From contig NZ_SODV01000001.1 in assembly GCF_004366355.1 (NCBI RefSeq), positions 310,001-374,000 of the forward strand: a stretch of DNA of 64,000 nt, given 5' to 3'. The notes beneath the pieces are model-generated. The model was not told the origin of the DNA, did not search any database, and saw nothing but the letters and a program-made list of their open reading frames with translations. Origin of the DNA: Dinghuibacter silviterrae. GTDB taxonomy: Bacteria; Bacteroidota; Bacteroidia; Chitinophagales; Chitinophagaceae. Both the position numbers and the translations under genes were made by a program. Shown one piece after another: positions 1 to 64,000 of the stretch (positions are counted from its first letter, which is position 1; every line of letters begins with the position of its first letter).

Positions 1-3000
1 GGTTTCCCCAACGGATCGGTCCCCACTTCCAGTTCGATGGGGTAATACTTGTCCTTCCCGGTTTGGGTCAGCAGCCCCCGCAGGGCATCCTTGACGGCGA
101 TACGGCCGATGGCCCACTCCTTTTGCCGGGGAAGCGACAGGGTTTCCCGGTAACTGCGTTCTTTACCCGACAGGTAGCGTTTCAGGATAAAGTTCCAGGT
201 GGCGATGCGTTGATAGGTGTGGTGAAACCACCAAACCCCCGGGGCCACTTCCACAGACAGGGCATGATGTAGAGGGTCCATACACACCCGCCACAACCGT
301 TCGTCCACGTCCAACCGCCGGTTTTGCCAACCCCTCAGGACGCACCAGGTCTTCCCGTTTCTTTTCAGCAGGATATCCCCGGTGGCAAATTCGTCCTGCA
401 ACTGGATCAACCGGCACGTGCATTCAAAAAGCCCGTCCTGGTCGCCCGGGTCGCCAAAAAATTCCACCTCGTTTATTTTGACGGGGAACGCAACGTTGTC
501 TTTTGGCAGGGTGAGCTGCAACCAAAGCCCGAACAATTGCCCGGCGTTATCGAGCAGCGATCCCTTTCCCGCGCCCCCTTGTATCCAGCCCCGGATGCCG
601 TCCTTCCCTACGGACACGACCTCCCGGATCCCCTGGTAGGCCGGCCCGTGAAACATCATACGGCTATAGATCTCCGCGGGCGTGATCCGGATGTCCAGTA
701 CCTCGCCAATATCGAAGTGTACATCCGGCGTCTGTGGATAGGTTGCCGCCAGCACCACTTCCGCACGCGCGTAATTTTCCAGTGTCATCTCCAACACGTC
801 CCGCCCCTTCCAGGAACCCGTCACCCTTTCCCGGAATGGCGCCGCCACATTCATCCACTGAAAAACGGCAACCTGTTGCAGACGGCGCACCTTCCCCGGC
901 GCCCCCTTTTCCGCCGCGATGTCCCAAAACAACTCCAGGGCCATGGTCATCGGTATCACCGGCTCCCTGTCATCGGGATGGGGCCAGCCCGGTCTTTGCC
1001 GGATCAGCGAATGATCGATCAGGTAGGGTGTATTCTCCAGGGATATATCGAGCGCGTGGGTGAAATTCGGGCGCCGCGGCGCCAGCAAATCAAGAATGTG
1101 CGTCTGTGCCTCTGTCAACTCCTGGCAATTTTCGAGGAAAGACTGCATCAGCGGCGACGACGACGCGTAGCCTGTCGGCCCGGCGGCCGCTCCGGCAGTC
1201 GCCATCGCAGCAGGCCCCGAGGGCCCCACGGGCCCCGATGCCACGGAAGCTGCCCCCGCGGCGCGCCTCCACTTTTCCAACCCCGCGATCTCCTTCACGG
1301 CGGGCGACCCCAACTGCAAAGACACGCCCGCCGGGCGGACAGGCACCCCCATAAAGGCATAGTCCACCGCACGGCCTTCCACGAATAAAGCCGCCAACAC
1401 CCTTTGCAACTGGCAAAGCCCCGAACGGTGCGGAACATTGGCCGCTACGGCGCTGTAAGAACGCTGTTTGAGTGTATCGTCGACAAATCCCGTGAGCCCT
1501 CCCGAACCCACCTGTATAAAAACCCGCGTTCCTTCCTCGTAAAGACGATCGATCAATTCCCGGAAACGCACGGGTTGAAGAAGGTGTGCAACGGTCAGTT
1601 GCCGCACGCCCTCGGCATCGTCCGGGTAAGGGGCGACTGTCGTGGCGGACCACAGGGGGATGGCCGCCTTTTGAAAGGGAACCTGGCTCAGAACCTGCAT
1701 CAACCCCTCCAGCCGGTCTTCGATAAACGGCGAGTGAAACCCCGATTGAAAAGGCAGCCGCTGGACAAAAACCTGTTGTGCTTTTAACTGGTCTTCCACT
1801 CTTTCCAAAGCGGCTTTCCTACCACAAAGGATCACCTGTTGCGGACAATTGTCTATGGACAGGTACACCTCCTCCACCGCCAAAAGCAGCGGTGCCACTA
1901 CAGGATACCCGCAACCCGCCACCAGAAAACCTGCGTCTTCAATATCGAAAAGGGCAGGGTTCAATCCCCCCAGCATACGCGCGACGGCCTCCGGTGATGC
2001 GAGCGATGAAGAACGGGCCGCCAGGAATTCACCAAGGCTGTGGCCTGCGTTCAGGTCTGGCGATATACCCAGTCTTTTCAACGCCGTATCCAGGGTCTCG
2101 CTTCTCTCGATGGCCTGAAAGGCCACCTGGAACAATTCCGTTTCCGAGGATACCCCGTACCGTGCGGGCTCGATACCGAAATACGAAGCCACGCTCTCCG
2201 TCTCCCCCGCACCGAGCCCGTCAAGACCAGGGAAAAGAAAAGCGACTTTGCCCCCGGAGGAGACTAGTGGCGTCGTCGTAAACCATATATCCTGCTTGTT
2301 CCGCCAGGGTGTCCCCCGGCGTATGATGTTGATCGCTTTGCGGATTCTTTCTTCCGTGGGGTCAAACAGGGCAAGCCGGCAGGGCCCTTCTCCCGGATCG
2401 GTCTCCCCATTTTCGAGGGCCTCGATCAGGGCATCCCCGGTCGCGCGGGCCAGTAGCCGTACGGAATCCATACCTGAATTGGTGACGCGCGGACGTCGAC
2501 GACCGGTCGACGCCCCCGGCGCCCCCTGCAACACCACGTGCGCATTAATCCCCCCAAACCCAAACGCATTCACCCCCGCCACCAGGGGCAGGTCCGTCTG
2601 GCGCCAGTCAAGGGTTTCCCGGACGGGTTCGAAACGCGTCTGCCGCAACTGTTCCAAGGGTTCCTCACAATGCAGCGTGGGCGGTATCTTCTCATGATAA
2701 AGGGCAAGCGCTGTCTTGATCAGGCCCGCGATACCGGCGGCCGGCATGGCGTGTCCGATCATCGACTTCACGCTCCCGATCCCGGCCCGGGGCAACGCAT
2801 TGTCGTTACCAAACACCCGGGCAAGGGTTTCCAGTTCCGTTTTATCGCCTAAAGGCGTACCGGTACCATGGGCTTCGATATAGCCGATGTCCCGCACCGC
2901 CATCTGCGCCTGCTGCCAGGCCTGTTCCATCGCCTTCGACTGGCCCTTGACCGAGGGACTCATGACGCTCGTGCCGGCGCCGTCGCTGGAAACACCGACC

Positions 3001-3899
3001 CCGCGGATCACGGCGTAGATCCTGTGTCCTCCCGCCAGGGCGTCCTCCAGACGCTTCAACACCACAAACCCACACCCCTCCCCAATCAGCAAGCCGTCGG
3101 CCCGCTGATCGAAGGGCCGGATCTGCTGCCGCCTGGACAACGCGCCCAGTTGGGTAAATATGCTCCAGAAGGGTGCGTTCTGCCCGGCATGGATCCCACC
3201 GGCAATCACCATGTCGGACCGGCCGGCGCTCAATTCCCGGACGGCATGGTCAACCGCCACCAGCGAGCTGGCGCAGGCGGCGTCCACGGTATAGGCCGAC
3301 CCGCCCAGGTCCAGCCGGTTGGCCACCAGCGAGGCCGCCAGGTTGGGCACAAGCCCCATCGCCACGTCGGGTCCGAAACGTCCCTTCTTCGACTGAAAGT
3401 CTCTTTTGATCTCCTGGATCTCTTGTTCCCTGGCTTCCGGTAACAATTGCCGGAGCAGGTGAACGATTTGTTCGCCCGTGCGCACGATATCGGCGACGCG
3501 GGTGGCGCCGGGGCTCATATAATTGCCCTTGCCCAAAATGACGGCCGTCTTGTCCAACGGGAGCCGCTTATCGAAAACAGACGCGTCTGCCAGCGCCTGT
3601 TGCGCCAGGCGGAGCGCCAGCAATTGCTCCGGCTCGGTGCCCTCGACCGCCAGCGGCAAAAGCCCAAACGCCAAAGGATCGAAGGTGGCAAAGGAGTCGA
3701 TAAAGCCACCCTTCCGGCAATAAAAGCGGTCCGCCGCCGGCCCTGCGTCGTCAAAAAAACTATGGTCCAGCCGGTGTTCGGGCGCCGTTTGAATGGCGTC
3801 CCTTTTGTCCAGGATATTTCTCCAGAAGGTATGGACGTCACCTGCCCCCGGGAAAATCCCCGACATACCGACGATCGCAATTTCCAAGGGTTTCTGCAT
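1..3899 (-). CDS. Type I polyketide / lipid synthase, KS-AT-DH-PPTase (3' end outside window)
   Basis: This reading frame is open from the ATG at 3899 to the window edge: 1299 codons are visible and the stop lies outside. The protein starts MQKPLEIAIVGMSGIFPGAG, a typical ketosynthase start. The KS has its active Cys in DAACASS near residue 206 and His residues in EAHGTGT (about 344) and GHAMPAAG (about 382). An acyltransferase follows, with FLFPG near 553, GHSLGE near 622 and a later GFHSPF. After an Ala/Gly/Pro-rich linker, a double-hotdog dehydratase-like region begins near 955, with a likely catalytic His in LIDHSL (about 963). The last visible part (after about 1215) has KEWAIGRIAVKDALR and then GTDPLGKP, which resembles a 4'-phosphopantetheinyl transferase. 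It starts 16 bp after the upstream synthase stop, so the two are probably co-transcribed and act as partners in an iterative synthase in the cytosol. No ACP is seen in the visible part. Confidence 0.9.
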   Translation of the reverse strand, partial: MQKPLEIAIVGMSGIFPGAGDVHTFWRNILDKRDAIQTAPEHRLDHSFFDDAGPAADRFYCRKGGFIDSFATFDPLAFGLLPLAVEGTEPEQLLALRLAQQALADASVFDKRLPLDKTAVILGKGNYMSPGATRVADIVRTGEQIVHLLRQLLPEAREQEIQEIKRDFQSKKGRFGPDVAMGLVPNLAASLVANRLDLGGSAYTVDAACASSLVAVDHAVRELSAGRSDMVIAGGIHAGQNAPFWSIFTQLGALSRRQQIRPFDQRADGLLIGEGCGFVVLKRLEDALAGGHRIYAVIRGVGVSSDGAGTSVMSPSVKGQSKAMEQAWQQAQMAVRDIGYIEAHGTGTPLGDKTELETLARVFGNDNALPRAGIGSVKSMIGHAMPAAGIAGLIKTALALYHEKIPPTLHCEEPLEQLRQTRFEPVRETLDWRQTDLPLVAGVNAFGFGGINAHVVLQGAPGASTGRRRPRVTNSGMDSVRLLARATGDALIEALENGETDPGEGPCRLALFDPTEERIRKAINIIRRGTPWRNKQDIWFTTTPLVSSGGKVAFLFPGLDGLGAGETESVASYFGIEPARYGVSSETELFQVAFQAIERSETLDTALKRLGISPDLNAGHSLGEFLAARSSSLASPEAVARMLGGLNPALFDIEDAGFLVAGCGYPVVAPLLLAVEEVYLSIDNCPQQVILCGRKAALERVEDQLKAQQVFVQRLPFQSGFHSPFIEDRLEGLMQVLSQVPFQKAAIPLWSATTVAPYPDDAEGVRQLTVAHLLQPVRFRELIDRLYEEGTRVFIQVGSGGLTGFVDDTLKQRSYSAVAANVPHRSGLCQLQRVLAALFVEGRAVDYAFMGVPVRPAGVSLQLGSPAVKEIAGLEKWRRAAGAASVASGPVGPSGPAAMATAGAAAGPTGYASSSPLMQSFLENCQELTEAQTHILDLLAPRRPNFTHALDISLENTPYLIDHSLIRQRPGWPHPDDREPVIPMTMALELFWDIAAEKGAPGKVRRLQQVAVFQWMNVAAPFRERVTGSWKGRDVLEMTLENYARAEVVLAATYPQTPDVHFDIGEVLDIRITPAEIYSRMMFHGPAYQGIREVVSVGKDGIRGWIQGGAGKGSLLDNAGQLFGLWLQLTLPKDNVAFPVKINEVEFFGDPGDQDGLFECTCRLIQLQDEFATGDILLKRNGKTWCVLRGWQNRRLDVDERLWRVCMDPLHHALSVEVAPGVWWFHHTYQRIATWNFILKRYLSGKERSYRETLSLPRQKEWAIGRIAVKDALRGLLTQTGKDKYYPIELEVGTDPLGK

Positions 3900-3915
3900 A
3901 AGTTAGGGGTTGAAC

Positions 3916-6900
3916 TTATTCCGCCATGATCAATACCTGGCTTTCGCGTCCGTATTTCAATTCATTCAGGAACGACTCCTTCCCCGTTTCCAGCGGGATC
4001 AGGCCGATACCTTTACGCTCATATTCTCTTTCAAGACCCGGGGTGACCATACCCGCGCCCTTCCAGGGTCCCCAGTTGATCGCCAGCACTTTCCCCTGGA
4101 TCAACTTTTTCAATTCCCGCGCATACCGGTCGATCACGCTGTTTGCTGCCGCATAGTCCGTCTGTCCACGATTGCCATACACCGACGCAACGCTGGAAAA
4201 GAGGATGACAAACTGCACGTCGCTCCTCAGCTCTTCCGCCAGCACCCGCAGCGGGGTGACCTTAGTGGAAAAAACCCTTTCGAAGGATTCCAGGGTCTTC
4301 TGGTGAAACAGTTTGTCTTCCAGCAACCCGGCGCCATGCACGACTCCGTCCACGCGGCCGTGGGTGGCATATACCCCCGCCATAAATTGACGCAAACCCT
4401 CCTCATCCCTCAGGTCCAGGGAATGATAGATCACCGTCGCCCCATTGGCCTCCATGGCCGAAAGGGTATTCAGGATCTGGTTCCACTTGAAGATCTCCTC
4501 TGTTCTTTTCTCAATTTCCGCGGGCGTTCCCCCCGTTCCCCGGGCCAGCAGGTACTGCCGGATCTCTTCCCGTGTTTTCAGGAAGCGGTATTGGTCCCGC
4601 CCTTCCAGGCGGGGATCCAAAGAGCGGCCCACCAGCACGTAACGGCATGGGTAGTCCTTGGAAAACCGCGTCATCAACTCCGCCGTGATCCCCTGCGCGC
4701 CACCCAACACCAGCACCACGGCCTCTTTATCGAGGTTGATATCGGATACGTTCCCTTCGGCCAGCCGGCTGGGGACCAGCTCATGCGTATGCCGGACGGT
4801 ATGGTCATAAAATACTTCCGACGGATGGTCGGGGTTTAGGATCTCGTCAAGGGCAATCCCGGCGATGGCATCGGGTGACAATTTGTTCTGGAGGTTGATC
4901 ATCCGGCACTTTGTTTTTTCCCATTCCTTATCCAGGCTTTTCAGAAAACCCGGGAATCCTTGAAAATGCCGGAGGAACCTGGCCTCCCCGGGGAGCGTCA
5001 TATACCCACCCAAGTCCGAGATCGCGTAGATCCATTTCACCCGGTTCAAATCCAGCTTCTTCACCATTCCGAAGGATTCGTCTATGGTCAGCTTTTTTAC
5101 CGCGGCAAAAACATCCAATAAGATCAACCCGTCATACGTCTCCAGCGCATCCCCGGAGGATACCACCGTCGCTGTCGCGCCGTATTTTTCCAACCGCTCC
5201 TTGATCGCCGGGGCAATCGCGCCCCCGTCGTCGGTGATCGCAAACCGTTGTCCCTTCAGGTCCTGGCGGCTTGTCGCGCTAAACAGCGTGGGCGTCAATT
5301 CAAAGCGAAGCCTGGACAATTTCGGTGCCGGTGGCACTGCCTCTCCCGTATGTTGCACAATCCATTGCAAAAGACCGTTGAGTGTTTTGAGCGCCGCCAG
5401 CTGTTCCACGACGGCGTCCTCGCTTTTACCCGGTGCGGTCAGCCCCCCGAGCTGTATCCGAAGCGCCCCGGTGATCTCCATCCGTTTGATGGAGTCTATG
5501 CTAAGGTCGCCCTCCAGGTCCATGTCCATCCCCAGCATGTCCGAGGGGTAACCCGTCTTTTCACTGACAACCTGCAGCAGCAGTTTACGGAGCTCCGGTT
5601 CGGTGCGCGCAGCGGGCGCCGCGGCTGCGGTAGCGGGTACCGGCGCGGCGGCGGGCCTCAATGCCGCGGCCGGCGCCTCCAAGCCCGGCCCGGCCACGCC
5701 CGGGCCGGTCACAGCGGCCGGCCGCACCAGCACCGCGTCCCCCAGGGACGCCCCCGGCACGGCCTGCCCCAAATACCCCAGCATCACATCCCTTTGTGCC
5801 TGTATCAACTGCCGGACGCTAAGCAGGTATTCCTGAACAATGTGTTCCGCTCCTCCGTTTGACATATAAGAAGATGTTTTGTTTCCCATGATTTCCAGGG
5901 GCGTAACCACCGGTGCACGGACCGGCAGGTCCCCGGACAACGGTCTCGCCCACTGTCCGTTGACGACCCAGGTGGACGCGCTCCGGCGAAAAGCGGAAGG
6001 ATCGAGGTCCACCTGTCGCGCCCCCCGCCCTTCGAACAACTTTTCCCACCGGATCTCCCGCCCGCTGGCGACAACACCCGCCAGCGCCGACAAAAACCGC
6101 GAAAGACCCGACTGCCCTTTCTCTTCGGTATGCAACAGCAACACTTCTTTGCCAAGGATCGTCCGGGTCAGCCCCGTCAATACTTTCCCGGGTCCGACTT
6201 CCAGGAATATCCGCGCGCCGTCTTCGTACATCTTTTGTACTTCCTCGCAAAACCGGACCGGTTGCACCAGGTGGTCCGCCAGCCTGTTCTTGATCGCCTC
6301 CGGCGATACGGGATACACACCGGCCGTGGTATTGGACCACACCGGGAGCGTTGGCCTCCGGAAAGGCACACCCTTCAGGGCCGACCGGTACAATTCCCGG
6401 GATCCCGCCAGCAAGGGACTATGAAAAGCACACGCCACCTCCAGCGGCCTGTAGTCTATTTTCAGGTCCGATAATTTTTGTTTCAGCCGCTCCATGGAGG
6501 GCGTATCCCCCGCCAGCACCCATTGCTGGGGAGCGTTGTGGTTCACCGCGTACACACCTTCACCAACAATATCCCCAAGCGATCCCTGCGGGCAACTGAC
6601 CGCAACCATCACCCCCTTGTCGTCGCCCACGGCTTCCAAAACCGCTGCCGCCCTTTTTTCGCTCAGGGATACCAGTTGGTCTTCTTCAAAAACCCCGGCA
6701 AAACAAAGCGCGGGCAGTTCGCCGTAGCTGTGCCCCGCGAGCATATCCGGTTCGATCCCCAGGTCCCGCAACAAGGAAGCAATGGCCATGTCCACCATAC
6801 CCAGCAGCGGTTGTGCCAGCCGGGTATCCTTGACCCGTTCATTTTGCCGGCGCCGGGCGTCCTCGTCAAAAACGGCCGGGGGGAAAAGTACCTGTTCGTA

Positions 6901-9900
6901 CTCCGGCCGCCCCTTGACCCACCGGCGCAGCGAAGGGATATGCACCATCAACTCCCTCGCCATGTTCACCCGCTGGCTTCCCTGACCGGGGAAAAGAAAC
7001 GCGATCTTGCCCTCTACTTTTTTTGTGTACAAAACATCTTTATTCAATAAATCCTCCCGCCCTTCCGCCACCATACACAGTTGTACCGGTTTTTCGGAAG
7101 ACAGCGCCAGGCTATATGCCAGGTCTTTCAGGGATATTTCGTCCGTGTCCCGTACCATAGCGCGGACCGTGTCCAACAGCGCAAGGGCTTCCTCCGGGTT
7201 GTCGCCCCTGAACACCAACAATTCCGCCGGCCACGCCGCTGTGGGCGGTGTATTTTCCAGGTGATTTTCGATCACCGCATGGAAATTGGTTCCTCCGAAT
7301 CCAAAAGCGCTGACACCGGCCAGGCGCCTGTCTTCCGTCCAGATACCCGCCTGCAGGGAAAACTGAAACGGGCTAAAGGCCGGTGTATAGTAAGCATTGG
7401 GCGTCGACAGGTGAAGCGTGGGTGGTTTTACACCGTGATACACCGACAGGGCGGCCTTGATCAGCCCCGCCAGACCCGCGGCACACTTGGTGTGCCCGAT
7501 CTGGGTCTTGACGGACCCAAGGTTCGCCTGCCCGGGCAGCGCCCCTTCACGGCTAAAAAGATCGGACAGGGCACTCAGCTCCGTTTTGTCTCCCACCACG
7601 GTCCCCGTCCCGTGCGCTTCTACCATACCCACCAGGGAAGGCGATACCCCCGCCTGTTCGTACGCCCTTTCCAGGGCCTTTACCTGGCCGGACCTGCGGG
7701 GGGCGGTCAGTCCAAGGCTTTTACCGTCGCTGGACCCGCCGACCCCTTTTATCACCGCGTAAATCCGGTCTCCATCATGAACGGCATCCGTATAACGCTT
7801 AAGCACCAGCATCGCCACCCCTTCACCCAAAGCGATCCCATCCGCGCCTGCGTCAAATGTGCTGCACCGCCCTTTCCTGGACAGCGCATGCGTGCTGGAA
7901 AACAACAAGTAATCGGTAATCCCGTTGTGCAGGTCGGCCGCACCGGCCAGCACCATATCCGACCGGCCCGTTGCCAGCTCCTGGCAAGCCAGGTCCACCG
8001 CGGCCAGCGAAGACGCGCAAGCCGCGTCCACCGTATAGTTCCGTCCCCCCAGGTTCAGCCGGTTCGTAATCCTACCGGATATCACATTCGCCAGTATCCC
8101 CGGGAAAGAATCTTCCGTCAGTGTCGGCAGGGCGGCGTCCAGCTCGGGCGGCAGTTCCCCCAACAACTGGCGGTACATCGCCCGGAAGGAATACAGGTTG
8201 GCCAGGTCATGCCCCCCTTCCGCCCCGATGATGACCGATACGTTCCCTCCGTCCACATCCTTCCCTCCATAACCGGCATCGTCCAGGGCGCGTTTGGCCA
8301 CCAGCAGGCTCAACAACTGCGTTGGGTCGATGGCCGCCAGGGCCTGGGGCGGTATGCCAAATACCACCGGATCGAAGTCCGTGTCGGGGATAAAGCCGCC
8401 CCATTTGGAATGCGACCGGTCCCCGCTTGTCGAAGCCGGGTCATAATACAACGATTTATTCCAACGGTCCTCCGGCACTTCGGTGATGCAATCCCTGCCA
8501 CCGAGGATGTTGCTCCAGTATGCATCGAGGTTTCCAGCCCCCGGGAAAATACACGCCATGCCGACGATGGCCACGTCCCGCCCTTCCAAACGGCGCGCGG
8601 CCATGGCCGGTACGGCGTCCAGCAAGGTCACGCTTCCTTCGGATACGTCTTTGTGCAACGCCTCCACCGTAACCACCTTATCCCTCAGTGCCACCACCTG
8701 GCCGATCATATACATACCCTTCTCCGCCTGTTCTTCCGCGGATACCGGCAGCACCTTTTCGCCTTTTCTTTCCATGCCCTTGGTGGCGATCCTCAGACGG
8801 CCCACGTTCAATTGCTCAAGGTGGTCCCACATCGCCTTCCGGTCCATCCCGATCTCCCGCAACCGTTCCTTTTCCTCCCGGAAAAACACCGCAAAAGGCG
8901 AGTCCAGACAACGTGTTTCATGCCCCGGTGCCGTCTCCAGCAATATCGTATCCGTTTGCCGGATCGCTTCTTCCTGGAACTGCGGGAGGACCGCCCCTGT
9001 ATCAACCGCTTCTTTTGTATAGAGGTACGCCGTACCCATCAACACGCCCACCCCGGCGCCCCGCATCGCCAATGGCGCCGCCATCACCGCGACAAAGGCC
9101 GCCGAAAAGGCGTCATGGATACCACCGGCAAAAAACACCTGTAGCGCATCCGCATGATCTTCCTGCAGCAGGCGTTCGATTTGTTTTTCCCAAAGAACCA
9201 GGCTCGACAGCGGCCCAACGTGTCCTCCGCATTCCCGTCCTTCGAAAACAAACTTTCGCGCGCCTTCCTTCAGGAAAAGGTCCAGCAAGATGGGAGAAGG
9301 TGTATGCAAAAAAGTGTTGATCCCGATGTCCTCCAGCGATTTCGCCTGGGATGGACGTCCGCCCGCGATCAACACAAACGGCGGTTTTTCCTCCCGGATG
9401 TACTCCAGTTGCTCATCCCGCAATGTCTGTGGCGCAAAACCCAGAATGCCCACGCCCCAGGCATTTTCCCCTGCCGTTTGCCGCGTTTGCCGGATCAGTT
9501 GTTTTGCCTGATCTCCTTTCAACAGGGATAAAGCCACAAACGGAAGACCGCCGGCTTCCGCAACCGCACCCGCAAATGCAGGCACATCGCTCACTCTCGT
9601 CATCGGTCCCTGGGCTATAGGATAAGTTGTACCCAAAGCTGTGCTCAACGTATTCCCGGGTCCCAACACCTTCCCCGCCTTCGCCTGGCGCAGGTGCCCG
9701 CGCATCGCCTCATGAAGCCCGGTTACCATCCGGTCCAGCTTCCCATACCGTGCAACCAGGCTGCCCGCGATCGCTATATCCTGCCCTATGGGAACCTCTT
9801 CCAGGTTCGGACGGTCCAACACCCTGACCCCATCGATCACCCTTGTCTCACTCCCCGTCAGTTTTGAGCACACGTCCTTGAATTCTTTTGACGCGCCGCA

Positions 9901-10419
9901 CTCCGGGAACAACACTAGTTGGCTGTCCAGCACGACACCGCTCGCACCCATGGCGACCAACGCCGCCGACGTATGGATCCCCGCGCCTCCCTGTACCCAA
10001 ATATCTATACCACGAACCTCGCGAATGATCCGCTGAAACAATATAAAGGTCGACTCCTCTCCCACCCGTCCTGCACCTTCATTCCCTTTGACAATGATCG
10101 CCGAAGCCCCTTCCGCCTTTGCCTTTTGTGCCTCCGCAACGGTATGTACCTGGCAAAACCACATGGCCTTCACGCGAAAGGGCGCAATGACCAATTCAAC
10201 CTGAGAAGGTAAAGAGATGCCGGAAAGCGTATCGGAAACCATGCAGACCCCAAAGGGCTCGCGCGTACCCCCGACCATCGCGTCCAGCGCTTCCACCGCT
10301 TTGTCGCGGTTACGGCCGAGGTGCAGTACCGGGAAGGCCCCGGTCTTCGACAGGGCGATTGCAAGCCCCACATCAGGCTTTTCAAAAGGTGTTATTCCAA
10401 TTAGGTTTGTCTTTCTCAT
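3916..10419 (-). CDS. Type I polyketide / lipid synthase, (ER-like)2-KS-AT-ACP-KR
   Basis: This 2167-residue multidomain synthase is cytosolic. Residues about 1-560 form two nitronate-monooxygenase-like TIM barrels in tandem (GGAGIHTSAALVAMGASGVV in the first, FAGGIHDAFSAAF in the second). They are the likely enoyl reductase, as PfaD is in polyunsaturated fatty acid synthases. KS begins near 613 (GRDVAIVGMACIFPG), with its Cys in DAACASS (about 799) and His in EAHGTGT and GHTKCAAG. AT runs about 1140-1415 with GHSYGE near 1228. An Ala/Pro-rich linker leads to one ACP with the phosphopantetheine Ser in LSIDSIKRMEI (about 1641). KR occupies about 1690-2167, with its nucleotide loop GGAQGITAEL near 1903 and Tyr in GQTDYAAANS near 2088. 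The DSIKR-type ACP and the domain set recall PfaA-like secondary lipid synthases rather than modular PKS. DH activity is supplied by the downstream gene. The product cannot be read from sequence. Confidence 0.93.
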   Translation of the reverse strand: MRKTNLIGITPFEKPDVGLAIALSKTGAFPVLHLGRNRDKAVEALDAMVGGTREPFGVCMVSDTLSGISLPSQVELVIAPFRVKAMWFCQVHTVAEAQKAKAEGASAIIVKGNEGAGRVGEESTFILFQRIIREVRGIDIWVQGGAGIHTSAALVAMGASGVVLDSQLVLFPECGASKEFKDVCSKLTGSETRVIDGVRVLDRPNLEEVPIGQDIAIAGSLVARYGKLDRMVTGLHEAMRGHLRQAKAGKVLGPGNTLSTALGTTYPIAQGPMTRVSDVPAFAGAVAEAGGLPFVALSLLKGDQAKQLIRQTRQTAGENAWGVGILGFAPQTLRDEQLEYIREEKPPFVLIAGGRPSQAKSLEDIGINTFLHTPSPILLDLFLKEGARKFVFEGRECGGHVGPLSSLVLWEKQIERLLQEDHADALQVFFAGGIHDAFSAAFVAVMAAPLAMRGAGVGVLMGTAYLYTKEAVDTGAVLPQFQEEAIRQTDTILLETAPGHETRCLDSPFAVFFREEKERLREIGMDRKAMWDHLEQLNVGRLRIATKGMERKGEKVLPVSAEEQAEKGMYMIGQVVALRDKVVTVEALHKDVSEGSVTLLDAVPAMAARRLEGRDVAIVGMACIFPGAGNLDAYWSNILGGRDCITEVPEDRWNKSLYYDPASTSGDRSHSKWGGFIPDTDFDPVVFGIPPQALAAIDPTQLLSLLVAKRALDDAGYGGKDVDGGNVSVIIGAEGGHDLANLYSFRAMYRQLLGELPPELDAALPTLTEDSFPGILANVISGRITNRLNLGGRNYTVDAACASSLAAVDLACQELATGRSDMVLAGAADLHNGITDYLLFSSTHALSRKGRCSTFDAGADGIALGEGVAMLVLKRYTDAVHDGDRIYAVIKGVGGSSDGKSLGLTAPRRSGQVKALERAYEQAGVSPSLVGMVEAHGTGTVVGDKTELSALSDLFSREGALPGQANLGSVKTQIGHTKCAAGLAGLIKAALSVYHGVKPPTLHLSTPNAYYTPAFSPFQFSLQAGIWTEDRRLAGVSAFGFGGTNFHAVIENHLENTPPTAAWPAELLVFRGDNPEEALALLDTVRAMVRDTDEISLKDLAYSLALSSEKPVQLCMVAEGREDLLNKDVLYTKKVEGKIAFLFPGQGSQRVNMARELMVHIPSLRRWVKGRPEYEQVLFPPAVFDEDARRRQNERVKDTRLAQPLLGMVDMAIASLLRDLGIEPDMLAGHSYGELPALCFAGVFEEDQLVSLSEKRAAAVLEAVGDDKGVMVAVSCPQGSLGDIVGEGVYAVNHNAPQQWVLAGDTPSMERLKQKLSDLKIDYRPLEVACAFHSPLLAGSRELYRSALKGVPFRRPTLPVWSNTTAGVYPVSPEAIKNRLADHLVQPVRFCEEVQKMYEDGARIFLEVGPGKVLTGLTRTILGKEVLLLHTEEKGQSGLSRFLSALAGVVASGREIRWEKLFEGRGARQVDLDPSAFRRSASTWVVNGQWARPLSGDLPVRAPVVTPLEIMGNKTSSYMSNGGAEHIVQEYLLSVRQLIQAQRDVMLGYLGQAVPGASLGDAVLVRPAAVTGPGVAGPGLEAPAAALRPAAAPVPATAAAAPAARTEPELRKLLLQVVSEKTGYPSDMLGMDMDLEGDLSIDSIKRMEITGALRIQLGGLTAPGKSEDAVVEQLAALKTLNGLLQWIVQHTGEAVPPAPKLSRLRFELTPTLFSATSRQDLKGQRFAITDDGGAIAPAIKERLEKYGATATVVSSGDALETYDGLILLDVFAAVKKLTIDESFGMVKKLDLNRVKWIYAISDLGGYMTLPGEARFLRHFQGFPGFLKSLDKEWEKTKCRMINLQNKLSPDAIAGIALDEILNPDHPSEVFYDHTVRHTHELVPSRLAEGNVSDINLDKEAVVLVLGGAQGITAELMTRFSKDYPCRYVLVGRSLDPRLEGRDQYRFLKTREEIRQYLLARGTGGTPAEIEKRTEEIFKWNQILNTLSAMEANGATVIYHSLDLRDEEGLRQFMAGVYATHGRVDGVVHGAGLLEDKLFHQKTLESFERVFSTKVTPLRVLAEELRSDVQFVILFSSVASVYGNRGQTDYAAANSVIDRYARELKKLIQGKVLAINWGPWKGAGMVTPGLEREYERKGIGLIPLETGKESFLNELKYGRESQVLIMAE

Positions 10420-10767
10420 GAAGAGTGTTTTTTATAGGCAAAAATATTTCCCAATGACCCACCTCCCCGACCGGGAAAACAGGTCAACCATTTGTAGACA
10501 GAGGCCATCTCACGGCAAAGCCGCCGCCACTACAAACACATACACAATCGTTTGAAAGACATAGGAAAGGCCCGGTATATATAGGAACCGGTTAGAGACA
10601 TGCGCTATACAGTTATTCAAAGGATATCACTATAAGGTTTATCAGCGCGTATGAAGACTCAATCGTTAGTACTGCCAAGATAATATTAAAACACAAAAAC
10701 CAACAATGATTTTTGGAAAAATAATTATTATCAATACAACGCAACGATTCAATCTGTTCAGCCTAAT
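10420..10767. other. Intergenic region without a gene
   Basis: This 348-bp gap separates the synthase operon from the esterase gene, both on the minus strand. It holds the putative synthase promoter near 10440 and becomes AT-rich from about 10610 to 10760, unlike the coding sequence on either side. A short dyad with CCGGT and ACCGG arms lies near 10571-10590. No open frame of convincing length, tRNA or strong terminator is seen. Confidence 0.6.
10439..10446 (-). promoter_or_regulatory. Putative -7 promoter box (TATTTTTG) of the synthase operon
   Basis: On the minus strand the box TATTTTTG fits the Bacteroidota -7 consensus TAnnTTTG and lies 20 bases before the ATG at 10419. No convincing -33 TTG-type element is seen at the usual distance, so this is a weak call. 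Confidence 0.35.
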
Positions 10768-11535
10768 TCACTTGTGCTGTCTGAACAACCACTCCATTAA
10801 TAGCTGATCGCTATATGCTCCCAGCCAGGAGAAATGACCCACCTCGGGGTACATCGTGAAACCCGGATGCGCACCCGCTTTTGTCAGCGCATCCAACATC
10901 TGCAGGCTATAAAGAGGATTAACGGCCGGGTCCTCCGCTCCATGAAAGATCCACATAGGTATATGCGCAATGCTAGCCGCTCGTGTAACATCCCCACCCC
11001 CACACACCGGAACAGCCGCCGCAAAAAGATGCGGATAACGCTCGATCGCATCATAAGTGCCATATCCCCCCATCGACAAACCCGTAATATAAATGCGGTC
11101 CGTATCCACCGGCAGGGTCTGCACCAACTGCGCAATCAGCTTGATCACCAACGCCATCGGTTTCGCCGGCTCCGGGTTCAGCGTCAGGGTCCCGCTCGCC
11201 TTATCCTGCGACACATTCGCCCAGGACTGACGCGCCGGGCACTGCGGCGCCACCACGATCGCCGGGTGCGCCAGCATGTTTTGATCCGTCGCAAAATTCA
11301 TCACCCCCCACTGCAATTGCGCCTCGTTATCACTCCCGCGCTCCCCCGACCCGTGCAGAAAAATGACCAACGGATATTTTCTAAAACGATTTGCATCCGG
11401 AAACAACAACCGGTACCTCAGGGTATCCCCGTTTTCATCCACAAAATTATTGGCGCTAAACCGCGACACCTGAGCCGAGGCAGGCAACGCCTCCAGGTAG
11501 GAGAAAAAAAGGAGAAGGCAAACAAACAATCGCAT
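10768..11535 (-). CDS. Secreted alpha/beta hydrolase, prolyl-oligopeptidase / esterase type
   Basis: The likely start is the ATG at 11535, which gives 255 aa beginning MRLFVCLLLFFSYLEALPAS, a clean signal peptide. The frame is open further upstream but that part is Arg-rich and overlaps the neighbouring gene. The mature protein has the oxyanion-side motif FLHGSGERG, the nucleophile elbow GLSMGGYG, an acid candidate in GAEDPAVN and a His in EVGHFSW. This is the layout of PHB-depolymerase or feruloyl-esterase-like hydrolases seen next to polysaccharide-degrading enzymes. It starts 34 bp after the SGNH hydrolase stop, so the two probably form an operon. Substrate unknown; an ester of a plant polysaccharide is an inference from the nearby GH9 and CE2-like genes. 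Confidence 0.85.
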   Translation of the reverse strand: MRLFVCLLLFFSYLEALPASAQVSRFSANNFVDENGDTLRYRLLFPDANRFRKYPLVIFLHGSGERGSDNEAQLQWGVMNFATDQNMLAHPAIVVAPQCPARQSWANVSQDKASGTLTLNPEPAKPMALVIKLIAQLVQTLPVDTDRIYITGLSMGGYGTYDAIERYPHLFAAAVPVCGGGDVTRAASIAHIPMWIFHGAEDPAVNPLYSLQMLDALTKAGAHPGFTMYPEVGHFSWLGAYSDQLLMEWLFRQHK

Positions 11536-11569
11536 AAGGCTCGCTTTATTCCTGAAGGTACTGAAATAA

Positions 11570-12313
11570 TCAACGCACCACCCGCTCGATCGCCCTCCCC
11601 CAATACAACCCCAACGCCTTTGCCCCTTGTGCATTGGGATGCAGGTAAAACGCCCCCGCATGCCCCTGTTCTTCCCCCAGGTCCGTCCGGTAATTCTTTT
11701 CAAAATATCCGAACGCCTCCTTATCCCCTGCAAACACACGCCCCCCATACGCCGCCACCAGCGTATCGATCTCCGGGAAATACGTCTGCAACCTGTCCAG
11801 CCCCGCCTGTAAATACCGCGCCCCATTATACGTCGTCGGGCTATACCAGATCGGTCTGTTCAAAACAATGACCGCCTCCGGGAACCTGTTTAATAAGCTG
11901 TCGATGATCGTCTTCAGATTTGCCCTATACCCCGCCGGCGATACCGGCGACCCATTCGGCCCCTGCTCCGCACTATCGTTCGTACCCAACATGATCGAAA
12001 ACACCAGCGTCGCATCCCGCCTGGCCATGTCATTTGCCGCCGCCACCACGTTCGGAAAATCCCTCCCCGTCGCCGGCAGGAAATCCACCGTCGTATGCCC
12101 GCTCACCCCCTGATTTGAAAAAGCCACGTCCCGTCCCTTCCGCTCCAGGTACTTTGCCGCCCAAACCGGAGGCGCCTGCGTCCCCGGGCTATCCAGCCGG
12201 GATCCATGGGTAATGCTATCCCCCAGAAAAACAATGACCAGCGGTCGCCGCGGCGACCCAAACCCCGCCCCTGCCAAAACCAGGAGCAATAGATAGATAT
12301 GCAATCGTTTCAT
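11570..12313 (-). CDS. Secreted SGNH/GDSL hydrolase
   Basis: The ATG at 12313 gives 247 aa with a signal peptide (MKRLHIYLLLLVLAGAG). SGNH family blocks are clear: FLGDSITHGS carries the nucleophile Ser, SNQGVSGHTT supplies the Gly, LGTNDSAE the Asn, and LHPNAQGAKALG the His two residues before NAQG. The family hydrolyses acyl or acetyl esters of lipids or carbohydrates. Longer in-frame starts exist up to 12514, but they would run through the divergent lipoprotein gene and lack a signal peptide. The start faces the start of the lipoprotein gene at 12344 across 30 bp, so their promoters must overlap. The alpha/beta hydrolase gene follows in the same direction. Confidence 0.88.
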   Translation of the reverse strand: MKRLHIYLLLLVLAGAGFGSPRRPLVIVFLGDSITHGSRLDSPGTQAPPVWAAKYLERKGRDVAFSNQGVSGHTTVDFLPATGRDFPNVVAAANDMARRDATLVFSIMLGTNDSAEQGPNGSPVSPAGYRANLKTIIDSLLNRFPEAVIVLNRPIWYSPTTYNGARYLQAGLDRLQTYFPEIDTLVAAYGGRVFAGDKEAFGYFEKNYRTDLGEEQGHAGAFYLHPNAQGAKALGLYWGRAIERVVR

Positions 12314-12343
12314 CGTCTGTAAAATATTTCTATATTCAATATT

Positions 12344-12901
12344 ATGAAAATCTCCCCAGCTCCCATCTTCCCTCTGATCCTCCTCTGCGCCTGCCATTTC
12401 GCCAAGACCGACTCTCCCAAGGCCAACGACACTACACTGGTCGCCCGCGACACCGTGAGCCCCCATGACACTGTCCCGGCGACAGCCGACCGGCCCCTTC
12501 CCCTTGGCCCCCACCTGACTGACACCACCTTCGCCGGGGGCTCTTTTATCCTTTTCCTCCGGCCCAATGAAGCCCGTTTCAACTTTTATGACTCCGCCTC
12601 TGAAAAGGAAGACAACGGTATAAACGAAGCCGACAGCGACTTCGGCGTCGGCATCAGCAATACCTTCGACTCACTGAAAGCAAACCCCAAATACAAAAAC
12701 ATCCAGGGACTCGTCTCCATGGATCGCTACATTCTTATAAAGGACTGCGCCGGCGGCCCCCTCCTCGTAGATCGCGATACCGTAAGCTACGGCATCATTC
12801 TTTCGGCGAAGGGCAAGTCTATCTACACTTCTTATAATAGCGTCCACAGCGGGGACTATCTACAGGACATCGATAGTTATTTTTTTCACGAAGAGCGATA
12901 A
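12344..12901 (+). CDS. Putative lipoprotein of unknown function
   Basis: The product is 185 aa. It opens with MKISPAPIFPLILLCACHF, a short hydrophobic signal with a lipobox-like LCAC and a likely lipidated Cys17. A Thr/Asp/Pro-rich stretch of about 35 residues follows (DTTLVARDTVSPHDTVP) and looks like a flexible tether, then a compact mixed domain with several Asp-rich turns (EKEDNGINEADSDF). I do not recognise the domain. It is transcribed away from the SGNH hydrolase and converges with the next small gene, leaving 4 bp between the stops. Membrane location is inferred from the lipobox only. Confidence 0.7.
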   Translation: MKISPAPIFPLILLCACHFAKTDSPKANDTTLVARDTVSPHDTVPATADRPLPLGPHLTDTTFAGGSFILFLRPNEARFNFYDSASEKEDNGINEADSDFGVGISNTFDSLKANPKYKNIQGLVSMDRYILIKDCAGGPLLVDRDTVSYGIILSAKGKSIYTSYNSVHSGDYLQDIDSYFFHEER

Positions 12902-12905
12902 TATT

Positions 12906-13319
12906 CTATTCACCAATCTTCACCGCCAGCAGATCAGCATTATTTGCCAGCAAAGCCCGCAAACATTCGATGGCATCTTCTTTGGTCTGTCCTGTCCTAT
13001 CTGAAAGATAATTGTCATCCAACTTCTCCATCAGCCCAAATAGTTTTTTTACCTTCTTAGGGCGCTTGTAGAAAATGTAAAACTCGTAGCTACCAGGTTC
13101 TCCAACCGCCGAAATCGACAGGCCATGACGGCTTTCCATATTTTCAACACCAAAAGAGGGGGAATAGAAAATGTCGCTTTCACTTGCGTTACTCATCCTG
13201 GACAAATAACCGGCCCAGTCGGTACCTTCAAACCGCTGAACGACATCATCGCCGGCGCTTTCGCCCAAGTCGACAATGTCCTTTTTAAAGGGGTCGCAAA
13301 ATGTTATTTTAAATGCCAT
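12906..13319 (-). CDS. Hypothetical protein, 137 aa
   Basis: This small soluble protein begins MAFKITFCDPFKKDIVDLGE and has no signal peptide or membrane segment. It is acidic at the start and contains KRPKKVKKLF, followed by a helical C-terminus with IECLRALLANNADLLAVKIGE. No catalytic motif or known family is recognised. Its composition is like a real protein and the frame fills the gap between its neighbours, so it is kept as a gene. It lies on the same strand as and 33 bp downstream of the start region of the NCTDF protein gene only in the sense that the latter stops at 13353 upstream of it; the two may be co-transcribed. Confidence 0.6.
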   Translation of the reverse strand: MAFKITFCDPFKKDIVDLGESAGDDVVQRFEGTDWAGYLSRMSNASESDIFYSPSFGVENMESRHGLSISAVGEPGSYEFYIFYKRPKKVKKLFGLMEKLDDNYLSDRTGQTKEDAIECLRALLANNADLLAVKIGE

Positions 13320-13352
13320 GGCCTTGGTTTATTTAAATATAGACCATTTGCT

Positions 13353-14348
13353 TCAATACCCGTAATTCAAGTCAGGAACGTGATTTGTCGCCACAAACAA
13401 CGCCCCCGCATCCCTATTATACACCTTCCCCTCAAGGATACTTTGCCCCGCAAACCCCGGGTTATTCCCCGCCCCCAGCGGCCAATAACCCCGCGTATTC
13501 AGGATGTCGATTCCCCCGATCCGCGCAATCGACAACCCGAAATCGGTGCAATTGTCCCGGTTTAAATTATACAAATGACAGCCATAGCGCTGCAAGGCAT
13601 CGATGACCTTTTTGAATTGCCGGGAGGAGATGAATTTACCGGCGGTCTCGTCCCAATCGTGCCGGGAATCATCCTTGACCACCGACGGAGCGGTGGGACG
13701 CACCGGCGTCGCCGACAAAAAACCCATTTTATGCGGGTAAAAACCGAACGTCCGGCAGACGATGCTGTTGTCTTTATTATACTTGATCAGCGTGATAAAG
13801 GTATGTCCCACACGGCCCATGTGTACGAATATTTTTCGTTTCCCGGGCGAAGGCTGTTGGACATGCACCAGCAAGGCATAGGCGCCGGCTTCCTTTCCAT
13901 CCTCAAATGCGGCCCGCAGCGAATCGATAGGGACCGGTACGGATTCCCTTACCGGCAGTTCCCGGTAAAAGGCACTGTCACTGGGAAGGTCCTCCTCCTG
14001 GCCCGTATTGTAGTAACACTTCATGGCCACGGGATAAAGCCGCATCCTCGCCGAAACCCTGGCCAGGTCGCTAAACAAACGGAAGCGCACCCTCCCCGTC
14101 CACCCGAGGGAACCCGAACCGAGCATGGACAGCAACCGGGCAAAGGCCTGCCGGTGGTTACCGGTGAGCCGGTACCCGGATTCTATTTCCGAAAGTTCCG
14201 AGGTAGCCGTCCCCTCCCAGCGCAATATCGGCGGAAGAGGCAGCAATGAGTCTCCCGGGGCTCCCGCCCATGCACGTCCGGCGGCAACCGAGAGGGTTAT
14301 CAGAAGGATCAAGGTCTTTGTCAAAGAAGCGACGCGCATGGTGATCAA
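13353..14348 (-). CDS. Secreted protein with GHTF and NCTDF motifs, possible papain-like fold
   Basis: This is a 331-aa exported protein. The start MITMRVASL could also be the second Met (14339); either gives a signal peptide ending near AGRAWA. The N-terminal third is helical. The C-terminal half has the pair RVGHTFITLIKY (about residue 180) and NRDNCTDFGLSIA (about 270), i.e. a His and a Cys each in a conserved-looking setting. That pairing recalls NlpC/P60 or DUF4105-type papain-like proteins, but the usual Cys-then-His order is inverted here, so the assignment is only a suggestion. No enzyme activity is claimed. It is followed by the 137-aa gene on the same strand. Confidence 0.65.
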   Translation of the reverse strand: MITMRVASLTKTLILLITLSVAAGRAWAGAPGDSLLPLPPILRWEGTATSELSEIESGYRLTGNHRQAFARLLSMLGSGSLGWTGRVRFRLFSDLARVSARMRLYPVAMKCYYNTGQEEDLPSDSAFYRELPVRESVPVPIDSLRAAFEDGKEAGAYALLVHVQQPSPGKRKIFVHMGRVGHTFITLIKYNKDNSIVCRTFGFYPHKMGFLSATPVRPTAPSVVKDDSRHDWDETAGKFISSRQFKKVIDALQRYGCHLYNLNRDNCTDFGLSIARIGGIDILNTRGYWPLGAGNNPGFAGQSILEGKVYNRDAGALFVATNHVPDLNYGY

Positions 14349-14356
14349 TTATTACC

Positions 14357-14371
14357 CTACTAAATTAGTAG
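14357..14371. promoter_or_regulatory. 15-bp dyad, possible operator
   Basis: The sequence CTACTAAATTAGTAG is a perfect dyad with 7-bp arms around one base. It sits 9 bp upstream of the ATG at 14348 of the NCTDF-motif protein gene, where a repressor could act. No other copy was noticed in the window. Confidence 0.35.
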
Positions 14372-14415
14372 ACTACAAAGACACCACCAAATGAATTTAC
14401 CCGTTGTCGTCAACG

Positions 14416-15486
14416 CTACCATCCAAACGTTCCGTGAATAAACCCAATCAACCGCTCCGCCATATCCTGCTGCTCCCGCACATTCGGGTGACCCGGTGTA
14501 TTTTTATAGGGGAAAAAGCACGTATATATATTCTTATCCTGTAAAGAAGCCACTGCTTTTGTGATGTATCCCGGCCAGGGCGCCCCTTCCCGGGTGGCAT
14601 CCATACTACCGAGGGCACAAATGATATGCGCATCGGGGTATTTACTCCTGACCTGCCTGATAAAACGGGCATAGGCCAAAATAATCTGATCACCGGTGGG
14701 CGGCGTTGTATCAAATTTCGCTTTAAACTGATCGTTTGCGGGCATTTTTGTCAACCAGGAATCATTTTGAAACAAGTTGACCACGACGATATCCGGGGTA
14801 TACCTGCTAAAATCCCATTTGCTGTCCGGGTTGGTGGCATCCAGCCTGTCGTACATTTCCGGCATCACCAGCGGGAACCAGCTGACCAATATGCCGATAC
14901 CGCTTTTTGACGTACAATGGTATTCGGCGCCAAAATGCCGGGCCGTTATGGCCGCATAGCTCACGTAGTTGTCTTTATAGGGACTGCTTCCCCGGTCCTG
15001 GCCCGTCGAGTCTTCCACCGCGTAGCCGCTGGTGATGGAATCGCCAAAGAACTCCAGTTTGTGTTTGCCTGTTGGCGGCGCCGCCAACACCTTGGCGCCT
15101 TTATCAAAGGTAAAATGGTAAAACCACGTCTTCCCGTTTTCCCACTCGGTTCGTTTAAACAAAGTAAGGGTGTGTATACCCCTTCCCAAACCGGATACCA
15201 GTACATACTCATTTTTCCCTGCATCCGGATGCAGCTTCCCGATAACTTTACCGTCTACGACAATATTGAAAAAGTTATCCCCACGCTCATCGTCCAGCAA
15301 GGCCTTCACCTCACTACCCGTAAACCGTATACTTAACGAAGTACCCGGCCATGCGATCACCGAAGCCGAATCCTTTATATCCACGCGCCCCATATAGTGG
15401 ATATGTGTGTCCTTGTTATTGATAATTATCTGGGCGGTACATTGTCCCAGCAATAAGTTAAACAGGAATAAAAAAGCAATACGCAT
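14416..15486 (-). CDS. CE2-like carbohydrate acetylesterase (SGNH fold)
   Basis: The 356-aa product begins MRIAFLFLFNLLLGQCTAQ, a signal peptide. Residues about 30-135 form a beta-rich jelly-roll-like domain (GTSLSIRFTGSEVKALLDDE), typical of the N-terminal part of carbohydrate esterase family 2. An SGNH catalytic domain follows: FFGDSITSGYAVED carries the Ser near residue 150, VVVNLFQNDSW the Asn, and GHPNVREQQDMAERL the His. CE2 enzymes remove acetyl groups from hemicellulose-type glycans. The protein is probably periplasmic or secreted. It belongs with the two other esterases and the GH9 enzyme nearby as a loose glycan-degradation set, although they are not in one operon. Confidence 0.88.
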   Translation of the reverse strand: MRIAFLFLFNLLLGQCTAQIIINNKDTHIHYMGRVDIKDSASVIAWPGTSLSIRFTGSEVKALLDDERGDNFFNIVVDGKVIGKLHPDAGKNEYVLVSGLGRGIHTLTLFKRTEWENGKTWFYHFTFDKGAKVLAAPPTGKHKLEFFGDSITSGYAVEDSTGQDRGSSPYKDNYVSYAAITARHFGAEYHCTSKSGIGILVSWFPLVMPEMYDRLDATNPDSKWDFSRYTPDIVVVNLFQNDSWLTKMPANDQFKAKFDTTPPTGDQIILAYARFIRQVRSKYPDAHIICALGSMDATREGAPWPGYITKAVASLQDKNIYTCFFPYKNTPGHPNVREQQDMAERLIGFIHGTFGW

Positions 15487-15520
15487 TTTATAAAATTATT
15501 TATTTATCAGGAATAATCTT

Positions 15521-15528
15521 TATATTTC
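15521..15528 (+). promoter_or_regulatory. Putative -7 promoter box of the peptide precursor gene
   Basis: TATATTTC matches seven of eight positions of the TAnnTTTG consensus and lies in an AT-rich stretch about 42 bases before the ATG at 15571. No -33 element is evident. Confidence 0.3.
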
Positions 15529-15570
15529 AGTATAGCTAATCATTTATCACCACTTAACCTTTCATTCGCA

Positions 15571-15804
15571 ATGAAAAAACTTAATCTGAAGGCCCCAGGC
15601 CTGGGAGCCCATGAAGCCCTTACCAGAGAACAACTGAAAAGCGTCATCGGTGGCATCGGCCCCTACTGGCTGTGTTCCTGTCCGGATGGCGATTTCTATC
15701 AGTGCCTTGGTGGTACTGAAGCAGCGTGCGCGGCAAAGTCGGGTTCCATTTGTGGAGCCGGTCAAACTGCGACATGCTCGCAAGAGTATTCCATTTTGGG
15801 CTAG
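15571..15804 (+). CDS. RiPP-like precursor peptide with double-glycine leader
   Basis: This 77-aa peptide has the layout of the GG-type natural product precursors found in Bacteroidota. The leader MKKLNLKAPGLGAHEALTRE continues as QLKSVIGG, matching the usual L-x-x-E-x-L-K-x-I-x-GG leader end. Cleavage after GG would release a core of about 48 residues with six Cys (WLCSCPDGDFYQC, then AAC, SIC and ATC) and many Gly, Ala and Ser. The gene has its own short upstream AT-rich region and a strong hairpin terminator at 15831-15857. The next gene is a GT25-like glycosyltransferase. No ABC peptidase-transporter or cyclase gene is adjacent, so maturation and export partners are not identified. Confidence 0.78.
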   Translation: MKKLNLKAPGLGAHEALTREQLKSVIGGIGPYWLCSCPDGDFYQCLGGTEAACAAKSGSICGAGQTATCSQEYSILG

Positions 15805-15830
15805 ATAGTCAAAACTCATTTAGATGATTC

Positions 15831-15857
15831 AAAAGGCCGCAATTCTTTGTGGCCTTT
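15831..15857 (+). terminator. Hairpin terminator after the peptide precursor
   Basis: AAAGGCC and GGCCTTT pair around a 12-base loop and are followed by CATTTTATT. It separates the precursor gene from the glycosyltransferase gene, whose ATG at 15871 comes just after, so some read-through would be needed for co-expression. Confidence 0.65.
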
Positions 15858-15870
15858 CATTTTATTAAGC

Positions 15871-17145
15871 ATGGTTCCTATCCCCACTTACGTGATCAAC
15901 CTGAAACGACGAACGGACCGGAAGGAAAACATCCTGAGGGAATTTGCGGGCCGTGAGGAATTCAAAGTGGACATAGTGGAGGCCATCGAACATCAAAGGG
16001 GTGCCACCGGGCTTTGGCTGACCATTAAAGACATTTTGCAAAACAAGGTGGCGCCCGGGGATGAATTTATTCTTCTGTGTGAAGACGACCACCAATTCAC
16101 TGAACATTATACGGAAGAATACCTGAGGAAGTCCATTCACGCCGCAGCGGAAAGAGACGCAGACGTCCTTTCCGGAGGCGTAAGCTGGTTTGACGACTGC
16201 TTTCTGGCCTCGGAAAACCTTTTTGGGGTACGGAAATTCTCCGGTCTGCAGTTCACCATCCTTTTTAGAAAATGCTTCGACACCTTACTCAACACAGACT
16301 TTGGTCCAAAAGATGCCGCGGATGCCTGGATATCGGAGCACACGCAACACAAATTCGTCACCTACCCTTTTTGCTCCATTCAAAAGGACTACGGCTACTC
16401 CGACGCTACCCCGATCAATAGTCACCGGGGGGTTGTAGAAAATTTTTTTAGCGGGAGCAGTAACCTGCTGGGAAAACTGAAGCAGGTAAGCTCATTTTAT
16501 AGGAGTGCCCCCGACATATCCGACGATGATTACAGCAATATCACACTCCCGGTCTATGTCCTTCTGTCACGCGAAGACCAGCGGCCTGTTCAGAAGCAAT
16601 TCCTGGGCAAAAAGGAATTTCAGGTCTTCATCGAAGAAACGCCAAAGCTTGCCTCCGAAGAACTCAGGCGATGGCGGGGAATATGCAGCGCCGTTCAAAA
16701 GGCAATAGAGGCAGATGACGATGTGGTCATCTTATGCGAAGACGACCAGGTCTTTTCGAAAGACTATGCCACGGTCTACTTAATAAAGAATATCATAGAA
16801 GCACATAGCCAGGGTGCGGGTATCCTTCTGGGGGGTGTGACAAGGTTCAGCCACGCGATGCCCGTCACGGAAAATCGCTTCTGGGTAGACGCCTTCTGGC
16901 GCGCCCCCTTTACCGTGCTGTACAAAAAGGTCTTTCACCTGATCCTGGAGGAGCCCTTCAGCGAGACCACCCTCGTTGACGACGTACTTTCTGAAATGAC
17001 CAGCAACAAGATGGTACTTTTCCCCTACATCAGCGCCCATAAAGACTTTGACGTTCCCTACAAGCGTCTGAAAGAATTACAGGAAGCCTTCCTGTCTTTG
17101 GGAAAATATCCTTATATTGAAAACCTGAAACCTTCTAAAACGTAA
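15871..17145 (+). CDS. GT25-like glycosyltransferase with internally duplicated domain
   Basis: The chosen ATG at 15871 gives 424 aa starting MVPIPTYVINLKRRTDRKEN. A TTG 24 bp earlier lies inside the terminator stem and is not credible. The opening matches GT25 (LPS/collagen galactosyltransferase) proteins. Two copies of the same module are visible. The first (about residues 1-205) has VINLKRRTDRKEN, FILLCEDDHQF and a C-terminal SIQKDYGY. The second (about 225-424) has LPVYVLLSRED, VVILCEDDQVF and SAHKDFDV. The EDD motifs are the probable metal/nucleotide-sugar sites. The second copy has lost the NLKRR part (LLSRED), so it may be degenerate. The gene follows the RiPP-like precursor, so the peptide is a possible acceptor, but a surface glycan is equally possible. 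Confidence 0.8.
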   Translation: MVPIPTYVINLKRRTDRKENILREFAGREEFKVDIVEAIEHQRGATGLWLTIKDILQNKVAPGDEFILLCEDDHQFTEHYTEEYLRKSIHAAAERDADVLSGGVSWFDDCFLASENLFGVRKFSGLQFTILFRKCFDTLLNTDFGPKDAADAWISEHTQHKFVTYPFCSIQKDYGYSDATPINSHRGVVENFFSGSSNLLGKLKQVSSFYRSAPDISDDDYSNITLPVYVLLSREDQRPVQKQFLGKKEFQVFIEETPKLASEELRRWRGICSAVQKAIEADDDVVILCEDDQVFSKDYATVYLIKNIIEAHSQGAGILLGGVTRFSHAMPVTENRFWVDAFWRAPFTVLYKKVFHLILEEPFSETTLVDDVLSEMTSNKMVLFPYISAHKDFDVPYKRLKELQEAFLSLGKYPYIENLKPSKT

Positions 17146-17150
17146 CTCCT

Positions 17151-17984
17151 ATGTCCCTTTCCTCCCGTCTCAGCAATGGCTGGACCATTGCCATGAGCAG
17201 TCTCGACCTTCTCAAGAAAAACAAACAACTCATCGTACTACCCATCCTTTCCGGTGTTTCCATGACCCTTATCCTGGGCTCCTTTGTTCTGGTTCTTTTC
17301 CTGAGCGGGGGTACCGATTTGCTGGAACAGTCTTTTGACCGGTATGGCCAGGCGCCCGCCATTGCCTGTCTGTTCTTGTTTTACCTGGTCAACTATTTCA
17401 TCGTCATTTTCTTTAACATGGCCCTGATACACTGCACCAAGCGCTACCTGGAAGGCGGCGAGGTCAGTATCCAGGAAGGCATTCAATTCAGTGTCAGCCG
17501 GTTAGGCGCCATTTTCAGCTGGGCTGCCGTGGCCGCCACAGTAGGCACGGTGCTAAAGGTTCTCCAGGACAACCTCGGCTCCATCGGCAAAATCGTCGTC
17601 GGCCTCCTCGGCATGGCCTGGAGCATTCTTACTTTTTTTGTCGTTCCGGTGATCGCCTACGAAAACGTCGGTCCATTTCAGGCCATCGCCCGCTCCAAGG
17701 AAATCGTCCACCAGAAATGGGGCGAGGGTCTCGGCGCCGGGTTCAGCTTCGGGCTGGTGTACCTCCTGGGGATCGTCTGTATCCTGGCCATCTTCGCCAT
17801 CGGCTTCTTTATACATCCCGTGGTGGGTGTCATCCTCGCGGTCCTGGCCTTCCTGTTGTTCTCGGCGATCATCAGCGCTGCCCGCACCATATTTGTCAGC
17901 GCCATTTACCACAATGTTACCGGTGACATCCAAAGCCATATCGATCAACAACTGGTCGACAGCCTCTTTGTGTCGAAACGATAG
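17151..17984 (+). CDS. Multi-pass membrane protein, DUF6159-like
   Basis: The product is 277 aa with about six membrane segments: near residues 27-50, 65-90, 110-130, 145-170, 200-225 and 228-255. It starts MSLSSRLSNGWTIAMSSLDL, a cytosolic N-terminus with a hydrophobic core after KKNKQLIVLPILSG. The pattern of a short amphipathic start, a paired helix and a glycine-rich final segment resembles the DUF6159 membrane family, whose function is unknown. It starts only 5 bp after the glycosyltransferase stop and is followed 23 bp later by the TPR gene, so the three are probably one transcript. No transport or enzyme motif is visible. Confidence 0.75.
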   Translation: MSLSSRLSNGWTIAMSSLDLLKKNKQLIVLPILSGVSMTLILGSFVLVLFLSGGTDLLEQSFDRYGQAPAIACLFLFYLVNYFIVIFFNMALIHCTKRYLEGGEVSIQEGIQFSVSRLGAIFSWAAVAATVGTVLKVLQDNLGSIGKIVVGLLGMAWSILTFFVVPVIAYENVGPFQAIARSKEIVHQKWGEGLGAGFSFGLVYLLGIVCILAIFAIGFFIHPVVGVILAVLAFLLFSAIISAARTIFVSAIYHNVTGDIQSHIDQQLVDSLFVSKR

Positions 17985-18007
17985 TCCTGGCCTAACCCCT
18001 GAAAACC

Positions 18008-18751
18008 ATGTTCTTTTTCTGGAGCAACTATTATTTCTTATTTCTGATCGTTTGGCTTTTCTGTCTTGTCCACGCCATCCGGACCGGAAGGCGGGAATGG
18101 ATCTTCATACTCATTATTTTCCCCGGCATCAGTGCCCTTGCCTATTTTATCGTGGAGCTCCTCCCCGATATCCGCAGGGGCACTTTTGCCTCGGGTTTCC
18201 AGCTGACCTTTTTTCCAAAAGCGCGTATCCGTGACCGGGAAAAACGGGTAAAGCTGTCCGATTCCGTGACCAACCGGCTGGCCCTCGCCGATGCCTACGC
18301 GGAACAAGGCCGTTTTGAGGACGCCATATCGCTGGTCCAATCCTGTATGACCGATATGTACGCTTCCGACCAGGACCTCATGCTCCGGCTCGCGCGGCTC
18401 TATTTCCAAGCCGGCCGGTACACCGACAGCGTAGCCCTATTCTCCCGTGCGCTTCACCCGGAGAACAGCGGCATGAACCGCATGGAAGATGAAGTCATGT
18501 ACACCCGGGCCATGGAAGGGACCGGGAACAAACAGGTTGCCGAAGAAATGTATCAGAAAGTGATCCGCCGCCACCATTCGCTGGAAGCGCGCTACTGGTA
18601 TGGACAACTGCTCAAACAGGAAGGCCGCGCCCAGGAAGCCCGGGAGCAGTTTAAAGCCATCCGCGAAGATATGGAACTCCAGCCCCGCTACGTCCGCCGC
18701 CTCTACGCCCCCTGGGCCCGTAAAGCGGGTCGGGAATTAAGGTCTTTCTGA
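18008..18751 (+). CDS. Membrane-anchored TPR protein
   Basis: The 247-aa protein starts with two hydrophobic segments (about residues 5-22 and 30-52; IFILIIFPGISALAYFIVEL), resembling the N-terminal pair of phospholipase-D-type membrane proteins. The rest is soluble and helical with tetratricopeptide repeats: LALADAYAEQGRFEDAISLV, LMLRLARLYFQAGRYTDSVA and a later YWYGQLLKQEGRAQEAREQF. Such proteins act as scaffolds at the inner membrane. It lies in the same run as the glycosyltransferase and DUF6159-like genes. Its last 49 bp overlap the 3' end of the convergent gene on the other strand, which is unusual for this otherwise well-spaced region. Confidence 0.82.
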   Translation: MFFFWSNYYFLFLIVWLFCLVHAIRTGRREWIFILIIFPGISALAYFIVELLPDIRRGTFASGFQLTFFPKARIRDREKRVKLSDSVTNRLALADAYAEQGRFEDAISLVQSCMTDMYASDQDLMLRLARLYFQAGRYTDSVALFSRALHPENSGMNRMEDEVMYTRAMEGTGNKQVAEEMYQKVIRRHHSLEARYWYGQLLKQEGRAQEAREQFKAIREDMELQPRYVRRLYAPWARKAGRELRSF

Positions 18752-19203
18752 AGTAAGCGCTCCGTCTCCGCGATCATCCGGTCCGCCGCCTTCTGACGGA
18801 AGACGACTCCCAGCAAAATATTTTTGTTCTTCCCATTGTCGTCCACGTACATGGAGACATGCCACTGGCTGGCAATACCATTCGTCCTGACCCGGGTCTT
18901 CTGGAAATTCATAAACTTGTCGACCGGATATTCCCGGTGCACCTTACTTCCCCGCTTAACGATGATCATACCCGATTCCGGCTGTATAAAAACGTTAATA
19001 AACCGTTGCCGGTAATAGGCGACGCCCATCAGGGCGAAACAGAACAAGGCCCACCATAATCCCTCCATCTTACCCGTAGAGACGACAAGCCAAAGGCCAA
19101 TCGCCGCCATAAGGCCGAACAAAATCATAACAACATACAACAAAACGGTGGATTTGACGAGCTTGTAGCCCTCGTCGCTGTGCTTGAAATACTTGAATTC
19201 CAT
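18703..19203 (-). CDS. Two-helix membrane protein of unknown function
   Basis: This 166-aa protein has two membrane segments near residues 18-42 and 46-64 (TVLLYVVMILFGLMAAIGLW, then LWWALFCFALMGVAYY). A beta-rich cytosolic or periplasmic domain follows, with FIQPESGMIIVKRGSKVHRE and YPVDKFMNFQKTRV, which could be a small PH-like fold, and a C-terminal helix. The architecture resembles the neighbouring 172-aa protein gene just upstream, so the two may be distant paralogues. The 3' end overlaps the TPR gene by 49 bp in a tail-to-tail arrangement. No function is proposed. Confidence 0.72.
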   Translation of the reverse strand: MEFKYFKHSDEGYKLVKSTVLLYVVMILFGLMAAIGLWLVVSTGKMEGLWWALFCFALMGVAYYRQRFINVFIQPESGMIIVKRGSKVHREYPVDKFMNFQKTRVRTNGIASQWHVSMYVDDNGKNKNILLGVVFRQKAADRMIAETERLLQKDLNSRPALRAQGA

Positions 19204-19209
19204 AGATGT

Positions 19210-19728
19210 TTACTTCTTTATGTGGTCTCCGAGCATCTTTTTAAATGCTCCATGGTCATACGCTATCCGGCTCATGTCGATCCACAGCAACCCATTGCTG
19301 TTCTGCCCGCTGGCCTTGAGAAACCGGTTCCGCTTTTTTGCGCCGTCCAGGTTTCCAATATAACGCTCCGGGTTCCTGACAAACAAGATCAGCCGTCTGT
19401 CTTTCCCATTTAAAGCCAACTCCCGAAAGCCCGTAATGTCCGCCCACAACACCCGCCCAAATCCGTCAAACATCTTTTCAAAAACCTCTATCCCCCCATG
19501 ATCCACGGCGACAACAGGCGTCTTCCGGTTATATTCCCTTATATAGGCGACGACCGATACAGCCATGGTAATGGCACATACCGGCATAATGACCACCTTC
19601 CAGTCATCCGGAAAGAAGTATATTCCCAACAAAAAGCATGCAACAAAGAAGAGAAATCCTAATGTGTACAGAAAAATCTTCTTAACGGTATTTTTCTTAT
19701 TAATGTAAATATTCAGGGGCGTTTCCAT
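19210..19728 (-). CDS. Membrane protein, STM3941-like
   Basis: The ATG at 19728 gives 172 aa starting METPLNIYINKKNTVKKIF. Earlier in-frame starts give a Cys-rich, unlikely N-terminus. Two membrane helices follow (about 20-38 and 43-62), then a soluble domain with VDHGGIEVFEKMFDGF, VLWADITGFRELALNG and RRLILFVRNPERYIG. This resembles the STM3941 family of small two-helix proteins with a PH-like domain, often seen as single genes in Bacteroidota, function unknown. It is 6 bp upstream of the start of the other two-helix protein gene and probably forms an operon with it. Confidence 0.7.
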   Translation of the reverse strand: METPLNIYINKKNTVKKIFLYTLGFLFFVACFLLGIYFFPDDWKVVIMPVCAITMAVSVVAYIREYNRKTPVVAVDHGGIEVFEKMFDGFGRVLWADITGFRELALNGKDRRLILFVRNPERYIGNLDGAKKRNRFLKASGQNSNGLLWIDMSRIAYDHGAFKKMLGDHIKK

Positions 19729-19760
19729 AAGGTGTTCTTCACAAAGGAGCCCCAATATAC

Positions 19761-20768
19761 TCAATTTGCTGCTACATAAATGCCATTGGCCACCCCTTTG
19801 GCAGAAAGCATCGTCTCTATCCCGTCCTCCCAAAGGGCAGCCCCGTTCCCGTCATCACCGGCGACGAACAAATGCGTGCCGCCGTTCCCACTGTAATAGA
19901 CAATCGCGTTGGCACTCCCCCCATACATCGTGCCCTGAAAAGGTAAGACCGTTTCGACCCCGTTTTTCCAGTAGACAGGGAGGTTCCAGCCCTTGCTCCC
20001 CAAAACGCTCCCCGCCACATAGACATCTGAGCCCGACACAAAAATCGAGTTCAATTGGGTAATATACTCCTCAGCCGTCTTCAAGGTATCGGGGATGCCA
20101 TTTTTCCAATACACCGGGACACGGTTCATATCAAAGCCGGTCATGTAGACGTCGCTCCCGGACACATAAAAAGCACCCACCTCCGGGTCCCCCCCGGACG
20201 AAAAACGCGGATAGTACCCCTGGGATACGACGTGCAGCACCCCGTCCAACCAATAAACGGCGTCCCCCACGCTATCCGATCCGGCCACATAGAGGTCTCC
20301 CCCCACCGCCTGCATCGCCCGGATGCGGGAGGCGGTCCCCCAGCCCGGCAAAGACAGCACATTGCCGTTTTCCCAAAGGGCATGGCTTGCAAAATAAACC
20401 CCGTTTCCGTTGACGGCGATGGAACTGGCGTACAGGAGCTCCATCGACCCATCGAAATTGTGCGGTGTGCCGTTCTTCCAATAGAGGTATTGTCCGAAGG
20501 GGCCTGCGGGCGTACTCTCGCTGCTTACGTTGCAAACACCGGCAACATACACATCGGTGCCGGCCACAAGGACCTGCTCTCCGTAACCCGCGGATGTGGA
20601 GAGGACTTCGGCGGAATCATCTTTCCAAAGTACGGGGTTGGTGCCGTTGCTGCCCGTGACGTAAATGACCGGGAGATTTCCCGGGTTAATGGTGTTTGTC
20701 GGGGTATGCGAATGTTTGCGGCAGGATGCCAACAGGAGGAGGAGACAGGCGTAGTGGAGGGGTTTCAT
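19761..20768 (-). CDS. Lipoprotein with YWKNG repeats, beta-propeller-like
   Basis: The ATG at 20768 gives 335 aa with a lipobox (LLLLLASC, Cys16), so the mature protein is probably a lipoprotein. The rest is built from about six repeats of 40-50 residues, each with a pattern like DVYVAG followed by PVYWKNG or an equivalent (GDAVYWLDG, RVPVYWKNG, NLPVYWKNG, AALWEDG). The repeats suggest a beta-propeller. No catalytic motif is seen; binding of a partner or a glycan is possible. It starts 52 bp after the GH9 gene stop on the same strand and may be read from the same transcript. An upstream in-frame ATG at 20861 would overlap the GH9 gene and lacks the signal. Confidence 0.78.
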   Translation of the reverse strand: MKPLHYACLLLLLASCRKHSHTPTNTINPGNLPVIYVTGSNGTNPVLWKDDSAEVLSTSAGYGEQVLVAGTDVYVAGVCNVSSESTPAGPFGQYLYWKNGTPHNFDGSMELLYASSIAVNGNGVYFASHALWENGNVLSLPGWGTASRIRAMQAVGGDLYVAGSDSVGDAVYWLDGVLHVVSQGYYPRFSSGGDPEVGAFYVSGSDVYMTGFDMNRVPVYWKNGIPDTLKTAEEYITQLNSIFVSGSDVYVAGSVLGSKGWNLPVYWKNGVETVLPFQGTMYGGSANAIVYYSGNGGTHLFVAGDDGNGAALWEDGIETMLSAKGVANGIYVAAN

Positions 20769-20820
20769 ACCCGAATGATGGCAAAAACGTGCGGAGCGTT
20801 GCATCGGGCCTGGATTTTTG

Positions 20821-23727
20821 TTACTCCCCACGAACCTCCTTGCCCGCCTCCCAATGCCCATCCGGCACCACCAGGACGACCCAAGGCTCTTTAGCTGAAA
20901 CAGGCTTACCCCGGAATTCTACCGTTGTTTCCACGCCGTCTTTCAAGTATACTTCTCTTGTGACATTAGGAAAGATGATCCCATCCGCACGGACCGTCAC
21001 CCGGTGCGTCCCTTTGCCCCGCACCGCAACCCGGATGGTCACGGCCCCTCCCGATGCCGCACTTGAAACCACCTTCATGTCAAGGAGGCTGTCCACCCGC
21101 ATATCAAGCGCATACGCCCCACCAGGCAAAAACACCCGCTCCTCTTCCAACCCGGCGCTCCGCACACGATACCTCCCCTCCGGCAGTTTTATCGCAAAAT
21201 GTTTTTGTCGCTGTACAACGACCGTATCCGACGACGAGATAAAATATACCACCGAATCGGCCTGGCCTTCGACAAAGGCCGGCCCCCCGACGGCCGACAA
21301 CAGCCATAGCCAATTCGTCGCCGGATGTCCCCAAATCTCCTTATAGGTCCACATGCTTTGCACCGGCCAATACGGTACGTCTTCTTCCCCCTTAGTCTCT
21401 ATCCCTACCGGCAGCCCCCCCGCCATCTGGCCCGAAGACGGCGAATAAAGAGGAACGAAGTCGTGTCCCTCCCCATACATGGTACTCTCCGCAAAAGGGT
21501 TCTTCCCAAGGATCCACTCCAATTGGTGTACAGCGAGGTCCACCGACGCCTGGTCGTTGCGTAGAAAACCGGCGGCCGCCAGGGCCTGGGCCTGGGGCAA
21601 AATGGTACCGAAATGCCCTCTGTAGTCCATCCACACGGGGAACAGCCTGAGATAGTGTCCCTGGCCGAGCGGGATGCCGTTCAATACCTGTTTGCGGTAA
21701 GATTCCATTCTGCTCTCAGGCACATGAAGGTATTCGGTATCCGCATAAATAGTAGCCGGCAAAAGGCCATAGGGACCTGTATAGGCAGCAGTCGTCTTCA
21801 GGTATTCACTATAAAGGGCCGCCGCACTATACCACGTCATCCAGTCTGCGTGCCCGGGAAAAGCCCGGCACAGCGCTGTCAGCGCCAGCATAGGTGCCTG
21901 GTCGCGCCCCCGATGGCAATAATGAAGCAACCGGTCTTTAGCCGTGCTGGTATAAAAGAAGCCCGTCAGCGGGACATCCCAATCGGGCCGCACGCGTTGC
22001 TGGGCGCCGGTGATGTACTTCGCCATTGCCACCGCCTTGCCCTCAAATTGCCGGTCGCCCGTAGCCCTCCAAAGATCTATAGCAGCCTGAATGACCACCG
22101 ACGGCAGTTCATCCTCCACATTGTCCGAGTCGAAATTCCCACGGAAAAGATTGGACGTCTTAACGATGCCGGGCAGGCCCTCTATAGCAAACCGCCAGTC
22201 CATCCTTGCCATCTGCAGGGCATATGCAGCCAACCTGGCATCAACGTCCTTTAAAACCCGGTAAGCAATCGCCTCCACCGCCGCCGCTTCGAAGTTGGTC
22301 ATGGGGTTATTCCGCGCGGTGACCGTTATATCATCATCGTTACCCATGACACCATCCGTCCGACGGCTGTTAATCGATCCCACATCCCGGTATCCGTCCC
22401 CAAAACTCGTTTTCAACACCCAGTCCAGCCCCCACCTGGCCTCTGCGAGCACCCGGTCATATAGCTCCTGATTGCCCGCCCGCGCATGCAGATTTTCCGC
22501 CAAAGTAAAAAGCGCATAAGTGATCTCATCCGTAGCCTCCGCTTGTTGAGACAGGTCCCCGGCATCATGCCAGCCCCCGTTGATGACGATCCTTTTTTCT
22601 CCATGCACGCAAGTCCAGTCCCCATGACAGACCCCATGCACCCCCGGCACCTCCATACCGCACCGTTCCATATAAAAAAAGTTCAGCACCTTACGGATGC
22701 TCTCCTCCCAAACGTTGGCGTCCACCGAAAAGGGTTGCGTCTTCACGTCTCCCGCTGACAATACATAACGTCCCGGTGTCCGCAACTCGGAAAAATCCAT
22801 AACATTAAAGTCCCCAATAGCGCTTGTGGCCTTGCTAAGGGCTTTGGTCAACACCACACGTCCATCCTGCGCGTCGATCACCTGAAAGGTCTTCGCAGCA
22901 AGTCCATTCGCAATGGCGCTTTTCGGCGCGCCTGTCTGGTAGCCATCCTGGCTGTAAGCGATCCGGTTGCTCCAAACATCCCAACCCTCTATCTTGTCCG
23001 GCACCACCCGTTGCAAGGTGAGGTCGTCAAAAAAGAACCGTATGCTGTCCGCCTCCCCTGGTGCGCTCCCCGAAAGCCCATAGGAAGCCTCAAAACCCGT
23101 AATCTTATCCCGCGCGACATTGCCAATCTCCCACACCACATGGTTCCACTCATGATTCCGCAAGATCAACGAGGTCTCCCCTTCCTGGCCAAAGAGTGCC
23201 GGCAGCTTTTCCTGCCCTTCATTGTAGAGCTGCAGGTCAAGGGCCGTGGTGAAAAACCCCGGCAAATCGGGATATATCCAAAACGAAATACGGTTGTACC
23301 CCGTCCAATCCTCTCCATCAAAATGTCGCCGGATGCCCGAGCGCCCCCATCCCCGGCCGGTCGCCGGACCAGGTCCCGGCAGACGCGTAGGAGTAGACAT
23401 CAGCAACGACCAGTCACCCTGGTGAACCTGTTCCTTGCTGAGCCCAATCGTGGCCACACTGACGTTGGAATCTACGATCTTCATCACCTTACGCGCGTCG
23501 ACAATGGCGCCTCCGCTGGTCGTAAAAGAGCTCCAGTTTTTGAGGTCTTCCATCTGATCCAGGGAGCGGCTTTCCAGGACGGGTTTATTCAGCCAGCGGT
23601 GCTCGGCGGAGGCTTGGATATCGATGGCAATGGGGTCCCCGCCGGTGCGCTGGCAGAGGGCCTTCACGTTCAAAAGGGGAAGGAGAAATACTAGAAGGAA
23701 AAGTCTCAACGCAGTCCGTTTTTGCAT
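20821..23727 (-). CDS. Glycoside hydrolase family 9 enzyme (endoglucanase-like)
   Basis: The ATG at 23727 gives 968 aa beginning MQKRTALRLFLLVFLLPLLN, a signal peptide, so the enzyme is exported. Residues about 40-230 form a carbohydrate-binding-like beta domain with paired Trp residues. Residues about 235-330 match the Ig-like domain that precedes GH9 catalytic domains (IAYSQDGYQTGAPKSA). The catalytic (alpha/alpha)6 region has GGWHDAGDLSQQ near residue 387 with the two Asp residues, GKNPFAESTMYGEG near 746 and TYKEIWGHPATNW near 796 supplying the likely acid Glu. A beta-rich tail of about 150 residues completes it. GH9 enzymes cleave beta-1,4-glucans. It lies among esterase genes and 29 bp after a toxin gene. 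Confidence 0.9.
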   Translation of the reverse strand: MQKRTALRLFLLVFLLPLLNVKALCQRTGGDPIAIDIQASAEHRWLNKPVLESRSLDQMEDLKNWSSFTTSGGAIVDARKVMKIVDSNVSVATIGLSKEQVHQGDWSLLMSTPTRLPGPGPATGRGWGRSGIRRHFDGEDWTGYNRISFWIYPDLPGFFTTALDLQLYNEGQEKLPALFGQEGETSLILRNHEWNHVVWEIGNVARDKITGFEASYGLSGSAPGEADSIRFFFDDLTLQRVVPDKIEGWDVWSNRIAYSQDGYQTGAPKSAIANGLAAKTFQVIDAQDGRVVLTKALSKATSAIGDFNVMDFSELRTPGRYVLSAGDVKTQPFSVDANVWEESIRKVLNFFYMERCGMEVPGVHGVCHGDWTCVHGEKRIVINGGWHDAGDLSQQAEATDEITYALFTLAENLHARAGNQELYDRVLAEARWGLDWVLKTSFGDGYRDVGSINSRRTDGVMGNDDDITVTARNNPMTNFEAAAVEAIAYRVLKDVDARLAAYALQMARMDWRFAIEGLPGIVKTSNLFRGNFDSDNVEDELPSVVIQAAIDLWRATGDRQFEGKAVAMAKYITGAQQRVRPDWDVPLTGFFYTSTAKDRLLHYCHRGRDQAPMLALTALCRAFPGHADWMTWYSAAALYSEYLKTTAAYTGPYGLLPATIYADTEYLHVPESRMESYRKQVLNGIPLGQGHYLRLFPVWMDYRGHFGTILPQAQALAAAGFLRNDQASVDLAVHQLEWILGKNPFAESTMYGEGHDFVPLYSPSSGQMAGGLPVGIETKGEEDVPYWPVQSMWTYKEIWGHPATNWLWLLSAVGGPAFVEGQADSVVYFISSSDTVVVQRQKHFAIKLPEGRYRVRSAGLEEERVFLPGGAYALDMRVDSLLDMKVVSSAASGGAVTIRVAVRGKGTHRVTVRADGIIFPNVTREVYLKDGVETTVEFRGKPVSAKEPWVVLVVPDGHWEAGKEVRGE

Positions 23728-23756
23728 CGCCAAAGGTTTTGACGCAGGCTCAAAAA

Positions 23757-24101
23757 TCACAACTGTCGAATCCTTATCTTTTGGGGCGTAATGGTTACAA
23801 AAACCGGCCGCTGCAGGGTTTTATTTTTCAACAGATAAATGAGCGTCTGGATAATCTCCTGCAATTCGCTAAATGAATACCTCAAAAATATAACACTTAG
23901 CCCTTTCACATGATGAGCAAATACCCACTCACCAAAATCTTTATCTTCCGTGAGAAGCAGGTAGTCATATTTCATGGCCATTTCAATTACTTGCTCATCT
24001 TTAATCCCTCTTTTCAATTCATAAATCGAGGTCACCTCAAATTCTACCTCCCGAAGCGATTTAATAATCTCAAAAGGAATGTTCTCATCAGCAAGGATCA
24101 T
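23757..24101 (-). CDS. DUF5615 PIN-like toxin
   Basis: This 114-aa protein begins MILADENIPFEIIKSLREVE and has the acidic residues typical of the PIN-like DUF5615 family (LADEN at the start, YLLLTEDKDFGEW in the middle). These proteins are VapC-related and paired with DUF433 partners in type II toxin-antitoxin systems, with probable RNase activity. The start codon overlaps the antitoxin stop by 4 bp (ATGA), the usual coupling for such pairs. The C-terminal part, TPQKIRIRQL, is complete, so the gene looks intact. It is located just before the GH9 gene. Confidence 0.88.
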   Translation of the reverse strand: MILADENIPFEIIKSLREVEFEVTSIYELKRGIKDEQVIEMAMKYDYLLLTEDKDFGEWVFAHHVKGLSVIFLRYSFSELQEIIQTLIYLLKNKTLQRPVFVTITPQKIRIRQL

Positions 24102-24334
24102 GCAACTGCGATTACCGTTTCGTTGGAAATGACGTCAGACGCATAAGCTAACGCCGCGTTTATGGCCGCCTCAGAAAGGCTGGGATAACCCGCAATCATT
24201 TGCTGCATGGTGGCGCCCTCTGATAGCTTCTTCAAGATCAAAGCCACAGTTATCCGGGTTCCCTTGATAACCGGCTTTCCCAGCATAACATCTGCGTTCG
24301 ATTCTATGAAATCAGTGTATATCATAATATTCAA
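24098..24334 (-). CDS. DUF433 antitoxin
   Basis: The 78-aa product starts MNIMIYTDFIESNADVMLGK and continues with PVIKGTRITVALILKKLSEG, the DUF433 signature, then a helix-turn-helix-like C-terminus with MQQMIAGYPSLSEAAINAAL. DUF433 proteins are the antitoxin halves of DUF433/DUF5615 pairs and usually repress their own promoter. The AT-rich region upstream to about 24440 is the likely promoter and operator. The second in-frame Met (24325) is an alternative start. Confidence 0.88.
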   Translation of the reverse strand: MNIMIYTDFIESNADVMLGKPVIKGTRITVALILKKLSEGATMQQMIAGYPSLSEAAINAALAYASDVISNETVIAVA

Positions 24335-24560
24335 AGAATGTGTTTAGATAAATTTAGCCAATTCTCGTCTCTTTATCGCTACCTATCTAAGATGAAAACA
24401 AATCATGCAATAATTAAAATTAATTGATATTCAATTATTTACGCCAAAATCAAGTGTCTTTAAATTGGGTAGGCAAAAAAATTACGCAAATAACGCTTAA
24501 TCCTGAGCCCCAAGAAATGCAATGTGCCAAACGATGCTGGTTGATACCCGTATTCGTAGC

Positions 24561-25928
24561 TCACTTCCCAATACAAAACCTCTCAAAAATAAACCCCAAC
24601 ACCTCCTCGTTACTCACCTCCCCCGTAATCTCCCCAAGGTAATAAAGACACCGCCTGATATCAAGCGCCAACAAATCCCCCGGCACCCCAGAATCAAGCC
24701 CAGCCCGAATATCCAAAAGCGACTTCTCCACCTCCTGCAAGGCCGCATAATGCCGGGCATTGGTGACAACCACGTCTTCTTTAGCAACGGCGCCGGAAGA
24801 AACCAACGACACCAAGCGGGCCTTCAAAAGACCCACGCTGCCAGCCTCCCGTGCGCTCATCGCCAGATCAACCGAAAGCGACCCAGTTGCAAAAAGATCC
24901 GCCTTATTCCCCACCACCAAAAACGGCTTCCCCATCTGGGCAAGCGCCCCCCGGACATCAAAAATTTCGGAAGCAACCTCTGAAGAAGAAAGATCCACGA
25001 GATACACAATCACATCCGCCGCCTCCATCGCCGCCCGCGACCGCTCGATCCCAATACTTTCGATGACATCGGTGGTATGCTCCCGTATCCCCGCCGTATC
25101 GACCAGCCGGAAAAGGATCCCGTCGATCTGCAGGACTTCTTCGATGGTATCCCGCGTCGTCCCGGCGATGTCACTGACGATAGCGCGGTTTTCATTGAGG
25201 AGTGTATTCAGCAACGTCGATTTCCCCGCATTGGGCCTGCCGACGATCGCGACGCGGACCCCGTTTTTGATGACATTCCCCCAACCAAAAGACTCCAGCA
25301 AGCCGCGTGTCGTGCGGGCGGCCTCGTCGATAAGCCGGTAAAAGGCCGTACGGTCGGCAAATTCTACGTCTTCCTGGGAAAAGTCCAGTTCCAGCTCGAT
25401 CAGGCCGGAAAAACGGATCAGCTGCTCCCGGAGCCCCTTGAGCACGTGCGAAAAACCTCCCCTCATGTCCTTTAGGGCGGCCTGACGGGAGGCCTCGGTA
25501 TTGCTTGCAATGAGGTCAGCCACGGCCTCTGCCTGGGTCAGGTCCATTTTGCCATGGAGAAAGGCGCGCTGGGTAAACTCACCGGGGCGGGCGAGCCGGG
25601 CGCCCTGGCGGATACAGGCTTGGATGACTTGTTGCTGGACAAAAGGAGAGCCGTGACAGGAGAGTTCCACCACGTCCTCCCCGGTATAAGAACGGGGGCC
25701 CCTGTACAGGGAAACGACGGCCTCGTCGAGGACCACGTCGCCGTCCTTTAGTAAACCGACGTGTAGTGTATGGGTTGCCTGGCGAAGCAGATCCTTGGAC
25801 GGGAACAGGGCCGAAGCAATCGTCCAGGACCTGGAGCCGCTCAAACGGATGACGCCTATGGCGCCGATGCCCGGGGGCGTGGCCAGGGCTACGATCGTAT
25901 CGTCCCACCCCTCCAGGTTATTTGCCAT
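24561..25928 (-). CDS. mnmE: tRNA modification GTPase MnmE
   Basis: This is a complete 455-aa MnmE (TrmE), which with MnmG makes the 5-carboxymethylaminomethyl modification at the wobble uridine of certain tRNAs. The N-terminal folate-binding domain starts DDTIVALATPPGIGAIGVIR. The Ras-like G domain has its P-loop in GRPNAGKSTLLN (about residue 226), DIAGTTRDTIEE, DTAGI and NKAD. The C-terminus ends in FCIGK, which carries the conserved Cys of the family. The gene stands alone on the minus strand between the extra exbD and the toxin-antitoxin pair, with a large perfect inverted repeat just upstream. Nothing in it looks damaged. Confidence 0.97.
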   Translation of the reverse strand: MANNLEGWDDTIVALATPPGIGAIGVIRLSGSRSWTIASALFPSKDLLRQATHTLHVGLLKDGDVVLDEAVVSLYRGPRSYTGEDVVELSCHGSPFVQQQVIQACIRQGARLARPGEFTQRAFLHGKMDLTQAEAVADLIASNTEASRQAALKDMRGGFSHVLKGLREQLIRFSGLIELELDFSQEDVEFADRTAFYRLIDEAARTTRGLLESFGWGNVIKNGVRVAIVGRPNAGKSTLLNTLLNENRAIVSDIAGTTRDTIEEVLQIDGILFRLVDTAGIREHTTDVIESIGIERSRAAMEAADVIVYLVDLSSSEVASEIFDVRGALAQMGKPFLVVGNKADLFATGSLSVDLAMSAREAGSVGLLKARLVSLVSSGAVAKEDVVVTNARHYAALQEVEKSLLDIRAGLDSGVPGDLLALDIRRCLYYLGEITGEVSNEEVLGFIFERFCIGK

Positions 25929-25961
25929 ACGCGGATTTCATTCCACAAAGAAACTAAAATT

Positions 25962-26010
25962 GTGGTTCCGCAAAGGCCTTTAGGGGAAAATTAGGCCTTT
26001 GCGGAACCAC
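25962..26010. repeat. Perfect 18-bp inverted repeat between exbD and mnmE
   Basis: The arms GTGGTTCCGCAAAGGCCT (25962-25979) and its exact complement (25993-26010) are separated by 13 bases. On the minus strand the hairpin is followed by AATTTTAGTTT, so it could end the exbD transcript before mnmE. It is longer than an ordinary terminator. Confidence 0.7.
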
Positions 26011-26054
26011 CGCTAATGATGGGCCCTTCGGGTCGCCAAGGTCGAATAGCACAA

Positions 26055-26076
26055 GGGGCTGGTAGACACCAGCCCC
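26055..26076. repeat. Small hairpin repeat, copy 1
   Basis: GGGGCTGGT, loop AGAC, ACCAGCCCC: a perfect 9-bp stem 29 bp downstream of the exbD stop at 26106. Two related copies lie at 26604-26623 and 26732-26753. Confidence 0.75.
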
Positions 26077-26105
26077 GATGATGGTCATATGCGCAAACTT
26101 AACCC

Positions 26106-26570
26106 TTATCTTATGATCATATATTTTCCCACTTTACAAATCCGCATCTCGTCCAACACACCGATCAGGTCGTTGTAAGAAAGGTCCGCTCCCGGGTGAA
26201 TCAACACCGTGAGGTCGCTTCTTGTAAATCGCCCGCTGTGATCCAGCCGTTCCTGCAAGTCTTGTATCTCCGCTCTCAGCGAAGGCATTTGGCGGAGAAA
26301 GGCTTCCTGCTCGGGATGCTCCCCGGGCTTTCCCTCCGCATAACGCACCGACTTAGCATCCGCATACAGCGTTAGCGTTGCCACCGAAGGCGCGTCGATA
26401 ACAGGTTCTGTCGACTGGTCGGGCATCACCATCTTAAAGGCCTTTGGCGTCGACAAGGTCGTGGTAAACAGAAAAAAGGAGATCAGGATAAATCCAAGAT
26501 CCACCATGGGCGTCAGGTCCACCTTGAGGACCCGCCCCGAGGACGATGCGGTAAGGTTCATTTCTGCCAT
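26106..26570 (-). CDS. exbD: ExbD/TolR-like biopolymer transport protein (extra copy)
   Basis: The 154-aa protein has one N-terminal membrane helix with the essential Asp in VDLTPMVDLGFILISFFLF (about residue 23) and a periplasmic domain. It is a paralogue of the exbD at 28080: the helix and the following TTTLSTPKAFKMVMPDQ segment match closely. ExbD proteins with ExbB and TonB use the proton gradient to power outer-membrane transport. This copy is not directly attached to the main operon; about 670 bp of hairpin-rich DNA separates it from tonB. The copy of the shared 34-bp promoter-like motif at 26801-26834 is upstream and could give it its own transcript. Confidence 0.9.
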   Translation of the reverse strand: MAEMNLTASSSGRVLKVDLTPMVDLGFILISFFLFTTTLSTPKAFKMVMPDQSTEPVIDAPSVATLTLYADAKSVRYAEGKPGEHPEQEAFLRQMPSLRAEIQDLQERLDHSGRFTRSDLTVLIHPGADLSYNDLIGVLDEMRICKVGKYMIIR

Positions 26571-26603
26571 ATACTTGTGTTTTTAGTACTAATCGAAATG
26601 AAG

Positions 26604-26623
26604 GGGCTGGTAGACACCAGCCC
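26604..26623. repeat. Small hairpin repeat, copy 2
   Basis: GGGCTGGT, loop AGAC, ACCAGCCC: an 8-bp stem 33 bp upstream of the exbD ATG, and identical in the loop to copies 1 and 3. Confidence 0.75.
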
Positions 26624-26731
26624 GATGTGCAACGATCCTATCTACCTCTACTCCTGCCGTCCCTGATCGTCGCCAATAAGTCAAGCAAAACGCCTCTTTA
26701 TCAAAAGCCTTTCGGCCAATCGTCTAAGTAA

Positions 26732-26753
26732 GGGACCGGTAGACACCGGCCCC
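26732..26753. repeat. Small hairpin repeat, copy 3 (variant)
   Basis: GGGACCGGT, loop AGAC, ACCGGCCCC. Relative to copies 1 and 2 the stem has a T-to-C change on one side matched by A-to-G on the other, plus one A-C mismatch. The loop is unchanged. Confidence 0.65.
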
Positions 26754-26800
26754 GCTCGGTTCGCCTTTTTTATGCAAATGAAAATTCAATCGAATAGTCG

Positions 26801-26834
26801 TCTATATAGAGATAACGACCCCCTCATTTTTCCA
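26801..26834 (-). promoter_or_regulatory. Shared 34-bp promoter-like motif, copy 1 (exbD)
   Basis: On the minus strand the motif opens TGGAAAAATGAGG and ends TATCTCTATATAGA. The same spacing is found at 29341-29374 and 52380-52413. The GGAA followed about 15 bases later by a TC-type box resembles ECF sigma factor promoters. It lies 231 bp before the exbD ATG. Confidence 0.55.
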
Positions 26835-26991
26835 CACGAAACCGGCAATTATTTTTAAAAATTCCGTTTTTGTACGGAGCTGGCGCGGCCTTTTCAATTG
26901 GTATGGCCTCTTCAAAATACGCTTTACCCCACGGACATAGGACTCCATACCGTCTCGCCATCCCTAGATCATCGGACCGGTGCGTGTCTCA

Positions 26992-27096
26992 GCGAAGTGG
27001 GGTGTCCATTTTACTTCTTTTCCTCAGGTGATTCGAACGATGTCAAGTCGTTTCGGTTCCCTGAGGAAAAGAAGTAAAATGGACACCCCACTTCGC
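26992..27096. repeat. Long-hairpin element, copy A
   Basis: Perfect 37-bp arms (26992-27028 and 27060-27096) enclose a 31-base loop. The left arm opens GCGAAGTGGGGTGTCC and has ATTTTACTTCTTTTCC in the middle. The flanks (GACC...GCGT and ACGCGGTC) can also pair, which extends the structure. Related elements lie at 33345-33450 and 54374-54474. It is located 3' of tonB. Confidence 0.85.
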
Positions 27097-27141
27097 GGGC
27101 AACGCGGTCGGGCCGACGAGGTAGGCACACGGACCGGTCAG

Positions 27142-27170
27142 AGTAGTAGTAGTAGGAGGAGGAGGAGGAA
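27142..27170. repeat. Triplet-repeat tract
   Basis: A run of GTA triplets passes into GGA triplets (AGTAGTAGTAGTAGGAGGAG) just beyond the tonB terminator on the minus strand. It is simple-sequence DNA with no visible role. Confidence 0.6.
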
Positions 27171-27177
27171 AAGAAAA

Positions 27178-27201
27178 GGCCCCGCTTAGAAAAGCGGGGC
27201 C
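27178..27201 (-). terminator. Terminator of the exbB-exbD-exbD-tonB operon
   Basis: GGCCCCGCTT and AAGCGGGGCC pair perfectly around a 4-base loop. On the minus strand the stem is followed by TTTTCTTTTCC. It lies 39 bp after the tonB stop, a classic intrinsic terminator. Confidence 0.85.
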
Positions 27202-27240
27202 ATGTTTATTAAAAAGGTACTTACTGTAAAAGTATCAGGA

Positions 27241-28065
27241 TCACTCATCCGGCATCTGGAAGGTGATTTTCTGACGACGGAAGGCTTTTACCTTACGGCC
27301 GTTTTGCTGGGCGGGGGTCCAGTGGGGACCGCGGCGGATGGCGTTAACGGCGATTTCGGCGAGTTTGGTGCCTTGCATCGTCAGGGCTTGTACGTCGCTC
27401 ACGGCGCCGTCCTTGTCCACGATGAACTGCACTTCGCAGGTACCGCTCTTGCCTTCGTCCGTCAGCTCGTCCATGTGTAACGTGATGGCTGTACGAACGT
27501 AGTTGTTCCATGCACCGTCACCACCGGGGAAACCAGCCTCGATCTCCACTTTCGTAAAGACCTTGTTGTCGTCGTCCGCGGGGGCTGCAACAACTTTACT
27601 GCCCTGGTCCACCTTCGGCGGGTTGACCACGTCAGGGGCTTTGATACCGGCCTGGTCGATGTGACCGATGGTCGTATTGTCCAGCTCGTCTTGTTGTTTG
27701 ACTTCTTTCTTTTGATCGGGTTGATCTACGATCTTGGGAGGCGTAAAGCTCTTGATCTCGATCTTGGGGGGTTCCACCTTCGGGGGAGGGGGCGGCGGTA
27801 CCGGGGGAGGAGGCGGAGGCTTGTTGTCCACATTCGCCAGGGTCACATCGGCGATGGTCACCTGTTTTTTCCCCAGGTACTTGCTGTACCAGCTGGAGAA
27901 AACCATCCCGCCGATACAAAGAAACGCCACGATCGCCGTTATGATCAAGGCCAGCGTCAGGCGCTTTTTATACTCCTTCCGAAGCTTATAGGCGCCGTAG
28001 TCCTTGTTCATCTTCTCGAATATGATATCGAGGATGTCGGCTGATAAAATTTTATTAGCTTCCAT
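27241..28065 (-). CDS. tonB: TonB energy transducer
   Basis: The 274-aa protein has a cytosolic N-terminus (MEANKILSADILDIIFEKMN) with KDYGAYKLRKEY, the segment shared by Bacteroidota TonB proteins, then one membrane helix (about residues 37-57). A periplasmic proline-rich spacer (PPPPPPVPPPPPPK) and Lys/Asp-rich linker follow. The C-terminal TonB domain covers about 185-274 (GTCEVQFIVDKDGAVSDVQA, then GPHWTPAQQNGRKV). It couples the ExbB/ExbD motor to TonB-dependent outer-membrane receptors. It is the last gene of the exbB-exbD-exbD-tonB run and starts 14 bp after the exbD stop. Confidence 0.93.
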   Translation of the reverse strand: MEANKILSADILDIIFEKMNKDYGAYKLRKEYKKRLTLALIITAIVAFLCIGGMVFSSWYSKYLGKKQVTIADVTLANVDNKPPPPPPVPPPPPPKVEPPKIEIKSFTPPKIVDQPDQKKEVKQQDELDNTTIGHIDQAGIKAPDVVNPPKVDQGSKVVAAPADDDNKVFTKVEIEAGFPGGDGAWNNYVRTAITLHMDELTDEGKSGTCEVQFIVDKDGAVSDVQALTMQGTKLAEIAVNAIRRGPHWTPAQQNGRKVKAFRRQKITFQMPDE

Positions 28066-28079
28066 GAGTTTCTTTTTTA

Positions 28080-28610
28080 TTACTTTATACCGTTCGCCAC
28101 CTCAGTCTGCTGAACAAGGGAGTATTCATCCGGGCGAACCGTAACCATCGCGTATTTTCCAATTTCGTTGATGGTCATTTCATCCAGAAGGTCTACCGCA
28201 TCCTTATAGGTTGCATCCTGGTCGGGCTTGATGATCACCACCAGCTTGTCAGCGGGGGTGCGGCTCTTCTTATCAAGGATCTTGTCCCGGATACCCTTGA
28301 GGTTCGTCACCTGCATGGTCTTGGGATCGTCTCCTTCATAATAATAAACCTGGTCGGCTTTGCCGAGAATGACGGTGAACGCCCCGGACTTCGCAGCTTC
28401 GTTCTGCTCTTCCGGTTTGGCGGTTTCATCCGGCATGTTCAGCTTCATCGCAGTCGGAGAACTCAGGGTGGTGGTGAACATAAAGAAGGTGATCAGCAGG
28501 AAGCCGAGGTCCACCATCGGGGTCAGGTCGACCCGCGTGGACTGTTTCTTGCCTTTTTTGACACCTGGGCCTTTTTTCCCTCCCCCCGATTTCACTTCCA
28601 TCTCTGCCAT
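28080..28610 (-). CDS. exbD: ExbD/TolR-like biopolymer transport protein
   Basis: This 176-aa ExbD starts with a Lys/Gly-rich cytosolic tail (KSGGGKKGPGVKKGKK) before the single membrane helix, which holds the functional Asp in VDLTPMVDLGFLLITFFMF. The periplasmic domain follows. It is the second ExbD in the operon and the closest relative of the separate copy at 26106. The C-terminus (YAMVTVRPDEYSLVQQTEVA) is longer than in that copy. It forms the proton-driven motor with ExbB. Spacing to the neighbouring genes is 14 and 31 bp, which supports one transcript. Confidence 0.94.
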   Translation of the reverse strand: MAEMEVKSGGGKKGPGVKKGKKQSTRVDLTPMVDLGFLLITFFMFTTTLSSPTAMKLNMPDETAKPEEQNEAAKSGAFTVILGKADQVYYYEGDDPKTMQVTNLKGIRDKILDKKSRTPADKLVVIIKPDQDATYKDAVDLLDEMTINEIGKYAMVTVRPDEYSLVQQTEVANGIK

Positions 28611-28641
28611 AATCGTATCAGTTTAAATACGTTAAATAAAA

Positions 28642-29298
28642 TTACTTCTTGTGGCGTTCGTCCCACAGGGCGGTGCCGGGAGGGGCGTCGGCCATAGCGG
28701 TCACGAGCTTGAAGTGGAACACCTTGTTGTCCGTAAAGGCACGGATCACTTCCTTAAAGGCAGGATATTTGGCCCCGTTGTCCCCTTTAATAAGGACGTT
28801 ATCGGGCGTCCTGCCCCCATTGGCCTGCAAAAGACAAGTCACCCACGTCCTCAGCTCATTGTGAGCGGAGTCGATGGCGGGTATCCCCGGCTGTTTGAAC
28901 GCCTTGTAGGAATCGGGATCAAGATCCAGCACTTGCTTCAATTCGGCGAAAGGCATTCCCAAACCACCACCTGCAGCCAGGATGTGCGCCAGGTTCTTCT
29001 TTTCGGCAGGGGAAAGCCCCAGATTTTGCTGGGTGCTGACGACGTCGATCAACGGCCCCAGGTTTTCGTCGTCATTGTAGGAAAAGAATACTTTTCCATC
29101 CTTGTCGAACATGACCTGGAAAGCGTTTTTGTCGGGCACATCGTCAGAAGACACCGAGCTGGGCGGAGCCACCTTCACCACGTCATCGGGTTTGAATTTG
29201 GTCGCCAACATGAAGAAAGTCAACAGCAGGAACGCCACGTCGCACATCGCGGTCATGTCCACCGTCGTACTCTTTCTTGGTATTTTGACTCTTGGCAT
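28642..29298 (-). CDS. exbD: ExbD/TolR-like biopolymer transport protein
   Basis: This is the first ExbD of the operon, 218 aa. The membrane helix is DMTAMCDVAFLLLTFFMLAT with the conserved Asp in CDVAF. The periplasmic part is longer than in the other two copies, with an insertion rich in Leu and Asp (residues about 85-150) and LIKGDNGAKYPAFKEVIRAF towards the end. Two different ExbD proteins per ExbB is the usual Bacteroidota arrangement. A copy of the 34-bp promoter-like motif lies 43 bp upstream (29341-29374), so this gene and those after it may be transcribed partly apart from exbB. Confidence 0.93.
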   Translation of the reverse strand: MPRVKIPRKSTTVDMTAMCDVAFLLLTFFMLATKFKPDDVVKVAPPSSVSSDDVPDKNAFQVMFDKDGKVFFSYNDDENLGPLIDVVSTQQNLGLSPAEKKNLAHILAAGGGLGMPFAELKQVLDLDPDSYKAFKQPGIPAIDSAHNELRTWVTCLLQANGGRTPDNVLIKGDNGAKYPAFKEVIRAFTDNKVFHFKLVTAMADAPPGTALWDERHKK

Positions 29299-29340
29299 GT
29301 CTGTTTTTTTGCTGATTTAGATACTAAATAAATGAGCTGC

Positions 29341-29374
29341 TCTATATAGAGACGCTCATTACCTCATTTTTCCA
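29341..29374 (-). promoter_or_regulatory. Shared 34-bp promoter-like motif, copy 2 (exbD-exbD-tonB)
   Basis: On the minus strand it opens TGGAAAAATGAGG and ends CGTCTCTATATAGA, with the same spacing as copies 1 and 3. It lies between the exbB stop and the exbD start, i.e. inside the operon. Confidence 0.6.
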
Positions 29375-29440
29375 TAAAAAAAGTCCAACTTTTTTTTTGC
29401 CAACCCTTGGATAAACATCAAATGGCTGACAACCAAGGAC

Positions 29441-30289
29441 TTATTTATAGTTAGAGGCGAAGCTCTGGGTCAGCGTAAAACCAGACTCATCGATCCCGTA
29501 GGTGATGCTGTCGATACGGGTCGTGAATACGTTGTACATAATAATGGATACGGCAGAAGTACCGATACCCAGGGCGGTATTGTACAGGGCCTCGGAGATA
29601 CCTTTTGCGAGGTCGTTTGCTGCGCTGGAACCACCGCTACCACCTTCACCCAGGGAGCTGAAAGCGCGGATCATCCCGATAACCGTACCGAGCAGACCGA
29701 TCAGGGTAGCCACGGAAGCGATCGTGGAGAGGAATACCAGGTTCTTTTCCAGCATGGGCAGTTCGAGGGCGGTGGCTTCTTCCACTTCCTTTTGAATGGT
29801 GAGGACCTTTTGTTCAGTGTCCAGTTCGCTGTTGCCGATCATTTCTTTGTACTTGCGCAGACCGGCCTTCATGACGTTGGCTACGGAACCCTGTTGCTTG
29901 TCGCACTCCTGAAGAGCAGCGTCTACGTTTCTATTAGCGAGATGGTATTGTACTTTGCGTACAAAATCGGCGATGTTGCCTTTACCAAGAGCCTTTGTGA
30001 TCGTCAGCAAGCGCTCGATGACAAATACAATTACGATCAGGAAAAGCGTAATCAACAACGGCACGATTGGGCCGCCTTCGTGCATTTTACCCATCCAGTT
30101 CGATCCCTTTCCATTCACAAAGTTGCCGCTGTTACCGAGTACAAATACGTAAAAGGAGACACCTGCGATTAAGCAAATCACCGGTGCGATCCAGGAGACC
30201 GCATTGCTGGATTTTTTTGCTTGCACAGAGGTTCCGGCTTTTGCAGCAGTTGCACCCGCAGCAGTTACAGTTGATTTAGTTTCAGCCAT
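29441..30289 (-). CDS. exbB: MotA/TolQ/ExbB proton channel family protein
   Basis: This 282-aa protein is the channel part of the Ton motor. An Ala/Ser/Lys-rich cytosolic start is followed by a first membrane helix (about 30-52), a second (about 77-95), a cytosolic loop with an ExbB-like helical region (KVQYHLANRNVDAALQECDK) and two more helices with LVFLSTIASVATLIGLLGTV and a later NTALGIGTSAVSIIMYNVF. The glycine-rich LLGTVIGMIRAFSSL is a family hallmark. It is the first gene of the exbB-exbD-exbD-tonB operon. Upstream, 357 bp of AT-rich DNA separates it from a divergent metalloprotease gene. Confidence 0.94.
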   Translation of the reverse strand: MAETKSTVTAAGATAAKAGTSVQAKKSSNAVSWIAPVICLIAGVSFYVFVLGNSGNFVNGKGSNWMGKMHEGGPIVPLLITLFLIVIVFVIERLLTITKALGKGNIADFVRKVQYHLANRNVDAALQECDKQQGSVANVMKAGLRKYKEMIGNSELDTEQKVLTIQKEVEEATALELPMLEKNLVFLSTIASVATLIGLLGTVIGMIRAFSSLGEGGSGGSSAANDLAKGISEALYNTALGIGTSAVSIIMYNVFTTRIDSITYGIDESGFTLTQSFASNYK

Positions 30290-30646
30290 GATCTTTGAAT
30301 TTTCAATGTTGATGAAATTGTAAAAATGGTTTTAGTACAGCAATTCTAAGGAAAAAATGTCTCTAATGAACAAATTCCAAAAACAAATATTTTTATGAGT
30401 AGCCTCGAAAGTTAATAAATAAAAGCGTACACACAAGGGGTACAGATTAGTTTTTTCCGAAATATAAATCGCGGGAAAGCAGCCAGTCATCTGCTCCTGT
30501 GCCCTTTTGTACAAAGTAAAACCCAATGAGTCCCCCATTACATAATTTCAACGCTTAAACATCATTTTCTAATCTTCCGGCCGTCAGTATCAATGTATTC
30601 GCTGGTTGCTGCGTCCCGGAAAACATCCAAAACCATCAGTTAGCGC
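30290..30646. other. Divergent intergenic region without a gene
   Basis: This 357-bp AT-rich gap lies between exbB (minus) and the metalloprotease (plus), so it must hold both promoters. No clear TAnnTTTG box was found on either strand, and no hairpin repeat. A 68-aa frame on the minus strand is not supported by composition. Confidence 0.6.
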
Positions 30647-33193
30647 ATGAAAAAATTGCTATTGCCTTTGACCGTGTTGCTGTGCCTGGCCGGGTTTCAT
30701 ACGGAAGCACAAAACCGGAGAACCCCCGGGGATACCACGGCCCACCCGGGCGGTGCGGCACCAAAGGGCGCAGAAGCACCCAAGTCTTCCGTCAAACCTT
30801 ATAAGGACGTCATTACCGCCAAAGCCATCTCAAAATCAGGGCTTTTCACCGTCCACCATGTGGACGATAAATGGTATTTCGAGATCCCCGACTCCATCCT
30901 GGGCCGGGAATTCATGGCCATTACCCGTTATTCCGAAACCCCCGGCGGGGCCGGTATCTACGGAGGGGAAGTCGCCAACCAGCAAACGATGCGCTGGGAA
31001 AAAGGACCGGACAACAAACTTTTCCTGCGGACCGTTACCCTGATCAGCATTGCCAAGGACAGCACCGAACCCATTTACCGTGCCGTCCGCAACTCCTATC
31101 TCGATCCCATTGCCGCCGCTTTTGATATTAAGGCATTCGGACCCGATTCGACAAGCACCGTCATCGACGTCACCGACTTCTTTAAAGGAGACAATCAGGT
31201 GGTCTCTCTTGACCCCAATGACAAAAGGCGGTTTAGCCTGGGAGGTCTGAGCCCTGACCGGTCTTACATCGAAAGGATCACCACCTATCCCATCAACACC
31301 GAGATCCGGACCATCAAGACCTGGACCTCCAGCCCCGCACCTGCGAGCTTCCCGCCTATGCCCGGTGCAGGACGTGCGTTCCCGGCCGCTTCGGATGCCG
31401 GGGCCGTGACCTTTGAGATCAACACCTCCATGCTCCTGTTGCCAAAGGTTCCCATGAAGAAACGCCTGTTTGACCCCCGGGTCGGCTTCTTCGCGGACGA
31501 CTATACCGTCTACACCGACGACCAGCAAAAGGTGGACGAATCGACTTTTATCACCCGCTGGCGCCTGGAACCAAAGGACGAAGACCTGGACAGGTTTAAC
31601 CGGGGTGAACTGGTCGAACCCAAAAAGCAGATTGTTTACTACATCGATCCCGCGACACCCAAAAAATGGCGTCCCTACCTCATTGCCGGCGTGAACGACT
31701 GGAACAAGGCCTTTGAACAGGCGGGTTTCAAAAACGCCATCATCGCCAAGGATTGGCCCGAAGGCGACACCACCATGAGCCTGGAAGATGCCCGCTTCTC
31801 CGTCATCCGGTATTTCGCCTCCGACATCGAAAACGCTTATGGTCCGAACATCCACGACCCGCGTAGCGGGGAGATCCTGGAAAGCCACGTCGGCTGGTAC
31901 CACAACGTCATGAAGCTCCTGCACGACTGGTACTTTATCCAGACCGCCGCCGTCGATCCCAGGGCCAGGTCAATGAAATTCGACGATGAGCTCATGGGCA
32001 ACCTGATCCGTTTTGTGTCTTCACATGAAATCGGCCACACCCTCGGCCTGAGACACAACATGGGTTCCAGCAGCACTGTCCCCGTAGAAAAGCTGCGCGA
32101 CAAAGCCTTTGTAGAAGCCAACGGCCACACGCCCTCCATCATGGACTACGCCCGTTTCAACTACGTAGCCCAGCCCGAGGACAACATCACCGAGGCCGGT
32201 CTTTTCCCCCGCATCGGCGACTACGACCGCTGGGCCATCCAATGGGGCTATCACGTGATCCCCGGCACAAAGGACGAAGAGGAAGACAAAAAAATCCTAT
32301 CCAAGCTCATCATTGACAGCGTCGGTCACAACCCCCGCCTGTTTTTTGGTACCGAAAGCAATCCGTTCGATCCCCGGGAGCAAACCGAGGATCTGGGCGA
32401 CAACAGCATGAAGGCAAGCGCCTACGGCATCAAGAACCTGAAGCGGATCATCGTAAAGCTGCCCGATTGGACCAAGGAGGAAGCGGATACCTATAATAAC
32501 CTGCAGCAAATGTACCAGCAGCTCTTTATCCAGTATCAGCGCTACATGTTCCACGTGATCAAAAACATCGGCGGCATTTACGAAACCCCGAAGAGCATCG
32601 AGCAAAGCGGGGACGTATACGAAGTGACCCCCAAGGCCCGTCAGCAGGAAGCCGTTGCATTCCTCAACGAGCAATTGTTCACCACGCCTACCTGGTTGCT
32701 GGACAAAAACATCCTCAACAAGTTCTCCCAACCCATCACGGAGTCCATCAGCGACATCCAGGACGCCGCGCTGGGCTCCATCCTCTCCGCAGCCCGGCTG
32801 CAAAGGATGGAGATCGCCGGTAACCGGACCGCCGACCCCTACAGCATCGAGGATCTCATTTCCGACCTCAATAAGGGTATATGGAGCGAGCTCAGCACCG
32901 GCAAAGCCATCGACAGCTACCGCCGCAACCTGCAAAAAAGCTACACCGAGCGCCTGATCGCCCTGCTGGACGCCAAACCCGGCATGAGCATCTCGTTCAA
33001 CGGCCGCAGCCTCAGTGTCTCTCAAGGTGAAGACCCCATGAAATCAGACGTCCCCGCGGAAGCCCGCGCGGCCCTCGTCAGCCTGCGCGCCCGCATCCGC
33101 GCCGCCATCCCCGGCGCCCACGACGCCCTGACCCGTAACCACCTTCAATACCTTGCCGACCACATCACCGACGCCCTCGAACCGCGCAAGTAG
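30647..33193 (+). CDS. Zinc-dependent metalloprotease (DUF5117/DUF5118 type)
   Basis: The 848-aa protein starts with a signal peptide (MKKLLLPLTVLLCLAGFHTE), so it is exported. A long N-terminal half with DUF5117/5118-like features includes YSETPGGAGIYGG and FDPRVGFFADDYTVY. The catalytic region holds the extended zinc motif HEIGHTLGLRH beginning at His460, followed by an SIMDYARFNY turn with the Met expected of the metzincin fold. The C-terminal 300 residues are helical. This family is common in Bacteroidota; physiological substrates are not established. The gene has its own strong terminator (33221-33249) and is transcribed alone. Confidence 0.92.
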   Translation: MKKLLLPLTVLLCLAGFHTEAQNRRTPGDTTAHPGGAAPKGAEAPKSSVKPYKDVITAKAISKSGLFTVHHVDDKWYFEIPDSILGREFMAITRYSETPGGAGIYGGEVANQQTMRWEKGPDNKLFLRTVTLISIAKDSTEPIYRAVRNSYLDPIAAAFDIKAFGPDSTSTVIDVTDFFKGDNQVVSLDPNDKRRFSLGGLSPDRSYIERITTYPINTEIRTIKTWTSSPAPASFPPMPGAGRAFPAASDAGAVTFEINTSMLLLPKVPMKKRLFDPRVGFFADDYTVYTDDQQKVDESTFITRWRLEPKDEDLDRFNRGELVEPKKQIVYYIDPATPKKWRPYLIAGVNDWNKAFEQAGFKNAIIAKDWPEGDTTMSLEDARFSVIRYFASDIENAYGPNIHDPRSGEILESHVGWYHNVMKLLHDWYFIQTAAVDPRARSMKFDDELMGNLIRFVSSHEIGHTLGLRHNMGSSSTVPVEKLRDKAFVEANGHTPSIMDYARFNYVAQPEDNITEAGLFPRIGDYDRWAIQWGYHVIPGTKDEEEDKKILSKLIIDSVGHNPRLFFGTESNPFDPREQTEDLGDNSMKASAYGIKNLKRIIVKLPDWTKEEADTYNNLQQMYQQLFIQYQRYMFHVIKNIGGIYETPKSIEQSGDVYEVTPKARQQEAVAFLNEQLFTTPTWLLDKNILNKFSQPITESISDIQDAALGSILSAARLQRMEIAGNRTADPYSIEDLISDLNKGIWSELSTGKAIDSYRRNLQKSYTERLIALLDAKPGMSISFNGRSLSVSQGEDPMKSDVPAEARAALVSLRARIRAAIPGAHDALTRNHLQYLADHITDALEPRK

Positions 33194-33220
33194 AATATCT
33201 TTTTTTAGGAAAAAAATAAT

Positions 33221-33249
33221 CGGGCCTCACCACGAGGCCCGTTTTTTTT
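33221..33249 (+). terminator. Terminator of the metalloprotease gene
   Basis: CGGGCCTC and GAGGCCCG pair around a 5-base loop and are followed by eight T residues, 27 bp after the stop codon. Confidence 0.92.
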
Positions 33250-33274
33250 CCCCCACCCTACCCATCCCAACACA

Positions 33275-33296
33275 CCACAACACAACACAACACAAA
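33275..33296. repeat. CACAA tandem repeat
   Basis: About four copies of a five-base unit (CAACA/CACAA) in a row, just before long-hairpin element B. Simple-sequence DNA prone to slippage. Confidence 0.6.
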
Positions 33297-33344
33297 CCGG
33301 TCCGTACGCCCCACCCCCAGCATACCCTACCGCCCCGTGTTGCA

Positions 33345-33450
33345 GCGAAGTGGGTTGTCCTTTTACTCTCTTTTCCGTGGGGCTACGGCCTGCAATGCAA
33401 TTCCGGTTTTAACCCCACGGAAAAGAGAGTAAAAGGACAACCCACTTCGC
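33345..33450. repeat. Long-hairpin element, copy B
   Basis: Perfect 38-bp arms (33345-33382 and 33413-33450) with a 30-base loop containing TGCAATGCAA. The left arm opens GCGAAGTGGGTTGTCC, then TTTTACTCTCTTTTCC. Flanks ACCGC and GCGGT can extend the stem. It lies between two convergent genes. Every difference from copies A and C in the arms is matched on the opposite arm. Confidence 0.85.
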
Positions 33451-33522
33451 GCGCGGCGCGGTCGGGACTGGGGGCAAAACGGTAAGGGGGGCAAGAGTTC
33501 GTAAAACCGAGGAGTCAACACA

Positions 33523-34800
33523 TCATTCGTACCGCAACGCTACGATTGGATCAAGGCCGCCCGCCTTGATGGCAGGATAGAGCCCCGCGAGGAGCCCCGT
33601 GAGGGAGCAGATCACGATCCCGAGGAACATCCATAGCCAGGGGACGACGAAACCCGTCCCCAGGAAGACCGCAAAGAGGTTTCCTACGCACATGCCGAGC
33701 AGGATCCCCAGGGACGCGCCGAAGAGGCTGATGAGGATGCTTTCGAGGAGGAACTGGCTGCGGATCGTGCCGCGGCGGGCGCCCAGCGATTTGACGAGCC
33801 CGATTTCCCGGGTGCGCTCGTTGACGGCGACCAGCATGATGTTCATCAGGCCGATGGCCGAGCCGATGAGGGTTATGCACCCGATGAAGATGGCCGCGAT
33901 CGTCACATATAAAAGAAGGTTCTTGAGCTGGTTGGCCAGGCTATCGCTGCGGTCGATGTAAAAGTTGTCGCTTTCTGTAACGCTCAGGCCGCGGACCTGG
34001 CGGAAAATGCCGGTCGCCTCCCCGATCGCGGCGTCCATCTGTTGGATGTCCCGGACCGTTACGCTGAGGTTGAGGGTGTTGGAAGAACCCTGGTATACCC
34101 GGCGGACGTTGTTCAGGGTGGTGATCACGATATTGTCCAGGCTTAAGAAGGAGCTTGCCCCTTTGGCCTTGAGGACTCCGATCACCCGGTAGCGGGCGCC
34201 GTCCACCCGGATGATCGAGTTCTCCGCCGTGCGCCATGCATCCCCGAAAATCTTTTTGGCCACATCCATGCCCAGGATCGCCACGTCACGCCCCGTCTCC
34301 AGGTCGAGGGGAGAAAAATTCCGGCCCACCTCCAGGGTATACCCACTGCTGTAAAGGTAATTTTCATCCCCGCCGATCACCCGGACGGTGGGGTTGGTCT
34401 TGTGTATTCCGTAAAAAACCGTGGCATTGAAGTCACCCGTTTGGGCAATGCTGACCGCCGCTGGAAAAGTAAACCGGTCCTTAAACGTCTTGGCCTGGTA
34501 AAAAGTGATCACCTGCCCTTCCTGCGACTTTTTTACCTTTTCCGCGTTTTTGCGGGACGTCTTTTTGACATCATTCCCATCGTCCCCCAAAAAATCGTGC
34601 GCCCTATAATGGATCACAAAAGTATTGGCGCCCAAAAGCGTGAAATTCTCATAGATACTGTTATCCATGGCCTCGATGGCCGTCATGATCCCCACCAGGG
34701 CCGTGATACCCAGCGCAATAATAGAGATCGTGATCCCGGCCCTCAGCCGGTTGGCCTTGATCGTATGAAATGCCAGCGAAAATGTATCTGAAAACCTCAT
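33523..34800 (-). CDS. ABC transporter permease, MacB/FtsX type
   Basis: The 425-aa protein begins MRFSDTFSLAFHTIKANRLR and has the first membrane helix at about 20-40, then a periplasmic MacB-like core domain (about 45-290, with DVAILGMDVAKKIFGDAWRT). Three more helices end in the FtsX domain (MLVAVNERTREIGLVKSLGA, then ILLGMCVGNLFAVFLGTGF). The family works with a separate ATPase in lipoprotein release or in efflux of peptides and antibiotics. No ATPase gene is adjacent here, so the partner is elsewhere. It stands alone between the long-hairpin element B and the nuo operon. Confidence 0.92.
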   Translation of the reverse strand: MRFSDTFSLAFHTIKANRLRAGITISIIALGITALVGIMTAIEAMDNSIYENFTLLGANTFVIHYRAHDFLGDDGNDVKKTSRKNAEKVKKSQEGQVITFYQAKTFKDRFTFPAAVSIAQTGDFNATVFYGIHKTNPTVRVIGGDENYLYSSGYTLEVGRNFSPLDLETGRDVAILGMDVAKKIFGDAWRTAENSIIRVDGARYRVIGVLKAKGASSFLSLDNIVITTLNNVRRVYQGSSNTLNLSVTVRDIQQMDAAIGEATGIFRQVRGLSVTESDNFYIDRSDSLANQLKNLLLYVTIAAIFIGCITLIGSAIGLMNIMLVAVNERTREIGLVKSLGARRGTIRSQFLLESILISLFGASLGILLGMCVGNLFAVFLGTGFVVPWLWMFLGIVICSLTGLLAGLYPAIKAGGLDPIVALRYE

Positions 34801-34837
34801 GAGGGTCTTTATGTCCCTCTAAAATACCAAAAGATCG

Positions 34838-36229
34838 CTAGAAGAAAAGTTTCCAGTTGATGAGCAGGTCATACGGCATGATCCCCAGCAGGATGATCAA
34901 AACGGTCAACCCGACCATACCGACCTTCAGCCCGGTGCTGACGGGCGCCGTCGCCGGATTGCCTTCCTTGAAGTACATCGCCTGGATCAGCCGGAAGTAG
35001 TAATACACGCTGACCGCCGCGCAAAGGACCGCAAAGACCAGCATATAGGGCCCCTGCCCGCTCTTGATCAGCGCATACAGCATGTAATATTTCCCAAGGA
35101 ATCCGCCCGTGAGCGGTATCCCCGCCAGGGACAACAGACAGATCGCCGTCGTAAGCGCCAGGAGCGGCTCCTTTTTGGCAAGTCCGTTAAAGCCTTCATA
35201 AGCATGGTCCTTCACCTTGCTCAAGGTAGCAAAGACGCCGACCGTCGCCAGGCAATAGGAGGCGGTGTACACCAGGAAACCGTCGGTGGCTTCGGTATTG
35301 TGACTGTACACGGCCATGAGCATAAAACCGGCCTGGGCAATGCTGGAATAGGCCATCATCCGCTTGGCGCTTTGCTGAAAAACCGCGGTCAGGTTGCCGA
35401 TCAGCAGGGTGAGGACGATCAGGACCAGCATGGCGCTGCCCCAGGAATACTGGGTGTTCGCATAACCGTCCCCGAAAAGCCTCAGGAAAGCGATAAAACC
35501 ACCCGCCTTGACGATGGTGGCCATAAAAGAGGAAAACACCGTGGGGGCGCCGTCGTACACGTCCGGCGTCCAGAAGTGGAAGGGTGCGGCCGAGACCTTA
35601 AAGGCCATGGCAAACATCAGCAGTAGCAAACCCACCTTCGACAACACGGGAAGCGACGCCGCCATCATCCCGAAAGGAGAAGCGGCCGGTCCGAGGTTAA
35701 AGCTGCCCGTATCCCCGTAGATCAGCGTGATACCCAGCAGCATGACGCCGGTGATGAACGACCCCATCAGGAAATACTTCAGGGAAGCCTCGTTGCTTTT
35801 CAGGTTCTTTTTGTCCGACCCGGTCAGGATATACAAGGGGATAGACAGGATCTCGATGCCTAAGAAAAGCATCAGCAGGTTATTGTAAGAAGCGGACAGG
35901 GTGATCCCCGTTATAACGAAAAAGATCAGCGCATAGTAGTCAAAGCCCCCGTTGCCCACCGCCTCGATTTCCCGTCCGGACAACAGGAAATAAAATAAGG
36001 TCGCCACCAGGATCACCGAAAGGAACAGCTCGGTGAACCCGTCGAAGGACAGCATTCCACCGAAGGTCGAGTGTGTGATCACCACATTGCTCACGTCGCC
36101 AATCGAGCCCAGCAGCAAAACGAGGGCGCCGGCAATGGCGAGGTACGTAGCATAGCCGCCTTTTTTGAAAACAAGGCCGCTAAACATCATCACAATGCCC
36201 CAGATGGTTGACAGTATTAGTACGTTCAT
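34838..36229 (-). CDS. nuoN: NADH-quinone oxidoreductase subunit N
   Basis: This is one of three antiporter-like membrane subunits of complex I, 463 aa with about 13-14 helices. Landmarks are FLGIEILSIPLYILTGSDKK (the conserved Glu in the proton path), FKVSAAPFHFWTPDVYDGAP with the broken-helix Lys, and VFQQSAKRMMAYSSIAQAGF. It is the last gene of the nuo operon, starting 13 bp after nuoM. The C-terminus (MPYDLLINWKLFF) is complete. The ABC permease gene on the same strand follows after 37 bp and is not part of complex I. Confidence 0.95.
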   Translation of the reverse strand: MNVLILSTIWGIVMMFSGLVFKKGGYATYLAIAGALVLLLGSIGDVSNVVITHSTFGGMLSFDGFTELFLSVILVATLFYFLLSGREIEAVGNGGFDYYALIFFVITGITLSASYNNLLMLFLGIEILSIPLYILTGSDKKNLKSNEASLKYFLMGSFITGVMLLGITLIYGDTGSFNLGPAASPFGMMAASLPVLSKVGLLLLMFAMAFKVSAAPFHFWTPDVYDGAPTVFSSFMATIVKAGGFIAFLRLFGDGYANTQYSWGSAMLVLIVLTLLIGNLTAVFQQSAKRMMAYSSIAQAGFMLMAVYSHNTEATDGFLVYTASYCLATVGVFATLSKVKDHAYEGFNGLAKKEPLLALTTAICLLSLAGIPLTGGFLGKYYMLYALIKSGQGPYMLVFAVLCAAVSVYYYFRLIQAMYFKEGNPATAPVSTGLKVGMVGLTVLIILLGIMPYDLLINWKLFF

Positions 36230-36242
36230 GTTGCTTCGAAAA

Positions 36243-37679
36243 TTATATATGCTGTGCGATAATGGCGTGAACCGTGTCCTGGGTCATCTTGAACAAGGGG
36301 TCGGGATATACCCCGAAGACGATGATCAGGATCGTGATACCCGCCAGCATCAGTTTTTGGTTTATCGTAAGATCCGTCATGGCGGCCGTCAGGCTGTTCT
36401 CCTTCCCATAGATCACCTTTTGTACCATACGCAGGGTATAGACCGCACCGAGGATGATGCTCAGCCCGGCAAAGGCCATGTACCATACGTTGAAGTGGTA
36501 CAGTCCGTTAAACATCAGGAACTCCCCGATAAAGGCGTTGGTCAGGGGCAGCGCGACGTTGGCCAGCGACATGACCACGAGCAGGATGGCCAGGACGGGT
36601 GCATTGGCAGCCATCCCCCCCAGCTCGCTCATCTTTCGGGTGCCCAACTTCTGTTCAATGGCGTCGATGACGATCCACAACCCGATGATATTGATGCCGT
36701 GGTTGAAGAGCTGAACCATCACTCCCTGTAACCCTTCCTGGTTGACGGAGAAAATCGCCGCGCACATCAGGCCGATGTGGGCGATGGAGGAATAAGCCAC
36801 CATCCGCTTCAGGTCATCCTGCCGGAGCGCCACCAGCGAAGCATACACCATCCCGACCACGCTAAGACCGATGACCACATTTTCGAAATGATGAACGGCC
36901 TCGGGGAAAATAGGAACGACCCACCGGATGACGCCCAGCAGACCCATCTTCACCATCACCCCGCTCAGGATCATGGTCACCGAGGTGGGGGATTGTTCAT
37001 ACGTATCGGGCTGCCAGGTGTGGAAAGGCCAGATAGGCATCTTGATGGCAAACGCCACGAAGAACATCCAGAACAGGATATCCTGTTGGTCTGCGTTCAG
37101 CTTCACCTTATAGAGCGACTCCAGGGCGAAGGAGGCCTGCGGGTTGAGTGCATACAGGTATAGCAGGCCCACCAGCATGATGAGCGAGCCGACGAAGGTG
37201 TAGATAAAGAATTTGAAGGTGACCTGGATCCGGCGTTCCCCACCCCAGCCGGAGGAAAGGAAGTATACGGGGATCAGGGCCAGTTCCCAGAAGAAATAGA
37301 ACAGCAGGCCGTCCATCGCCAGGAACACCCCCATCAGACCCGCCTGTGACAACAGGAGGAGCCCGTAGTACACCGAGGGGTTCTTATACGTATTCCGGTA
37401 GGTGGAGACCAGCACCAGCACCAGGGAGACGCCGGTCAGGAGGACCAGGATGGCGCCCATGCCGTCTATAGACAGCGTGAAGGAGGCGCCCAGGCCTTGC
37501 AGCCAGCTCGCGTGAAAGCTACGCGCCGTGGCGCTCTTATCCATGGCTGCCGCGACGGAAACGCCGAGGGTTGCCAGGGAAGACAGCAAGGACCAGATCT
37601 TTGCGGCATTCCCCTGTTTGAGCAGGAATGCGATGCACCCGGTTACGAGAGGGATCAGAAAAAGTAACAATGCTAACAT
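36243..37679 (-). CDS. nuoM: NADH-quinone oxidoreductase subunit M
   Basis: The 478-aa antiporter-like subunit has about 14 helices. Recognisable parts are FFFWELALIPVYFLSSGWGG with the key Glu, FAIKMPIWPFHTWQPDTYEQ with the conserved Lys, and DDLKRMVAYSSIAHIGLMCA. It pumps protons as part of the membrane arm at the distal end. The spacing to nuoL and nuoN (15 and 13 bp) fits one transcript. Length and motifs are normal for the family. Confidence 0.96.
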   Translation of the reverse strand: MLALLLFLIPLVTGCIAFLLKQGNAAKIWSLLSSLATLGVSVAAAMDKSATARSFHASWLQGLGASFTLSIDGMGAILVLLTGVSLVLVLVSTYRNTYKNPSVYYGLLLLSQAGLMGVFLAMDGLLFYFFWELALIPVYFLSSGWGGERRIQVTFKFFIYTFVGSLIMLVGLLYLYALNPQASFALESLYKVKLNADQQDILFWMFFVAFAIKMPIWPFHTWQPDTYEQSPTSVTMILSGVMVKMGLLGVIRWVVPIFPEAVHHFENVVIGLSVVGMVYASLVALRQDDLKRMVAYSSIAHIGLMCAAIFSVNQEGLQGVMVQLFNHGINIIGLWIVIDAIEQKLGTRKMSELGGMAANAPVLAILLVVMSLANVALPLTNAFIGEFLMFNGLYHFNVWYMAFAGLSIILGAVYTLRMVQKVIYGKENSLTAAMTDLTINQKLMLAGITILIIVFGVYPDPLFKMTQDTVHAIIAQHI

Positions 37680-37694
37680 ATCGCCTACCCGGTT

Positions 37695-39590
37695 TTATAG
37701 AAAAATTTGTACGATAAAAAGAATGATCACCCCGATCACCATCAACAGGACGTAAGCGCCCACCTGCCCGCTTTGCAGGAGGCGTATCTGCCGGCTGCTG
37801 TATTGCACGAGCCTCCCGGCGCCGTTGACGATCCCGTCCAACCCCCGCTCGACGTACTTGTTCAGGAAACCGGCCAGCGCGTTGATCGGCCGGACGATGA
37901 CCGCATCATAGAGCTCGTCCACATACCACTTGTTCTCCAGGATCTTTGCAAAACCCGTGGCTTCTTTTGCCGGACCGGTATAGCCTTTGAACTTCGTCCA
38001 TCCCCAGATCGAGACAGCCGCGATCAACAGCAAGCTCACGATCGTCAACACCCATTCCGTTCCGGGAGCCGGACTGGCGGAAGCGGCGATTTCCTGGGAG
38101 GAGGCAAACACCGGCGCCAGGAATTTCTCCAGGATGTGCGCGTCGGGCTTTATATATTCCGGTATACCCAGGAAACCGGCGAAAATCGCCAGCACCGCCA
38201 GGATCACCAAGGGAATCGTGATGGCGGCAGGGCTTTCGTGGAGGTGGTGTTCCTGCTCGTGCGTACCCCGGAACTTACCTAAGAAAGTGAGGCTCAGCAA
38301 CCGGAACATATAAAATGCTGTAAATAACGACCCCAACAAGCCAACAGCATACAACACGGGGTTGTGTGCATAGGCGTGTGAGAGAATTTCATCCTTGGAG
38401 AAGAACCCTGCGAATGGGAAAATTCCGGCGATGGCAAAGGTCCCGACCCAGAATGTCCAATAAGTCACCGGCATATATTTGCGTAGCCCTCCCATCTTAC
38501 GGATGTCCTGTTCCCCACCCATGGCGTGGATCACGCTCCCCGCGCCGAGGAACAACAGGGCTTTGAAGAAGGCATGGGTCATCACATGGAAGACGGCGCC
38601 GGTATACGCACCTACGCCAAGCCCCAGGAACATATAGCCCAGTTGGCTGACCGTGGAATACGCCAGCACCTTTTTGATGTCGTTTTGCTGGATCGCGATG
38701 GACGCCGCCAGGATGGCCGTACAAAGACCGATGACGGCGATGACGGCTTGTGTGGCCGGGGCCAGCGTATACATAACGTTGCTCCGGGCGATCATATAGA
38801 TCCCCGCGGTCACCATCGTCGCCGCATGGATCAAGGCGGATACCGGCGTGGGACCCGCCATGGCGTCGGGCAACCATGTATAGAGGGGGATCTGCGCCGA
38901 CTTACCCGTGGCCCCGATAAACAACAGCAGGGTAATGCCGGTCAGCACAGGGGCGGTGGCGCCGCCCTGGCAGCGGGTAAAGACATCCGCATAATTGAGC
39001 GAGCCGAATTGCGCCAGGATCCAGAAGATGCCGATCAGGAACGCCAGGTCCCCGATACGGTTCATGATAAATGCCTTCCTGGCGGCGTAGTTATAGTCCC
39101 CGTTGGTAAACCAGAAGCCGATCAGGAGGTAGGAGCACAAACCGACGCCTTCCCAACCGATAAACAGGATGACATAGTTCGCGCCCAGCACCAGCAGGAG
39201 CATCGAGAACACAAACAGGTTCAGGTAGGAGAAATAACGCGCGAAATGGTGCGGTTTCTCCTCGTGCATATACGAGGTGGAGTAAATATGGATCAACGAC
39301 CCGACCCCGGTGATGATGAGAAGGAACAGCGAAGAAAGCTGGTCCACCTGGAAAGCAAAAGAGATGTTCAGAGAACCCGTGTGGATGAAATCGAACAACC
39401 GGACGGTCACCGGCATAAAGCCCGGCGTCCGGACTTCGTTAAAGATCATCACGCTTACCACGAAGGAGGCCAGCACTGTCGCACAGCCGATCAGGCCCGT
39501 CAGGGTCCTGGACAAGACGTTGCGTCCCAGGCCGATCACCAAGAACCCGACGAGCGGGAACAGCGGTACTAAGTAAACAAATTGGCTCAT
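37695..39590 (-). CDS. nuoL: NADH-quinone oxidoreductase subunit L
   Basis: This is the largest membrane subunit, 631 aa. It begins MSQFVYLVPLFPLVGFLVIG and carries the antiporter motifs FIGWEGVGLCSYLLIGFWF, GATGKSAQIPLYTWLPDAMA and NDIKKVLAYSTVSQLGYMFL. Near the end the sequence leaves the 14-helix core for the long lateral helix that clamps NuoM and NuoN, finishing in a hydrophobic tail (VLLMVIGVIILFIVQIFL). It is 2 bp from nuoK and belongs to the same operon. Confidence 0.96.
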   Translation of the reverse strand: MSQFVYLVPLFPLVGFLVIGLGRNVLSRTLTGLIGCATVLASFVVSVMIFNEVRTPGFMPVTVRLFDFIHTGSLNISFAFQVDQLSSLFLLIITGVGSLIHIYSTSYMHEEKPHHFARYFSYLNLFVFSMLLLVLGANYVILFIGWEGVGLCSYLLIGFWFTNGDYNYAARKAFIMNRIGDLAFLIGIFWILAQFGSLNYADVFTRCQGGATAPVLTGITLLLFIGATGKSAQIPLYTWLPDAMAGPTPVSALIHAATMVTAGIYMIARSNVMYTLAPATQAVIAVIGLCTAILAASIAIQQNDIKKVLAYSTVSQLGYMFLGLGVGAYTGAVFHVMTHAFFKALLFLGAGSVIHAMGGEQDIRKMGGLRKYMPVTYWTFWVGTFAIAGIFPFAGFFSKDEILSHAYAHNPVLYAVGLLGSLFTAFYMFRLLSLTFLGKFRGTHEQEHHLHESPAAITIPLVILAVLAIFAGFLGIPEYIKPDAHILEKFLAPVFASSQEIAASASPAPGTEWVLTIVSLLLIAAVSIWGWTKFKGYTGPAKEATGFAKILENKWYVDELYDAVIVRPINALAGFLNKYVERGLDGIVNGAGRLVQYSSRQIRLLQSGQVGAYVLLMVIGVIILFIVQIFL

Positions 39591-39592
39591 AT

Positions 39593-39931
39593 CTAGTGTT
39601 TCAACCGGTTCAAGAAGTTAACGTCCACCGAGTGCGTATTCCGGTACATCATGACGATGATCGCCAGACCCACACTCACTTCCGCTGCCGCCACGACCAT
39701 GATGAAAAAAACGAAAATCTGCCCTTCCGTACCCACCGTCGAGGCCGCGCCCTGGTGCAGGGCTGCTACCTGGTGGTGCATCTTGGAAAAGGCCACCAGC
39801 AACAGGTTCACCGCATTCAACATCAATTCGATGCACATGAAGATGATGATGGCGTTCCGCCGGGTCAGTACGCCCGTGACGCCGATGCAGAAAAGGATGA
39901 TCCCGAGAAAAATATAATTGTTGATTGGCAT
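39593..39931 (-). CDS. nuoK: NADH-quinone oxidoreductase subunit K
   Basis: The 112-aa, three-helix subunit is related to MrpC antiporter proteins. It has the conserved Glu in [17 protein letters not shown] and the second in [15 protein letters not shown]. An Ala/Gly/Thr-rich loop ([15 protein letters not shown]) is slightly longer than in Escherichia coli. The stop is 2 bp before the nuoL start, and the start is 7 bp after nuoJ. Confidence 0.95.
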
Positions 39932-39938
39932 AGTCGCT

Positions 39939-40439
39939 TTAGTTTTTCTTCCCTATAACCACCGCGCCGACCATGGCGCTCAGGAACAACACGCTCGATA
40001 CCTCGAACGGCAGCACATACGTCTTGAACAAGGCCTGGCCCAGGTTTTGGATCAACCCGATCGACCCCGTGCCAAGCTCCGCCATTTTCGACTTCGTCTC
40101 CGCGTCCTTGAGGGAGGCGACCAGGATCAGCAGGAGACAGCCCCCCGCCACCACACCGGCCAGTTGCAGCCACTTGTTCTTTTGGGGCTCCGCGTCAGCG
40201 TCGAGATTCATCAACATGATCACGAACAGGAAAAGGACCATGATCGCCCCGGCATACACAATCACGTTCACGATAGCCAGGAATTGCGCGTTCAGCAGGA
40301 TATAGTGTCCCGATATGGCCATAAAGGTGATGATCAGCCAAAGAACGCTATAGACCGGATTCTTGCGCGTAATGACCATCAGGGCGCCGAAAACGGTAAG
40401 GATGGATAGGAACCAGAATAATATTTGCGTAATGCTCAT
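39939..40439 (-). CDS. nuoJ: NADH-quinone oxidoreductase subunit J
   Basis: This 166-aa subunit has five hydrophobic helices and begins [20 protein letters not shown]. The signature [20 protein letters not shown] and the segment [20 protein letters not shown], which includes the pi-bulge helix region used in coupling, are present. It lies between nuoI (12 bp) and nuoK (7 bp) in the usual order. The loop at about 75-90 ([13 protein letters not shown]) is charged and faces the cytosol or periplasm. Confidence 0.95.
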
Positions 40440-40451
40440 CGTCAGTATGGT

Positions 40452-40991
40452 TTAGTGTTGCCCCTTGGCCTTTGCGTATTCCTCCGGTTGTGTCTTCGGG
40501 TCCGGAATCAGGAGCTCCGGCTTGCCATAAATAAAGCCCTTGCGCTGATAGTTCGCGGGGGCAAACGTTTCGGAAAGGTAGATCGCGTCCTTGGGGCAGG
40601 CTTCCTCGCACAGACCGCAGAAGATACAGCGAAGCATGTTGATCTCATACCGGGCCGCGTACTTCTCTTCCCGGTACAGGTGTTCTTCGCCGGGTTTGCG
40701 CTCGGCGGCTTCCATGGTGATGGCTTCCGCCGGACAGGCCACGGCGCAAAGACCGCAGGCGGTGCAGCGTTCACGACCTTCCTCGTCCCTGTTCAATACC
40801 TGGGTTCCGCGGAACACAGGGCTGAAGGGGCGTTTTTCCTCGGGATACTTGATCGTCGCCTTTTTCTTGAAAAAGTGGCGCAGCGTGATCGCCATCCCTT
40901 TCGCGATATTCCACAGGTAGATCCTTTCCAGCCAGGTCATCGGCCGGCGGTCTACTGCTTTTGCCTTATTGGTGAGTGCGTTCATAAACAA
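40452..40991 (-). CDS. nuoI: NADH-quinone oxidoreductase subunit I
   Basis: The 179-aa peripheral subunit carries two [4Fe-4S] clusters through CTACGLCAVACP (about residue 79) and CIFCGLCEEACP (about 124), which relay electrons to NuoB. The N-terminal helix region (MTWLERIYLWNIAKGMAITL) lies on the membrane arm. A C-terminal extension after the second cluster (KGFIYGKPELLIPDPKTQ) is usual in Bacteroidota. It sits 3 bp after nuoH, with which it contacts the quinone site. Confidence 0.96.
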   Translation of the reverse strand: MFMNALTNKAKAVDRRPMTWLERIYLWNIAKGMAITLRHFFKKKATIKYPEEKRPFSPVFRGTQVLNRDEEGRERCTACGLCAVACPAEAITMEAAERKPGEEHLYREEKYAARYEINMLRCIFCGLCEEACPKDAIYLSETFAPANYQRKGFIYGKPELLIPDPKTQPEEYAKAKGQH

Positions 40992-40994
40992 TTT

Positions 40995-42032
40995 TTATTT
41001 TTTCAGCCACAGGATCACAGCCCCCGTGATCACCATGTTGAGAAGCGCCAGGGGGATCAGCGCGTTCCAACCCAGCCGCATCAGCTGGTCATAACGGAAG
41101 CGCGGTATCGTCCAGCGGATCCACATGAATACGAATATGAAGAAGACCGTTTTTGCAAAAAGCGCCAGGCCACCCACGATCGCTGCCACGTTCGGGTCGG
41201 CGATGTGTACATAGGGAATATTGTAGCCCCCGAAGAAGAGCGTCGCCATGATCGCACTGCTGATAAACATATTGACGTATTCGGCGAAGAGGTAAAAGCC
41301 GAGTTTCATGGAAGAATACTCCTGGTGGTAACCGAAGTTCAATTCGTTCTCCGCTTCCGACAGGTCAAAGGGCGTGCGGTTACACTCCGCCAGTGCGCAG
41401 ATAAAAAAGATGATAAAACCCAAAGGTTGATACAGCACATTCCATAGTCCATGTGATTGTTGTTCCACGATCGTCTTGAGCGAAAGCGAACCTGTCAGCA
41501 TCAGCAGGGCAATCAGCGAAAGGCCCATGGCCAGTTCATAGGAAATGATCTGGGATGCCCCGCGGATGGCGGCGAGCAACGAGAACTTGTTGTTCGACGC
41601 CCAGCCGCCCATCATGATTCCATACACGCCCATGCTCACCACACCGAATATATACAGGATCCCGATGTTCACGTCCGCGATCTGCAAAGGAACGTCGTGC
41701 CCCGATACCTTTAAAGGACTCGACCAGGGGATGACGGCACTCGTCATCATCGCCGTCAGCATCGCCAGGCAGGGCCCCAGGAGAAAGAGGAACTTGTTGG
41801 AGCTGGCAGGGAAGATCTCTTCCTTCATAAAGAGCTTCATACCATCCGCCAGGGGCTGCAGGAGACCCAGGGGACCGGCACGATTGGGCCCGATCCGGTC
41901 CTGCATATAGGCAGCGACCTTGCGCTCTCCCCAGGTGGAATACATAGCCACGCCAAGAGAGACCGATATGATCACTACGATCAGGACCAGCTTTTCTACC
42001 AGAAACATCCAATCAATCGCTAAAAGATGCAT
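40995..42032 (-). CDS. nuoH: NADH-quinone oxidoreductase subunit H
   Basis: This 345-aa subunit has eight or nine helices and forms part of the quinone chamber. It begins MHLLAIDWMFLVEKLVLIVV and contains the family motifs GERKVAAYMQDRIGPNRAGP and NRTPFDLSEAENELNFGYHQ, the latter with the conserved acidic residues. The gene lies between nuoG (4 bp) and nuoI. Length is normal and no defect is seen. Confidence 0.96.
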   Translation of the reverse strand: MHLLAIDWMFLVEKLVLIVVIISVSLGVAMYSTWGERKVAAYMQDRIGPNRAGPLGLLQPLADGMKLFMKEEIFPASSNKFLFLLGPCLAMLTAMMTSAVIPWSSPLKVSGHDVPLQIADVNIGILYIFGVVSMGVYGIMMGGWASNNKFSLLAAIRGASQIISYELAMGLSLIALLMLTGSLSLKTIVEQQSHGLWNVLYQPLGFIIFFICALAECNRTPFDLSEAENELNFGYHQEYSSMKLGFYLFAEYVNMFISSAIMATLFFGGYNIPYVHIADPNVAAIVGGLALFAKTVFFIFVFMWIRWTIPRFRYDQLMRLGWNALIPLALLNMVITGAVILWLKK

Positions 42033-42036
42033 AAAC

Positions 42037-43125
42037 TTATTTTTCTTTCCCGTTAAAATCGTCTGAATGCGCCGGACCCGGCAACAGCGACAGGTCTACA
42101 GAAGGCTGGTTCACCTGGCTCACGCTGTGTATATCCATCAGCAGCCGGGGCGGACGTCCCATGACTTCCGGTTCGATCTCCGTCGGTTTGTGGGCACCCA
42201 CATAATGGTTGGCCGAAATGACCGAATGCCGGTCGATCTTCGAAGGCCCTTCGATCACCCAGTCGGCGGTTTTTTTCTTTTCAAAGCGGCAGTCGTTACA
42301 GATCCAATCCTCCACTTCCCCAAACTCATCCTTACGCGCCGTCACGCGGAACACCTCGTCCCCCCGGTACCACAGTTGTACTTTGCCCGAACACTTGGGG
42401 CAGTCGCGGTGCGCGTCCACCGGTTTGAGGAACCATACGCGGTTTTTGAAACGGAACGTTTTGTCCGTAAGCGCCCCCACCGGGCAAACGTCGATGACGT
42501 TCCCGATAAAGTCGTTGTCCAGCGCCGTTTTGATATAGGTCGCGATTTCCGCGTGTTCGCCCCGGTCGAGGATCCCATGCACCCGTCGGTTGGTCACCTG
42601 GTCCGCGGTATATACGCAGCGGAAGCACATGATGCACCGCGTCATGTGCAATTGGATATACGGCCCCAGGTCATGCTTTTCAAACGTGCGCCTCGGAAAC
42701 TGGTAACGCGTCCCGCTCGCGCCATGCTCGTAGCTCAGGTCCTGCAGATGACATTCCCCGGCCTGGTCGCAGATCGGGCAATCGAGGGGGTGATTGATGA
42801 GCAGGAACTCGACCACGCCTTTACGGGCATCGATCACCTTTTCGCTGGTGATGTTCTTGACAACCATCCCGTCCATGATATTGGTCCGGCACGAGGCCAC
42901 GAGCTTCGGCATCGGCCGCGGATCGGCCGTGCTCCCTTGTGCCACTTCCACCAGACAGGTCCGGCACTTACCGCCGCTACCTTTCAACTTGGTATAGTAA
43001 CACATGGCCGGTGGAGCTACTTCGCCCCCGATCATCCGGGCGGCGTTGAGAATGCTTGTCCCCGGTTCCACCTCTATGGTTATGTTGTCGATCGTAACCT
43101 TGAACATCTTTTTTTCGTCGCTCAT
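42037..43125 (-). CDS. nuoG: NADH-quinone oxidoreductase subunit G, short form
   Basis: The ATG at 43125 gives 362 aa starting MSDEKKMFKVTIDNITIEVE. Earlier in-frame residues overlap nuoF. The [2Fe-2S] ferredoxin part has MCYYTKLKGSGGKCRTC and ASCRT. The His-Cys cluster HPLDCPICDQAGEC and two [4Fe-4S] sites (RCIMCFRCV with CPVG) follow. A zinc-like remnant of the next domain is seen as CPKCSGKV and CNDCRF, after which the protein ends. The long molybdopterin-oxidoreductase-like C-terminal region of NuoG, which is inactive in complex I anyway, is missing. Such short NuoG proteins are known in Bacteroidota. Confidence 0.9.
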   Translation of the reverse strand: MSDEKKMFKVTIDNITIEVEPGTSILNAARMIGGEVAPPAMCYYTKLKGSGGKCRTCLVEVAQGSTADPRPMPKLVASCRTNIMDGMVVKNITSEKVIDARKGVVEFLLINHPLDCPICDQAGECHLQDLSYEHGASGTRYQFPRRTFEKHDLGPYIQLHMTRCIMCFRCVYTADQVTNRRVHGILDRGEHAEIATYIKTALDNDFIGNVIDVCPVGALTDKTFRFKNRVWFLKPVDAHRDCPKCSGKVQLWYRGDEVFRVTARKDEFGEVEDWICNDCRFEKKKTADWVIEGPSKIDRHSVISANHYVGAHKPTEIEPEVMGRPPRLLMDIHSVSQVNQPSVDLSLLPGPAHSDDFNGKEK

Positions 43126-43136
43126 AGAAAAAAAAT

Positions 43137-44498
43137 TTAAGCCGTGGCAGCTGGTACAGGCCGGGGATCCGCATAATGTGCGAGCCCGTAGTTGCGCTTC
43201 AGGCACTCATCCGGGTTGTTCACGTGCCATTCGAACTCGTCCCTGAAGTGACGGATGGCCGCAGCCACCGGCCACGCGGCCGCGTCTCCCAATGGACAAA
43301 TCGTATTTCCTTCGATCCTGCGCTGGATGTCCCAAAGCAGGTCTATATCACTTTTTTGGCCCTTTCCGTATTCGATGTTTTTGAGGATCCGGTGCATCCA
43401 GCCCGTGCCTTCCCGGCAGGGGGAACACTGGCCGCAGCTCTCGTGTTGATAAAAACGCGCCAGGGTCATCGTATGCCGGACCACGCACTGGTCCTCGTCC
43501 AGGACGATAAAACCCCCGGACCCCATCATGGATCCGGTGGCAAAACCACCGTCGCCCAGGCTTTCGTACGTCATCATGCGCGTTTCCCCTTTTGCGGTCT
43601 TGAGCAACAGGTTGGCCGGGAGGATGGGCACCGACGATCCGCCCGGGATACACGCCTTCAGGCGTTTCCCTTTCGGGATACCGCCGCAATATTCGTCAGA
43701 ATAAATAAACTCTTCCACCGAGATCGTCATGTCGATCTCGTATACACCCGGTTTGTTGATGTTCCCGCAAGCGGAGATCAGCTTTGTCCCCGTGGACTTG
43801 CCCACCCCGATCTTGGCGTATTCTTCCCCGCCCATGTTGATGATGGGGACGACCGCGGCCAGGGATTCCACGTTGTTCACCACCGTGGGCCGGTCCCAGG
43901 CGCCTTTGACCGCCGGGAAGGGCGGTTTGATACGCGGGTTCCCCCGTTTCCCTTCCAGGGATTCGATCAGGGCCGTTTCTTCCCCGCAGATGTACGCCCC
44001 TGCACCTCGGTGAACATAGATGTCACAGTCAAAACCGCTACCGAGAATATTTTTCCCCAGCCAGCCGTTGTTCTTTGCTTCAACGATGGCCTGGTCCAGG
44101 ATGTCTGCCACCCAGGCATATTCACCCCGGATATAGATATAGGTTGCGTTGGAACCCAAGGCATAGGAAGACACGATCAACCCCTCGATCAGGAGGTGCG
44201 GAAGGAACTCCATCAGGTAACGGTCCTTGAACGTACCGGGCTCGGACTCATCCGCGTTACAAACCAGGTGACGGGGCACACCTTCCGGCTTGGCGATAAA
44301 GCTCCACTTCATCCCGGTCGGAAAGCCCGCACCCCCGCGGCCCCTGAGACCGCTCTTCTTCACTTCTTCCACGACCTGTTCCGGGCTAAGGTTCTTCAAG
44401 GCTTTTTCCACGCTGGCATAGCCGCCTTCCCTGCGATAGGTATCGTAGTACCGGATGCCTTCCACGTGTGCCTTTTCCAATAACAGTTTGCGTCCCAT
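43137..44498 (-). CDS. nuoF: NADH-quinone oxidoreductase subunit F
   Basis: The 453-aa flavoprotein oxidises NADH and holds FMN and one [4Fe-4S] cluster. It has the NADH/FMN motifs SGLRGRGGAGFPTGMKW (about residue 50) and GAGAYICGEETALIESLEGK, plus the cluster motif ESCGQCSPCREGT and the later CPLGDAAAWP. The start MGRKLLLEKAHVEGIRYYDT is credible and there is no RNA signal upstream. It follows an outer-membrane-protein gene rather than nuoE, the only break in the nuo order. It is 11 bp from nuoG. Confidence 0.96.
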   Translation of the reverse strand: MGRKLLLEKAHVEGIRYYDTYRREGGYASVEKALKNLSPEQVVEEVKKSGLRGRGGAGFPTGMKWSFIAKPEGVPRHLVCNADESEPGTFKDRYLMEFLPHLLIEGLIVSSYALGSNATYIYIRGEYAWVADILDQAIVEAKNNGWLGKNILGSGFDCDIYVHRGAGAYICGEETALIESLEGKRGNPRIKPPFPAVKGAWDRPTVVNNVESLAAVVPIINMGGEEYAKIGVGKSTGTKLISACGNINKPGVYEIDMTISVEEFIYSDEYCGGIPKGKRLKACIPGGSSVPILPANLLLKTAKGETRMMTYESLGDGGFATGSMMGSGGFIVLDEDQCVVRHTMTLARFYQHESCGQCSPCREGTGWMHRILKNIEYGKGQKSDIDLLWDIQRRIEGNTICPLGDAAAWPVAAAIRHFRDEFEWHVNNPDECLKRNYGLAHYADPRPVPAATA

Positions 44499-44517
44499 AT
44501 CTATATTGTGATGCTAT

Positions 44518-45132
44518 CTATAATTTAAACCGGACCCCGCCGCTGACGAGACCCAGGTAGCCGTAACCCGCTTCCAGGAAGAACTTGACCTTGGCTCCGA
44601 CCTCTGCCCCCACCGGGGTGATCTGGTAAGAAAAACCGGATCCTTTCGTGTTGTTGTCGGGGGTTTCGTTGGAGCTGTTGTACGTCAGCTTGGAGTGTAC
44701 ACCGTATACACCGCCTGCCAGGCCGCCATACATCTTGAAGCCGGGAAAGCTCCAATAGGACCATTGGACCCTGGCCATGGCCGTCCAATAACCATGCGTT
44801 GTCTTTTCCTCTCCGTACACCTCCTGGTTGATCGAGGTAGAGAAATAACTGAAGTTGTTCTTTATCTGAATCGACTCATACGAGCCTTCCACACCCACGG
44901 TAACCCGCCAGATCTTTGCAAATGCCGCTGCGTGAAAGGCGCCGGTGCTCGTTACCGTTTCGGAACCCCGGACGGAGTTGGAGAAAAATTCGGCACGTGT
45001 CTTGGCATCTCCCGACAGGATGGGGGGCGTAAAACCACCGTACCCGATTTCAATACCCGGGTTCAACAACTGCGCCTGGGCAAAACAGCCCAAGCCTCCG
45101 ACAAACAACAGAATCAGGATTGTTCTCTTCAT
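44518..45132 (-). CDS. Outer-membrane beta-barrel-like protein inside the nuo operon
   Basis: The ATG at 45132 gives 204 aa (MKRTILILLFVGGLGCFAQA), a signal peptide ending at AQA. An in-frame ATG at 45159 would add nine residues and is possible. The mature part alternates polar and aromatic residues in beta-strand style (HAAAFAKIWRVTVGVEGSYE, FKMYGGLAGGVYGVHSKL) and ends VSGGVRFKL, with a terminal pattern common in outer-membrane barrels. It lies between nuoE (34 bp from its start) and nuoF (19 bp from its stop) on the same strand, so it should be co-transcribed. A role in respiration is not expected for an outer-membrane protein. Confidence 0.82.
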   Translation of the reverse strand: MKRTILILLFVGGLGCFAQAQLLNPGIEIGYGGFTPPILSGDAKTRAEFFSNSVRGSETVTSTGAFHAAAFAKIWRVTVGVEGSYESIQIKNNFSYFSTSINQEVYGEEKTTHGYWTAMARVQWSYWSFPGFKMYGGLAGGVYGVHSKLTYNSSNETPDNNTKGSGFSYQITPVGAEVGAKVKFFLEAGYGYLGLVSGGVRFKL

Positions 45133-45166
45133 TTTGGTTTTGATTATCATTGAAGACACACTTTTT

Positions 45167-45658
45167 TTAGCGAGTTAAGCGCGCTTCATCTATGATCAGG
45201 TCGACTTTTTCTTTGGTCAGGTGTTCCCGGTAGGTATTGCCCAACTGCATCATGGGTGCGTATCCGCAAGCCCCCAGGCATTCCACGGGTTTTAGCGTAA
45301 ACAGACCGTCGGCCGTGGTTTCCCCCGGAGCGATCCCCAGCTTTTCCCGGATGTAGGCAATGATGTCGTCGCTTCCGTTCAACATGCAAGGTCCCGTCTG
45401 GCAGACTTCCAGTACGTACTTACCCACCGGTTTCGTATTCAGCATGGAATAAAAGGTCGCGACCTCGTACACCTCGATGGGCTCCAGTTCCAGGAGGCCC
45501 GCCACATAGTCCATCACCGGCACATCCAGCCATCCCCCGAAAGTATCCTGGGCAATATGCAGAACAGGAATCAAGGCGCTTTTTTGCCTTCCCTCCGGGT
45601 AGTGGGAAACGATTTCTTTGACCTTGGCTAGTGTTTCTTCAGAAAACTGTATCATCAT
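45167..45658 (-). CDS. nuoE: NADH-quinone oxidoreductase subunit E
   Basis: This 163-aa thioredoxin-like subunit carries a [2Fe-2S] cluster bound by four Cys in CQTGPCMLNG and ECLGACGYAP. The start MMIQFSEETLAKVKEIVSHY and length are normal. It belongs to the NADH-oxidising module with NuoF and NuoG. On the genome it is separated from nuoF by the outer-membrane-protein gene. It starts 14 bp after nuoD. Confidence 0.95.
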   Translation of the reverse strand: MMIQFSEETLAKVKEIVSHYPEGRQKSALIPVLHIAQDTFGGWLDVPVMDYVAGLLELEPIEVYEVATFYSMLNTKPVGKYVLEVCQTGPCMLNGSDDIIAYIREKLGIAPGETTADGLFTLKPVECLGACGYAPMMQLGNTYREHLTKEKVDLIIDEARLTR

Positions 45659-45672
45659 TAATAAGAATCAGA

Positions 45673-46902
45673 TTAAGCGTCCATTTCTCCCGCGATGAGG
45701 TTGAGGCTGCTCATGGTGATCACCGCGTCGCTCAGCATACTCCCCTGGGTCAGTTCCGGGTACGACTGGTAGTAAATGAAACAAGGCCTCCGGAAGTGCA
45801 ACCGGAAAGGCGCCCGGCCTCCATCGCTGATCAGGTAGAAACCCAGTTCTCCGTTCGCGCCTTCGACGGAATGGTATACTTCACCCTTGGGCATATCCAC
45901 CTCTCCCATGACAATTTTGAAGTGCCAGATCAAGGCCTCCATCTTCGTATATACGTCTTGTTTTTTCGGCAGGTAATATTCCGGGGTGTCGGCGTGGTAC
46001 ACTTCCGCTTCAGCACCCTTGAAAGACTGTACTTTTTCGTATGCCTGGCGAAGGATGCTAAGCGATTGCCACATTTCCTGTTCCCTCACCAGCCAACGGT
46101 CATAGTTATCGCCCGTCGAACCCACCGGTATGGTAAAGGAGAAGTCCTCATAAGAGGAATAAGGTTGCGTGACCCGCACGTCATAGTCTACCCCGGCCGC
46201 CCGAAGGTTGGGCCCGGTAAACCCATAGTTGAGCGCCCTTTCCGCAGAGATGCCCCCTGTTCCCATCGTCCGTTCCATGAAGATGCGGTTGCGCATAAAC
46301 ATGTTCTCGAACTCCTTGAGTACGGCGGGATATTCGTTCAGGAATTTTTCCAGCTTTGTAAACGCGGTATTGGTAAAGTTCCTCTCGAAACCACCGATCC
46401 GGCCGATGTTTGTCGTCAGCCTCGACCCGCACACCTCCTCGTAGATCTCATAAATCAGTTCCCGGTACTGCATCACATACAGAAAGCCGGTATAGGCGCC
46501 CGCGTCCACCCCTACGATGGAGTTGCAGATCAGGTGATCCGAAATACGCGCCAGCTCCATGATGATCACCCGCAGGTAGTCCACGCGTTTGGGAGTCTTG
46601 ACCCCCAACAGCTTTTCGCAGGTGAGGTGCCAACCCATATTGTTGATGGGGGAGGAACAATAATTCAGACGGTCCGTCAGGGGCGTGATCTGGTACAACG
46701 GACGACGCTCGGCAATCTTTTCGAAAGCCCTGTGGATGTAGCCCACCGTCGACTCCGCGGACACGATCCGCTCCCCGTCCAGCTCCAATATATTCTGGAA
46801 TACCCCGTGCGTTGCCGGGTGGGTGGGCCCCATATTGAGCGTGGTGGTCGTCTTTTCGATCGACCCATCCGGCAATTTAACGTGTTGGTGTTGTTCTGAC
46901 AT
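45673..46902 (-). CDS. nuoD: NADH-quinone oxidoreductase subunit D
   Basis: The 409-aa subunit related to NiFe hydrogenases forms the quinone site with NuoB and NuoH. It has LNMGPTHPATHGVFQNILEL and VGYIHRAFEKIAE near the start, GWHLTCEKLLGVKTPKRV in the middle, and ends VITMSSLNLIAGEMDA with the expected loss of the hydrogenase metal Cys residues. NuoD is separate from NuoC, unlike the NuoCD fusion of enterobacteria. Gap to nuoC is 9 bp. Confidence 0.96.
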   Translation of the reverse strand: MSEQHQHVKLPDGSIEKTTTTLNMGPTHPATHGVFQNILELDGERIVSAESTVGYIHRAFEKIAERRPLYQITPLTDRLNYCSSPINNMGWHLTCEKLLGVKTPKRVDYLRVIIMELARISDHLICNSIVGVDAGAYTGFLYVMQYRELIYEIYEEVCGSRLTTNIGRIGGFERNFTNTAFTKLEKFLNEYPAVLKEFENMFMRNRIFMERTMGTGGISAERALNYGFTGPNLRAAGVDYDVRVTQPYSSYEDFSFTIPVGSTGDNYDRWLVREQEMWQSLSILRQAYEKVQSFKGAEAEVYHADTPEYYLPKKQDVYTKMEALIWHFKIVMGEVDMPKGEVYHSVEGANGELGFYLISDGGRAPFRLHFRRPCFIYYQSYPELTQGSMLSDAVITMSSLNLIAGEMDA

Positions 46903-46911
46903 AACTGCGGT

Positions 46912-47433
46912 TTATATTCCTATATGCCCCCCGCGTCCGAACATCTCGTCGTCCTTGTCTATACGCGTCTGGTCTTCCAGGGGATATTCTTTCCTGAGCG
47001 GGAAATAATCCATTTCGTCCACGTTCAGAATTCGTTTCAGGTTGGGATGCCCCACGAAATTGACCCCGAAAAAGTCGTAGGTCTCCCGCTCCATCCAATT
47101 AGCGCCTGCAAAAAGGCTGGTAGCGGTGAAGACATCCGGCTTCGTAATGTCGGTGAATACCTTAAAGCGTACCCGCACATTATCTTCCAGGTTGTGGAGA
47201 TGATAGACCACCGCGAGCTCCTGTCCCTTTTTGTCCGGGTAGTGCACGCCCGTGAGGTCGGTCAGAAAACGGAATTTCAGTTCCGGGTCGTCATACAGGA
47301 ACTGCATTACTTTTAGGTTCAAGTCTTTCGGGGCGACGAAGGTCAACAGCCCATAAGGCTCCTCGTAGTCCGTCAACTGGTCTCCAAAGTGCTCCTTCAG
47401 TTTTGTCGTAATGGTCTCGTTCGTCAGGGGCAT
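46912..47433 (-). CDS. nuoC: NADH-quinone oxidoreductase subunit C
   Basis: The 173-aa hydrophilic subunit is recognised by HYPDKKGQELAVVYHLHNLE and the C-terminal WMERETYDFFGVNFVGHPNL followed by FPLRKEYPLEDQTR. It stabilises the connection between the quinone module subunits. The gene lies 8 bp after nuoB and 9 bp before nuoD. Confidence 0.95.
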   Translation of the reverse strand: MPLTNETITTKLKEHFGDQLTDYEEPYGLLTFVAPKDLNLKVMQFLYDDPELKFRFLTDLTGVHYPDKKGQELAVVYHLHNLEDNVRVRFKVFTDITKPDVFTATSLFAGANWMERETYDFFGVNFVGHPNLKRILNVDEMDYFPLRKEYPLEDQTRIDKDDEMFGRGGHIGI

Positions 47434-47441
47434 AATATCTT

Positions 47442-48023
47442 TTATTGAATCCCGTAGCTTTCCATCAATTCCTTGTACCTGTCCGAGGTCCGGCGCCGGA
47501 TCATTTCCCGGTTATGGACCAGGTCCTGTACTTTCATAAATCCATCCAGGATGGCCTCCGGCCGGGGCGGACAACCCGGCACATACACATCGACCGGGAT
47601 GATCTGGTCGATACCCTGGAGCACGGAATAGGTATCGAATATCCCACCCGAGGACGCACAGGCCCCCACAGCGATCACCCAACGCGGTTCCGCCATTTGG
47701 AGGTATACCTGTTTAACCACCGGTCCCATTTTTTTGGCGATGGTCCCCATGACCATCAGCAGGTCGCACTGGCGGGGTGAGAACCCTACCCTTTCCGCAC
47801 CAAAACGGGCAAAGTCGTAGGTGGCACCCATCGTCGCCATGAATTCGATCCCGCAACAACTGGTAGCAAACGGCAAGGGCCACATAGAGTTACTCCGGGC
47901 CAGACCCACTACCTTATCCAGTCGCGTGGCAAAAAAACCTTCACCGGAATAGCCCTCCGGGCCATCCTTTACCAGCTTTACATCTGCTTCCGCATGAACG
48001 TTAAATCGAACGGGGCGTGCCAT
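47442..48023 (-). CDS. nuoB: NADH-quinone oxidoreductase subunit B
   Basis: The 193-aa subunit carries the last iron-sulfur cluster, N2, next to the quinone. The tandem Cys is in [16 protein letters not shown], with the others in VGACASSGG and [10 protein letters not shown]. The start [20 protein letters not shown] adds a short N-terminal extension. The gene is 22 bp after nuoA. Confidence 0.96.
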
Positions 48024-48045
48024 GATACATGAATTTAGGGCGTAC

Positions 48046-48459
48046 TCATTCTTCCCAATGCAGGGCGCCTTTTTTAATAATATAAATAAACCCTACCAGG
48101 AAGAAACCCACAAAAGCCAGGACAGCCGCAAACCCTTCCCATCCCAGGGACCGGAAGTTGACGGCGTAGGGATAAAAGAAGATCACTTCCACGTCGAACA
48201 ACACAAACAGAATGGCTACCAGGAAGTATTTGATCGCCATCGGATGACGGGCGTCGCCTACCGATGCTATACCGCTCTCGAAATTCTTTAGCTTGTCAGC
48301 CGTCTTGCGCTTGGGGCCAAGGAGGTGGGTGCCGGCCATCATCAGGACAACGATACCGATGGCTACGAGCAATTGCAGGACGATGGGCAAGTAGTGGACG
48401 GCGCTGCTGGGGTCAGTAGAGACAACGACATTCCGGGCCTGCAGGAATAAGTCATCCAT
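48046..48459 (-). CDS. nuoA: NADH-quinone oxidoreductase subunit A
   Basis: The ATG at 48459 gives 137 aa starting [20 protein letters not shown]. The frame is open back to 48588, but that would run through the terminator of the preceding gene. Three helices are present, with the family motif [20 protein letters not shown] and [16 protein letters not shown], where the acidic residues contact the quinone tunnel. It is the first gene of the nuo operon; a candidate promoter lies 22 bp upstream. Confidence 0.93.
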
Positions 48460-48480
48460 TTCAGTAGGATTAATTTTTGA

Positions 48481-48488
48481 CAAAAATA
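48481..48488 (-). promoter_or_regulatory. Putative -7 promoter box (TATTTTTG) of the nuo operon
   Basis: On the minus strand TATTTTTG matches TAnnTTTG and lies 22 bp before the nuoA ATG and just after the upstream gene's terminator. A T-rich segment at about -33 overlaps the terminator T tract. Confidence 0.5.
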
Positions 48489-48517
48489 AGACAGTAGCAG
48501 GGAAAAACCCAAAAAGA

Positions 48518-48540
48518 AAGGGCCCCCAAATGGGGCCCTT
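48518..48540 (-). terminator. Terminator of the TonB / PstS-like / TPR operon
   Basis: AAGGGCCCC and GGGGCCCTT pair around CAAAT. On the minus strand the stem is followed by TCTTTTT and a second T run. It ends the TPR gene transcript about 29 bp after its stop and separates it from nuoA. Confidence 0.88.
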
Positions 48541-48568
48541 CCAAGTATTTATCGGCATTTGCCTCTCA

Positions 48569-50257
48569 TTACTTACCGGATTTTCCACCGCCTCCGGTCT
48601 GCCGGGCGAAGTATTTTTCCAAAACGTCCTTGTAATGCTTGAAGGTTTCGTTGGTCGGATCGTACACCAGGAATTTATTGATGTAGTCCAGGGCGTTCTT
48701 ATAGTCCTTCTTCTTGAAATAATACTGGATCATGTACTGCAACCCTACCTCGATCTGCTGAACGAAGGTAGCGGAGTCTTTGGAAGAGGTGGCAGTGGTG
48801 ATCATTTTCTCGAAATAAGGCACGGCAAGCCCTTTGTCCATGGCCGTATCCAGGGCCCAGTTGGCGCGGGCCCTCCAATAATAACCGTATACGGAGTAGT
48901 TGGGGAACTTGTCAATGTACATACCAAAGACGCTGTCCGCCTTTATGTAGTAGGGATTGGAGATCCCGGTCGCCTGTACGTCCCTTGCGCGGAGGGTATC
49001 TGCCGTCGTAAACAGCTGGCTGCCCCAGTTGTACAGGTCGTTGGGGTTTGGCTCTTTGTCCATCAGGTAGACCTGGCCGACCCAGTAAGCCTTTTGAACA
49101 GGATCGTGCAGCGAATCCGACAGGGCCGCGGCGTATTGGACGTAGGCGTCCTTGTTGGCTTGCAGCGTGTCCATGGCAATGGCCTTTCTCAGGAAGGCGA
49201 AAATAGAGTCCTGGCTAAACCCGCCCTTGTAATAGATATGCGCCGCCTCCTGGTAGTTCTTTGCCGTCAGGCTGTCGTCCGGATGGCTGAAATACGTGTC
49301 GATATTGGTCTTGGCATCGTTATAGCTCCTCAGGGAATCGTCCGAATACGCCATCAGCTTGTAATAGTGCGGCTTAAAGGCGTCCGGAGTGTTGGGCAGT
49401 AACGCCTTGCTCTTGTCGATGGCTTCCTGAAAGTGCTGGCTGGCATACAGAATATCCACGTTGGCCTGGTCTACCAGGGGTCCCGGATCGGCGTGTGCGG
49501 TATACTGTGTCAGGTAGTCTTTCGACTTCTCTACGTCCCTGGAATAGTAGTGGACATACAGCCGGTAGTAAGCCGGAGCGAAGTTCGGATCGGCCTGGAT
49601 GGCAGCTTCGTACTCAGGCACGTACTGCGTGGGGTTCCGCTGTGTTTCGTAGATCAACCCGATCTTGTAGTGTGCGGCGGCATACTTCGGGTCGGCCTGC
49701 AAGGCGTTGTTATAATTGGTAACGGCGTTCCCACCGTCGATCAGCTTCGCATAGGCGTCCCCCAAGGCAACGTACAGGGCGGACTCTACGTGCTTCTTTT
49801 CCCGCTCGATCGCCTGGTTCAGTTTTTCGATGGCATAGTTGGCATCACCGGACGGCACGTCGATATTGACCTTTGCCACCCCGGCCAGCACATTGGCGTC
49901 CCTCGCCTTCGTCAGGCTGATCGCCGTCTCGAAGTGGTTGCGGGCATCTGCGTTCTTGCCATCCTTCAACTCCAGTTCCCCGGCACAGATCAGCGCCCAG
50001 GGATCATTGGTATTGGTAGAGACCTTCTGATACAGGTCCTTTGCCCCCACAGAATCTTTCAAACCCATTTCAGCCTGACCCAGCCAGAAGGTGATCTCCC
50101 CGTCATTCGGCTTGCCCGCCAATGCCTTTTGAAAGGCATCCTTTGCACTTTGATACCGTTCGTAATACAGGAATCGCTTGCCATCCTCCACGCTCTGGGC
50201 AAAGGTGGCTTTACCCAGGATCAGCGCTGCCGCAACTAAGCTGACTCTCATTTTCAT
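48569..50257 (-). CDS. Exported TPR-repeat protein
   Basis: The ATG at 50257 gives 562 aa with a signal peptide (MKMRVSLVAAALILGKATFA). Almost the whole mature protein is tetratricopeptide repeats, for example RFLYYERYQSAKDAFQKALA, NAVTNYNNALQADPKYAAAH and a final KKDYKNALDYINKFLVYDPT. There is an interruption of Tyr/Asp-rich sequence around 300-420. It is probably a periplasmic scaffold. It is the last gene of a minus-strand set with TonB, a small membrane protein and a PstS-like lipoprotein; such sets are common in Bacteroidota. Confidence 0.88.
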   Translation of the reverse strand: MKMRVSLVAAALILGKATFAQSVEDGKRFLYYERYQSAKDAFQKALAGKPNDGEITFWLGQAEMGLKDSVGAKDLYQKVSTNTNDPWALICAGELELKDGKNADARNHFETAISLTKARDANVLAGVAKVNIDVPSGDANYAIEKLNQAIEREKKHVESALYVALGDAYAKLIDGGNAVTNYNNALQADPKYAAAHYKIGLIYETQRNPTQYVPEYEAAIQADPNFAPAYYRLYVHYYSRDVEKSKDYLTQYTAHADPGPLVDQANVDILYASQHFQEAIDKSKALLPNTPDAFKPHYYKLMAYSDDSLRSYNDAKTNIDTYFSHPDDSLTAKNYQEAAHIYYKGGFSQDSIFAFLRKAIAMDTLQANKDAYVQYAAALSDSLHDPVQKAYWVGQVYLMDKEPNPNDLYNWGSQLFTTADTLRARDVQATGISNPYYIKADSVFGMYIDKFPNYSVYGYYWRARANWALDTAMDKGLAVPYFEKMITTATSSKDSATFVQQIEVGLQYMIQYYFKKKDYKNALDYINKFLVYDPTNETFKHYKDVLEKYFARQTGGGGKSGK

Positions 50258-50339
50258 TGTCAATTTCGTTTTAAGTGAGTGTTCTATTTTATGGTATACA
50301 ATTCGTTTCCCATACCTGCCGCACCTTGGCGTCTGCTCC

Positions 50340-51272
50340 CTACTGCACCTTGGCGTCCCGGACGATAAACGCCATAATTGCCGGTACCAGATAAGCCCTC
50401 CTGAAAATCAGCTGACCCCTCTGGTATTTCAAAAAGTCCACAAATCCAGTCCCCAACCCGTCATAATTTTCCTTCTTTATGTAATATAAACCACGGGTGA
50501 AAGGATAACTTTTTGTTAAAATCTTCTCCTGGGTAGGTGCGACATAGGGTTTTCCAGGGCACTCGTCACACCGGATCGCGGTGATCCGGACCCTATCCCG
50601 GTAACCTGCCTGGAGGGTATCCTCCGGGTTCCCGATCCAATCGACCCCGACAAATCCCATCGCATCCGGGTGGGACGCAACATATTCGATTACCCCCGTA
50701 CTATTGGAAGCAGCAAATACGTGGCCGGGGTCAAAGGCACCCCCTTTCAGGATCGAATCCATGGCAAAGCGAATCGTCGAAGTGGCATTCAACCCGTCGA
50801 AGACAGGCGTATAAGCCATTTTCCCGCCCTTCCCCCGGAGGATGTCGGCAACCTCCTCTCTTGTGAATACGGAATCGGGGGCGGTTCGGTTTACAAGGAC
50901 GGCCACAGCGTCGTAAGCCAGTACTTCGTAAACCGGATCATATTTCAATCTATCCTTATAATAGGCTTCTTCTTCCTGCGTCAGCTCCCGGGTTACAAAA
51001 ACCATCCGGACGCTGTCCTGTTGCAGGTCTTTCAGACATTCCGCTTCCGGCTTATACGACACCCGGATATCCGCTCTCGGATTGGACGACCGGAATACTT
51101 TCAGTTCTTCTTCCATCACCGGTCTGAAAGACTCATCCACGCTGATGTTGATCCTGCCCGCCGAAAGGGAATCCGCAGGCTTTTCCAACCCCGCTTCCCC
51201 GCCTTGCTGTTTACATGAAACCATTATTACGCCACAAAGAACTGCCCATCCCCACGTATAAAGCCGACTCAT
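50340..51272 (-). CDS. PstS-like substrate-binding lipoprotein
   Basis: The ATG at 51272 gives 310 aa with a lipobox (VIMVSCKQQG). The body resembles periplasmic phosphate-binding proteins: INISVDESFRPVMEEELKVF near the start, AVAVLVNRTAPDSVFTREEV in the middle, and an ASNSTGVIEYVASHPDAMGF part that fits the PstS ligand loop. It lies next to tonB, not to pstCAB genes, so it is more likely a partner of TonB-type machinery than of a phosphate importer. The ATG shares one base with the stop of the upstream gene (TAATG), so translation is coupled. A 13-bp repeat crosses its stop codon. Confidence 0.85.
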   Translation of the reverse strand: MSRLYTWGWAVLCGVIMVSCKQQGGEAGLEKPADSLSAGRINISVDESFRPVMEEELKVFRSSNPRADIRVSYKPEAECLKDLQQDSVRMVFVTRELTQEEEAYYKDRLKYDPVYEVLAYDAVAVLVNRTAPDSVFTREEVADILRGKGGKMAYTPVFDGLNATSTIRFAMDSILKGGAFDPGHVFAASNSTGVIEYVASHPDAMGFVGVDWIGNPEDTLQAGYRDRVRITAIRCDECPGKPYVAPTQEKILTKSYPFTRGLYYIKKENYDGLGTGFVDFLKYQRGQLIFRRAYLVPAIMAFIVRDAKVQ

Positions 51273-51526
51273 TAATAATTTTTTTGGATGCCCCTCACGA
51301 TGCGCCATATGCCATAGACAAGGACGATGACCCCTAAACTGATCTCTATCGGTCTTGAAATGAGGTCTATCTGTAGCCCCCAACGCCTGTAGAGAAAAAG
51401 GAAAAGACCGGCTGCCACGTACAACAATCCCATCGTAAAGTCCCGGACAGCATGCAGCTGATCATTGAGTCGTCGCCGCTTATCCTGTTGGTCATGAATG
51501 TCCATATCTGTTCCTGAGTTGGGCAA
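51272..51526 (-). CDS. Small membrane protein, 84 aa
   Basis: This short protein has a polar, charged start (MPNSGTDMDIHDQQDKRRRL) followed by two membrane helices (about residues 31-48 and 57-77; FTMGLLYVAAGLFLFLYRRW, then ISLGVIVLVYGIWRIVRGIQ). It sits between tonB (18 bp) and the PstS-like gene, whose start overlaps its stop by one base. I do not recognise a family, but the position suggests it belongs with the Ton system. Confidence 0.75.
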   Translation of the reverse strand: MPNSGTDMDIHDQQDKRRRLNDQLHAVRDFTMGLLYVAAGLFLFLYRRWGLQIDLISRPIEISLGVIVLVYGIWRIVRGIQKNY

Positions 51527-51544
51527 GATAAGGAAAAATTAGGC

Positions 51545-52372
51545 TCAAGGATGCATAAAGGTCACCGGCAAATTAAAATATACCGATACCGGATGGCCGT
51601 TTTGGATACCCGGGGTCCATTTCGGCATTTTTTTCAGTACCCGGATGACCTCCGCGTCAAACACCTCTCCCCCGCTCTTTTCCACGGCGTATGCGCTTAG
51701 ACTGCCGTCCTTCCCAACCACAAACCGGATCACCACCCGCACCTGGGCGCCTTCCTCCATGTCATCCGGCGTCTGGAGGTAGCGCATAAAGAAACGCCGC
51801 AACGCTTCCTCACCGCCTGGGAATTCGGGCATTTTTTCGATGACCTTCAGGTCATAGACTCCCTCATCTCCCTTGTTCCCGCCGCCTGTCGCTGCTGTCC
51901 CGCCGCCGGGTTGCACCACACCCGTTGCCGGGCCCGGGGCCGCCACCGGACCGATCTGCTTATTATCCAGCGTGGGCATGTCTGGTAAGGCCTTAGTGGG
52001 ATCCACTTTGTCCACCAGCTTCAATGGCGTGAACGGCGTCGTCACTACCGGCGGAGCAGCTTGCGGTGGGGCAACTGTCCGGTGCACCCGCTGCACGATC
52101 GGTTTCTCGATCGGTTTGGGATCGGCCGGCGGCGGTTGAATGGTAATCTCAACAATGGGCCTGCGTTCAAGGGGAAGCTCAATCTTGTGCCCCCGCTGTT
52201 TCCACAAAAACCCCGCCGACAACAACACCACCGCGCCCAACATAAGGCCGATACTACGTTTGAGCCGGTCCGGATAGGTTCTTCTCAGAAGATAAGCCCC
52301 GTATTGCTTGTTACGGTTGGCAAAAAGGATGTCCAGCACATCCCCGTGGAGTGTGTTTTGGTTGAGCATCAT
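51545..52372 (-). CDS. tonB: TonB family energy transducer, second copy
   Basis: The ATG at 52372 gives 275 aa starting MMLNQNTLHGDVLDILFANR. As in the other TonB, a NKQYGAYLLRRTYPDRLKRS segment leads to one membrane helix (about 42-60), then a Pro-rich periplasmic spacer (IQPPPADPKPIEKPI) and a Gly-rich stretch (GVVQPGGGTAATGGGNKGDE). The C-terminal domain has PEFPGGEEALRRFFMRYLQT and VVIRFVVGKDGSLSAYAVE, then MPKWTPGIQNGHPVSVYF. It has no exbB or exbD beside it and must share the motor of the other operon. Upstream sits the 34-bp promoter-like motif. Confidence 0.93.
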   Translation of the reverse strand: MMLNQNTLHGDVLDILFANRNKQYGAYLLRRTYPDRLKRSIGLMLGAVVLLSAGFLWKQRGHKIELPLERRPIVEITIQPPPADPKPIEKPIVQRVHRTVAPPQAAPPVVTTPFTPLKLVDKVDPTKALPDMPTLDNKQIGPVAAPGPATGVVQPGGGTAATGGGNKGDEGVYDLKVIEKMPEFPGGEEALRRFFMRYLQTPDDMEEGAQVRVVIRFVVGKDGSLSAYAVEKSGGEVFDAEVIRVLKKMPKWTPGIQNGHPVSVYFNLPVTFMHP

Positions 52373-52379
52373 TATATGG

Positions 52380-52413
52380 TTTTTATAGAGATACACACCC
52401 CCTCGATTTTCCA
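52380..52413 (-). promoter_or_regulatory. Shared 34-bp promoter-like motif, copy 3 (second tonB)
   Basis: On the minus strand it opens TGGAAAATCGAGG and ends TATCTCTATAAAAA, keeping the spacing of copies 1 and 2. It ends 8 bp before the tonB ATG at 52372, as expected for a promoter of that gene. Confidence 0.6.
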
Positions 52414-52450
52414 TAAACTTTTCGGCACATAAGGAAAACTTTAACATTCG

Positions 52451-52458
52451 TACCTTTG
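52451..52458 (+). promoter_or_regulatory. -7 promoter box (TACCTTTG) abutting the phosphatase gene
   Basis: TACCTTTG is a full match to TAnnTTTG and ends 5 bp before the ATG at 52464. With the usual distance to the transcription start, the message would have almost no leader. Confidence 0.6.
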
Positions 52459-52463
52459 CGGCC

Positions 52464-52919
52464 ATGCGCGTATTAATGGTATGCTTAGGCAACATTTGCA
52501 GAAGTCCCCTGGCAGAAGGGATTTTACAACACCAGGCCGGAGAAGCCGGTCTGAGCATGCAGGTGGACAGTGCCGGCACGGCGGGTTATCACATCGGGGA
52601 GGCCCCGCACCGGCTCTCCCAGAAGGTGGCCAGGATGAACGGGATCGATATCGGCCGTCACAAAGGCCGCCAGTTCCACAAGGAGGATATGGACCGGTTC
52701 GACCGTATATACGTGATGGACAGCGAAAACTACAACGACGTCCGCCGCGCCGCGGGTGATAAATGGGATCCATCCAAGGTAGACCTACTCCTCAACGAAC
52801 TTTATCCCGGGGAAAACCGGGCCGTACCCGATCCCTGGTACGGCGAAGAAGACGGCTATCACGCCGTGTACAGCATGGTCGATAAAGCCTGCCAGAATAT
52901 TATTAAGAAGTACAGCTAA
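52464..52919 (+). CDS. Low-molecular-weight protein-tyrosine phosphatase
   Basis: The 151-aa protein begins MRVLMVCLGNICRSPLAEGI, which holds the catalytic C-X5-R loop (Cys7, Arg13), and ends with the general-acid loop VPDPWYGEEDGYH. These enzymes remove phosphate from tyrosine in proteins and often regulate capsule or exopolysaccharide synthesis, but no tyrosine kinase is nearby. It is followed 9 bp later by hisS, so the two are probably co-transcribed. The promoter box is directly at its start. Confidence 0.94.
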   Translation: MRVLMVCLGNICRSPLAEGILQHQAGEAGLSMQVDSAGTAGYHIGEAPHRLSQKVARMNGIDIGRHKGRQFHKEDMDRFDRIYVMDSENYNDVRRAAGDKWDPSKVDLLLNELYPGENRAVPDPWYGEEDGYHAVYSMVDKACQNIIKKYS

Positions 52920-52928
52920 ACACACGCT

Positions 52929-54320
52929 ATGGCCAAGCCCACGCCTTCCCTCCCAAAAGGTACCCGCGACTTCGGACCCGAGGTCGTTAGAAAACGGAAC
53001 TACATCCTCGATACCATCCGGGGTGTTTTTGAATTGTATGGATTCCAGCCACTGGAAACCCCCGCCATGGAAAACCTCGACACCCTGATGGGCAAGTATG
53101 GTGAAGAGGGCGATAAATTGATTTTTAAAATCCTCAATAACGGTCTGGATGAACCGGACAAACAGGAAAGCGCGCGCGAAGGATTTGAAAAGGTCCTGGA
53201 GGGCAGGAATTCGACGAGCCTCACGGAAAAGGCGCTCAAATATGACCTGACCATCCCCTTTGCCCGTTATGTCGCCATGAACCACGGCCAGCTCACATTC
53301 CCTTTCCGCCGGTACCAGATCCAACCGGTCTGGAGGGCCGACAAGCCCCAAAAAGGCCGCTATCGGGAGTTCACCCAGTGCGACGTTGACGTGGTCGGCA
53401 GCAACAGCCTCCTCAACGAAGTGGAGCTCGCCGTTATTTATCACTCCGTCATGACCCGCCTCGGCTTGTACGGGTACGAGCTGCGCATCAACAGCCGCAA
53501 GATCCTCAGCGCCCTTGCGGAGATCTGCGGCGGCTCCGACAAACTTACCGACATCACCATCGCCATCGACAAGCTCGATAAGATCGGCATGGACAAAGTA
53601 AAGGCCGAGCTCGCAGGCCGCGGTCTCCAGCCCGAACAAATCCAAAGCATCCAGCGCTACCTGGAGATCGGTGGTACCAATGCCGAAAAAATGCAGCAGG
53701 CCGCCACGCTGATCGGCCACACCGACGCCGGGAGCCGCGGTCTCGAAGAGCTCCGTTTCCTCCTGGATCACCTGACCGGCGGTAACCATGCCCCGGGCAC
53801 CAGTCCCAACCTCGTTGTCGACTTTACCCTCGCCCGTGGTTTGAACTATTATACCGGTCTTATCTTCGAGGTCAAGGCGCCTTCTACCGTCACCATCGGC
53901 AGCATCGGCGGCGGCGGCCGCTACGACGACCTCACCGGTCTTTTCGGCGTATCCGGCGTCCCCGGTGTGGGCGTGAGTTTTGGCGTGGACCGCATCTACG
54001 ACGTCATCGAAGCCCTCCAGCTTTTCCCCGACGCCGTACATACCGGCACCCAGGTCCTGTTTTTCAACCTCGGCGCCCAGGAAAGCAAGGCCGCCTTTGT
54101 CCTCATGCAACAACTCAGGGGCACTGGCGTACGTTGCGAGATCTACCACGAAGCCGCCAAGTTTGACAAGCAATTCAAATACGCCGAAAAGAAGAACATC
54201 CCCTACGCCATCATCCTGGGCTCCCAAGAGCTCTCCCAAGGCACCTGCGTCATAAAGGACCTCGTCCGGGGGGAACAAAAGACGATCAGCCAGGAGGTCC
54301 TGGCGCACCAGGGGTTTTAA
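52929..54320 (+). CDS. hisS: Histidyl-tRNA synthetase
   Basis: This class II synthetase of 463 aa starts MAKPTPSLPKGTRDFGPEVV. Recognisable parts are the class II motif 2 region (RYQIQPVWRADKPQKGRYRE), the His-specific motif LARGLNYYTG near residue 300, and the glycine-rich IGGGGRYDDLTGLFG. The C-terminal domain binds the anticodon. It charges tRNA-His and is essential. A large open frame on the opposite strand is a shadow of this GC-rich gene. It ends before a small hairpin and the long-hairpin element C. Confidence 0.97.
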   Translation: MAKPTPSLPKGTRDFGPEVVRKRNYILDTIRGVFELYGFQPLETPAMENLDTLMGKYGEEGDKLIFKILNNGLDEPDKQESAREGFEKVLEGRNSTSLTEKALKYDLTIPFARYVAMNHGQLTFPFRRYQIQPVWRADKPQKGRYREFTQCDVDVVGSNSLLNEVELAVIYHSVMTRLGLYGYELRINSRKILSALAEICGGSDKLTDITIAIDKLDKIGMDKVKAELAGRGLQPEQIQSIQRYLEIGGTNAEKMQQAATLIGHTDAGSRGLEELRFLLDHLTGGNHAPGTSPNLVVDFTLARGLNYYTGLIFEVKAPSTVTIGSIGGGGRYDDLTGLFGVSGVPGVGVSFGVDRIYDVIEALQLFPDAVHTGTQVLFFNLGAQESKAAFVLMQQLRGTGVRCEIYHEAAKFDKQFKYAEKKNIPYAIILGSQELSQGTCVIKDLVRGEQKTISQEVLAHQGF

Positions 54321-54335
54321 CCCCCTTCTATCTAT

Positions 54336-54357
54336 CCTAATAGGCTATTCTATTAGG
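54336..54357 (+). terminator. Hairpin after hisS, possible terminator
   Basis: CCTAATAG and CTATTAGG pair around six bases, 15 bp after the hisS stop. No T run follows, so termination here is uncertain. Confidence 0.4.
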
Positions 54358-54373
54358 CCTGGTGCGGCTAAAA

Positions 54374-54474
54374 GCAAAGTGGTTGTGTCTTTTTATTTCT
54401 TTTCCGGTGGATTTTAGCATGCATTGCATCCCTGTACTCACCGGAAAAGAAATAAAAAGACACAACCACTTTGC
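54374..54474. repeat. Long-hairpin element, copy C
   Basis: Perfect 36-bp arms (54374-54409 and 54439-54474) with a 29-base loop containing GCATGCATTGCAT. The left arm opens GCAAAGTGGTTGTGTC, then TTTTTATTTCTTTTCC. Flanks GGT-GCGGC and GCCG-ACC can extend the stem. It lies between the tails of the convergent genes hisS and the DinB-like gene, like copy B. Confidence 0.85.
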
Positions 54475-54529
54475 GAGCACGCCGACCGCCCTTGTGGCCA
54501 GAAATACCAGAAGTACCGGAAATATCCCC

Positions 54530-55021
54530 TTACCGCGCGTACACCTGTGCCAGGTGATGCTCCAGATGCGCGACGTAGTCGCAAAACAACCACCCGAGGC
54601 TGGGAAGACTCCCGTCTCTCACCTGCACCGGAAGCGCCAGCTGCGTCGCGTCAAGCCCCTCTACTACATAAATGATCTGGCGGTTCAGCCCCTCCCAAAG
54701 GGTGAGCACATGCCCCAGCGGCAGGTCCTGGTAACGGTTCATACGAACCAGTTCCACCTGCGGATAAGTGGGTATCAGATAGGGCGAAGGCTCCAACGGT
54801 GCCCGCAAAAACCGCATCAGGTTATAGGTGGCGGAGTCCACCAAATGACCCAGGATCTCCTGCCGGGACCACTTCCCGGGAGCGGACCGGTTAAGACGCC
54901 CCTCTTCGCTCAGTCCGCTCATATAAGCAGGGAACACCGCGAGGTGCCCCTTGAGATACCCTAAGTACGCCGGGACGTCCTCTGTTTGTGCATAGGCACC
55001 GGCTGGAATGCTGTATGACAT
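54530..55021 (-). CDS. DinB/YfiT-like metal-dependent enzyme
   Basis: The 163-aa protein has the four-helix fold of the DinB superfamily, with metal-binding His residues in ILGHLVDSATYN (about residue 58) and HLEHHLAQVYA (about 153 and 157). Members act as thiol-transferases or mycothiol/bacillithiol-linked enzymes in other bacteria; no function is known here. It is 2 bp after the thiolase stop on the same strand, so it is probably translated from the same message. Confidence 0.85.
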   Translation of the reverse strand: MSYSIPAGAYAQTEDVPAYLGYLKGHLAVFPAYMSGLSEEGRLNRSAPGKWSRQEILGHLVDSATYNLMRFLRAPLEPSPYLIPTYPQVELVRMNRYQDLPLGHVLTLWEGLNRQIIYVVEGLDATQLALPVQVRDGSLPSLGWLFCDYVAHLEHHLAQVYAR

Positions 55022-55023
55022 GG

Positions 55024-56223
55024 CTAATGAATTCCTTCATAGACGATCGCCGCCCCCTGCCCCACCCCGACACACATCGTGGCCAGCCCATACCGGGCGC
55101 GCCTCCTGCGCATCTCGTGCAACAACGTCGTCGAAATACGAGCCCCGCTGCAACCCAGCGGGTGCCCGATAGCAATCGATCCCCCGTTCACATTCACTTT
55201 TTCGAGGTCCAGATTCAGGTCCCGCATACAGGCCAGGACCTGTACGGCAAACGCCTCGTTCAATTCTACCAGGTCCAGGTCCTTTACCCCCAGCCCCGCG
55301 CGCTGCAACGCCTTTGTGGAAGAAGGCACCGGGCCGATCCCCATGATCGCCGGGTCCACCCCCGCCGTCGCCGCGGATACCACCCTCGCCAGCGGCTTGA
55401 GGTTAAAGCGCTTCACGGCATCCTCACCGGCCAGCAACAAGGCCGACGCCCCGTCGTTGATCCCCGACGAATTGCCGGCGGTGACCGATCCTCCTTTTGC
55501 AAAGGCGGGCCGGAGGGCCGACAGCTTTTCCAGGGACGTCGCCCTGGGGTGCTCATCCTTCGACACGATGACTTGTTCCTGTTTGTTCGGTGTCACCGCC
55601 ACCGGTATGATCTCCGCGTCCCACTTCCCCGCTGCAAGGGCTTCCGCATACAGTTGCTGGCTCCGAAGGGCGTAGCGGTCCTGTTCCTCCCGGGTGATCG
55701 CCCAGCGCTCCGCCACATTCTCCGCCGTTTCCCCCATGCTGTAAGGATAGTAAAGGTCCGTCAGCCGCTGGTTCACAAATCGCCAGCCTATCGTCGAATC
55801 ATAGATCTCGGTTTTCCTGGACCACGCCCCGTCACTTTTGGGCATAACGAGCGGCGCCCGGGTCATGCTCTCCACCCCACCGGCGATATACAGGTCGCCC
55901 TCCCCACAACGGATGGCCCTGGCCGCGTCCATGATCGCCTGCAACCCGGAGGCACAAAGCCGGTTCACCGTGTTCCCCCCGACGCCCACCGGCAGACCCG
56001 CCAGCAAGGCAGACATCCGGGCCACATCCCGGTTGTCTTCCCCCGCCTGGTTGGTCGCCCCGGCGATCACATCCTCGATCGCCCCGGGATCCACCCCCGG
56101 ATTCCGCTCCAATAACGCTTTAATAACAAGGGCCAGCAAGTCGTCCGGCCGGCACGTGCTAAGCGCGCCCCCATAGCGCCCTACGGGCGTCCGGACGGCG
56201 TCGATGATATAGGCTGTCTGCAT
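55024..56223 (-). CDS. Acetyl-CoA C-acyltransferase (thiolase)
   Basis: The 399-aa enzyme belongs to the thiolase family, which cleaves 3-ketoacyl-CoA or forms acetoacetyl-CoA. The nucleophile Cys is in VNRLCASGLQAIMDA (about residue 90) and the second catalytic Cys in IGHPLGCSGARI, with His and Cys of GHPLGCSG intact. Both point to an active degradative (FadA-type) enzyme. The start MQTAYIIDAVRTPVGRYGGA is normal. Its promoter is back to back with that of rlmN. No acyl-CoA dehydrogenase or hydratase genes are adjacent. Confidence 0.94.
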   Translation of the reverse strand: MQTAYIIDAVRTPVGRYGGALSTCRPDDLLALVIKALLERNPGVDPGAIEDVIAGATNQAGEDNRDVARMSALLAGLPVGVGGNTVNRLCASGLQAIMDAARAIRCGEGDLYIAGGVESMTRAPLVMPKSDGAWSRKTEIYDSTIGWRFVNQRLTDLYYPYSMGETAENVAERWAITREEQDRYALRSQQLYAEALAAGKWDAEIIPVAVTPNKQEQVIVSKDEHPRATSLEKLSALRPAFAKGGSVTAGNSSGINDGASALLLAGEDAVKRFNLKPLARVVSAATAGVDPAIMGIGPVPSSTKALQRAGLGVKDLDLVELNEAFAVQVLACMRDLNLDLEKVNVNGGSIAIGHPLGCSGARISTTLLHEMRRRRARYGLATMCVGVGQGAAIVYEGIH

Positions 56224-56243
56224 ATGTCCTTTTCGTAGGGGGT

Positions 56244-56251
56244 CAAAAATA
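56244..56251 (-). promoter_or_regulatory. -7 promoter box (TATTTTTG) of the thiolase gene
   Basis: On the minus strand TATTTTTG matches TAnnTTTG and lies 20 bp before the thiolase ATG at 56223. It is 3 bp from the rlmN -7 box on the other strand. Confidence 0.5.
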
Positions 56252-56254
56252 CAG

Positions 56255-56262
56255 TATCTTTG
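56255..56262 (+). promoter_or_regulatory. -7 promoter box (TATCTTTG) abutting rlmN
   Basis: TATCTTTG is a full match to TAnnTTTG and ends 4 bp before the rlmN ATG at 56267, so the message should be leaderless or nearly so. Confidence 0.6.
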
Positions 56263-56266
56263 CGGG

Positions 56267-57316
56267 ATGATCGAAACTCAGGCCAAACGGAACATCCGCC
56301 ACCTCTCCCCCCAGGAGTTGGAAGCGTATTTCCAGGAAAAGGGGCAACCCCGTTTCCGGGCCGGGCAGGTGTATGAATGGCTGTGGAGCAAAAAAGCAAG
56401 GTCCTTTTCGGAGATGACCAACCTCTCCAAAGACCTCAGGGCCGAGCTCGAAGAAACCTTTGTCCTTCCCGCGCTCTCCGTGGACACCAGCCAGTTCTCC
56501 AGCGACGGGACCGTAAAAAGCCGGTTCCGGACCGCGGACGGCCACCTCGTCGAGGGCGTGCTCATCCCCACCGAAGACCGCCAGACCGCCTGCGTCAGCT
56601 CCCAGATCGGGTGCTCCCTCAGTTGCAAGTTTTGCGCTACCGGGTATATGGGTCGCAAGCGTAACCTTGACTTCGATGAGATCTACGACGAAGTGGCCCT
56701 GCTCAACCAGCAGGCCGAGGTCACCTACGGCAAAAAACTCACCAACATCGTCTTTATGGGCATGGGCGAACCCCTGCTCAACTATAAGAATGTCTTGGCC
56801 GCCATTGAGCGCATCGGCGCCCCCGACGGGCTCGGCATGAGCCCCCGACGGGTTACCGTCTCTACCGCGGGTGTCGCAAAAATGATCCGTCAGCTCGGTG
56901 ACGACCAGGTCCGTTTCAAGCTGGCCCTGTCCCTCCACGCTGCCAACGACAAGAAGCGCAGCGAGATCATGCCCATCAACGATTCCAACAACCTGAAAGC
57001 CCTCGTTGACGCGCTGAATTATTTTTACAAACAAACCTCCGGCGAGGTCACTTTCGAATACATCCTTTTCGACCAGTTCAACGACTCCCTCCAGGATGCC
57101 GACGAGCTCGTAAAACTGTTCCGCAAAGTCCCCGCCGACCTGGTCAATATCATCGAGTACAATCCCATCGACGCCGCCCGGTTCTCCAAACCCTCCGAGG
57201 ACAAGATCCGGCAGTTTATGGACCACCTCACTGCAAACAAGGTCAACGCCCGTCTCCGCAGGAGCCGGGGCAAGGACATCGACGCTGCCTGCGGGCAGCT
57301 CGCCAATAAGGCCTGA
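56267..57316 (+). CDS. rlmN: 23S rRNA (adenine-2503-C2)-methyltransferase RlmN
   Basis: This radical-SAM methyltransferase of 349 aa methylates adenine 2503 of 23S rRNA and also some tRNAs. The iron-sulfur cluster Cys residues are C116, C120 and C123 in CSLSCKFCATG. The conserved Cys near the end (DAACGQL, about 343) takes the methyl group on the enzyme. The start MIETQAKRNIRHLSPQELEA is preceded by a promoter box only 4 bp away. The pseudouridine synthase genes follow after 39 bp. Confidence 0.96.
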   Translation: MIETQAKRNIRHLSPQELEAYFQEKGQPRFRAGQVYEWLWSKKARSFSEMTNLSKDLRAELEETFVLPALSVDTSQFSSDGTVKSRFRTADGHLVEGVLIPTEDRQTACVSSQIGCSLSCKFCATGYMGRKRNLDFDEIYDEVALLNQQAEVTYGKKLTNIVFMGMGEPLLNYKNVLAAIERIGAPDGLGMSPRRVTVSTAGVAKMIRQLGDDQVRFKLALSLHAANDKKRSEIMPINDSNNLKALVDALNYFYKQTSGEVTFEYILFDQFNDSLQDADELVKLFRKVPADLVNIIEYNPIDAARFSKPSEDKIRQFMDHLTANKVNARLRRSRGKDIDAACGQLANKA

Positions 57317-57355
57317 TGAAGGCCCTTTTATTCCTGTTGTAAAACAGTACGTACT

Positions 57356-58657
57356 ATGGCAAAGAAACCATTCGACAAATTCATGAACACCCGCAGCAAT
57401 GCGGCCAAGAAAGAAGGATTCCGCCAAGCCAAACGCGAGATCAAAAAAGAGATCGCCGAAGGCATGGCCCGCACCAAGGCCCGTAAAGCCGAAGAGGCCG
57501 CCCAGGCAAAAGCCATCCGCGCCGCCGGCGGGGTCCCCACCCGGAACGCCCACGGCGCCCGCAAGACCGACGCACCCGCGCCGCACAAACCCGCGCACAA
57601 GGCGCCGCGTCCTGAAACGCCGCAGTCCAAAGCCGCTCCCAAAGCGCCGCCGCACACGGACAATCCGCGCCCCGCAAGCCCACGCCCGCCGGCCGCGCCC
57701 ACCGAAGACCGCAAATTCTTCGTCCCCGCGAAGCCCCGGAAGGCCGATTCCCCGGAACCCCGCCCGATCGCACCCTCCGCAAAAGTCGCCGCAAGGACTC
57801 GCCCGGTTGCACCCCCGAAGCCTCGTCCAGCCCGCCCTGAAACAGGCGAGGCCAGGCCCGCCGCGGCTCGCCCCGCCCCAGGCTCCCCCGCGAAGGCGGC
57901 CCCCAAAGCCCCCAGCGGCCCCCAAATGCCCCTTAACAAATACATCGCGCACAGCGGCATCTGCTCCCGCCGTGAAGCCGCGGATATGGTAAAAGAGGGC
58001 GTGGTAAAGGTCAACGGCAAAGTGATCACCGAACCCGGTCATAAAATCGAAAAGGGCGACGAGGTAAAAGTCAATGGCAAAAAAATTGTCCCTACGGGTA
58101 ACCTGGTCTATATCCTGCTCAACAAACCCAAAGACTATATCACGACCAGCAACGACCCCGAGGGCCGCAAGACCGTGATCGACCTGGTCCGCAAGGCCAC
58201 CGACGAACGCGTCTACCCCGTGGGCCGGCTGGATCGCAATACCACCGGGGTGCTGCTCCTGACCAACGACGGCGAGCTCGCACAAAAGCTGGCGCACCCT
58301 GCCTACGAGGTGAAAAAGGTATACGAGGTACGGCTCGACAAGGAGCTTACCAAAAAGGACTTCGACCACATCATGGCCGGGGTCACGCTCGAAGACGGCC
58401 CCATTACACCCGACGCGCTGGCCTATGCGGATTCGAAAGACAAAAGCGTCATCGGCATTGAGATCCACAGCGGCAAAAACCGCATCGTGCGCCGCCTTTT
58501 TGAGCACATGGGCTACACGGTCAAAAACCTCGACCGGGTCATGTATGCCGGTCTTACCAAAAAGAATGTGGACCGCGGCCGCTGGCGTTTTTTAGCGGAG
58601 AAAGAAGTCCGGCTGCTCAAGTTCCTCAACACATCGTTTACGCGTAAGAAAGTCTAG
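57356..58657 (+). CDS. Ribosomal large-subunit pseudouridine synthase, RsuA/RluB family
   Basis: The 433-aa protein has a long N-terminal extension of about 190 residues that is rich in Pro, Ala, Lys and Arg (KAPRPETPQSKAAPKAPPH) and is likely disordered. An S4 RNA-binding domain then starts MPLNKYIAHSGICSRREAAD and the catalytic domain has the Asp in VGRLDRNTTGVLL (about residue 291). The family converts uridines in rRNA to pseudouridine. The basic extension may add RNA binding. It overlaps the next synthase gene by one base. Confidence 0.92.
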   Translation: MAKKPFDKFMNTRSNAAKKEGFRQAKREIKKEIAEGMARTKARKAEEAAQAKAIRAAGGVPTRNAHGARKTDAPAPHKPAHKAPRPETPQSKAAPKAPPHTDNPRPASPRPPAAPTEDRKFFVPAKPRKADSPEPRPIAPSAKVAARTRPVAPPKPRPARPETGEARPAAARPAPGSPAKAAPKAPSGPQMPLNKYIAHSGICSRREAADMVKEGVVKVNGKVITEPGHKIEKGDEVKVNGKKIVPTGNLVYILLNKPKDYITTSNDPEGRKTVIDLVRKATDERVYPVGRLDRNTTGVLLLTNDGELAQKLAHPAYEVKKVYEVRLDKELTKKDFDHIMAGVTLEDGPITPDALAYADSKDKSVIGIEIHSGKNRIVRRLFEHMGYTVKNLDRVMYAGLTKKNVDRGRWRFLAEKEVRLLKFLNTSFTRKKV

Positions 58658-59379
58658 TGCAGAAGAAAAGTATCGACATACTCGCCGACACCCCGTCGTT
58701 TATTGCCGTCCACAAACCCTCCGGGATGCTGAGCATTCCTGACCGGGAACAAACCGAAGTCTCGTTAAGGGAGCTCCTGAATGAAGCCTACGGTAAAGTC
58801 TTTACGGTACACCGCCTGGACCGGGACACCAGCGGTGTCATCGTCTTTGCCAAGACCGCAGAAGCCCACCAATACTTCTCCGCGCAGTTCGAAGGGCGCG
58901 AGGTCCGCAAATATTACCTCGGATTCGTACATGGACAACCCGTGCAGGAAAGCGGCACGATAGACGGCCCCATCATGGAAAACCCCCAGAAACGAGGTTC
59001 CATGATCGTCCACGCCAAGGGCAAGCCCTCCCTCACCGACTATACCGTGTTGGAATCCTTTGGTATCCTATCCCTGGTCCAATTCCAGATCCACACCGGC
59101 CGTACCCACCAGGTAAGGGTACACAGCAAGGACATGGGCCATCCCATCGTCGTAGACCCGCTGTACGGGGACGGGCAGCCCGTATTACTGTCGTCGATCA
59201 AACGGAAATTCAAACTCTCCAAATACGAGGAAACCGAGCGGCCCCTCCTGGGAAGACTGGCGCTACACGCCTGGAAAATTGGGTTCACCGACCCGGAAGG
59301 TCAGGAATGGGAGATCGAGGCGCCGCTGCCCAAAGACATGGCAGCCCTCCTCAACCAACTGAGAAAATGGAAGGGCTAG
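58657..59379 (+). CDS. Pseudouridine synthase, RluA family
   Basis: The start is GTG at 58657, overlapping the previous stop (TAGTG); this gives 240 aa. The catalytic motif is VHRLDRDTSGVIV (about residue 52, with the Asp). The end of the protein (HTGRTHQVRVHSKDMGHPIV, then DPLYGDG) is typical of RluA-type enzymes, which modify 23S rRNA or tRNA. No S4 domain is present. Its last 4 bp overlap the 3' end of the convergent cysN gene. Confidence 0.92.
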   Translation: MQKKSIDILADTPSFIAVHKPSGMLSIPDREQTEVSLRELLNEAYGKVFTVHRLDRDTSGVIVFAKTAEAHQYFSAQFEGREVRKYYLGFVHGQPVQESGTIDGPIMENPQKRGSMIVHAKGKPSLTDYTVLESFGILSLVQFQIHTGRTHQVRVHSKDMGHPIVVDPLYGDGQPVLLSSIKRKFKLSKYEETERPLLGRLALHAWKIGFTDPEGQEWEIEAPLPKDMAALLNQLRKWKG

Positions 59380-60629
59380 GAAACAAATCCGACGGCCACT
59401 GTATTATTCGAAAACTCATCGATCAGGATAAACGCCCCATTTGCTGGATTATCCGCATATCTATCCAGGAACAGCGGCTTCGCGGACTTTAACCGGATGG
59501 TGCCGATGTCGTTGAGGTGAAACGACTTTTTCTCTTCCGCGCGCTGGAACGTATGGATGTCGAGGACTTCTTCCACCCCCAGGACTTTGACCTTGACCAC
59601 CTGCTGGGCATGCTGGAGCAGGAACGTTTTCCCTTCCTTCATTTCGTGCTCATCCATCCAGGCGATCCTGGCGGTAAAGTTGCTGACTTCCGGGTAGCCA
59701 CCCTGGTCTTGCCGGACGAGCATATTGCCCCGGCTTACGTCCACGTCCTCTGCCAGGGTCACGGTGATGCTTTCCCCGGCGGAAGCAGAAGAAACAGCCT
59801 CCGTGCCTTTGAACAAGCCCGAAATAGTAGCCGTACGCGCCGAAGGCAACACGACGACGCTGTCGCCAACGCTCCAGCTCCCGCTGGCGATCTTACCGGC
59901 ATAACCCCTGAAGTCATGGAAAGCATCCTGGTGCGGACGGATCACATATTGAACGGGGAACCGCAAAGGAAGATCGGTTAAACCCTTCCCCGGTTGCAGC
60001 GACTCCAGCAACGCCAGAAGGGAGGGCCCCTTGTACCAGGGCATGTTATCCGAACCAGCCGTGACGACGTTGTCCCCACCTTTTGCGGCCACCGGTATGA
60101 AATGCAGGGTGGAACGGTCTATCCCCAGTTGATCCGCCAGGCCGAGTACTTCGACCCGTATGGCGTTGAATGCCGAGGTTTCAAAAGATACCAGGTCCAT
60201 CTTGTTGACACACACGATGACGTCCTTCATCCGCAACAACGAGGCAATATAAAGGTGCCGGCGGGTCTGCTCGACGACCCCGTTGCGGGCATCGATCAGG
60301 ACGATGGATGCCTGGGCATTCGAGGCCCCGGTGATCATATTGCGTGTGTACTCCACGTGACCCGGGGTATCGGCGATGATATACTTGCGGGTGGGGGTGG
60401 AAAAATAAATATGCGCTACGTCTATAGTGATGCCTTGCTCGCGTTCGGCAATAAGGCCGTCGGTCAGCAAGGATAAATCCGTAAAGTCAAGCCCCTTGCG
60501 TTTGCTGGCCTGGCTGATCGCTTCCAGCCTGTCATCCGCAATCGAACGCGTATCATAGAGCAACCGCCCGATGAGCGTGCTTTTTCCATCATCAACGCTA
60601 CCCGCGGTAGCAATCCGTAAAACTTCCAT
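59376..60629 (-). CDS. cysN: Sulfate adenylyltransferase subunit 1 (GTPase)
   Basis: CysN, 417 aa, is the GTPase that drives formation of adenylyl sulfate by CysD. It has the P-loop AGSVDDGKSTLIGRLLYDT at the N-terminus, the G3 motif DTPGHVEYTRNM and NKMD (G4), with translation-factor-like domains II and III behind. There is no fused APS kinase (CysC) domain at the end, unlike the CysNC forms. It starts 10 bp after the cysD stop. Confidence 0.96.
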   Translation of the reverse strand: MEVLRIATAGSVDDGKSTLIGRLLYDTRSIADDRLEAISQASKRKGLDFTDLSLLTDGLIAEREQGITIDVAHIYFSTPTRKYIIADTPGHVEYTRNMITGASNAQASIVLIDARNGVVEQTRRHLYIASLLRMKDVIVCVNKMDLVSFETSAFNAIRVEVLGLADQLGIDRSTLHFIPVAAKGGDNVVTAGSDNMPWYKGPSLLALLESLQPGKGLTDLPLRFPVQYVIRPHQDAFHDFRGYAGKIASGSWSVGDSVVVLPSARTATISGLFKGTEAVSSASAGESITVTLAEDVDVSRGNMLVRQDQGGYPEVSNFTARIAWMDEHEMKEGKTFLLQHAQQVVKVKVLGVEEVLDIHTFQRAEEKKSFHLNDIGTIRLKSAKPLFLDRYADNPANGAFILIDEFSNNTVAVGFVS

Positions 60630-60639
60630 CGCCTCGTTT

Positions 60640-61542
60640 TTAAAAGTAACCTACTTGTTTGCGTTTTTCCATGGCCGCTTCCGAACGCTTGTCGTCCATC
60701 CGCGCGCCCCGCTCGGAGATGGTGGCTTCCAGGATCTCCGAAATAATGTCGTCCACACTGTCCGCCTCGGAAAGGACCGCGGCCGTACACGTCATATCCC
60801 CTACCGTGCGGAAACGCACCGTGGCGGCGAAAGGTATTTCGTCCGGCGTGGTTTGCAGGAATTCCGAATGCGGCCAGTAAAACCCATCCCTTTCGATGAT
60901 GGAACGTTCGTGGGAAAAATACAGGGAAGGCAAGTCCAGGCCCTCTTCTTTTATATAATTCCAGACATCCAGCTCCGTCCAGTTCGAGATGGGGAATACG
61001 CGCACGTTTTCCCCCACGTGGATGCGACCGTTGAGCATGTCGAAAAGCTCCGGGCGTTGTTTTTTCGCGTCCCAGCCGCCGAAGTCGTCCCGGACAGAGA
61101 AGATGCGCTCCTTTGCCCTGGCCTTTTCCTCGTCCCGGCGCGCCCCACCGATACATGCATCGAACTTGAATTCTTCGATGGCGTCCAGGAGCGTTACCGT
61201 CTGGAGCATGTTCCGGCTGGCGAACTTACCGGTCTCTTCCTTGACCTTGCCCTGGTCGATGGAATCCTGGACATAACGGACGATCAGCCGGGCACCCGTG
61301 CGGGCCACCAGCTCATCCCGGAAGGCAATGGTCTCGGGGAAATTGTGCCCCGTGTCCACGTGGAGCAACGGGAAAGGAATGGCCGCCGGATAAAAGGCCT
61401 TCCGCGCCAGGTGCACGAGGGTGATGGAATCCTTACCACCCGAAAACAACAGGGCGGGGCGTTCGAACTGCGCCGCCACTTCTCTCATTATATAAATGGC
61501 TTCCTCTTCGAGGGCCCTGGGGAAAATACTGCTGGAACTCAT
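60640..61542 (-). CDS. cysD: Sulfate adenylyltransferase subunit 2
   Basis: CysD, 300 aa, is the catalytic subunit of ATP sulfurylase. It belongs to the PP-loop ATP pyrophosphatase family (LLFSGGKDSITLVHLARKAF near residue 33), with the later ISNWTELDVWNYIKEEGLDL and DMTCTAAVLSEADSVDDI. It works with CysN in sulfate assimilation in the cytosol. Gap to cysH is 13 bp. Confidence 0.96.
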   Translation of the reverse strand: MSSSSIFPRALEEEAIYIMREVAAQFERPALLFSGGKDSITLVHLARKAFYPAAIPFPLLHVDTGHNFPETIAFRDELVARTGARLIVRYVQDSIDQGKVKEETGKFASRNMLQTVTLLDAIEEFKFDACIGGARRDEEKARAKERIFSVRDDFGGWDAKKQRPELFDMLNGRIHVGENVRVFPISNWTELDVWNYIKEEGLDLPSLYFSHERSIIERDGFYWPHSEFLQTTPDEIPFAATVRFRTVGDMTCTAAVLSEADSVDDIISEILEATISERGARMDDKRSEAAMEKRKQVGYF

Positions 61543-61555
61543 GATCGGTCTGCTT

Positions 61556-62257
61556 TTACTGTTTTACGCCGTGTAATCCGCACTCTTTCTGGGACGTTTC
61601 CCACCACCAGCGACCGGCCCTCGGGTCTTCCCCGGGTTCGATCGCGCGGGTACACGGTGCGCACCCGATACTGACAAAGCCCTTGTCGTGTAAAGTATTA
61701 TAGGGAACGTTGTGCTGGTGAAGATAAGCCTCCACTTCGGGGAAGGTCCAGTTGAGCAGCGGATTGAGTTTGTACAACCCGCGTGCTTCGTCCCACTCCA
61801 CGAACGGCATGTCGTGCCGGTTGGCCGACTGGTCGGCGCGGATGCCTGTGACCCAAACGCGGGCCCCGGCCAGGGCGCGGGCCAGGGGTTGAACCTTGCG
61901 GACATGGCAACAAGCCTTGCGATTGTCGATGGATTCGTAAAAACCGTTGATTCCCCTCAACCGGACGAGGGCTTCCACCTCGGCCGCATCCGGATAAAAG
62001 ACGTCCACGGGGATGCGGTAACGGGCCGTGGTCTTCTCCAGGAGCTCGTATGTCTCGTAGAAAAGCCGGCCCGTGTCCAGGGTGAAAATCTGCACGTTGA
62101 TATTTCCCTTCGCGATCATGTCCGTCAGGACCTGGTCTTCCTGTCCTAAAGAGGAGGACAACCGGACCGCGCCCGGGAAAAGATCCGCTACGTACCGCAA
62201 GAGCTCTTCCGTGGAATGGGTCTCCGCGTACGTCTGTATGTCATTCAAATACTCCAT
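61556..62257 (-). CDS. cysH: Adenylyl-sulfate reductase (CysH family, iron-sulfur type)
   Basis: The 233-aa reductase has a PP-loop (LSSSLGQEDQVLTDMIAKG) and the Cys set of the [4Fe-4S] assimilatory APS reductases: a CC pair in RKACCHVRKV and CAPC in IGCAPCTRAI. The catalytic Cys is in the C-terminal KECGLH. This Cys set indicates that APS, rather than PAPS, is reduced, consistent with the absence of cysC in the window. It is the first gene of the cysH-cysD-cysN run. Confidence 0.94.
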   Translation of the reverse strand: MEYLNDIQTYAETHSTEELLRYVADLFPGAVRLSSSLGQEDQVLTDMIAKGNINVQIFTLDTGRLFYETYELLEKTTARYRIPVDVFYPDAAEVEALVRLRGINGFYESIDNRKACCHVRKVQPLARALAGARVWVTGIRADQSANRHDMPFVEWDEARGLYKLNPLLNWTFPEVEAYLHQHNVPYNTLHDKGFVSIGCAPCTRAIEPGEDPRAGRWWWETSQKECGLHGVKQ

Positions 62258-62259
62258 GT

Positions 62260-62267
62260 CAAAACTA
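62260..62267 (-). promoter_or_regulatory. -7 promoter box (TAGTTTTG) abutting cysH
   Basis: On the minus strand TAGTTTTG matches TAnnTTTG and ends 2 bp before the cysH ATG at 62257, within the 29-bp gap after the peroxiredoxin gene. Confidence 0.45.
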
Positions 62268-62286
62268 TCATAGCAATCGGGGCAGC

Positions 62287-62922
62287 CTACTTATTCGGCT
62301 GGGGCGTATAGCGCAAATAAGGTTTTACAACCTTCACGCCTTTTGGAAATTTCTTTTGTGCGTCTTCTGTCGGTATGGAATTCGCCACGATGACGTCCTG
62401 TCCGTCCTGCCAGTCGGCCGGGGTGGACACGCTGTAATTGGCGGTGAGCTGTAGCGAATCGATCACCCGGAGCACTTCGTTGAAATTACGACCGGTGCTG
62501 GCCGGGTAAGTGATAAACAATTTCACCTTCCTGTCCGGCCCGATGATGAAAAGAGAACGGACCGTCAGCGTATCCGATGCGTTGGGGTGGATCATGTCGT
62601 ACAGGTCTGCCACGTGCCTTTCGGGATCGGCGATGATCGGAAAGGTAACCGTCGTAGACTGCGTCTCGTTGATGTCGTTCACCCAACCCTTGTGCTTGTC
62701 CAGGGGATCCACGCTCACGGCCAAGACCTTCACATTACGCTTGGCGAACTCGTCCTTCAGTTGCGCGGTGCGGCCCAGCTCCGTCGTACACACGGGTGTA
62801 TAATCCGCGGGATGAGAGAACAGGACGCCCCATCCGCTACCCAGGTATTCGTAAAAGTCGATCTCGCCTTCCGTAGTGGAAGCTTTGAAATTGGGAGCGA
62901 TATCCCCAAGACGTAGACTCAT
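62287..62922 (-). CDS. Peroxiredoxin, 1-Cys (Prx6) type
   Basis: The 211-aa enzyme reduces peroxides. The peroxidatic Cys is in HPADYTPVCTTELGR (about residue 45) and no second Cys exists in the protein, so it is of the 1-Cys type. The start MSLRLGDIAPNFKASTTEGE and the C-terminus rich in Pro and Lys (KVVKPYLRYTPQPNK) fit the Prx6 family, which has this C-terminal arm. It lies between the cysH promoter and rimM, all on the minus strand, with a TATTTTCG-like sequence upstream that may be its own promoter. Confidence 0.94.
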   Translation of the reverse strand: MSLRLGDIAPNFKASTTEGEIDFYEYLGSGWGVLFSHPADYTPVCTTELGRTAQLKDEFAKRNVKVLAVSVDPLDKHKGWVNDINETQSTTVTFPIIADPERHVADLYDMIHPNASDTLTVRSLFIIGPDRKVKLFITYPASTGRNFNEVLRVIDSLQLTANYSVSTPADWQDGQDVIVANSIPTEDAQKKFPKGVKVVKPYLRYTPQPNK

Positions 62923-62992
62923 TTCAGTAGGTTTATGGGTCGAAAATACGAATAATCCACCACACCGGTAGACTATATGCGCAAAAAAAATG

Positions 62993-63514
62993 TTACGTTT
63001 CCCCCAAATACACGTCCAGCAACCCTTCCGGCAAGGTTACGTACAGCCGTTTGTGGTCTTTATCCAACTTCCCCATCGTCCCTTTGTGCAAAGGAATGAG
63101 CACTTCTTTGCCCCGAATGAACAACTTGCACAAGACCTGCATCGGCTGCTCGATCACTTCGACCACTTCCCCCAGGTCGGTCTCCCCATCGATCAGGTGA
63201 AAACCCAGGAGCGACACCGGTGCCGACCTGGCGGCCATGCGCGAAAAATCCGCTTCCCGCAGCCATACTTCCTTTTGGTTGAGCAGGCGTGCCTGTTCGG
63301 GGGTATCTACACCCTCCAGCTTCATATACACTTCCCCCGTCCCTTTTACACGGATCTCTTCCACAAAATAGGGCAGGAAGCCGTCTTTCCTGTTTTCCAG
63401 AAAGACCACCTCCAGGGTGCGCAATCCTTTGCCCAGGCTGTGTCTCAGGATGAGCTCGCCCTTCAGGCCGAAGGCCGCTACGAATCTGCCGATGCTGAAA
63501 TATTGGTCTGCCAT
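62993..63514 (-). CDS. rimM: Ribosome maturation factor RimM
   Basis: RimM, 173 aa, assists 16S rRNA processing and assembly of the 30S head. The N-terminal domain begins MADQYFSIGRFVAAFGLKGE, and the PRC-barrel C-terminal domain has SLLGFHLIDGETDLGEVVEV and LIPLHKGTMGKLDKDHKRLY. It follows rpsP, the usual pairing, with 72 bp between. trmD, often next in other bacteria, is not found downstream here; a peroxiredoxin gene takes the place. Confidence 0.95.
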   Translation of the reverse strand: MADQYFSIGRFVAAFGLKGELILRHSLGKGLRTLEVVFLENRKDGFLPYFVEEIRVKGTGEVYMKLEGVDTPEQARLLNQKEVWLREADFSRMAARSAPVSLLGFHLIDGETDLGEVVEVIEQPMQVLCKLFIRGKEVLIPLHKGTMGKLDKDHKRLYVTLPEGLLDVYLGET

Positions 63515-63541
63515 GTGGAATTGCGGTGGCGCCCAAATTGA

Positions 63542-63570
63542 AAAGCCCCAGTCAAAACGACCGGGGCCTT
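63542..63570 (-). terminator. Hairpin between rpsP and rimM, possible attenuator
   Basis: AAAGGCCCC-GGTC and GACT-GGGGCTTTT pair on the minus strand (63542-63570). The following CTTTTCAATT is only weakly T-rich, so partial termination after rpsP is possible. Confidence 0.5.
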
Positions 63571-63586
63571 TATCAAAAAAATTGCC

Positions 63587-64000
63587 TTATTCGCCTTGTG
63601 CTTCAGGAGCCGGGCCTTCGTGCCTCGGGGCGTCATGGCCCTGGGGCTTTGTACGACGGATGATCGGTTGATTCCTCCTTTGCGTACGTTGTTTGCGATG
63701 GTCTTCCTGCTTCAGCTTCATCTTACCCTCGTGTTCTTCGTGCCATTTCTGGAATTTGGTCATGGCCGTAGCCTCATCGAACAAACCCAGTTTGACACCC
63801 CTGAGCAGGTGCTTCAGATACAATACACCCTTGAAAGACAGGATTTTGCGGACCGTGTCGGTAGGCTGTGCTCCTTTGTGCAGCCAATCCAGGGCGCGCT
63901 GGCGGTCGAGTTGGATGGAAGCGGGTACAGTCAGAGGATTGTAGGTGCCCAACTTCTGAATAAACTTCCCGTCCCTGGGGGCACGGGCGTCTGCGACCAC
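63587..64000 (-). CDS. rpsP: 30S ribosomal protein S16 (5' end outside window)
   Basis: 138 codons are visible, without the start, which lies beyond the window edge. The segment [20 protein letters not shown] followed by [20 protein letters not shown] is S16. It binds 16S rRNA early in 30S assembly. The C-terminus is a long extension rich in Lys, Gln and Arg ([18 protein letters not shown]) that ends [11 protein letters not shown], which is longer than in Escherichia coli but usual in Bacteroidota. It lies just upstream of rimM. Confidence 0.95.

Follow-up and report, generated by a model that had tools for sequence, protein, structure and literature searches.

A fused synthase related to the Ars lineage at the head of an eight-gene operon with glycosyltransferase and acyltransferase genes in Dinghuibacter silviterrae

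Shulse and Allen (2011) defined Types A–T of secondary-lipid synthases, the Ars cluster included (PMC3098273), and the JACS Au 2026 paper notes that products are known for no more than a handful of secondary lipids (PMC13291983). A KS of Type M or N would be expected to group with Frankia/Renibacterium or Chitinophaga pinensis (PMC3098273), and fused pfaDA and pfaBC-PPTase genes of Renibacterium-like organization were reported from Aquimarina and Flavobacterium (PMC13291983). By description, Renibacterium (Type M), Aquimarina sp. TRL1, and Flavobacterium sp. N502540 possess the same layout as the locus analysed here, with the PPTase in the second protein (PMC13291983, PMC3098273). The Flavobacteriales genes are described as lying beside PKS-NRPS genes (PMC13291983), whereas the present ones stand beside glycosyltransferase and acyltransferase genes. 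In the hybrid cluster of Ottowia thiooxydans, again by description, pfaD and pfaA are in one gene and a glycosyltransferase belongs to the cluster, the neighbours being PKS-NRPS genes (PMC13291983). The heterocyst glycolipid synthase (hgl, Type F), which has been characterised, is a secondary-lipid synthase that supplies the long chain of a glycolipid; it is described as KS-CLF-AT without DH/I domains and is thereby set apart (PMC3098273).

The analysed window comprised 64,000 nucleotides of D. silviterrae DNA (GCF_004366355.1, contig NZ_SODV01000001.1, positions 310,001 to 374,000), and its first 10,419 nucleotides are occupied by the genes of proteins A and B (Table 1). The original prediction described these as a two-gene synthase, possibly for a secondary lipid, with a fused layout unlike that of classical pfaABCD clusters. 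The genes are indeed adjacent and giant; however, they are not a self-contained unit but the first two of eight co-directional operon genes, and an ER-KS-AT-ACP-KR protein with a PPTase-ended partner was already in print (PMC3098273, PMC13291983). The other six genes are all located beyond the window and encode a separate ACP, an alpha/beta-hydrolase, two GT1-type glycosyltransferases (GT1 and GT2), and two condensation/PapA-like acyltransferases (AT1 and AT2). The glycosyltransferases and acyltransferases tell most about the product, and they were invisible to the original prediction because their genes lie outside the window.

Table 1. Location of proteins A and B and of their domains in the window.
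Feature	Position	Strand	Characteristics
Protein A	3916..10419	minus	2167 aa: pseudo-ER, ER, KS, AT, ACP, KR
ER1	9685..10419	minus	N-terminal TIM-barrel-like unit, probable pseudo-enoyl reductase
ER2	8620..9660	minus	FabK-like enoyl reductase, ECGGHVGP motif intact
KS-A	7264..8580	minus	intact Cys-His-His motifs
AT-A	6148..7005	minus	canonical malonyl-type (GQGSQ, GHSYG, Arg, FHSP)
ACP of protein A	5380..5592	minus	LSIDSIKR
KR	4060..4722	minus	FSS and YAAAN motifs intact
Protein B	3..3899	minus	KS, AT, DH, start of PPTase; 1299 of 1419 aa in the window
KS-B	2520..3890	minus	catalytic Cys present, own clade
AT-B	1425..2267	minus	Ser and His kept, malonyl-binding Gln/Arg pair lost
DH of protein B	150..1067	minus	double-hotdog; DHxxx, FHGPxYQ, DNxGQ motifs
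PPTase of protein B	3..149	minus	N-terminal piece, remainder beyond the window

The whole predicted domain set (KS twice, AT twice, ACP, KR, DH, ER, and PPTase) was found, the DH by predicted structure and the other domains by Pfam. In protein A the NMO, N- and C-terminal ketoacyl-synt, Acyl_transf_1, and KR families were all over the cut-off, and PP-binding was just below it (20.4 bits versus 20.8). Protein B matched KS and AT, and no second KS domain was detected in it by Pfam. The full-length protein B (G000:C1:309640-313899) crosses the window edge with most of its PPTase outside; its tail matched ACPS/PPTase with 48.3 bits and PS-DH weakly with 17.1 bits, below the cut-off. The predicted DH structure had PKS dehydratase domains as best Foldseek matches; both this model and that of the ER part are of middling confidence (mean pLDDT 69.4 and 68.5, built from 5 and 6 sequences, respectively). 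Matched by eye, LGKP and VSLAH of the PPTase fit P1a x(G/D)xP and P1b' hShxH, the motifs defined by Shulse and Allen for Types M–T (PMC3098273).

The single ACP holds true for this protein A, but it distinguishes the family poorly: the DSIKR motif occurs once here and two or three times in 7 other complete Bacteroidota A proteins, and the operon also encodes a separate ACP. Each of two Streptomyces A copies has one DSIKR. The A protein of a Propionibacteriaceae MAG (L013) ends at a contig end, and its single DSIKR was left out of these counts, while that of Azobacteroides (L017 7182-10979) is absent from some motif counts because it has neither its C-terminal half nor the greater part of ER2.

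The enediyne PKSE is a single KS-AT-ACP-KR-DH-PPTase polypeptide. Proteins A and B jointly contain this domain order, with the PPTase fused, which would suit an enediyne-like or other bioactive polyene; such a product is extremely improbable, since the ER carries motifs that look active, the domains are split over two polypeptides, and no enediyne accessory family is present among the eight genes.

The ER-like part was present as predicted, however not as a single unit: this region of protein A consists of two fused barrel-like units. ER1 keeps the GGxG-H motif and has in this protein Arg at the FabK-type His position; across relatives the first barrel is mostly without the catalytic histidine, and it is probably a pseudo-enoyl reductase. 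The likeness of the fused ER to PfaD did not extend to the details, as no PfaD-family match was obtained for it even at E ≤ 0.01. In a structural comparison by a second aligner, which covered mainly residues 197–604 of protein A, the Z scores were 27.5 for FabK (24% identity), 27.4 for the MlnA trans-AT PKS ER (16%), and 25.6 for PfaD (13%). According to these data the fused ER is closer to FabK by sequence, and structurally FabK is tied with the MlnA ER. PfaD and the fused ER share the NMO/FabK superfamily barrel, and protein A has an extra N-terminal barrel.

Both predicted AT domains exist, but they are not equivalent. In AT-A the malonyl-binding Gln and Arg are kept in all 12 aligned A-type proteins (8 of the same family, 2 Ars-type, and 2 PfaA), while in AT-B both residues are lost in 10/10 aligned B proteins, with Ser and His kept. 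In the same ten proteins the Ser of AT-B is preceded by His, not Tyr, and the GYSxG of bacterial PfaB is absent. One report ties the loss of the Gln/Arg pair in PfaB to terminal acyl transfer (PMC12895367). AT-B is likewise without this pair and likewise stands after a KS domain; it differs from PfaB in having GHSxG in place of GYSxG, in the Cys retained by KS-B, and in its fusion to DH-PPTase.

A first KS tree, built by a quick method, contained 59 rows, KS matches under ~360 residues or 100 bits being omitted, among them KS-A of G534, which was truncated by the boundary chosen for the locus. The careful tree comprised 50 rows after removal of nine, three of them long-branched (the Persicobacter CLF-like domain, the G309 KS, and the Gloeothece KS) and six near-duplicate or redundant. 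Rows of G195, G256, and G335 were labelled PfaA because they exceed the TIGR02813 cut-off, and plasmid rows because of their place in the tree; PfaC-type labels were assigned from position, some of these KSs being followed by a CLF-like second domain, and the modular label was also assigned here. The references were Ars-type, PfaA, PfaC-type, and modular KSs.

In the careful tree KS-A grouped with Streptomyces at 100/99, with addition of SC52 at 95/88, of the Ars-type KSs at 97/94, and of PfaA at 97/95; that is, it joins the Ars-type synthase of Beijerinckia first, SC52 branching between, and PfaA next. KS-B forms a separate clade (100/100) outside the PfaC-type KSs. Modular and PfaC-type KSs fell outside the KS-A and KS-B groups, and a modular PKS, which would have contradicted the original prediction, was dropped, the modular reference being one Nostoc plasmid cluster and one Methylosinus PKS. 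Since KS-A is placed next to Ars and PfaA and is separated from the included modular KSs, the secondary-lipid synthase was the right class.

Likeness to the Ars synthase (Type P; ArsA/ArsD of Azotobacter vinelandii) was assessed through Beijerinckia indica homologues. Over ER, KS, AT, ACP, and KR the Beijerinckia ArsA-type protein and protein A are colinear; the former has two fused NMO-type units, KS, AT, ACP, and KR in the same order, and its partner also ends in DH-PPTase. Also, one PF00195 match (88.5 bits) exists in the D. silviterrae genome, and in the Beijerinckia locus the DH-PPTase gene is followed by a gene for a GT4-type glycosyltransferase, which means that the present operon is not alone in having sugar transfer. 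These facts would agree with a chain passed to a type III PKS for synthesis of alkylresorcinols or alkylpyrones. Such a role is very unlikely, as the PF00195 match (C1:1378851) is ~1 Mb from the operon and no type III PKS is among the eight operon genes, for which reason the alkylresorcinol pathway was dropped. In Beijerinckia the two large genes are separated by chalcone-synthase-type genes. Neither there nor in Methylosinus does the DH-PPTase partner contain KS-AT, and a search of 35 kb around these partners at E ≤ 1e-6 yielded no homologue of the ACP, hydrolase, GT1, GT2, AT1, or AT2. PF00195 is a poor screen for Ars-type enzymes, with zero matches in the Beijerinckia plasmid, where one tested chalcone-synthase-type gene matches the C-terminal chalcone-synthase family only; because of this, other type III PKSs may be missed elsewhere in the genome.

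All eight genes occur in one order and co-directionally in the source genome (G000) and in G007, G061, G534, and G569, and a sixth operon (G588) has its last gene cut by the contig end. The five-gene core (A, B, ACP, hydrolase, and GT) recurs in order on two Streptomyces plasmids, and the ACP, the hydrolase, and a GT come after B in 10 of 11 loci with A and B. GT2 and the acyltransferases are not universal among these loci. At the Aquimarina RZ0 locus there is a single GT, and AT2 had no match at 1e-15 (the contig of this locus, 116,671 bases, is different from C101, 94,624 bases, which carries PfaD-type genes); the Streptomyces loci have neither AT1 nor AT2; in the Azobacteroides MAG, genes for a thioesterase and a MacB/FtsX-type transporter come after B, and the 2.8 kb examined there contain no GT. 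No exporter is among the eight operon genes. HGGxNT is present in 8 of the 10 best GT1 matches, and both Streptomyces rows are without it, as they are without the ACP motif DS(I/V/L/M)(E/K); the hydrolase pattern GxSxGG was found in 6/10.

AT1 scored 28.7 bits against the Pfam Condensation cut-off of 30.6, and AT2 scored 46.5 bits. An xHxxxDG-type motif is present in 7/8 AT1 rows, the Azobacteroides row has no acyltransferase motif, and AT2 is without the first His of HHxxxDG. In mycobacterial phenolic glycolipid and sulfolipid pathways iterative PKSs, glycosyltransferases, and PapA-type acyltransferases together produce acylated glycolipids. Those synthases are of a different lineage from the present one, and the PapA5 model matched here far under its cut-off (38.2 bits versus 396).

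This gene content bears on the possibility that the synthase supplies membrane phospholipids with a PUFA or a plain very-long-chain fatty acid, the sugar- and acyl-transfer genes serving otherwise. PfaA TIGR02813 is the best NCBIfam match of protein A (933.6 bits), KS-A is within the wider PfaA group, and the GT and acyltransferase genes are partly or wholly missing at some A+B loci (Aquimarina, Azobacteroides). Nevertheless this possibility is quite unlikely: the score falls under the TIGR02813 cut-off (1010.1), PfaD-family TIGR02814 gave 0 matches in this genome at E ≤ 1e-5 against 648–666 bits in five genomes picked for carrying PfaA-like genes, protein B is without a PfaC-type KS or CLF, and a GT follows A-B-ACP-hydrolase at nearly all A+B loci. 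A canonical PUFA synthase was rejected on the PfaA cut-off, on PfaD, on PfaC, and on tandem ACPs, the DSIKR being single here.

The Streptomyces copies possess a UDPGT-family GT and a SAM methyltransferase downstream of the hydrolase, and cycloviracins, which come from an actinomycete, are described as trihydroxy fatty acids that are glucosylated and bear methylated sugars (PMC4365757). Both points favour a macrocyclic dilactone glycolipid of the cycloviracin, fattiviracin, or glucolipsin sort, in which glycosylated hydroxy fatty acids would be dimerised by the hydrolase or the acyltransferases. Such a product is unlikely, as the eight genes of the Bacteroidota operon include no methyltransferase and no published gene cluster for comparison was found in the literature searched.

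Probably, as judged from the sequences, an iterative type I synthase of the Ars/PfaA lineage and its own decoration enzymes make a glycosylated, O-acylated long-chain lipid. From the observed gene content, gene order, motifs, and tree we infer the reactions and their order, and whatever is said below of chain length, sugars, and acyl groups. AT-A would load malonyl units onto the ACP of protein A, KS-A would condense them, KR would then reduce, the DH of protein B would dehydrate, and ER2 (FabK-like, FMN) would reduce again; the PPTase of protein B would activate the ACPs, and for ER1, probably a pseudo-reductase, a structural or dimerising role is likely. KS-B and AT-B may act at the chain end in a PfaB-like manner, where AT-B, having no malonyl pocket, would transfer the finished acyl group, perhaps onto the separate ACP. 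Dehydration skipped in some rounds could leave hydroxyls on the chain, which in the best reading is reduced, long, and perhaps hydroxylated; its length is not readable because there is no PfaC-like CLF or tandem DH. The alpha/beta-hydrolase would release or transfer the chain, the two UDP-sugar-type glycosyltransferases would add sugars, and the two condensation/PapA-like enzymes would esterify hydroxyls of the sugar or the chain.

The prediction of an undescribed product agrees with the literature searched, and with the Shulse and Allen and JACS Au 2026 papers, in which no product was described for this operon. Tentatively, and with less confidence than the general reading above, it can be considered that a conserved, horizontally spread eight-gene Bacteroidota pathway, with its five-gene core in Streptomyces, yields undescribed O-acylated diglycosides of long hydroxy-fatty chains through an Ars-lineage synthase, in which a pseudo-ER/ER tandem would take the place of PfaD and the KS-AT-DH-PPTase partner would provide its own PfaB-like terminal acyltransferase. 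Since a fused-ER synthase is here joined to sugar- and acyl-transfer enzymes, the class of the product can be predicted and put to the test. The operon sets the Ars-type fused ER apart from PfaD, and protein B, as a short PfaB-like partner, can serve to study chain hand-off by iterative synthases.

Eight genes on one strand of the 6.5 Mb Dinghuibacter silviterrae genome form an operon in the order A-B-ACP-hydrolase-GT1-GT2-AT1-AT2, in which the two giant synthase genes are followed by six genes 3' of B. According to the coordinates listed below, for which we chose the start positions of ACP and AT2 within longer reading frames, adjacent genes share no more than 13 bp or are separated by at most 27 bp, a spacing as would be expected of a single transcription unit. 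The original prediction had described two adjacent giant genes, and both are present as it had them, as long minus-strand reading frames; the edge of the window (C1:310001-374000) cuts B, whose C-terminal end lies beyond it at C1:309640, and genes 3-8 of the operon, being outside the window, were invisible to that reading.

Genes of the A-B operon on contig C1 of D. silviterrae
Gene	Product	Position	Strand	Length
A	Protein A	C1:313916-320419	-	2167 aa
B	Protein B	C1:309640-313899	-	1419 aa
ACP	separate ACP, DSIE motif	C1:309350-309652	same as A/B	about 100 aa
HYD	alpha/beta-hydrolase	C1:308574-309362	same as A/B	262 aa
GT1	UDPGT/EryCIII-like (GT1-type) glycosyltransferase	C1:307383-308546	same as A/B	387 aa
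GT2	UDPGT/EryCIII-like (GT1-type) glycosyltransferase	C1:306180-307373	same as A/B	397 aa
AT1	condensation/PapA superfamily acyltransferase	C1:304930-306183	same as A/B	417 aa
AT2	condensation/PapA superfamily acyltransferase	C1:303650-304933	same as A/B	about 427 aa

Protein A gives Pfam matches to NMO (three stretches), KS, AT, PP-binding (slightly below cut-off) and KR. The single ACP ascribed to it holds for the D. silviterrae copy, where one DSIKR motif was counted, as in both Streptomyces copies; two are found in genomes G007, G061, G588 and G569 and in the Azobacteroides MAG, and three in Fulvivirga and Aquimarina, while among proteins of the phenolic-lipid synthase (Ars) type that of Beijerinckia has two and that of Methylosinus one. 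The PPTase-like end of Protein B was likewise recovered as an ACPS family match to its tail (48.3 bits), with LGKP and VSLAH representing the P1a and P1b' motifs as defined by Shulse and Allen, whose paper, in the part consulted, gives P1b' for Types M-T (PMC3098273). The PS-DH match on the tail is weak (17.1 bits); the double-hotdog DH proposed earlier is nevertheless upheld at the level of a predicted model (mean pLDDT 69.4), since its best Foldseek matches are PKS dehydratases (5hst, E 4.3e-12, TM 0.71 by target). The DH motifs, among them DH, FHGPxYQ and DNxGQ, are found again in relatives, and three positions in the aligned piece, H84, D238 and Q242, are invariant in 5/5 sequences.

The second reductase unit of Protein A, ER2 (residues 254-604), is FabK-like as judged by sequence, with 24% identity to S. 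pneumoniae FabK; its NCBIfam FabK score of 130.6 bits is below the cut-off of 453, and therefore it is no FabK equivalog. In fold comparison FabK (Z 27.5) ties with the MlnA trans-AT PKS reductase (Z 27.4, 16% identity), PfaD of the PUFA synthases reaching Z 25.6 at 13% identity. Searched at E <= 1e-5, G000 (D. silviterrae), G061, G534, G569, G588 and Fulvivirga gave nothing for the PfaD family TIGR02814, and G007 gave one weak match (26.7 bits, below cut-off); the family scored 648-666 bits in five genomes having PfaA-like genes. In Aquimarina sp. RZ0 the PfaD family is matched five times, twice on a contig that does not carry the operon; one match off the operon contig lies in a 3925-aa frame (G714, C101:72977-74284; 449.6 bits, barely above cut-off), and this genome appears to hold PfaD-fused and FabK-type-fused synthases side by side. 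The first unit, ER1 (residues 1-245), is modelled at low to middling confidence as another barrel-like fold of eight or nine strands and is related to FabK by sequence. The FabK-type His, which we take to be the catalytic residue, is present in ER1 of 1/14 scorable sequences versus ER2 of 14/14; ER1 is thus probably a pseudo-reductase. Ars-type proteins too match both units.

The two AT domains were aligned against a FabD-like protein from D. silviterrae itself. In the AT of Protein A (AT-A) the Gln, Gln, Ser, Arg and His positions are kept in all 12 rows (8 of the present synthase family, 2 Ars-type, 2 PfaA). In that of Protein B (AT-B) the catalytic Ser and His are kept in 10/10, both Gln positions are lost in 10/10, mostly to Leu, and the malonyl-binding Arg is replaced in 10/10 by Leu, Phe or Tyr. 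The Gln-Arg pair is also absent from bacterial PfaB, described as a terminal acyltransferase in the portion of PMC12895367 available, although PfaB there has GYSxG where AT-B has GHSxG. By analogy, AT-B would serve in moving the finished chain.

Reading A and B as an iterative secondary-lipid synthase agrees with a careful KS tree of 50 rows (two branch supports are given), where the KS of Protein A (KS-A) stands beside the Ars type and then PfaA, with modular KSs in a separate clade. KS-A of the Bacteroidota copies and Streptomyces cluster at 100/99, with one Propionibacteriaceae MAG row among the Bacteroidota; the Rhodobacteraceae SC52 protein joins next (95/88), followed by Beijerinckia and Methylosinus with their Ars-type proteins (97/94) and finally by the PfaA clade (97/95). 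KS-B has its own clade (100/100), Streptomyces within, linked to the larger KS-A/Ars/PfaA group at 90/81. Because the PfaC-type KSs form a clade separate from KS-A and KS-B, the descent of Protein B does not appear to be that of a PfaBC fusion; a closer description would be a PfaB-style KS-AT to which DH-PPTase has been joined, in a tree containing no PfaB KS. Shulse and Allen assigned Beijerinckia indica to Type P, whose product, in the consulted part of their paper, is demonstrated for Azotobacter, phenolic lipids not being found in Beijerinckia (PMC3098273). By strain and gene order, the Beijerinckia plasmid locus compared here would be their Type P cluster. Other loci were seen in passing: the SC52 plasmid (L059:13620-28239) carries an Ars-like synthase with a TauD-type dioxygenase and SAM methyltransferase among its neighbours and no type III PKS annotated between the two big synthase genes; the Methylosinus plasmid (L057:28855-35071) has a second type I PKS, its KS in the modular clade, close to the Ars-like genes; and G007 (C4:120751-123321) has another KS-AT frame of 1505 aa outside the operon, placed among other Bacteroidota KSs adjoining the modular clade. 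In D. silviterrae several further KS-like matches, all within about 15 kb and one of them where the sequence has two in-frame TGA codons, possibly mark another fatty-acid or polyene type cluster (C1:3817794-3832840).

When the eight proteins were compared with fetched loci by tblastn, the order A-B-ACP-HYD-GT1-GT2-AT1-AT2 was the same in G000, G007, G061 (AT2 being the best match for both acyltransferases), G534 and G569, and in G588, where the last gene runs into the contig end. In Fulvivirga sediminis the genes for A, B, ACP and hydrolase are accompanied by two GT genes, whose best matches come in swapped order, and by a single acyltransferase gene. Aquimarina sp. RZ0 shares the first four genes and has one GT, and a search of its genome for AT2 at 1e-15 found nothing. 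On two Streptomyces plasmids the same four genes lead into a GT and then a SAM methyltransferase. ACP, hydrolase and GT come after B in 10 of 11 A+B loci. The most divergent locus is that of the Azobacteroides MAG: two A-like genes stand between an acyltransferase gene on the upstream side and B, which is followed by a thioesterase and by transporter genes of the MacB/FtsX type, and the 2.8 kb after B gave no match to the ACP, the hydrolase or a GT. Its extra, shortened A-like gene (L017:7182-10979, 1266 aa), immediately 5' of the full one, lacks most of ER2 and the DSIKR ACP, and the thioesterase and transporter genes after B (L017:22545-25310) offer a possible route of export.

The operon is rare: Protein A is matched in 5 of 119 relatives at E <= 1e-100 (over ER and KS together only in G000, G007 and G061) and in 4 of 395 genomes drawn from the phylum at E <= 1e-180, G000 counted in both, and is unmatched in G001, the sole same-genus genome listed. 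Such rarity is consistent with patchy gain and loss, and the Streptomyces copies suggest movement between phyla. The short ACP gene has a GC content of 45.9%. That of A (59.0%) and B (60.7%) versus the rest of the window (54.5%) does not prove recent transfer, since pfaA homologues consistently exceed the genome average, as stated in the part of Shulse and Allen consulted (PMC3098273). Upstream lie a CE2-type carbohydrate esterase (window 14416-15486) and a GH9 glycoside hydrolase (window 20821-23760); two nearby ORFs (window 13353-14348 and 19761-20861) had no match in a Pfam search.

The fused ER and PPTase layout, earlier held to be unlike classical pfaABCD clusters, is already in print (PMC3098273 and PMC13291983, in the parts consulted), the latter describing in Ottowia a fused pfaDA gene adjoining a glycosyltransferase within a PKS-NRPS cluster. 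No description of this eight-gene set, with its pair of GTs and its PapA-like enzymes, turned up in open-licence literature, searched as main texts without the supplements in which such clusters are often drawn. While parts list, gene order, motifs and tree are observed, the chemistry proposed here is deduced from enzyme families. Proteins A and B would build a reduced acyl chain by repeated KS-A, AT-A, KR, DH and ER2 rounds, with DH or ER skipped in certain rounds to leave hydroxyls or double bonds; AT-B would hand over the chain, the separate ACP being a possible recipient, and a lipid with sugars and acyl groups would then result from the action of the hydrolase, both GTs and both acyltransferases. 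The GT and methyltransferase of the Streptomyces version recall the cycloviracins, which the consulted part of PMC4365757 describes as dimers of a glucosylated trihydroxy fatty acid with methylated sugars; no cycloviracin gene cluster was found in the literature searched. In Beijerinckia a GT4-type glycosyltransferase (L056:27130-28506), then ABC/RND-type transporter genes, lie 3' of the DH-PPTase gene, and from this neighbour sugar transfer may go back further within this lineage of synthases.
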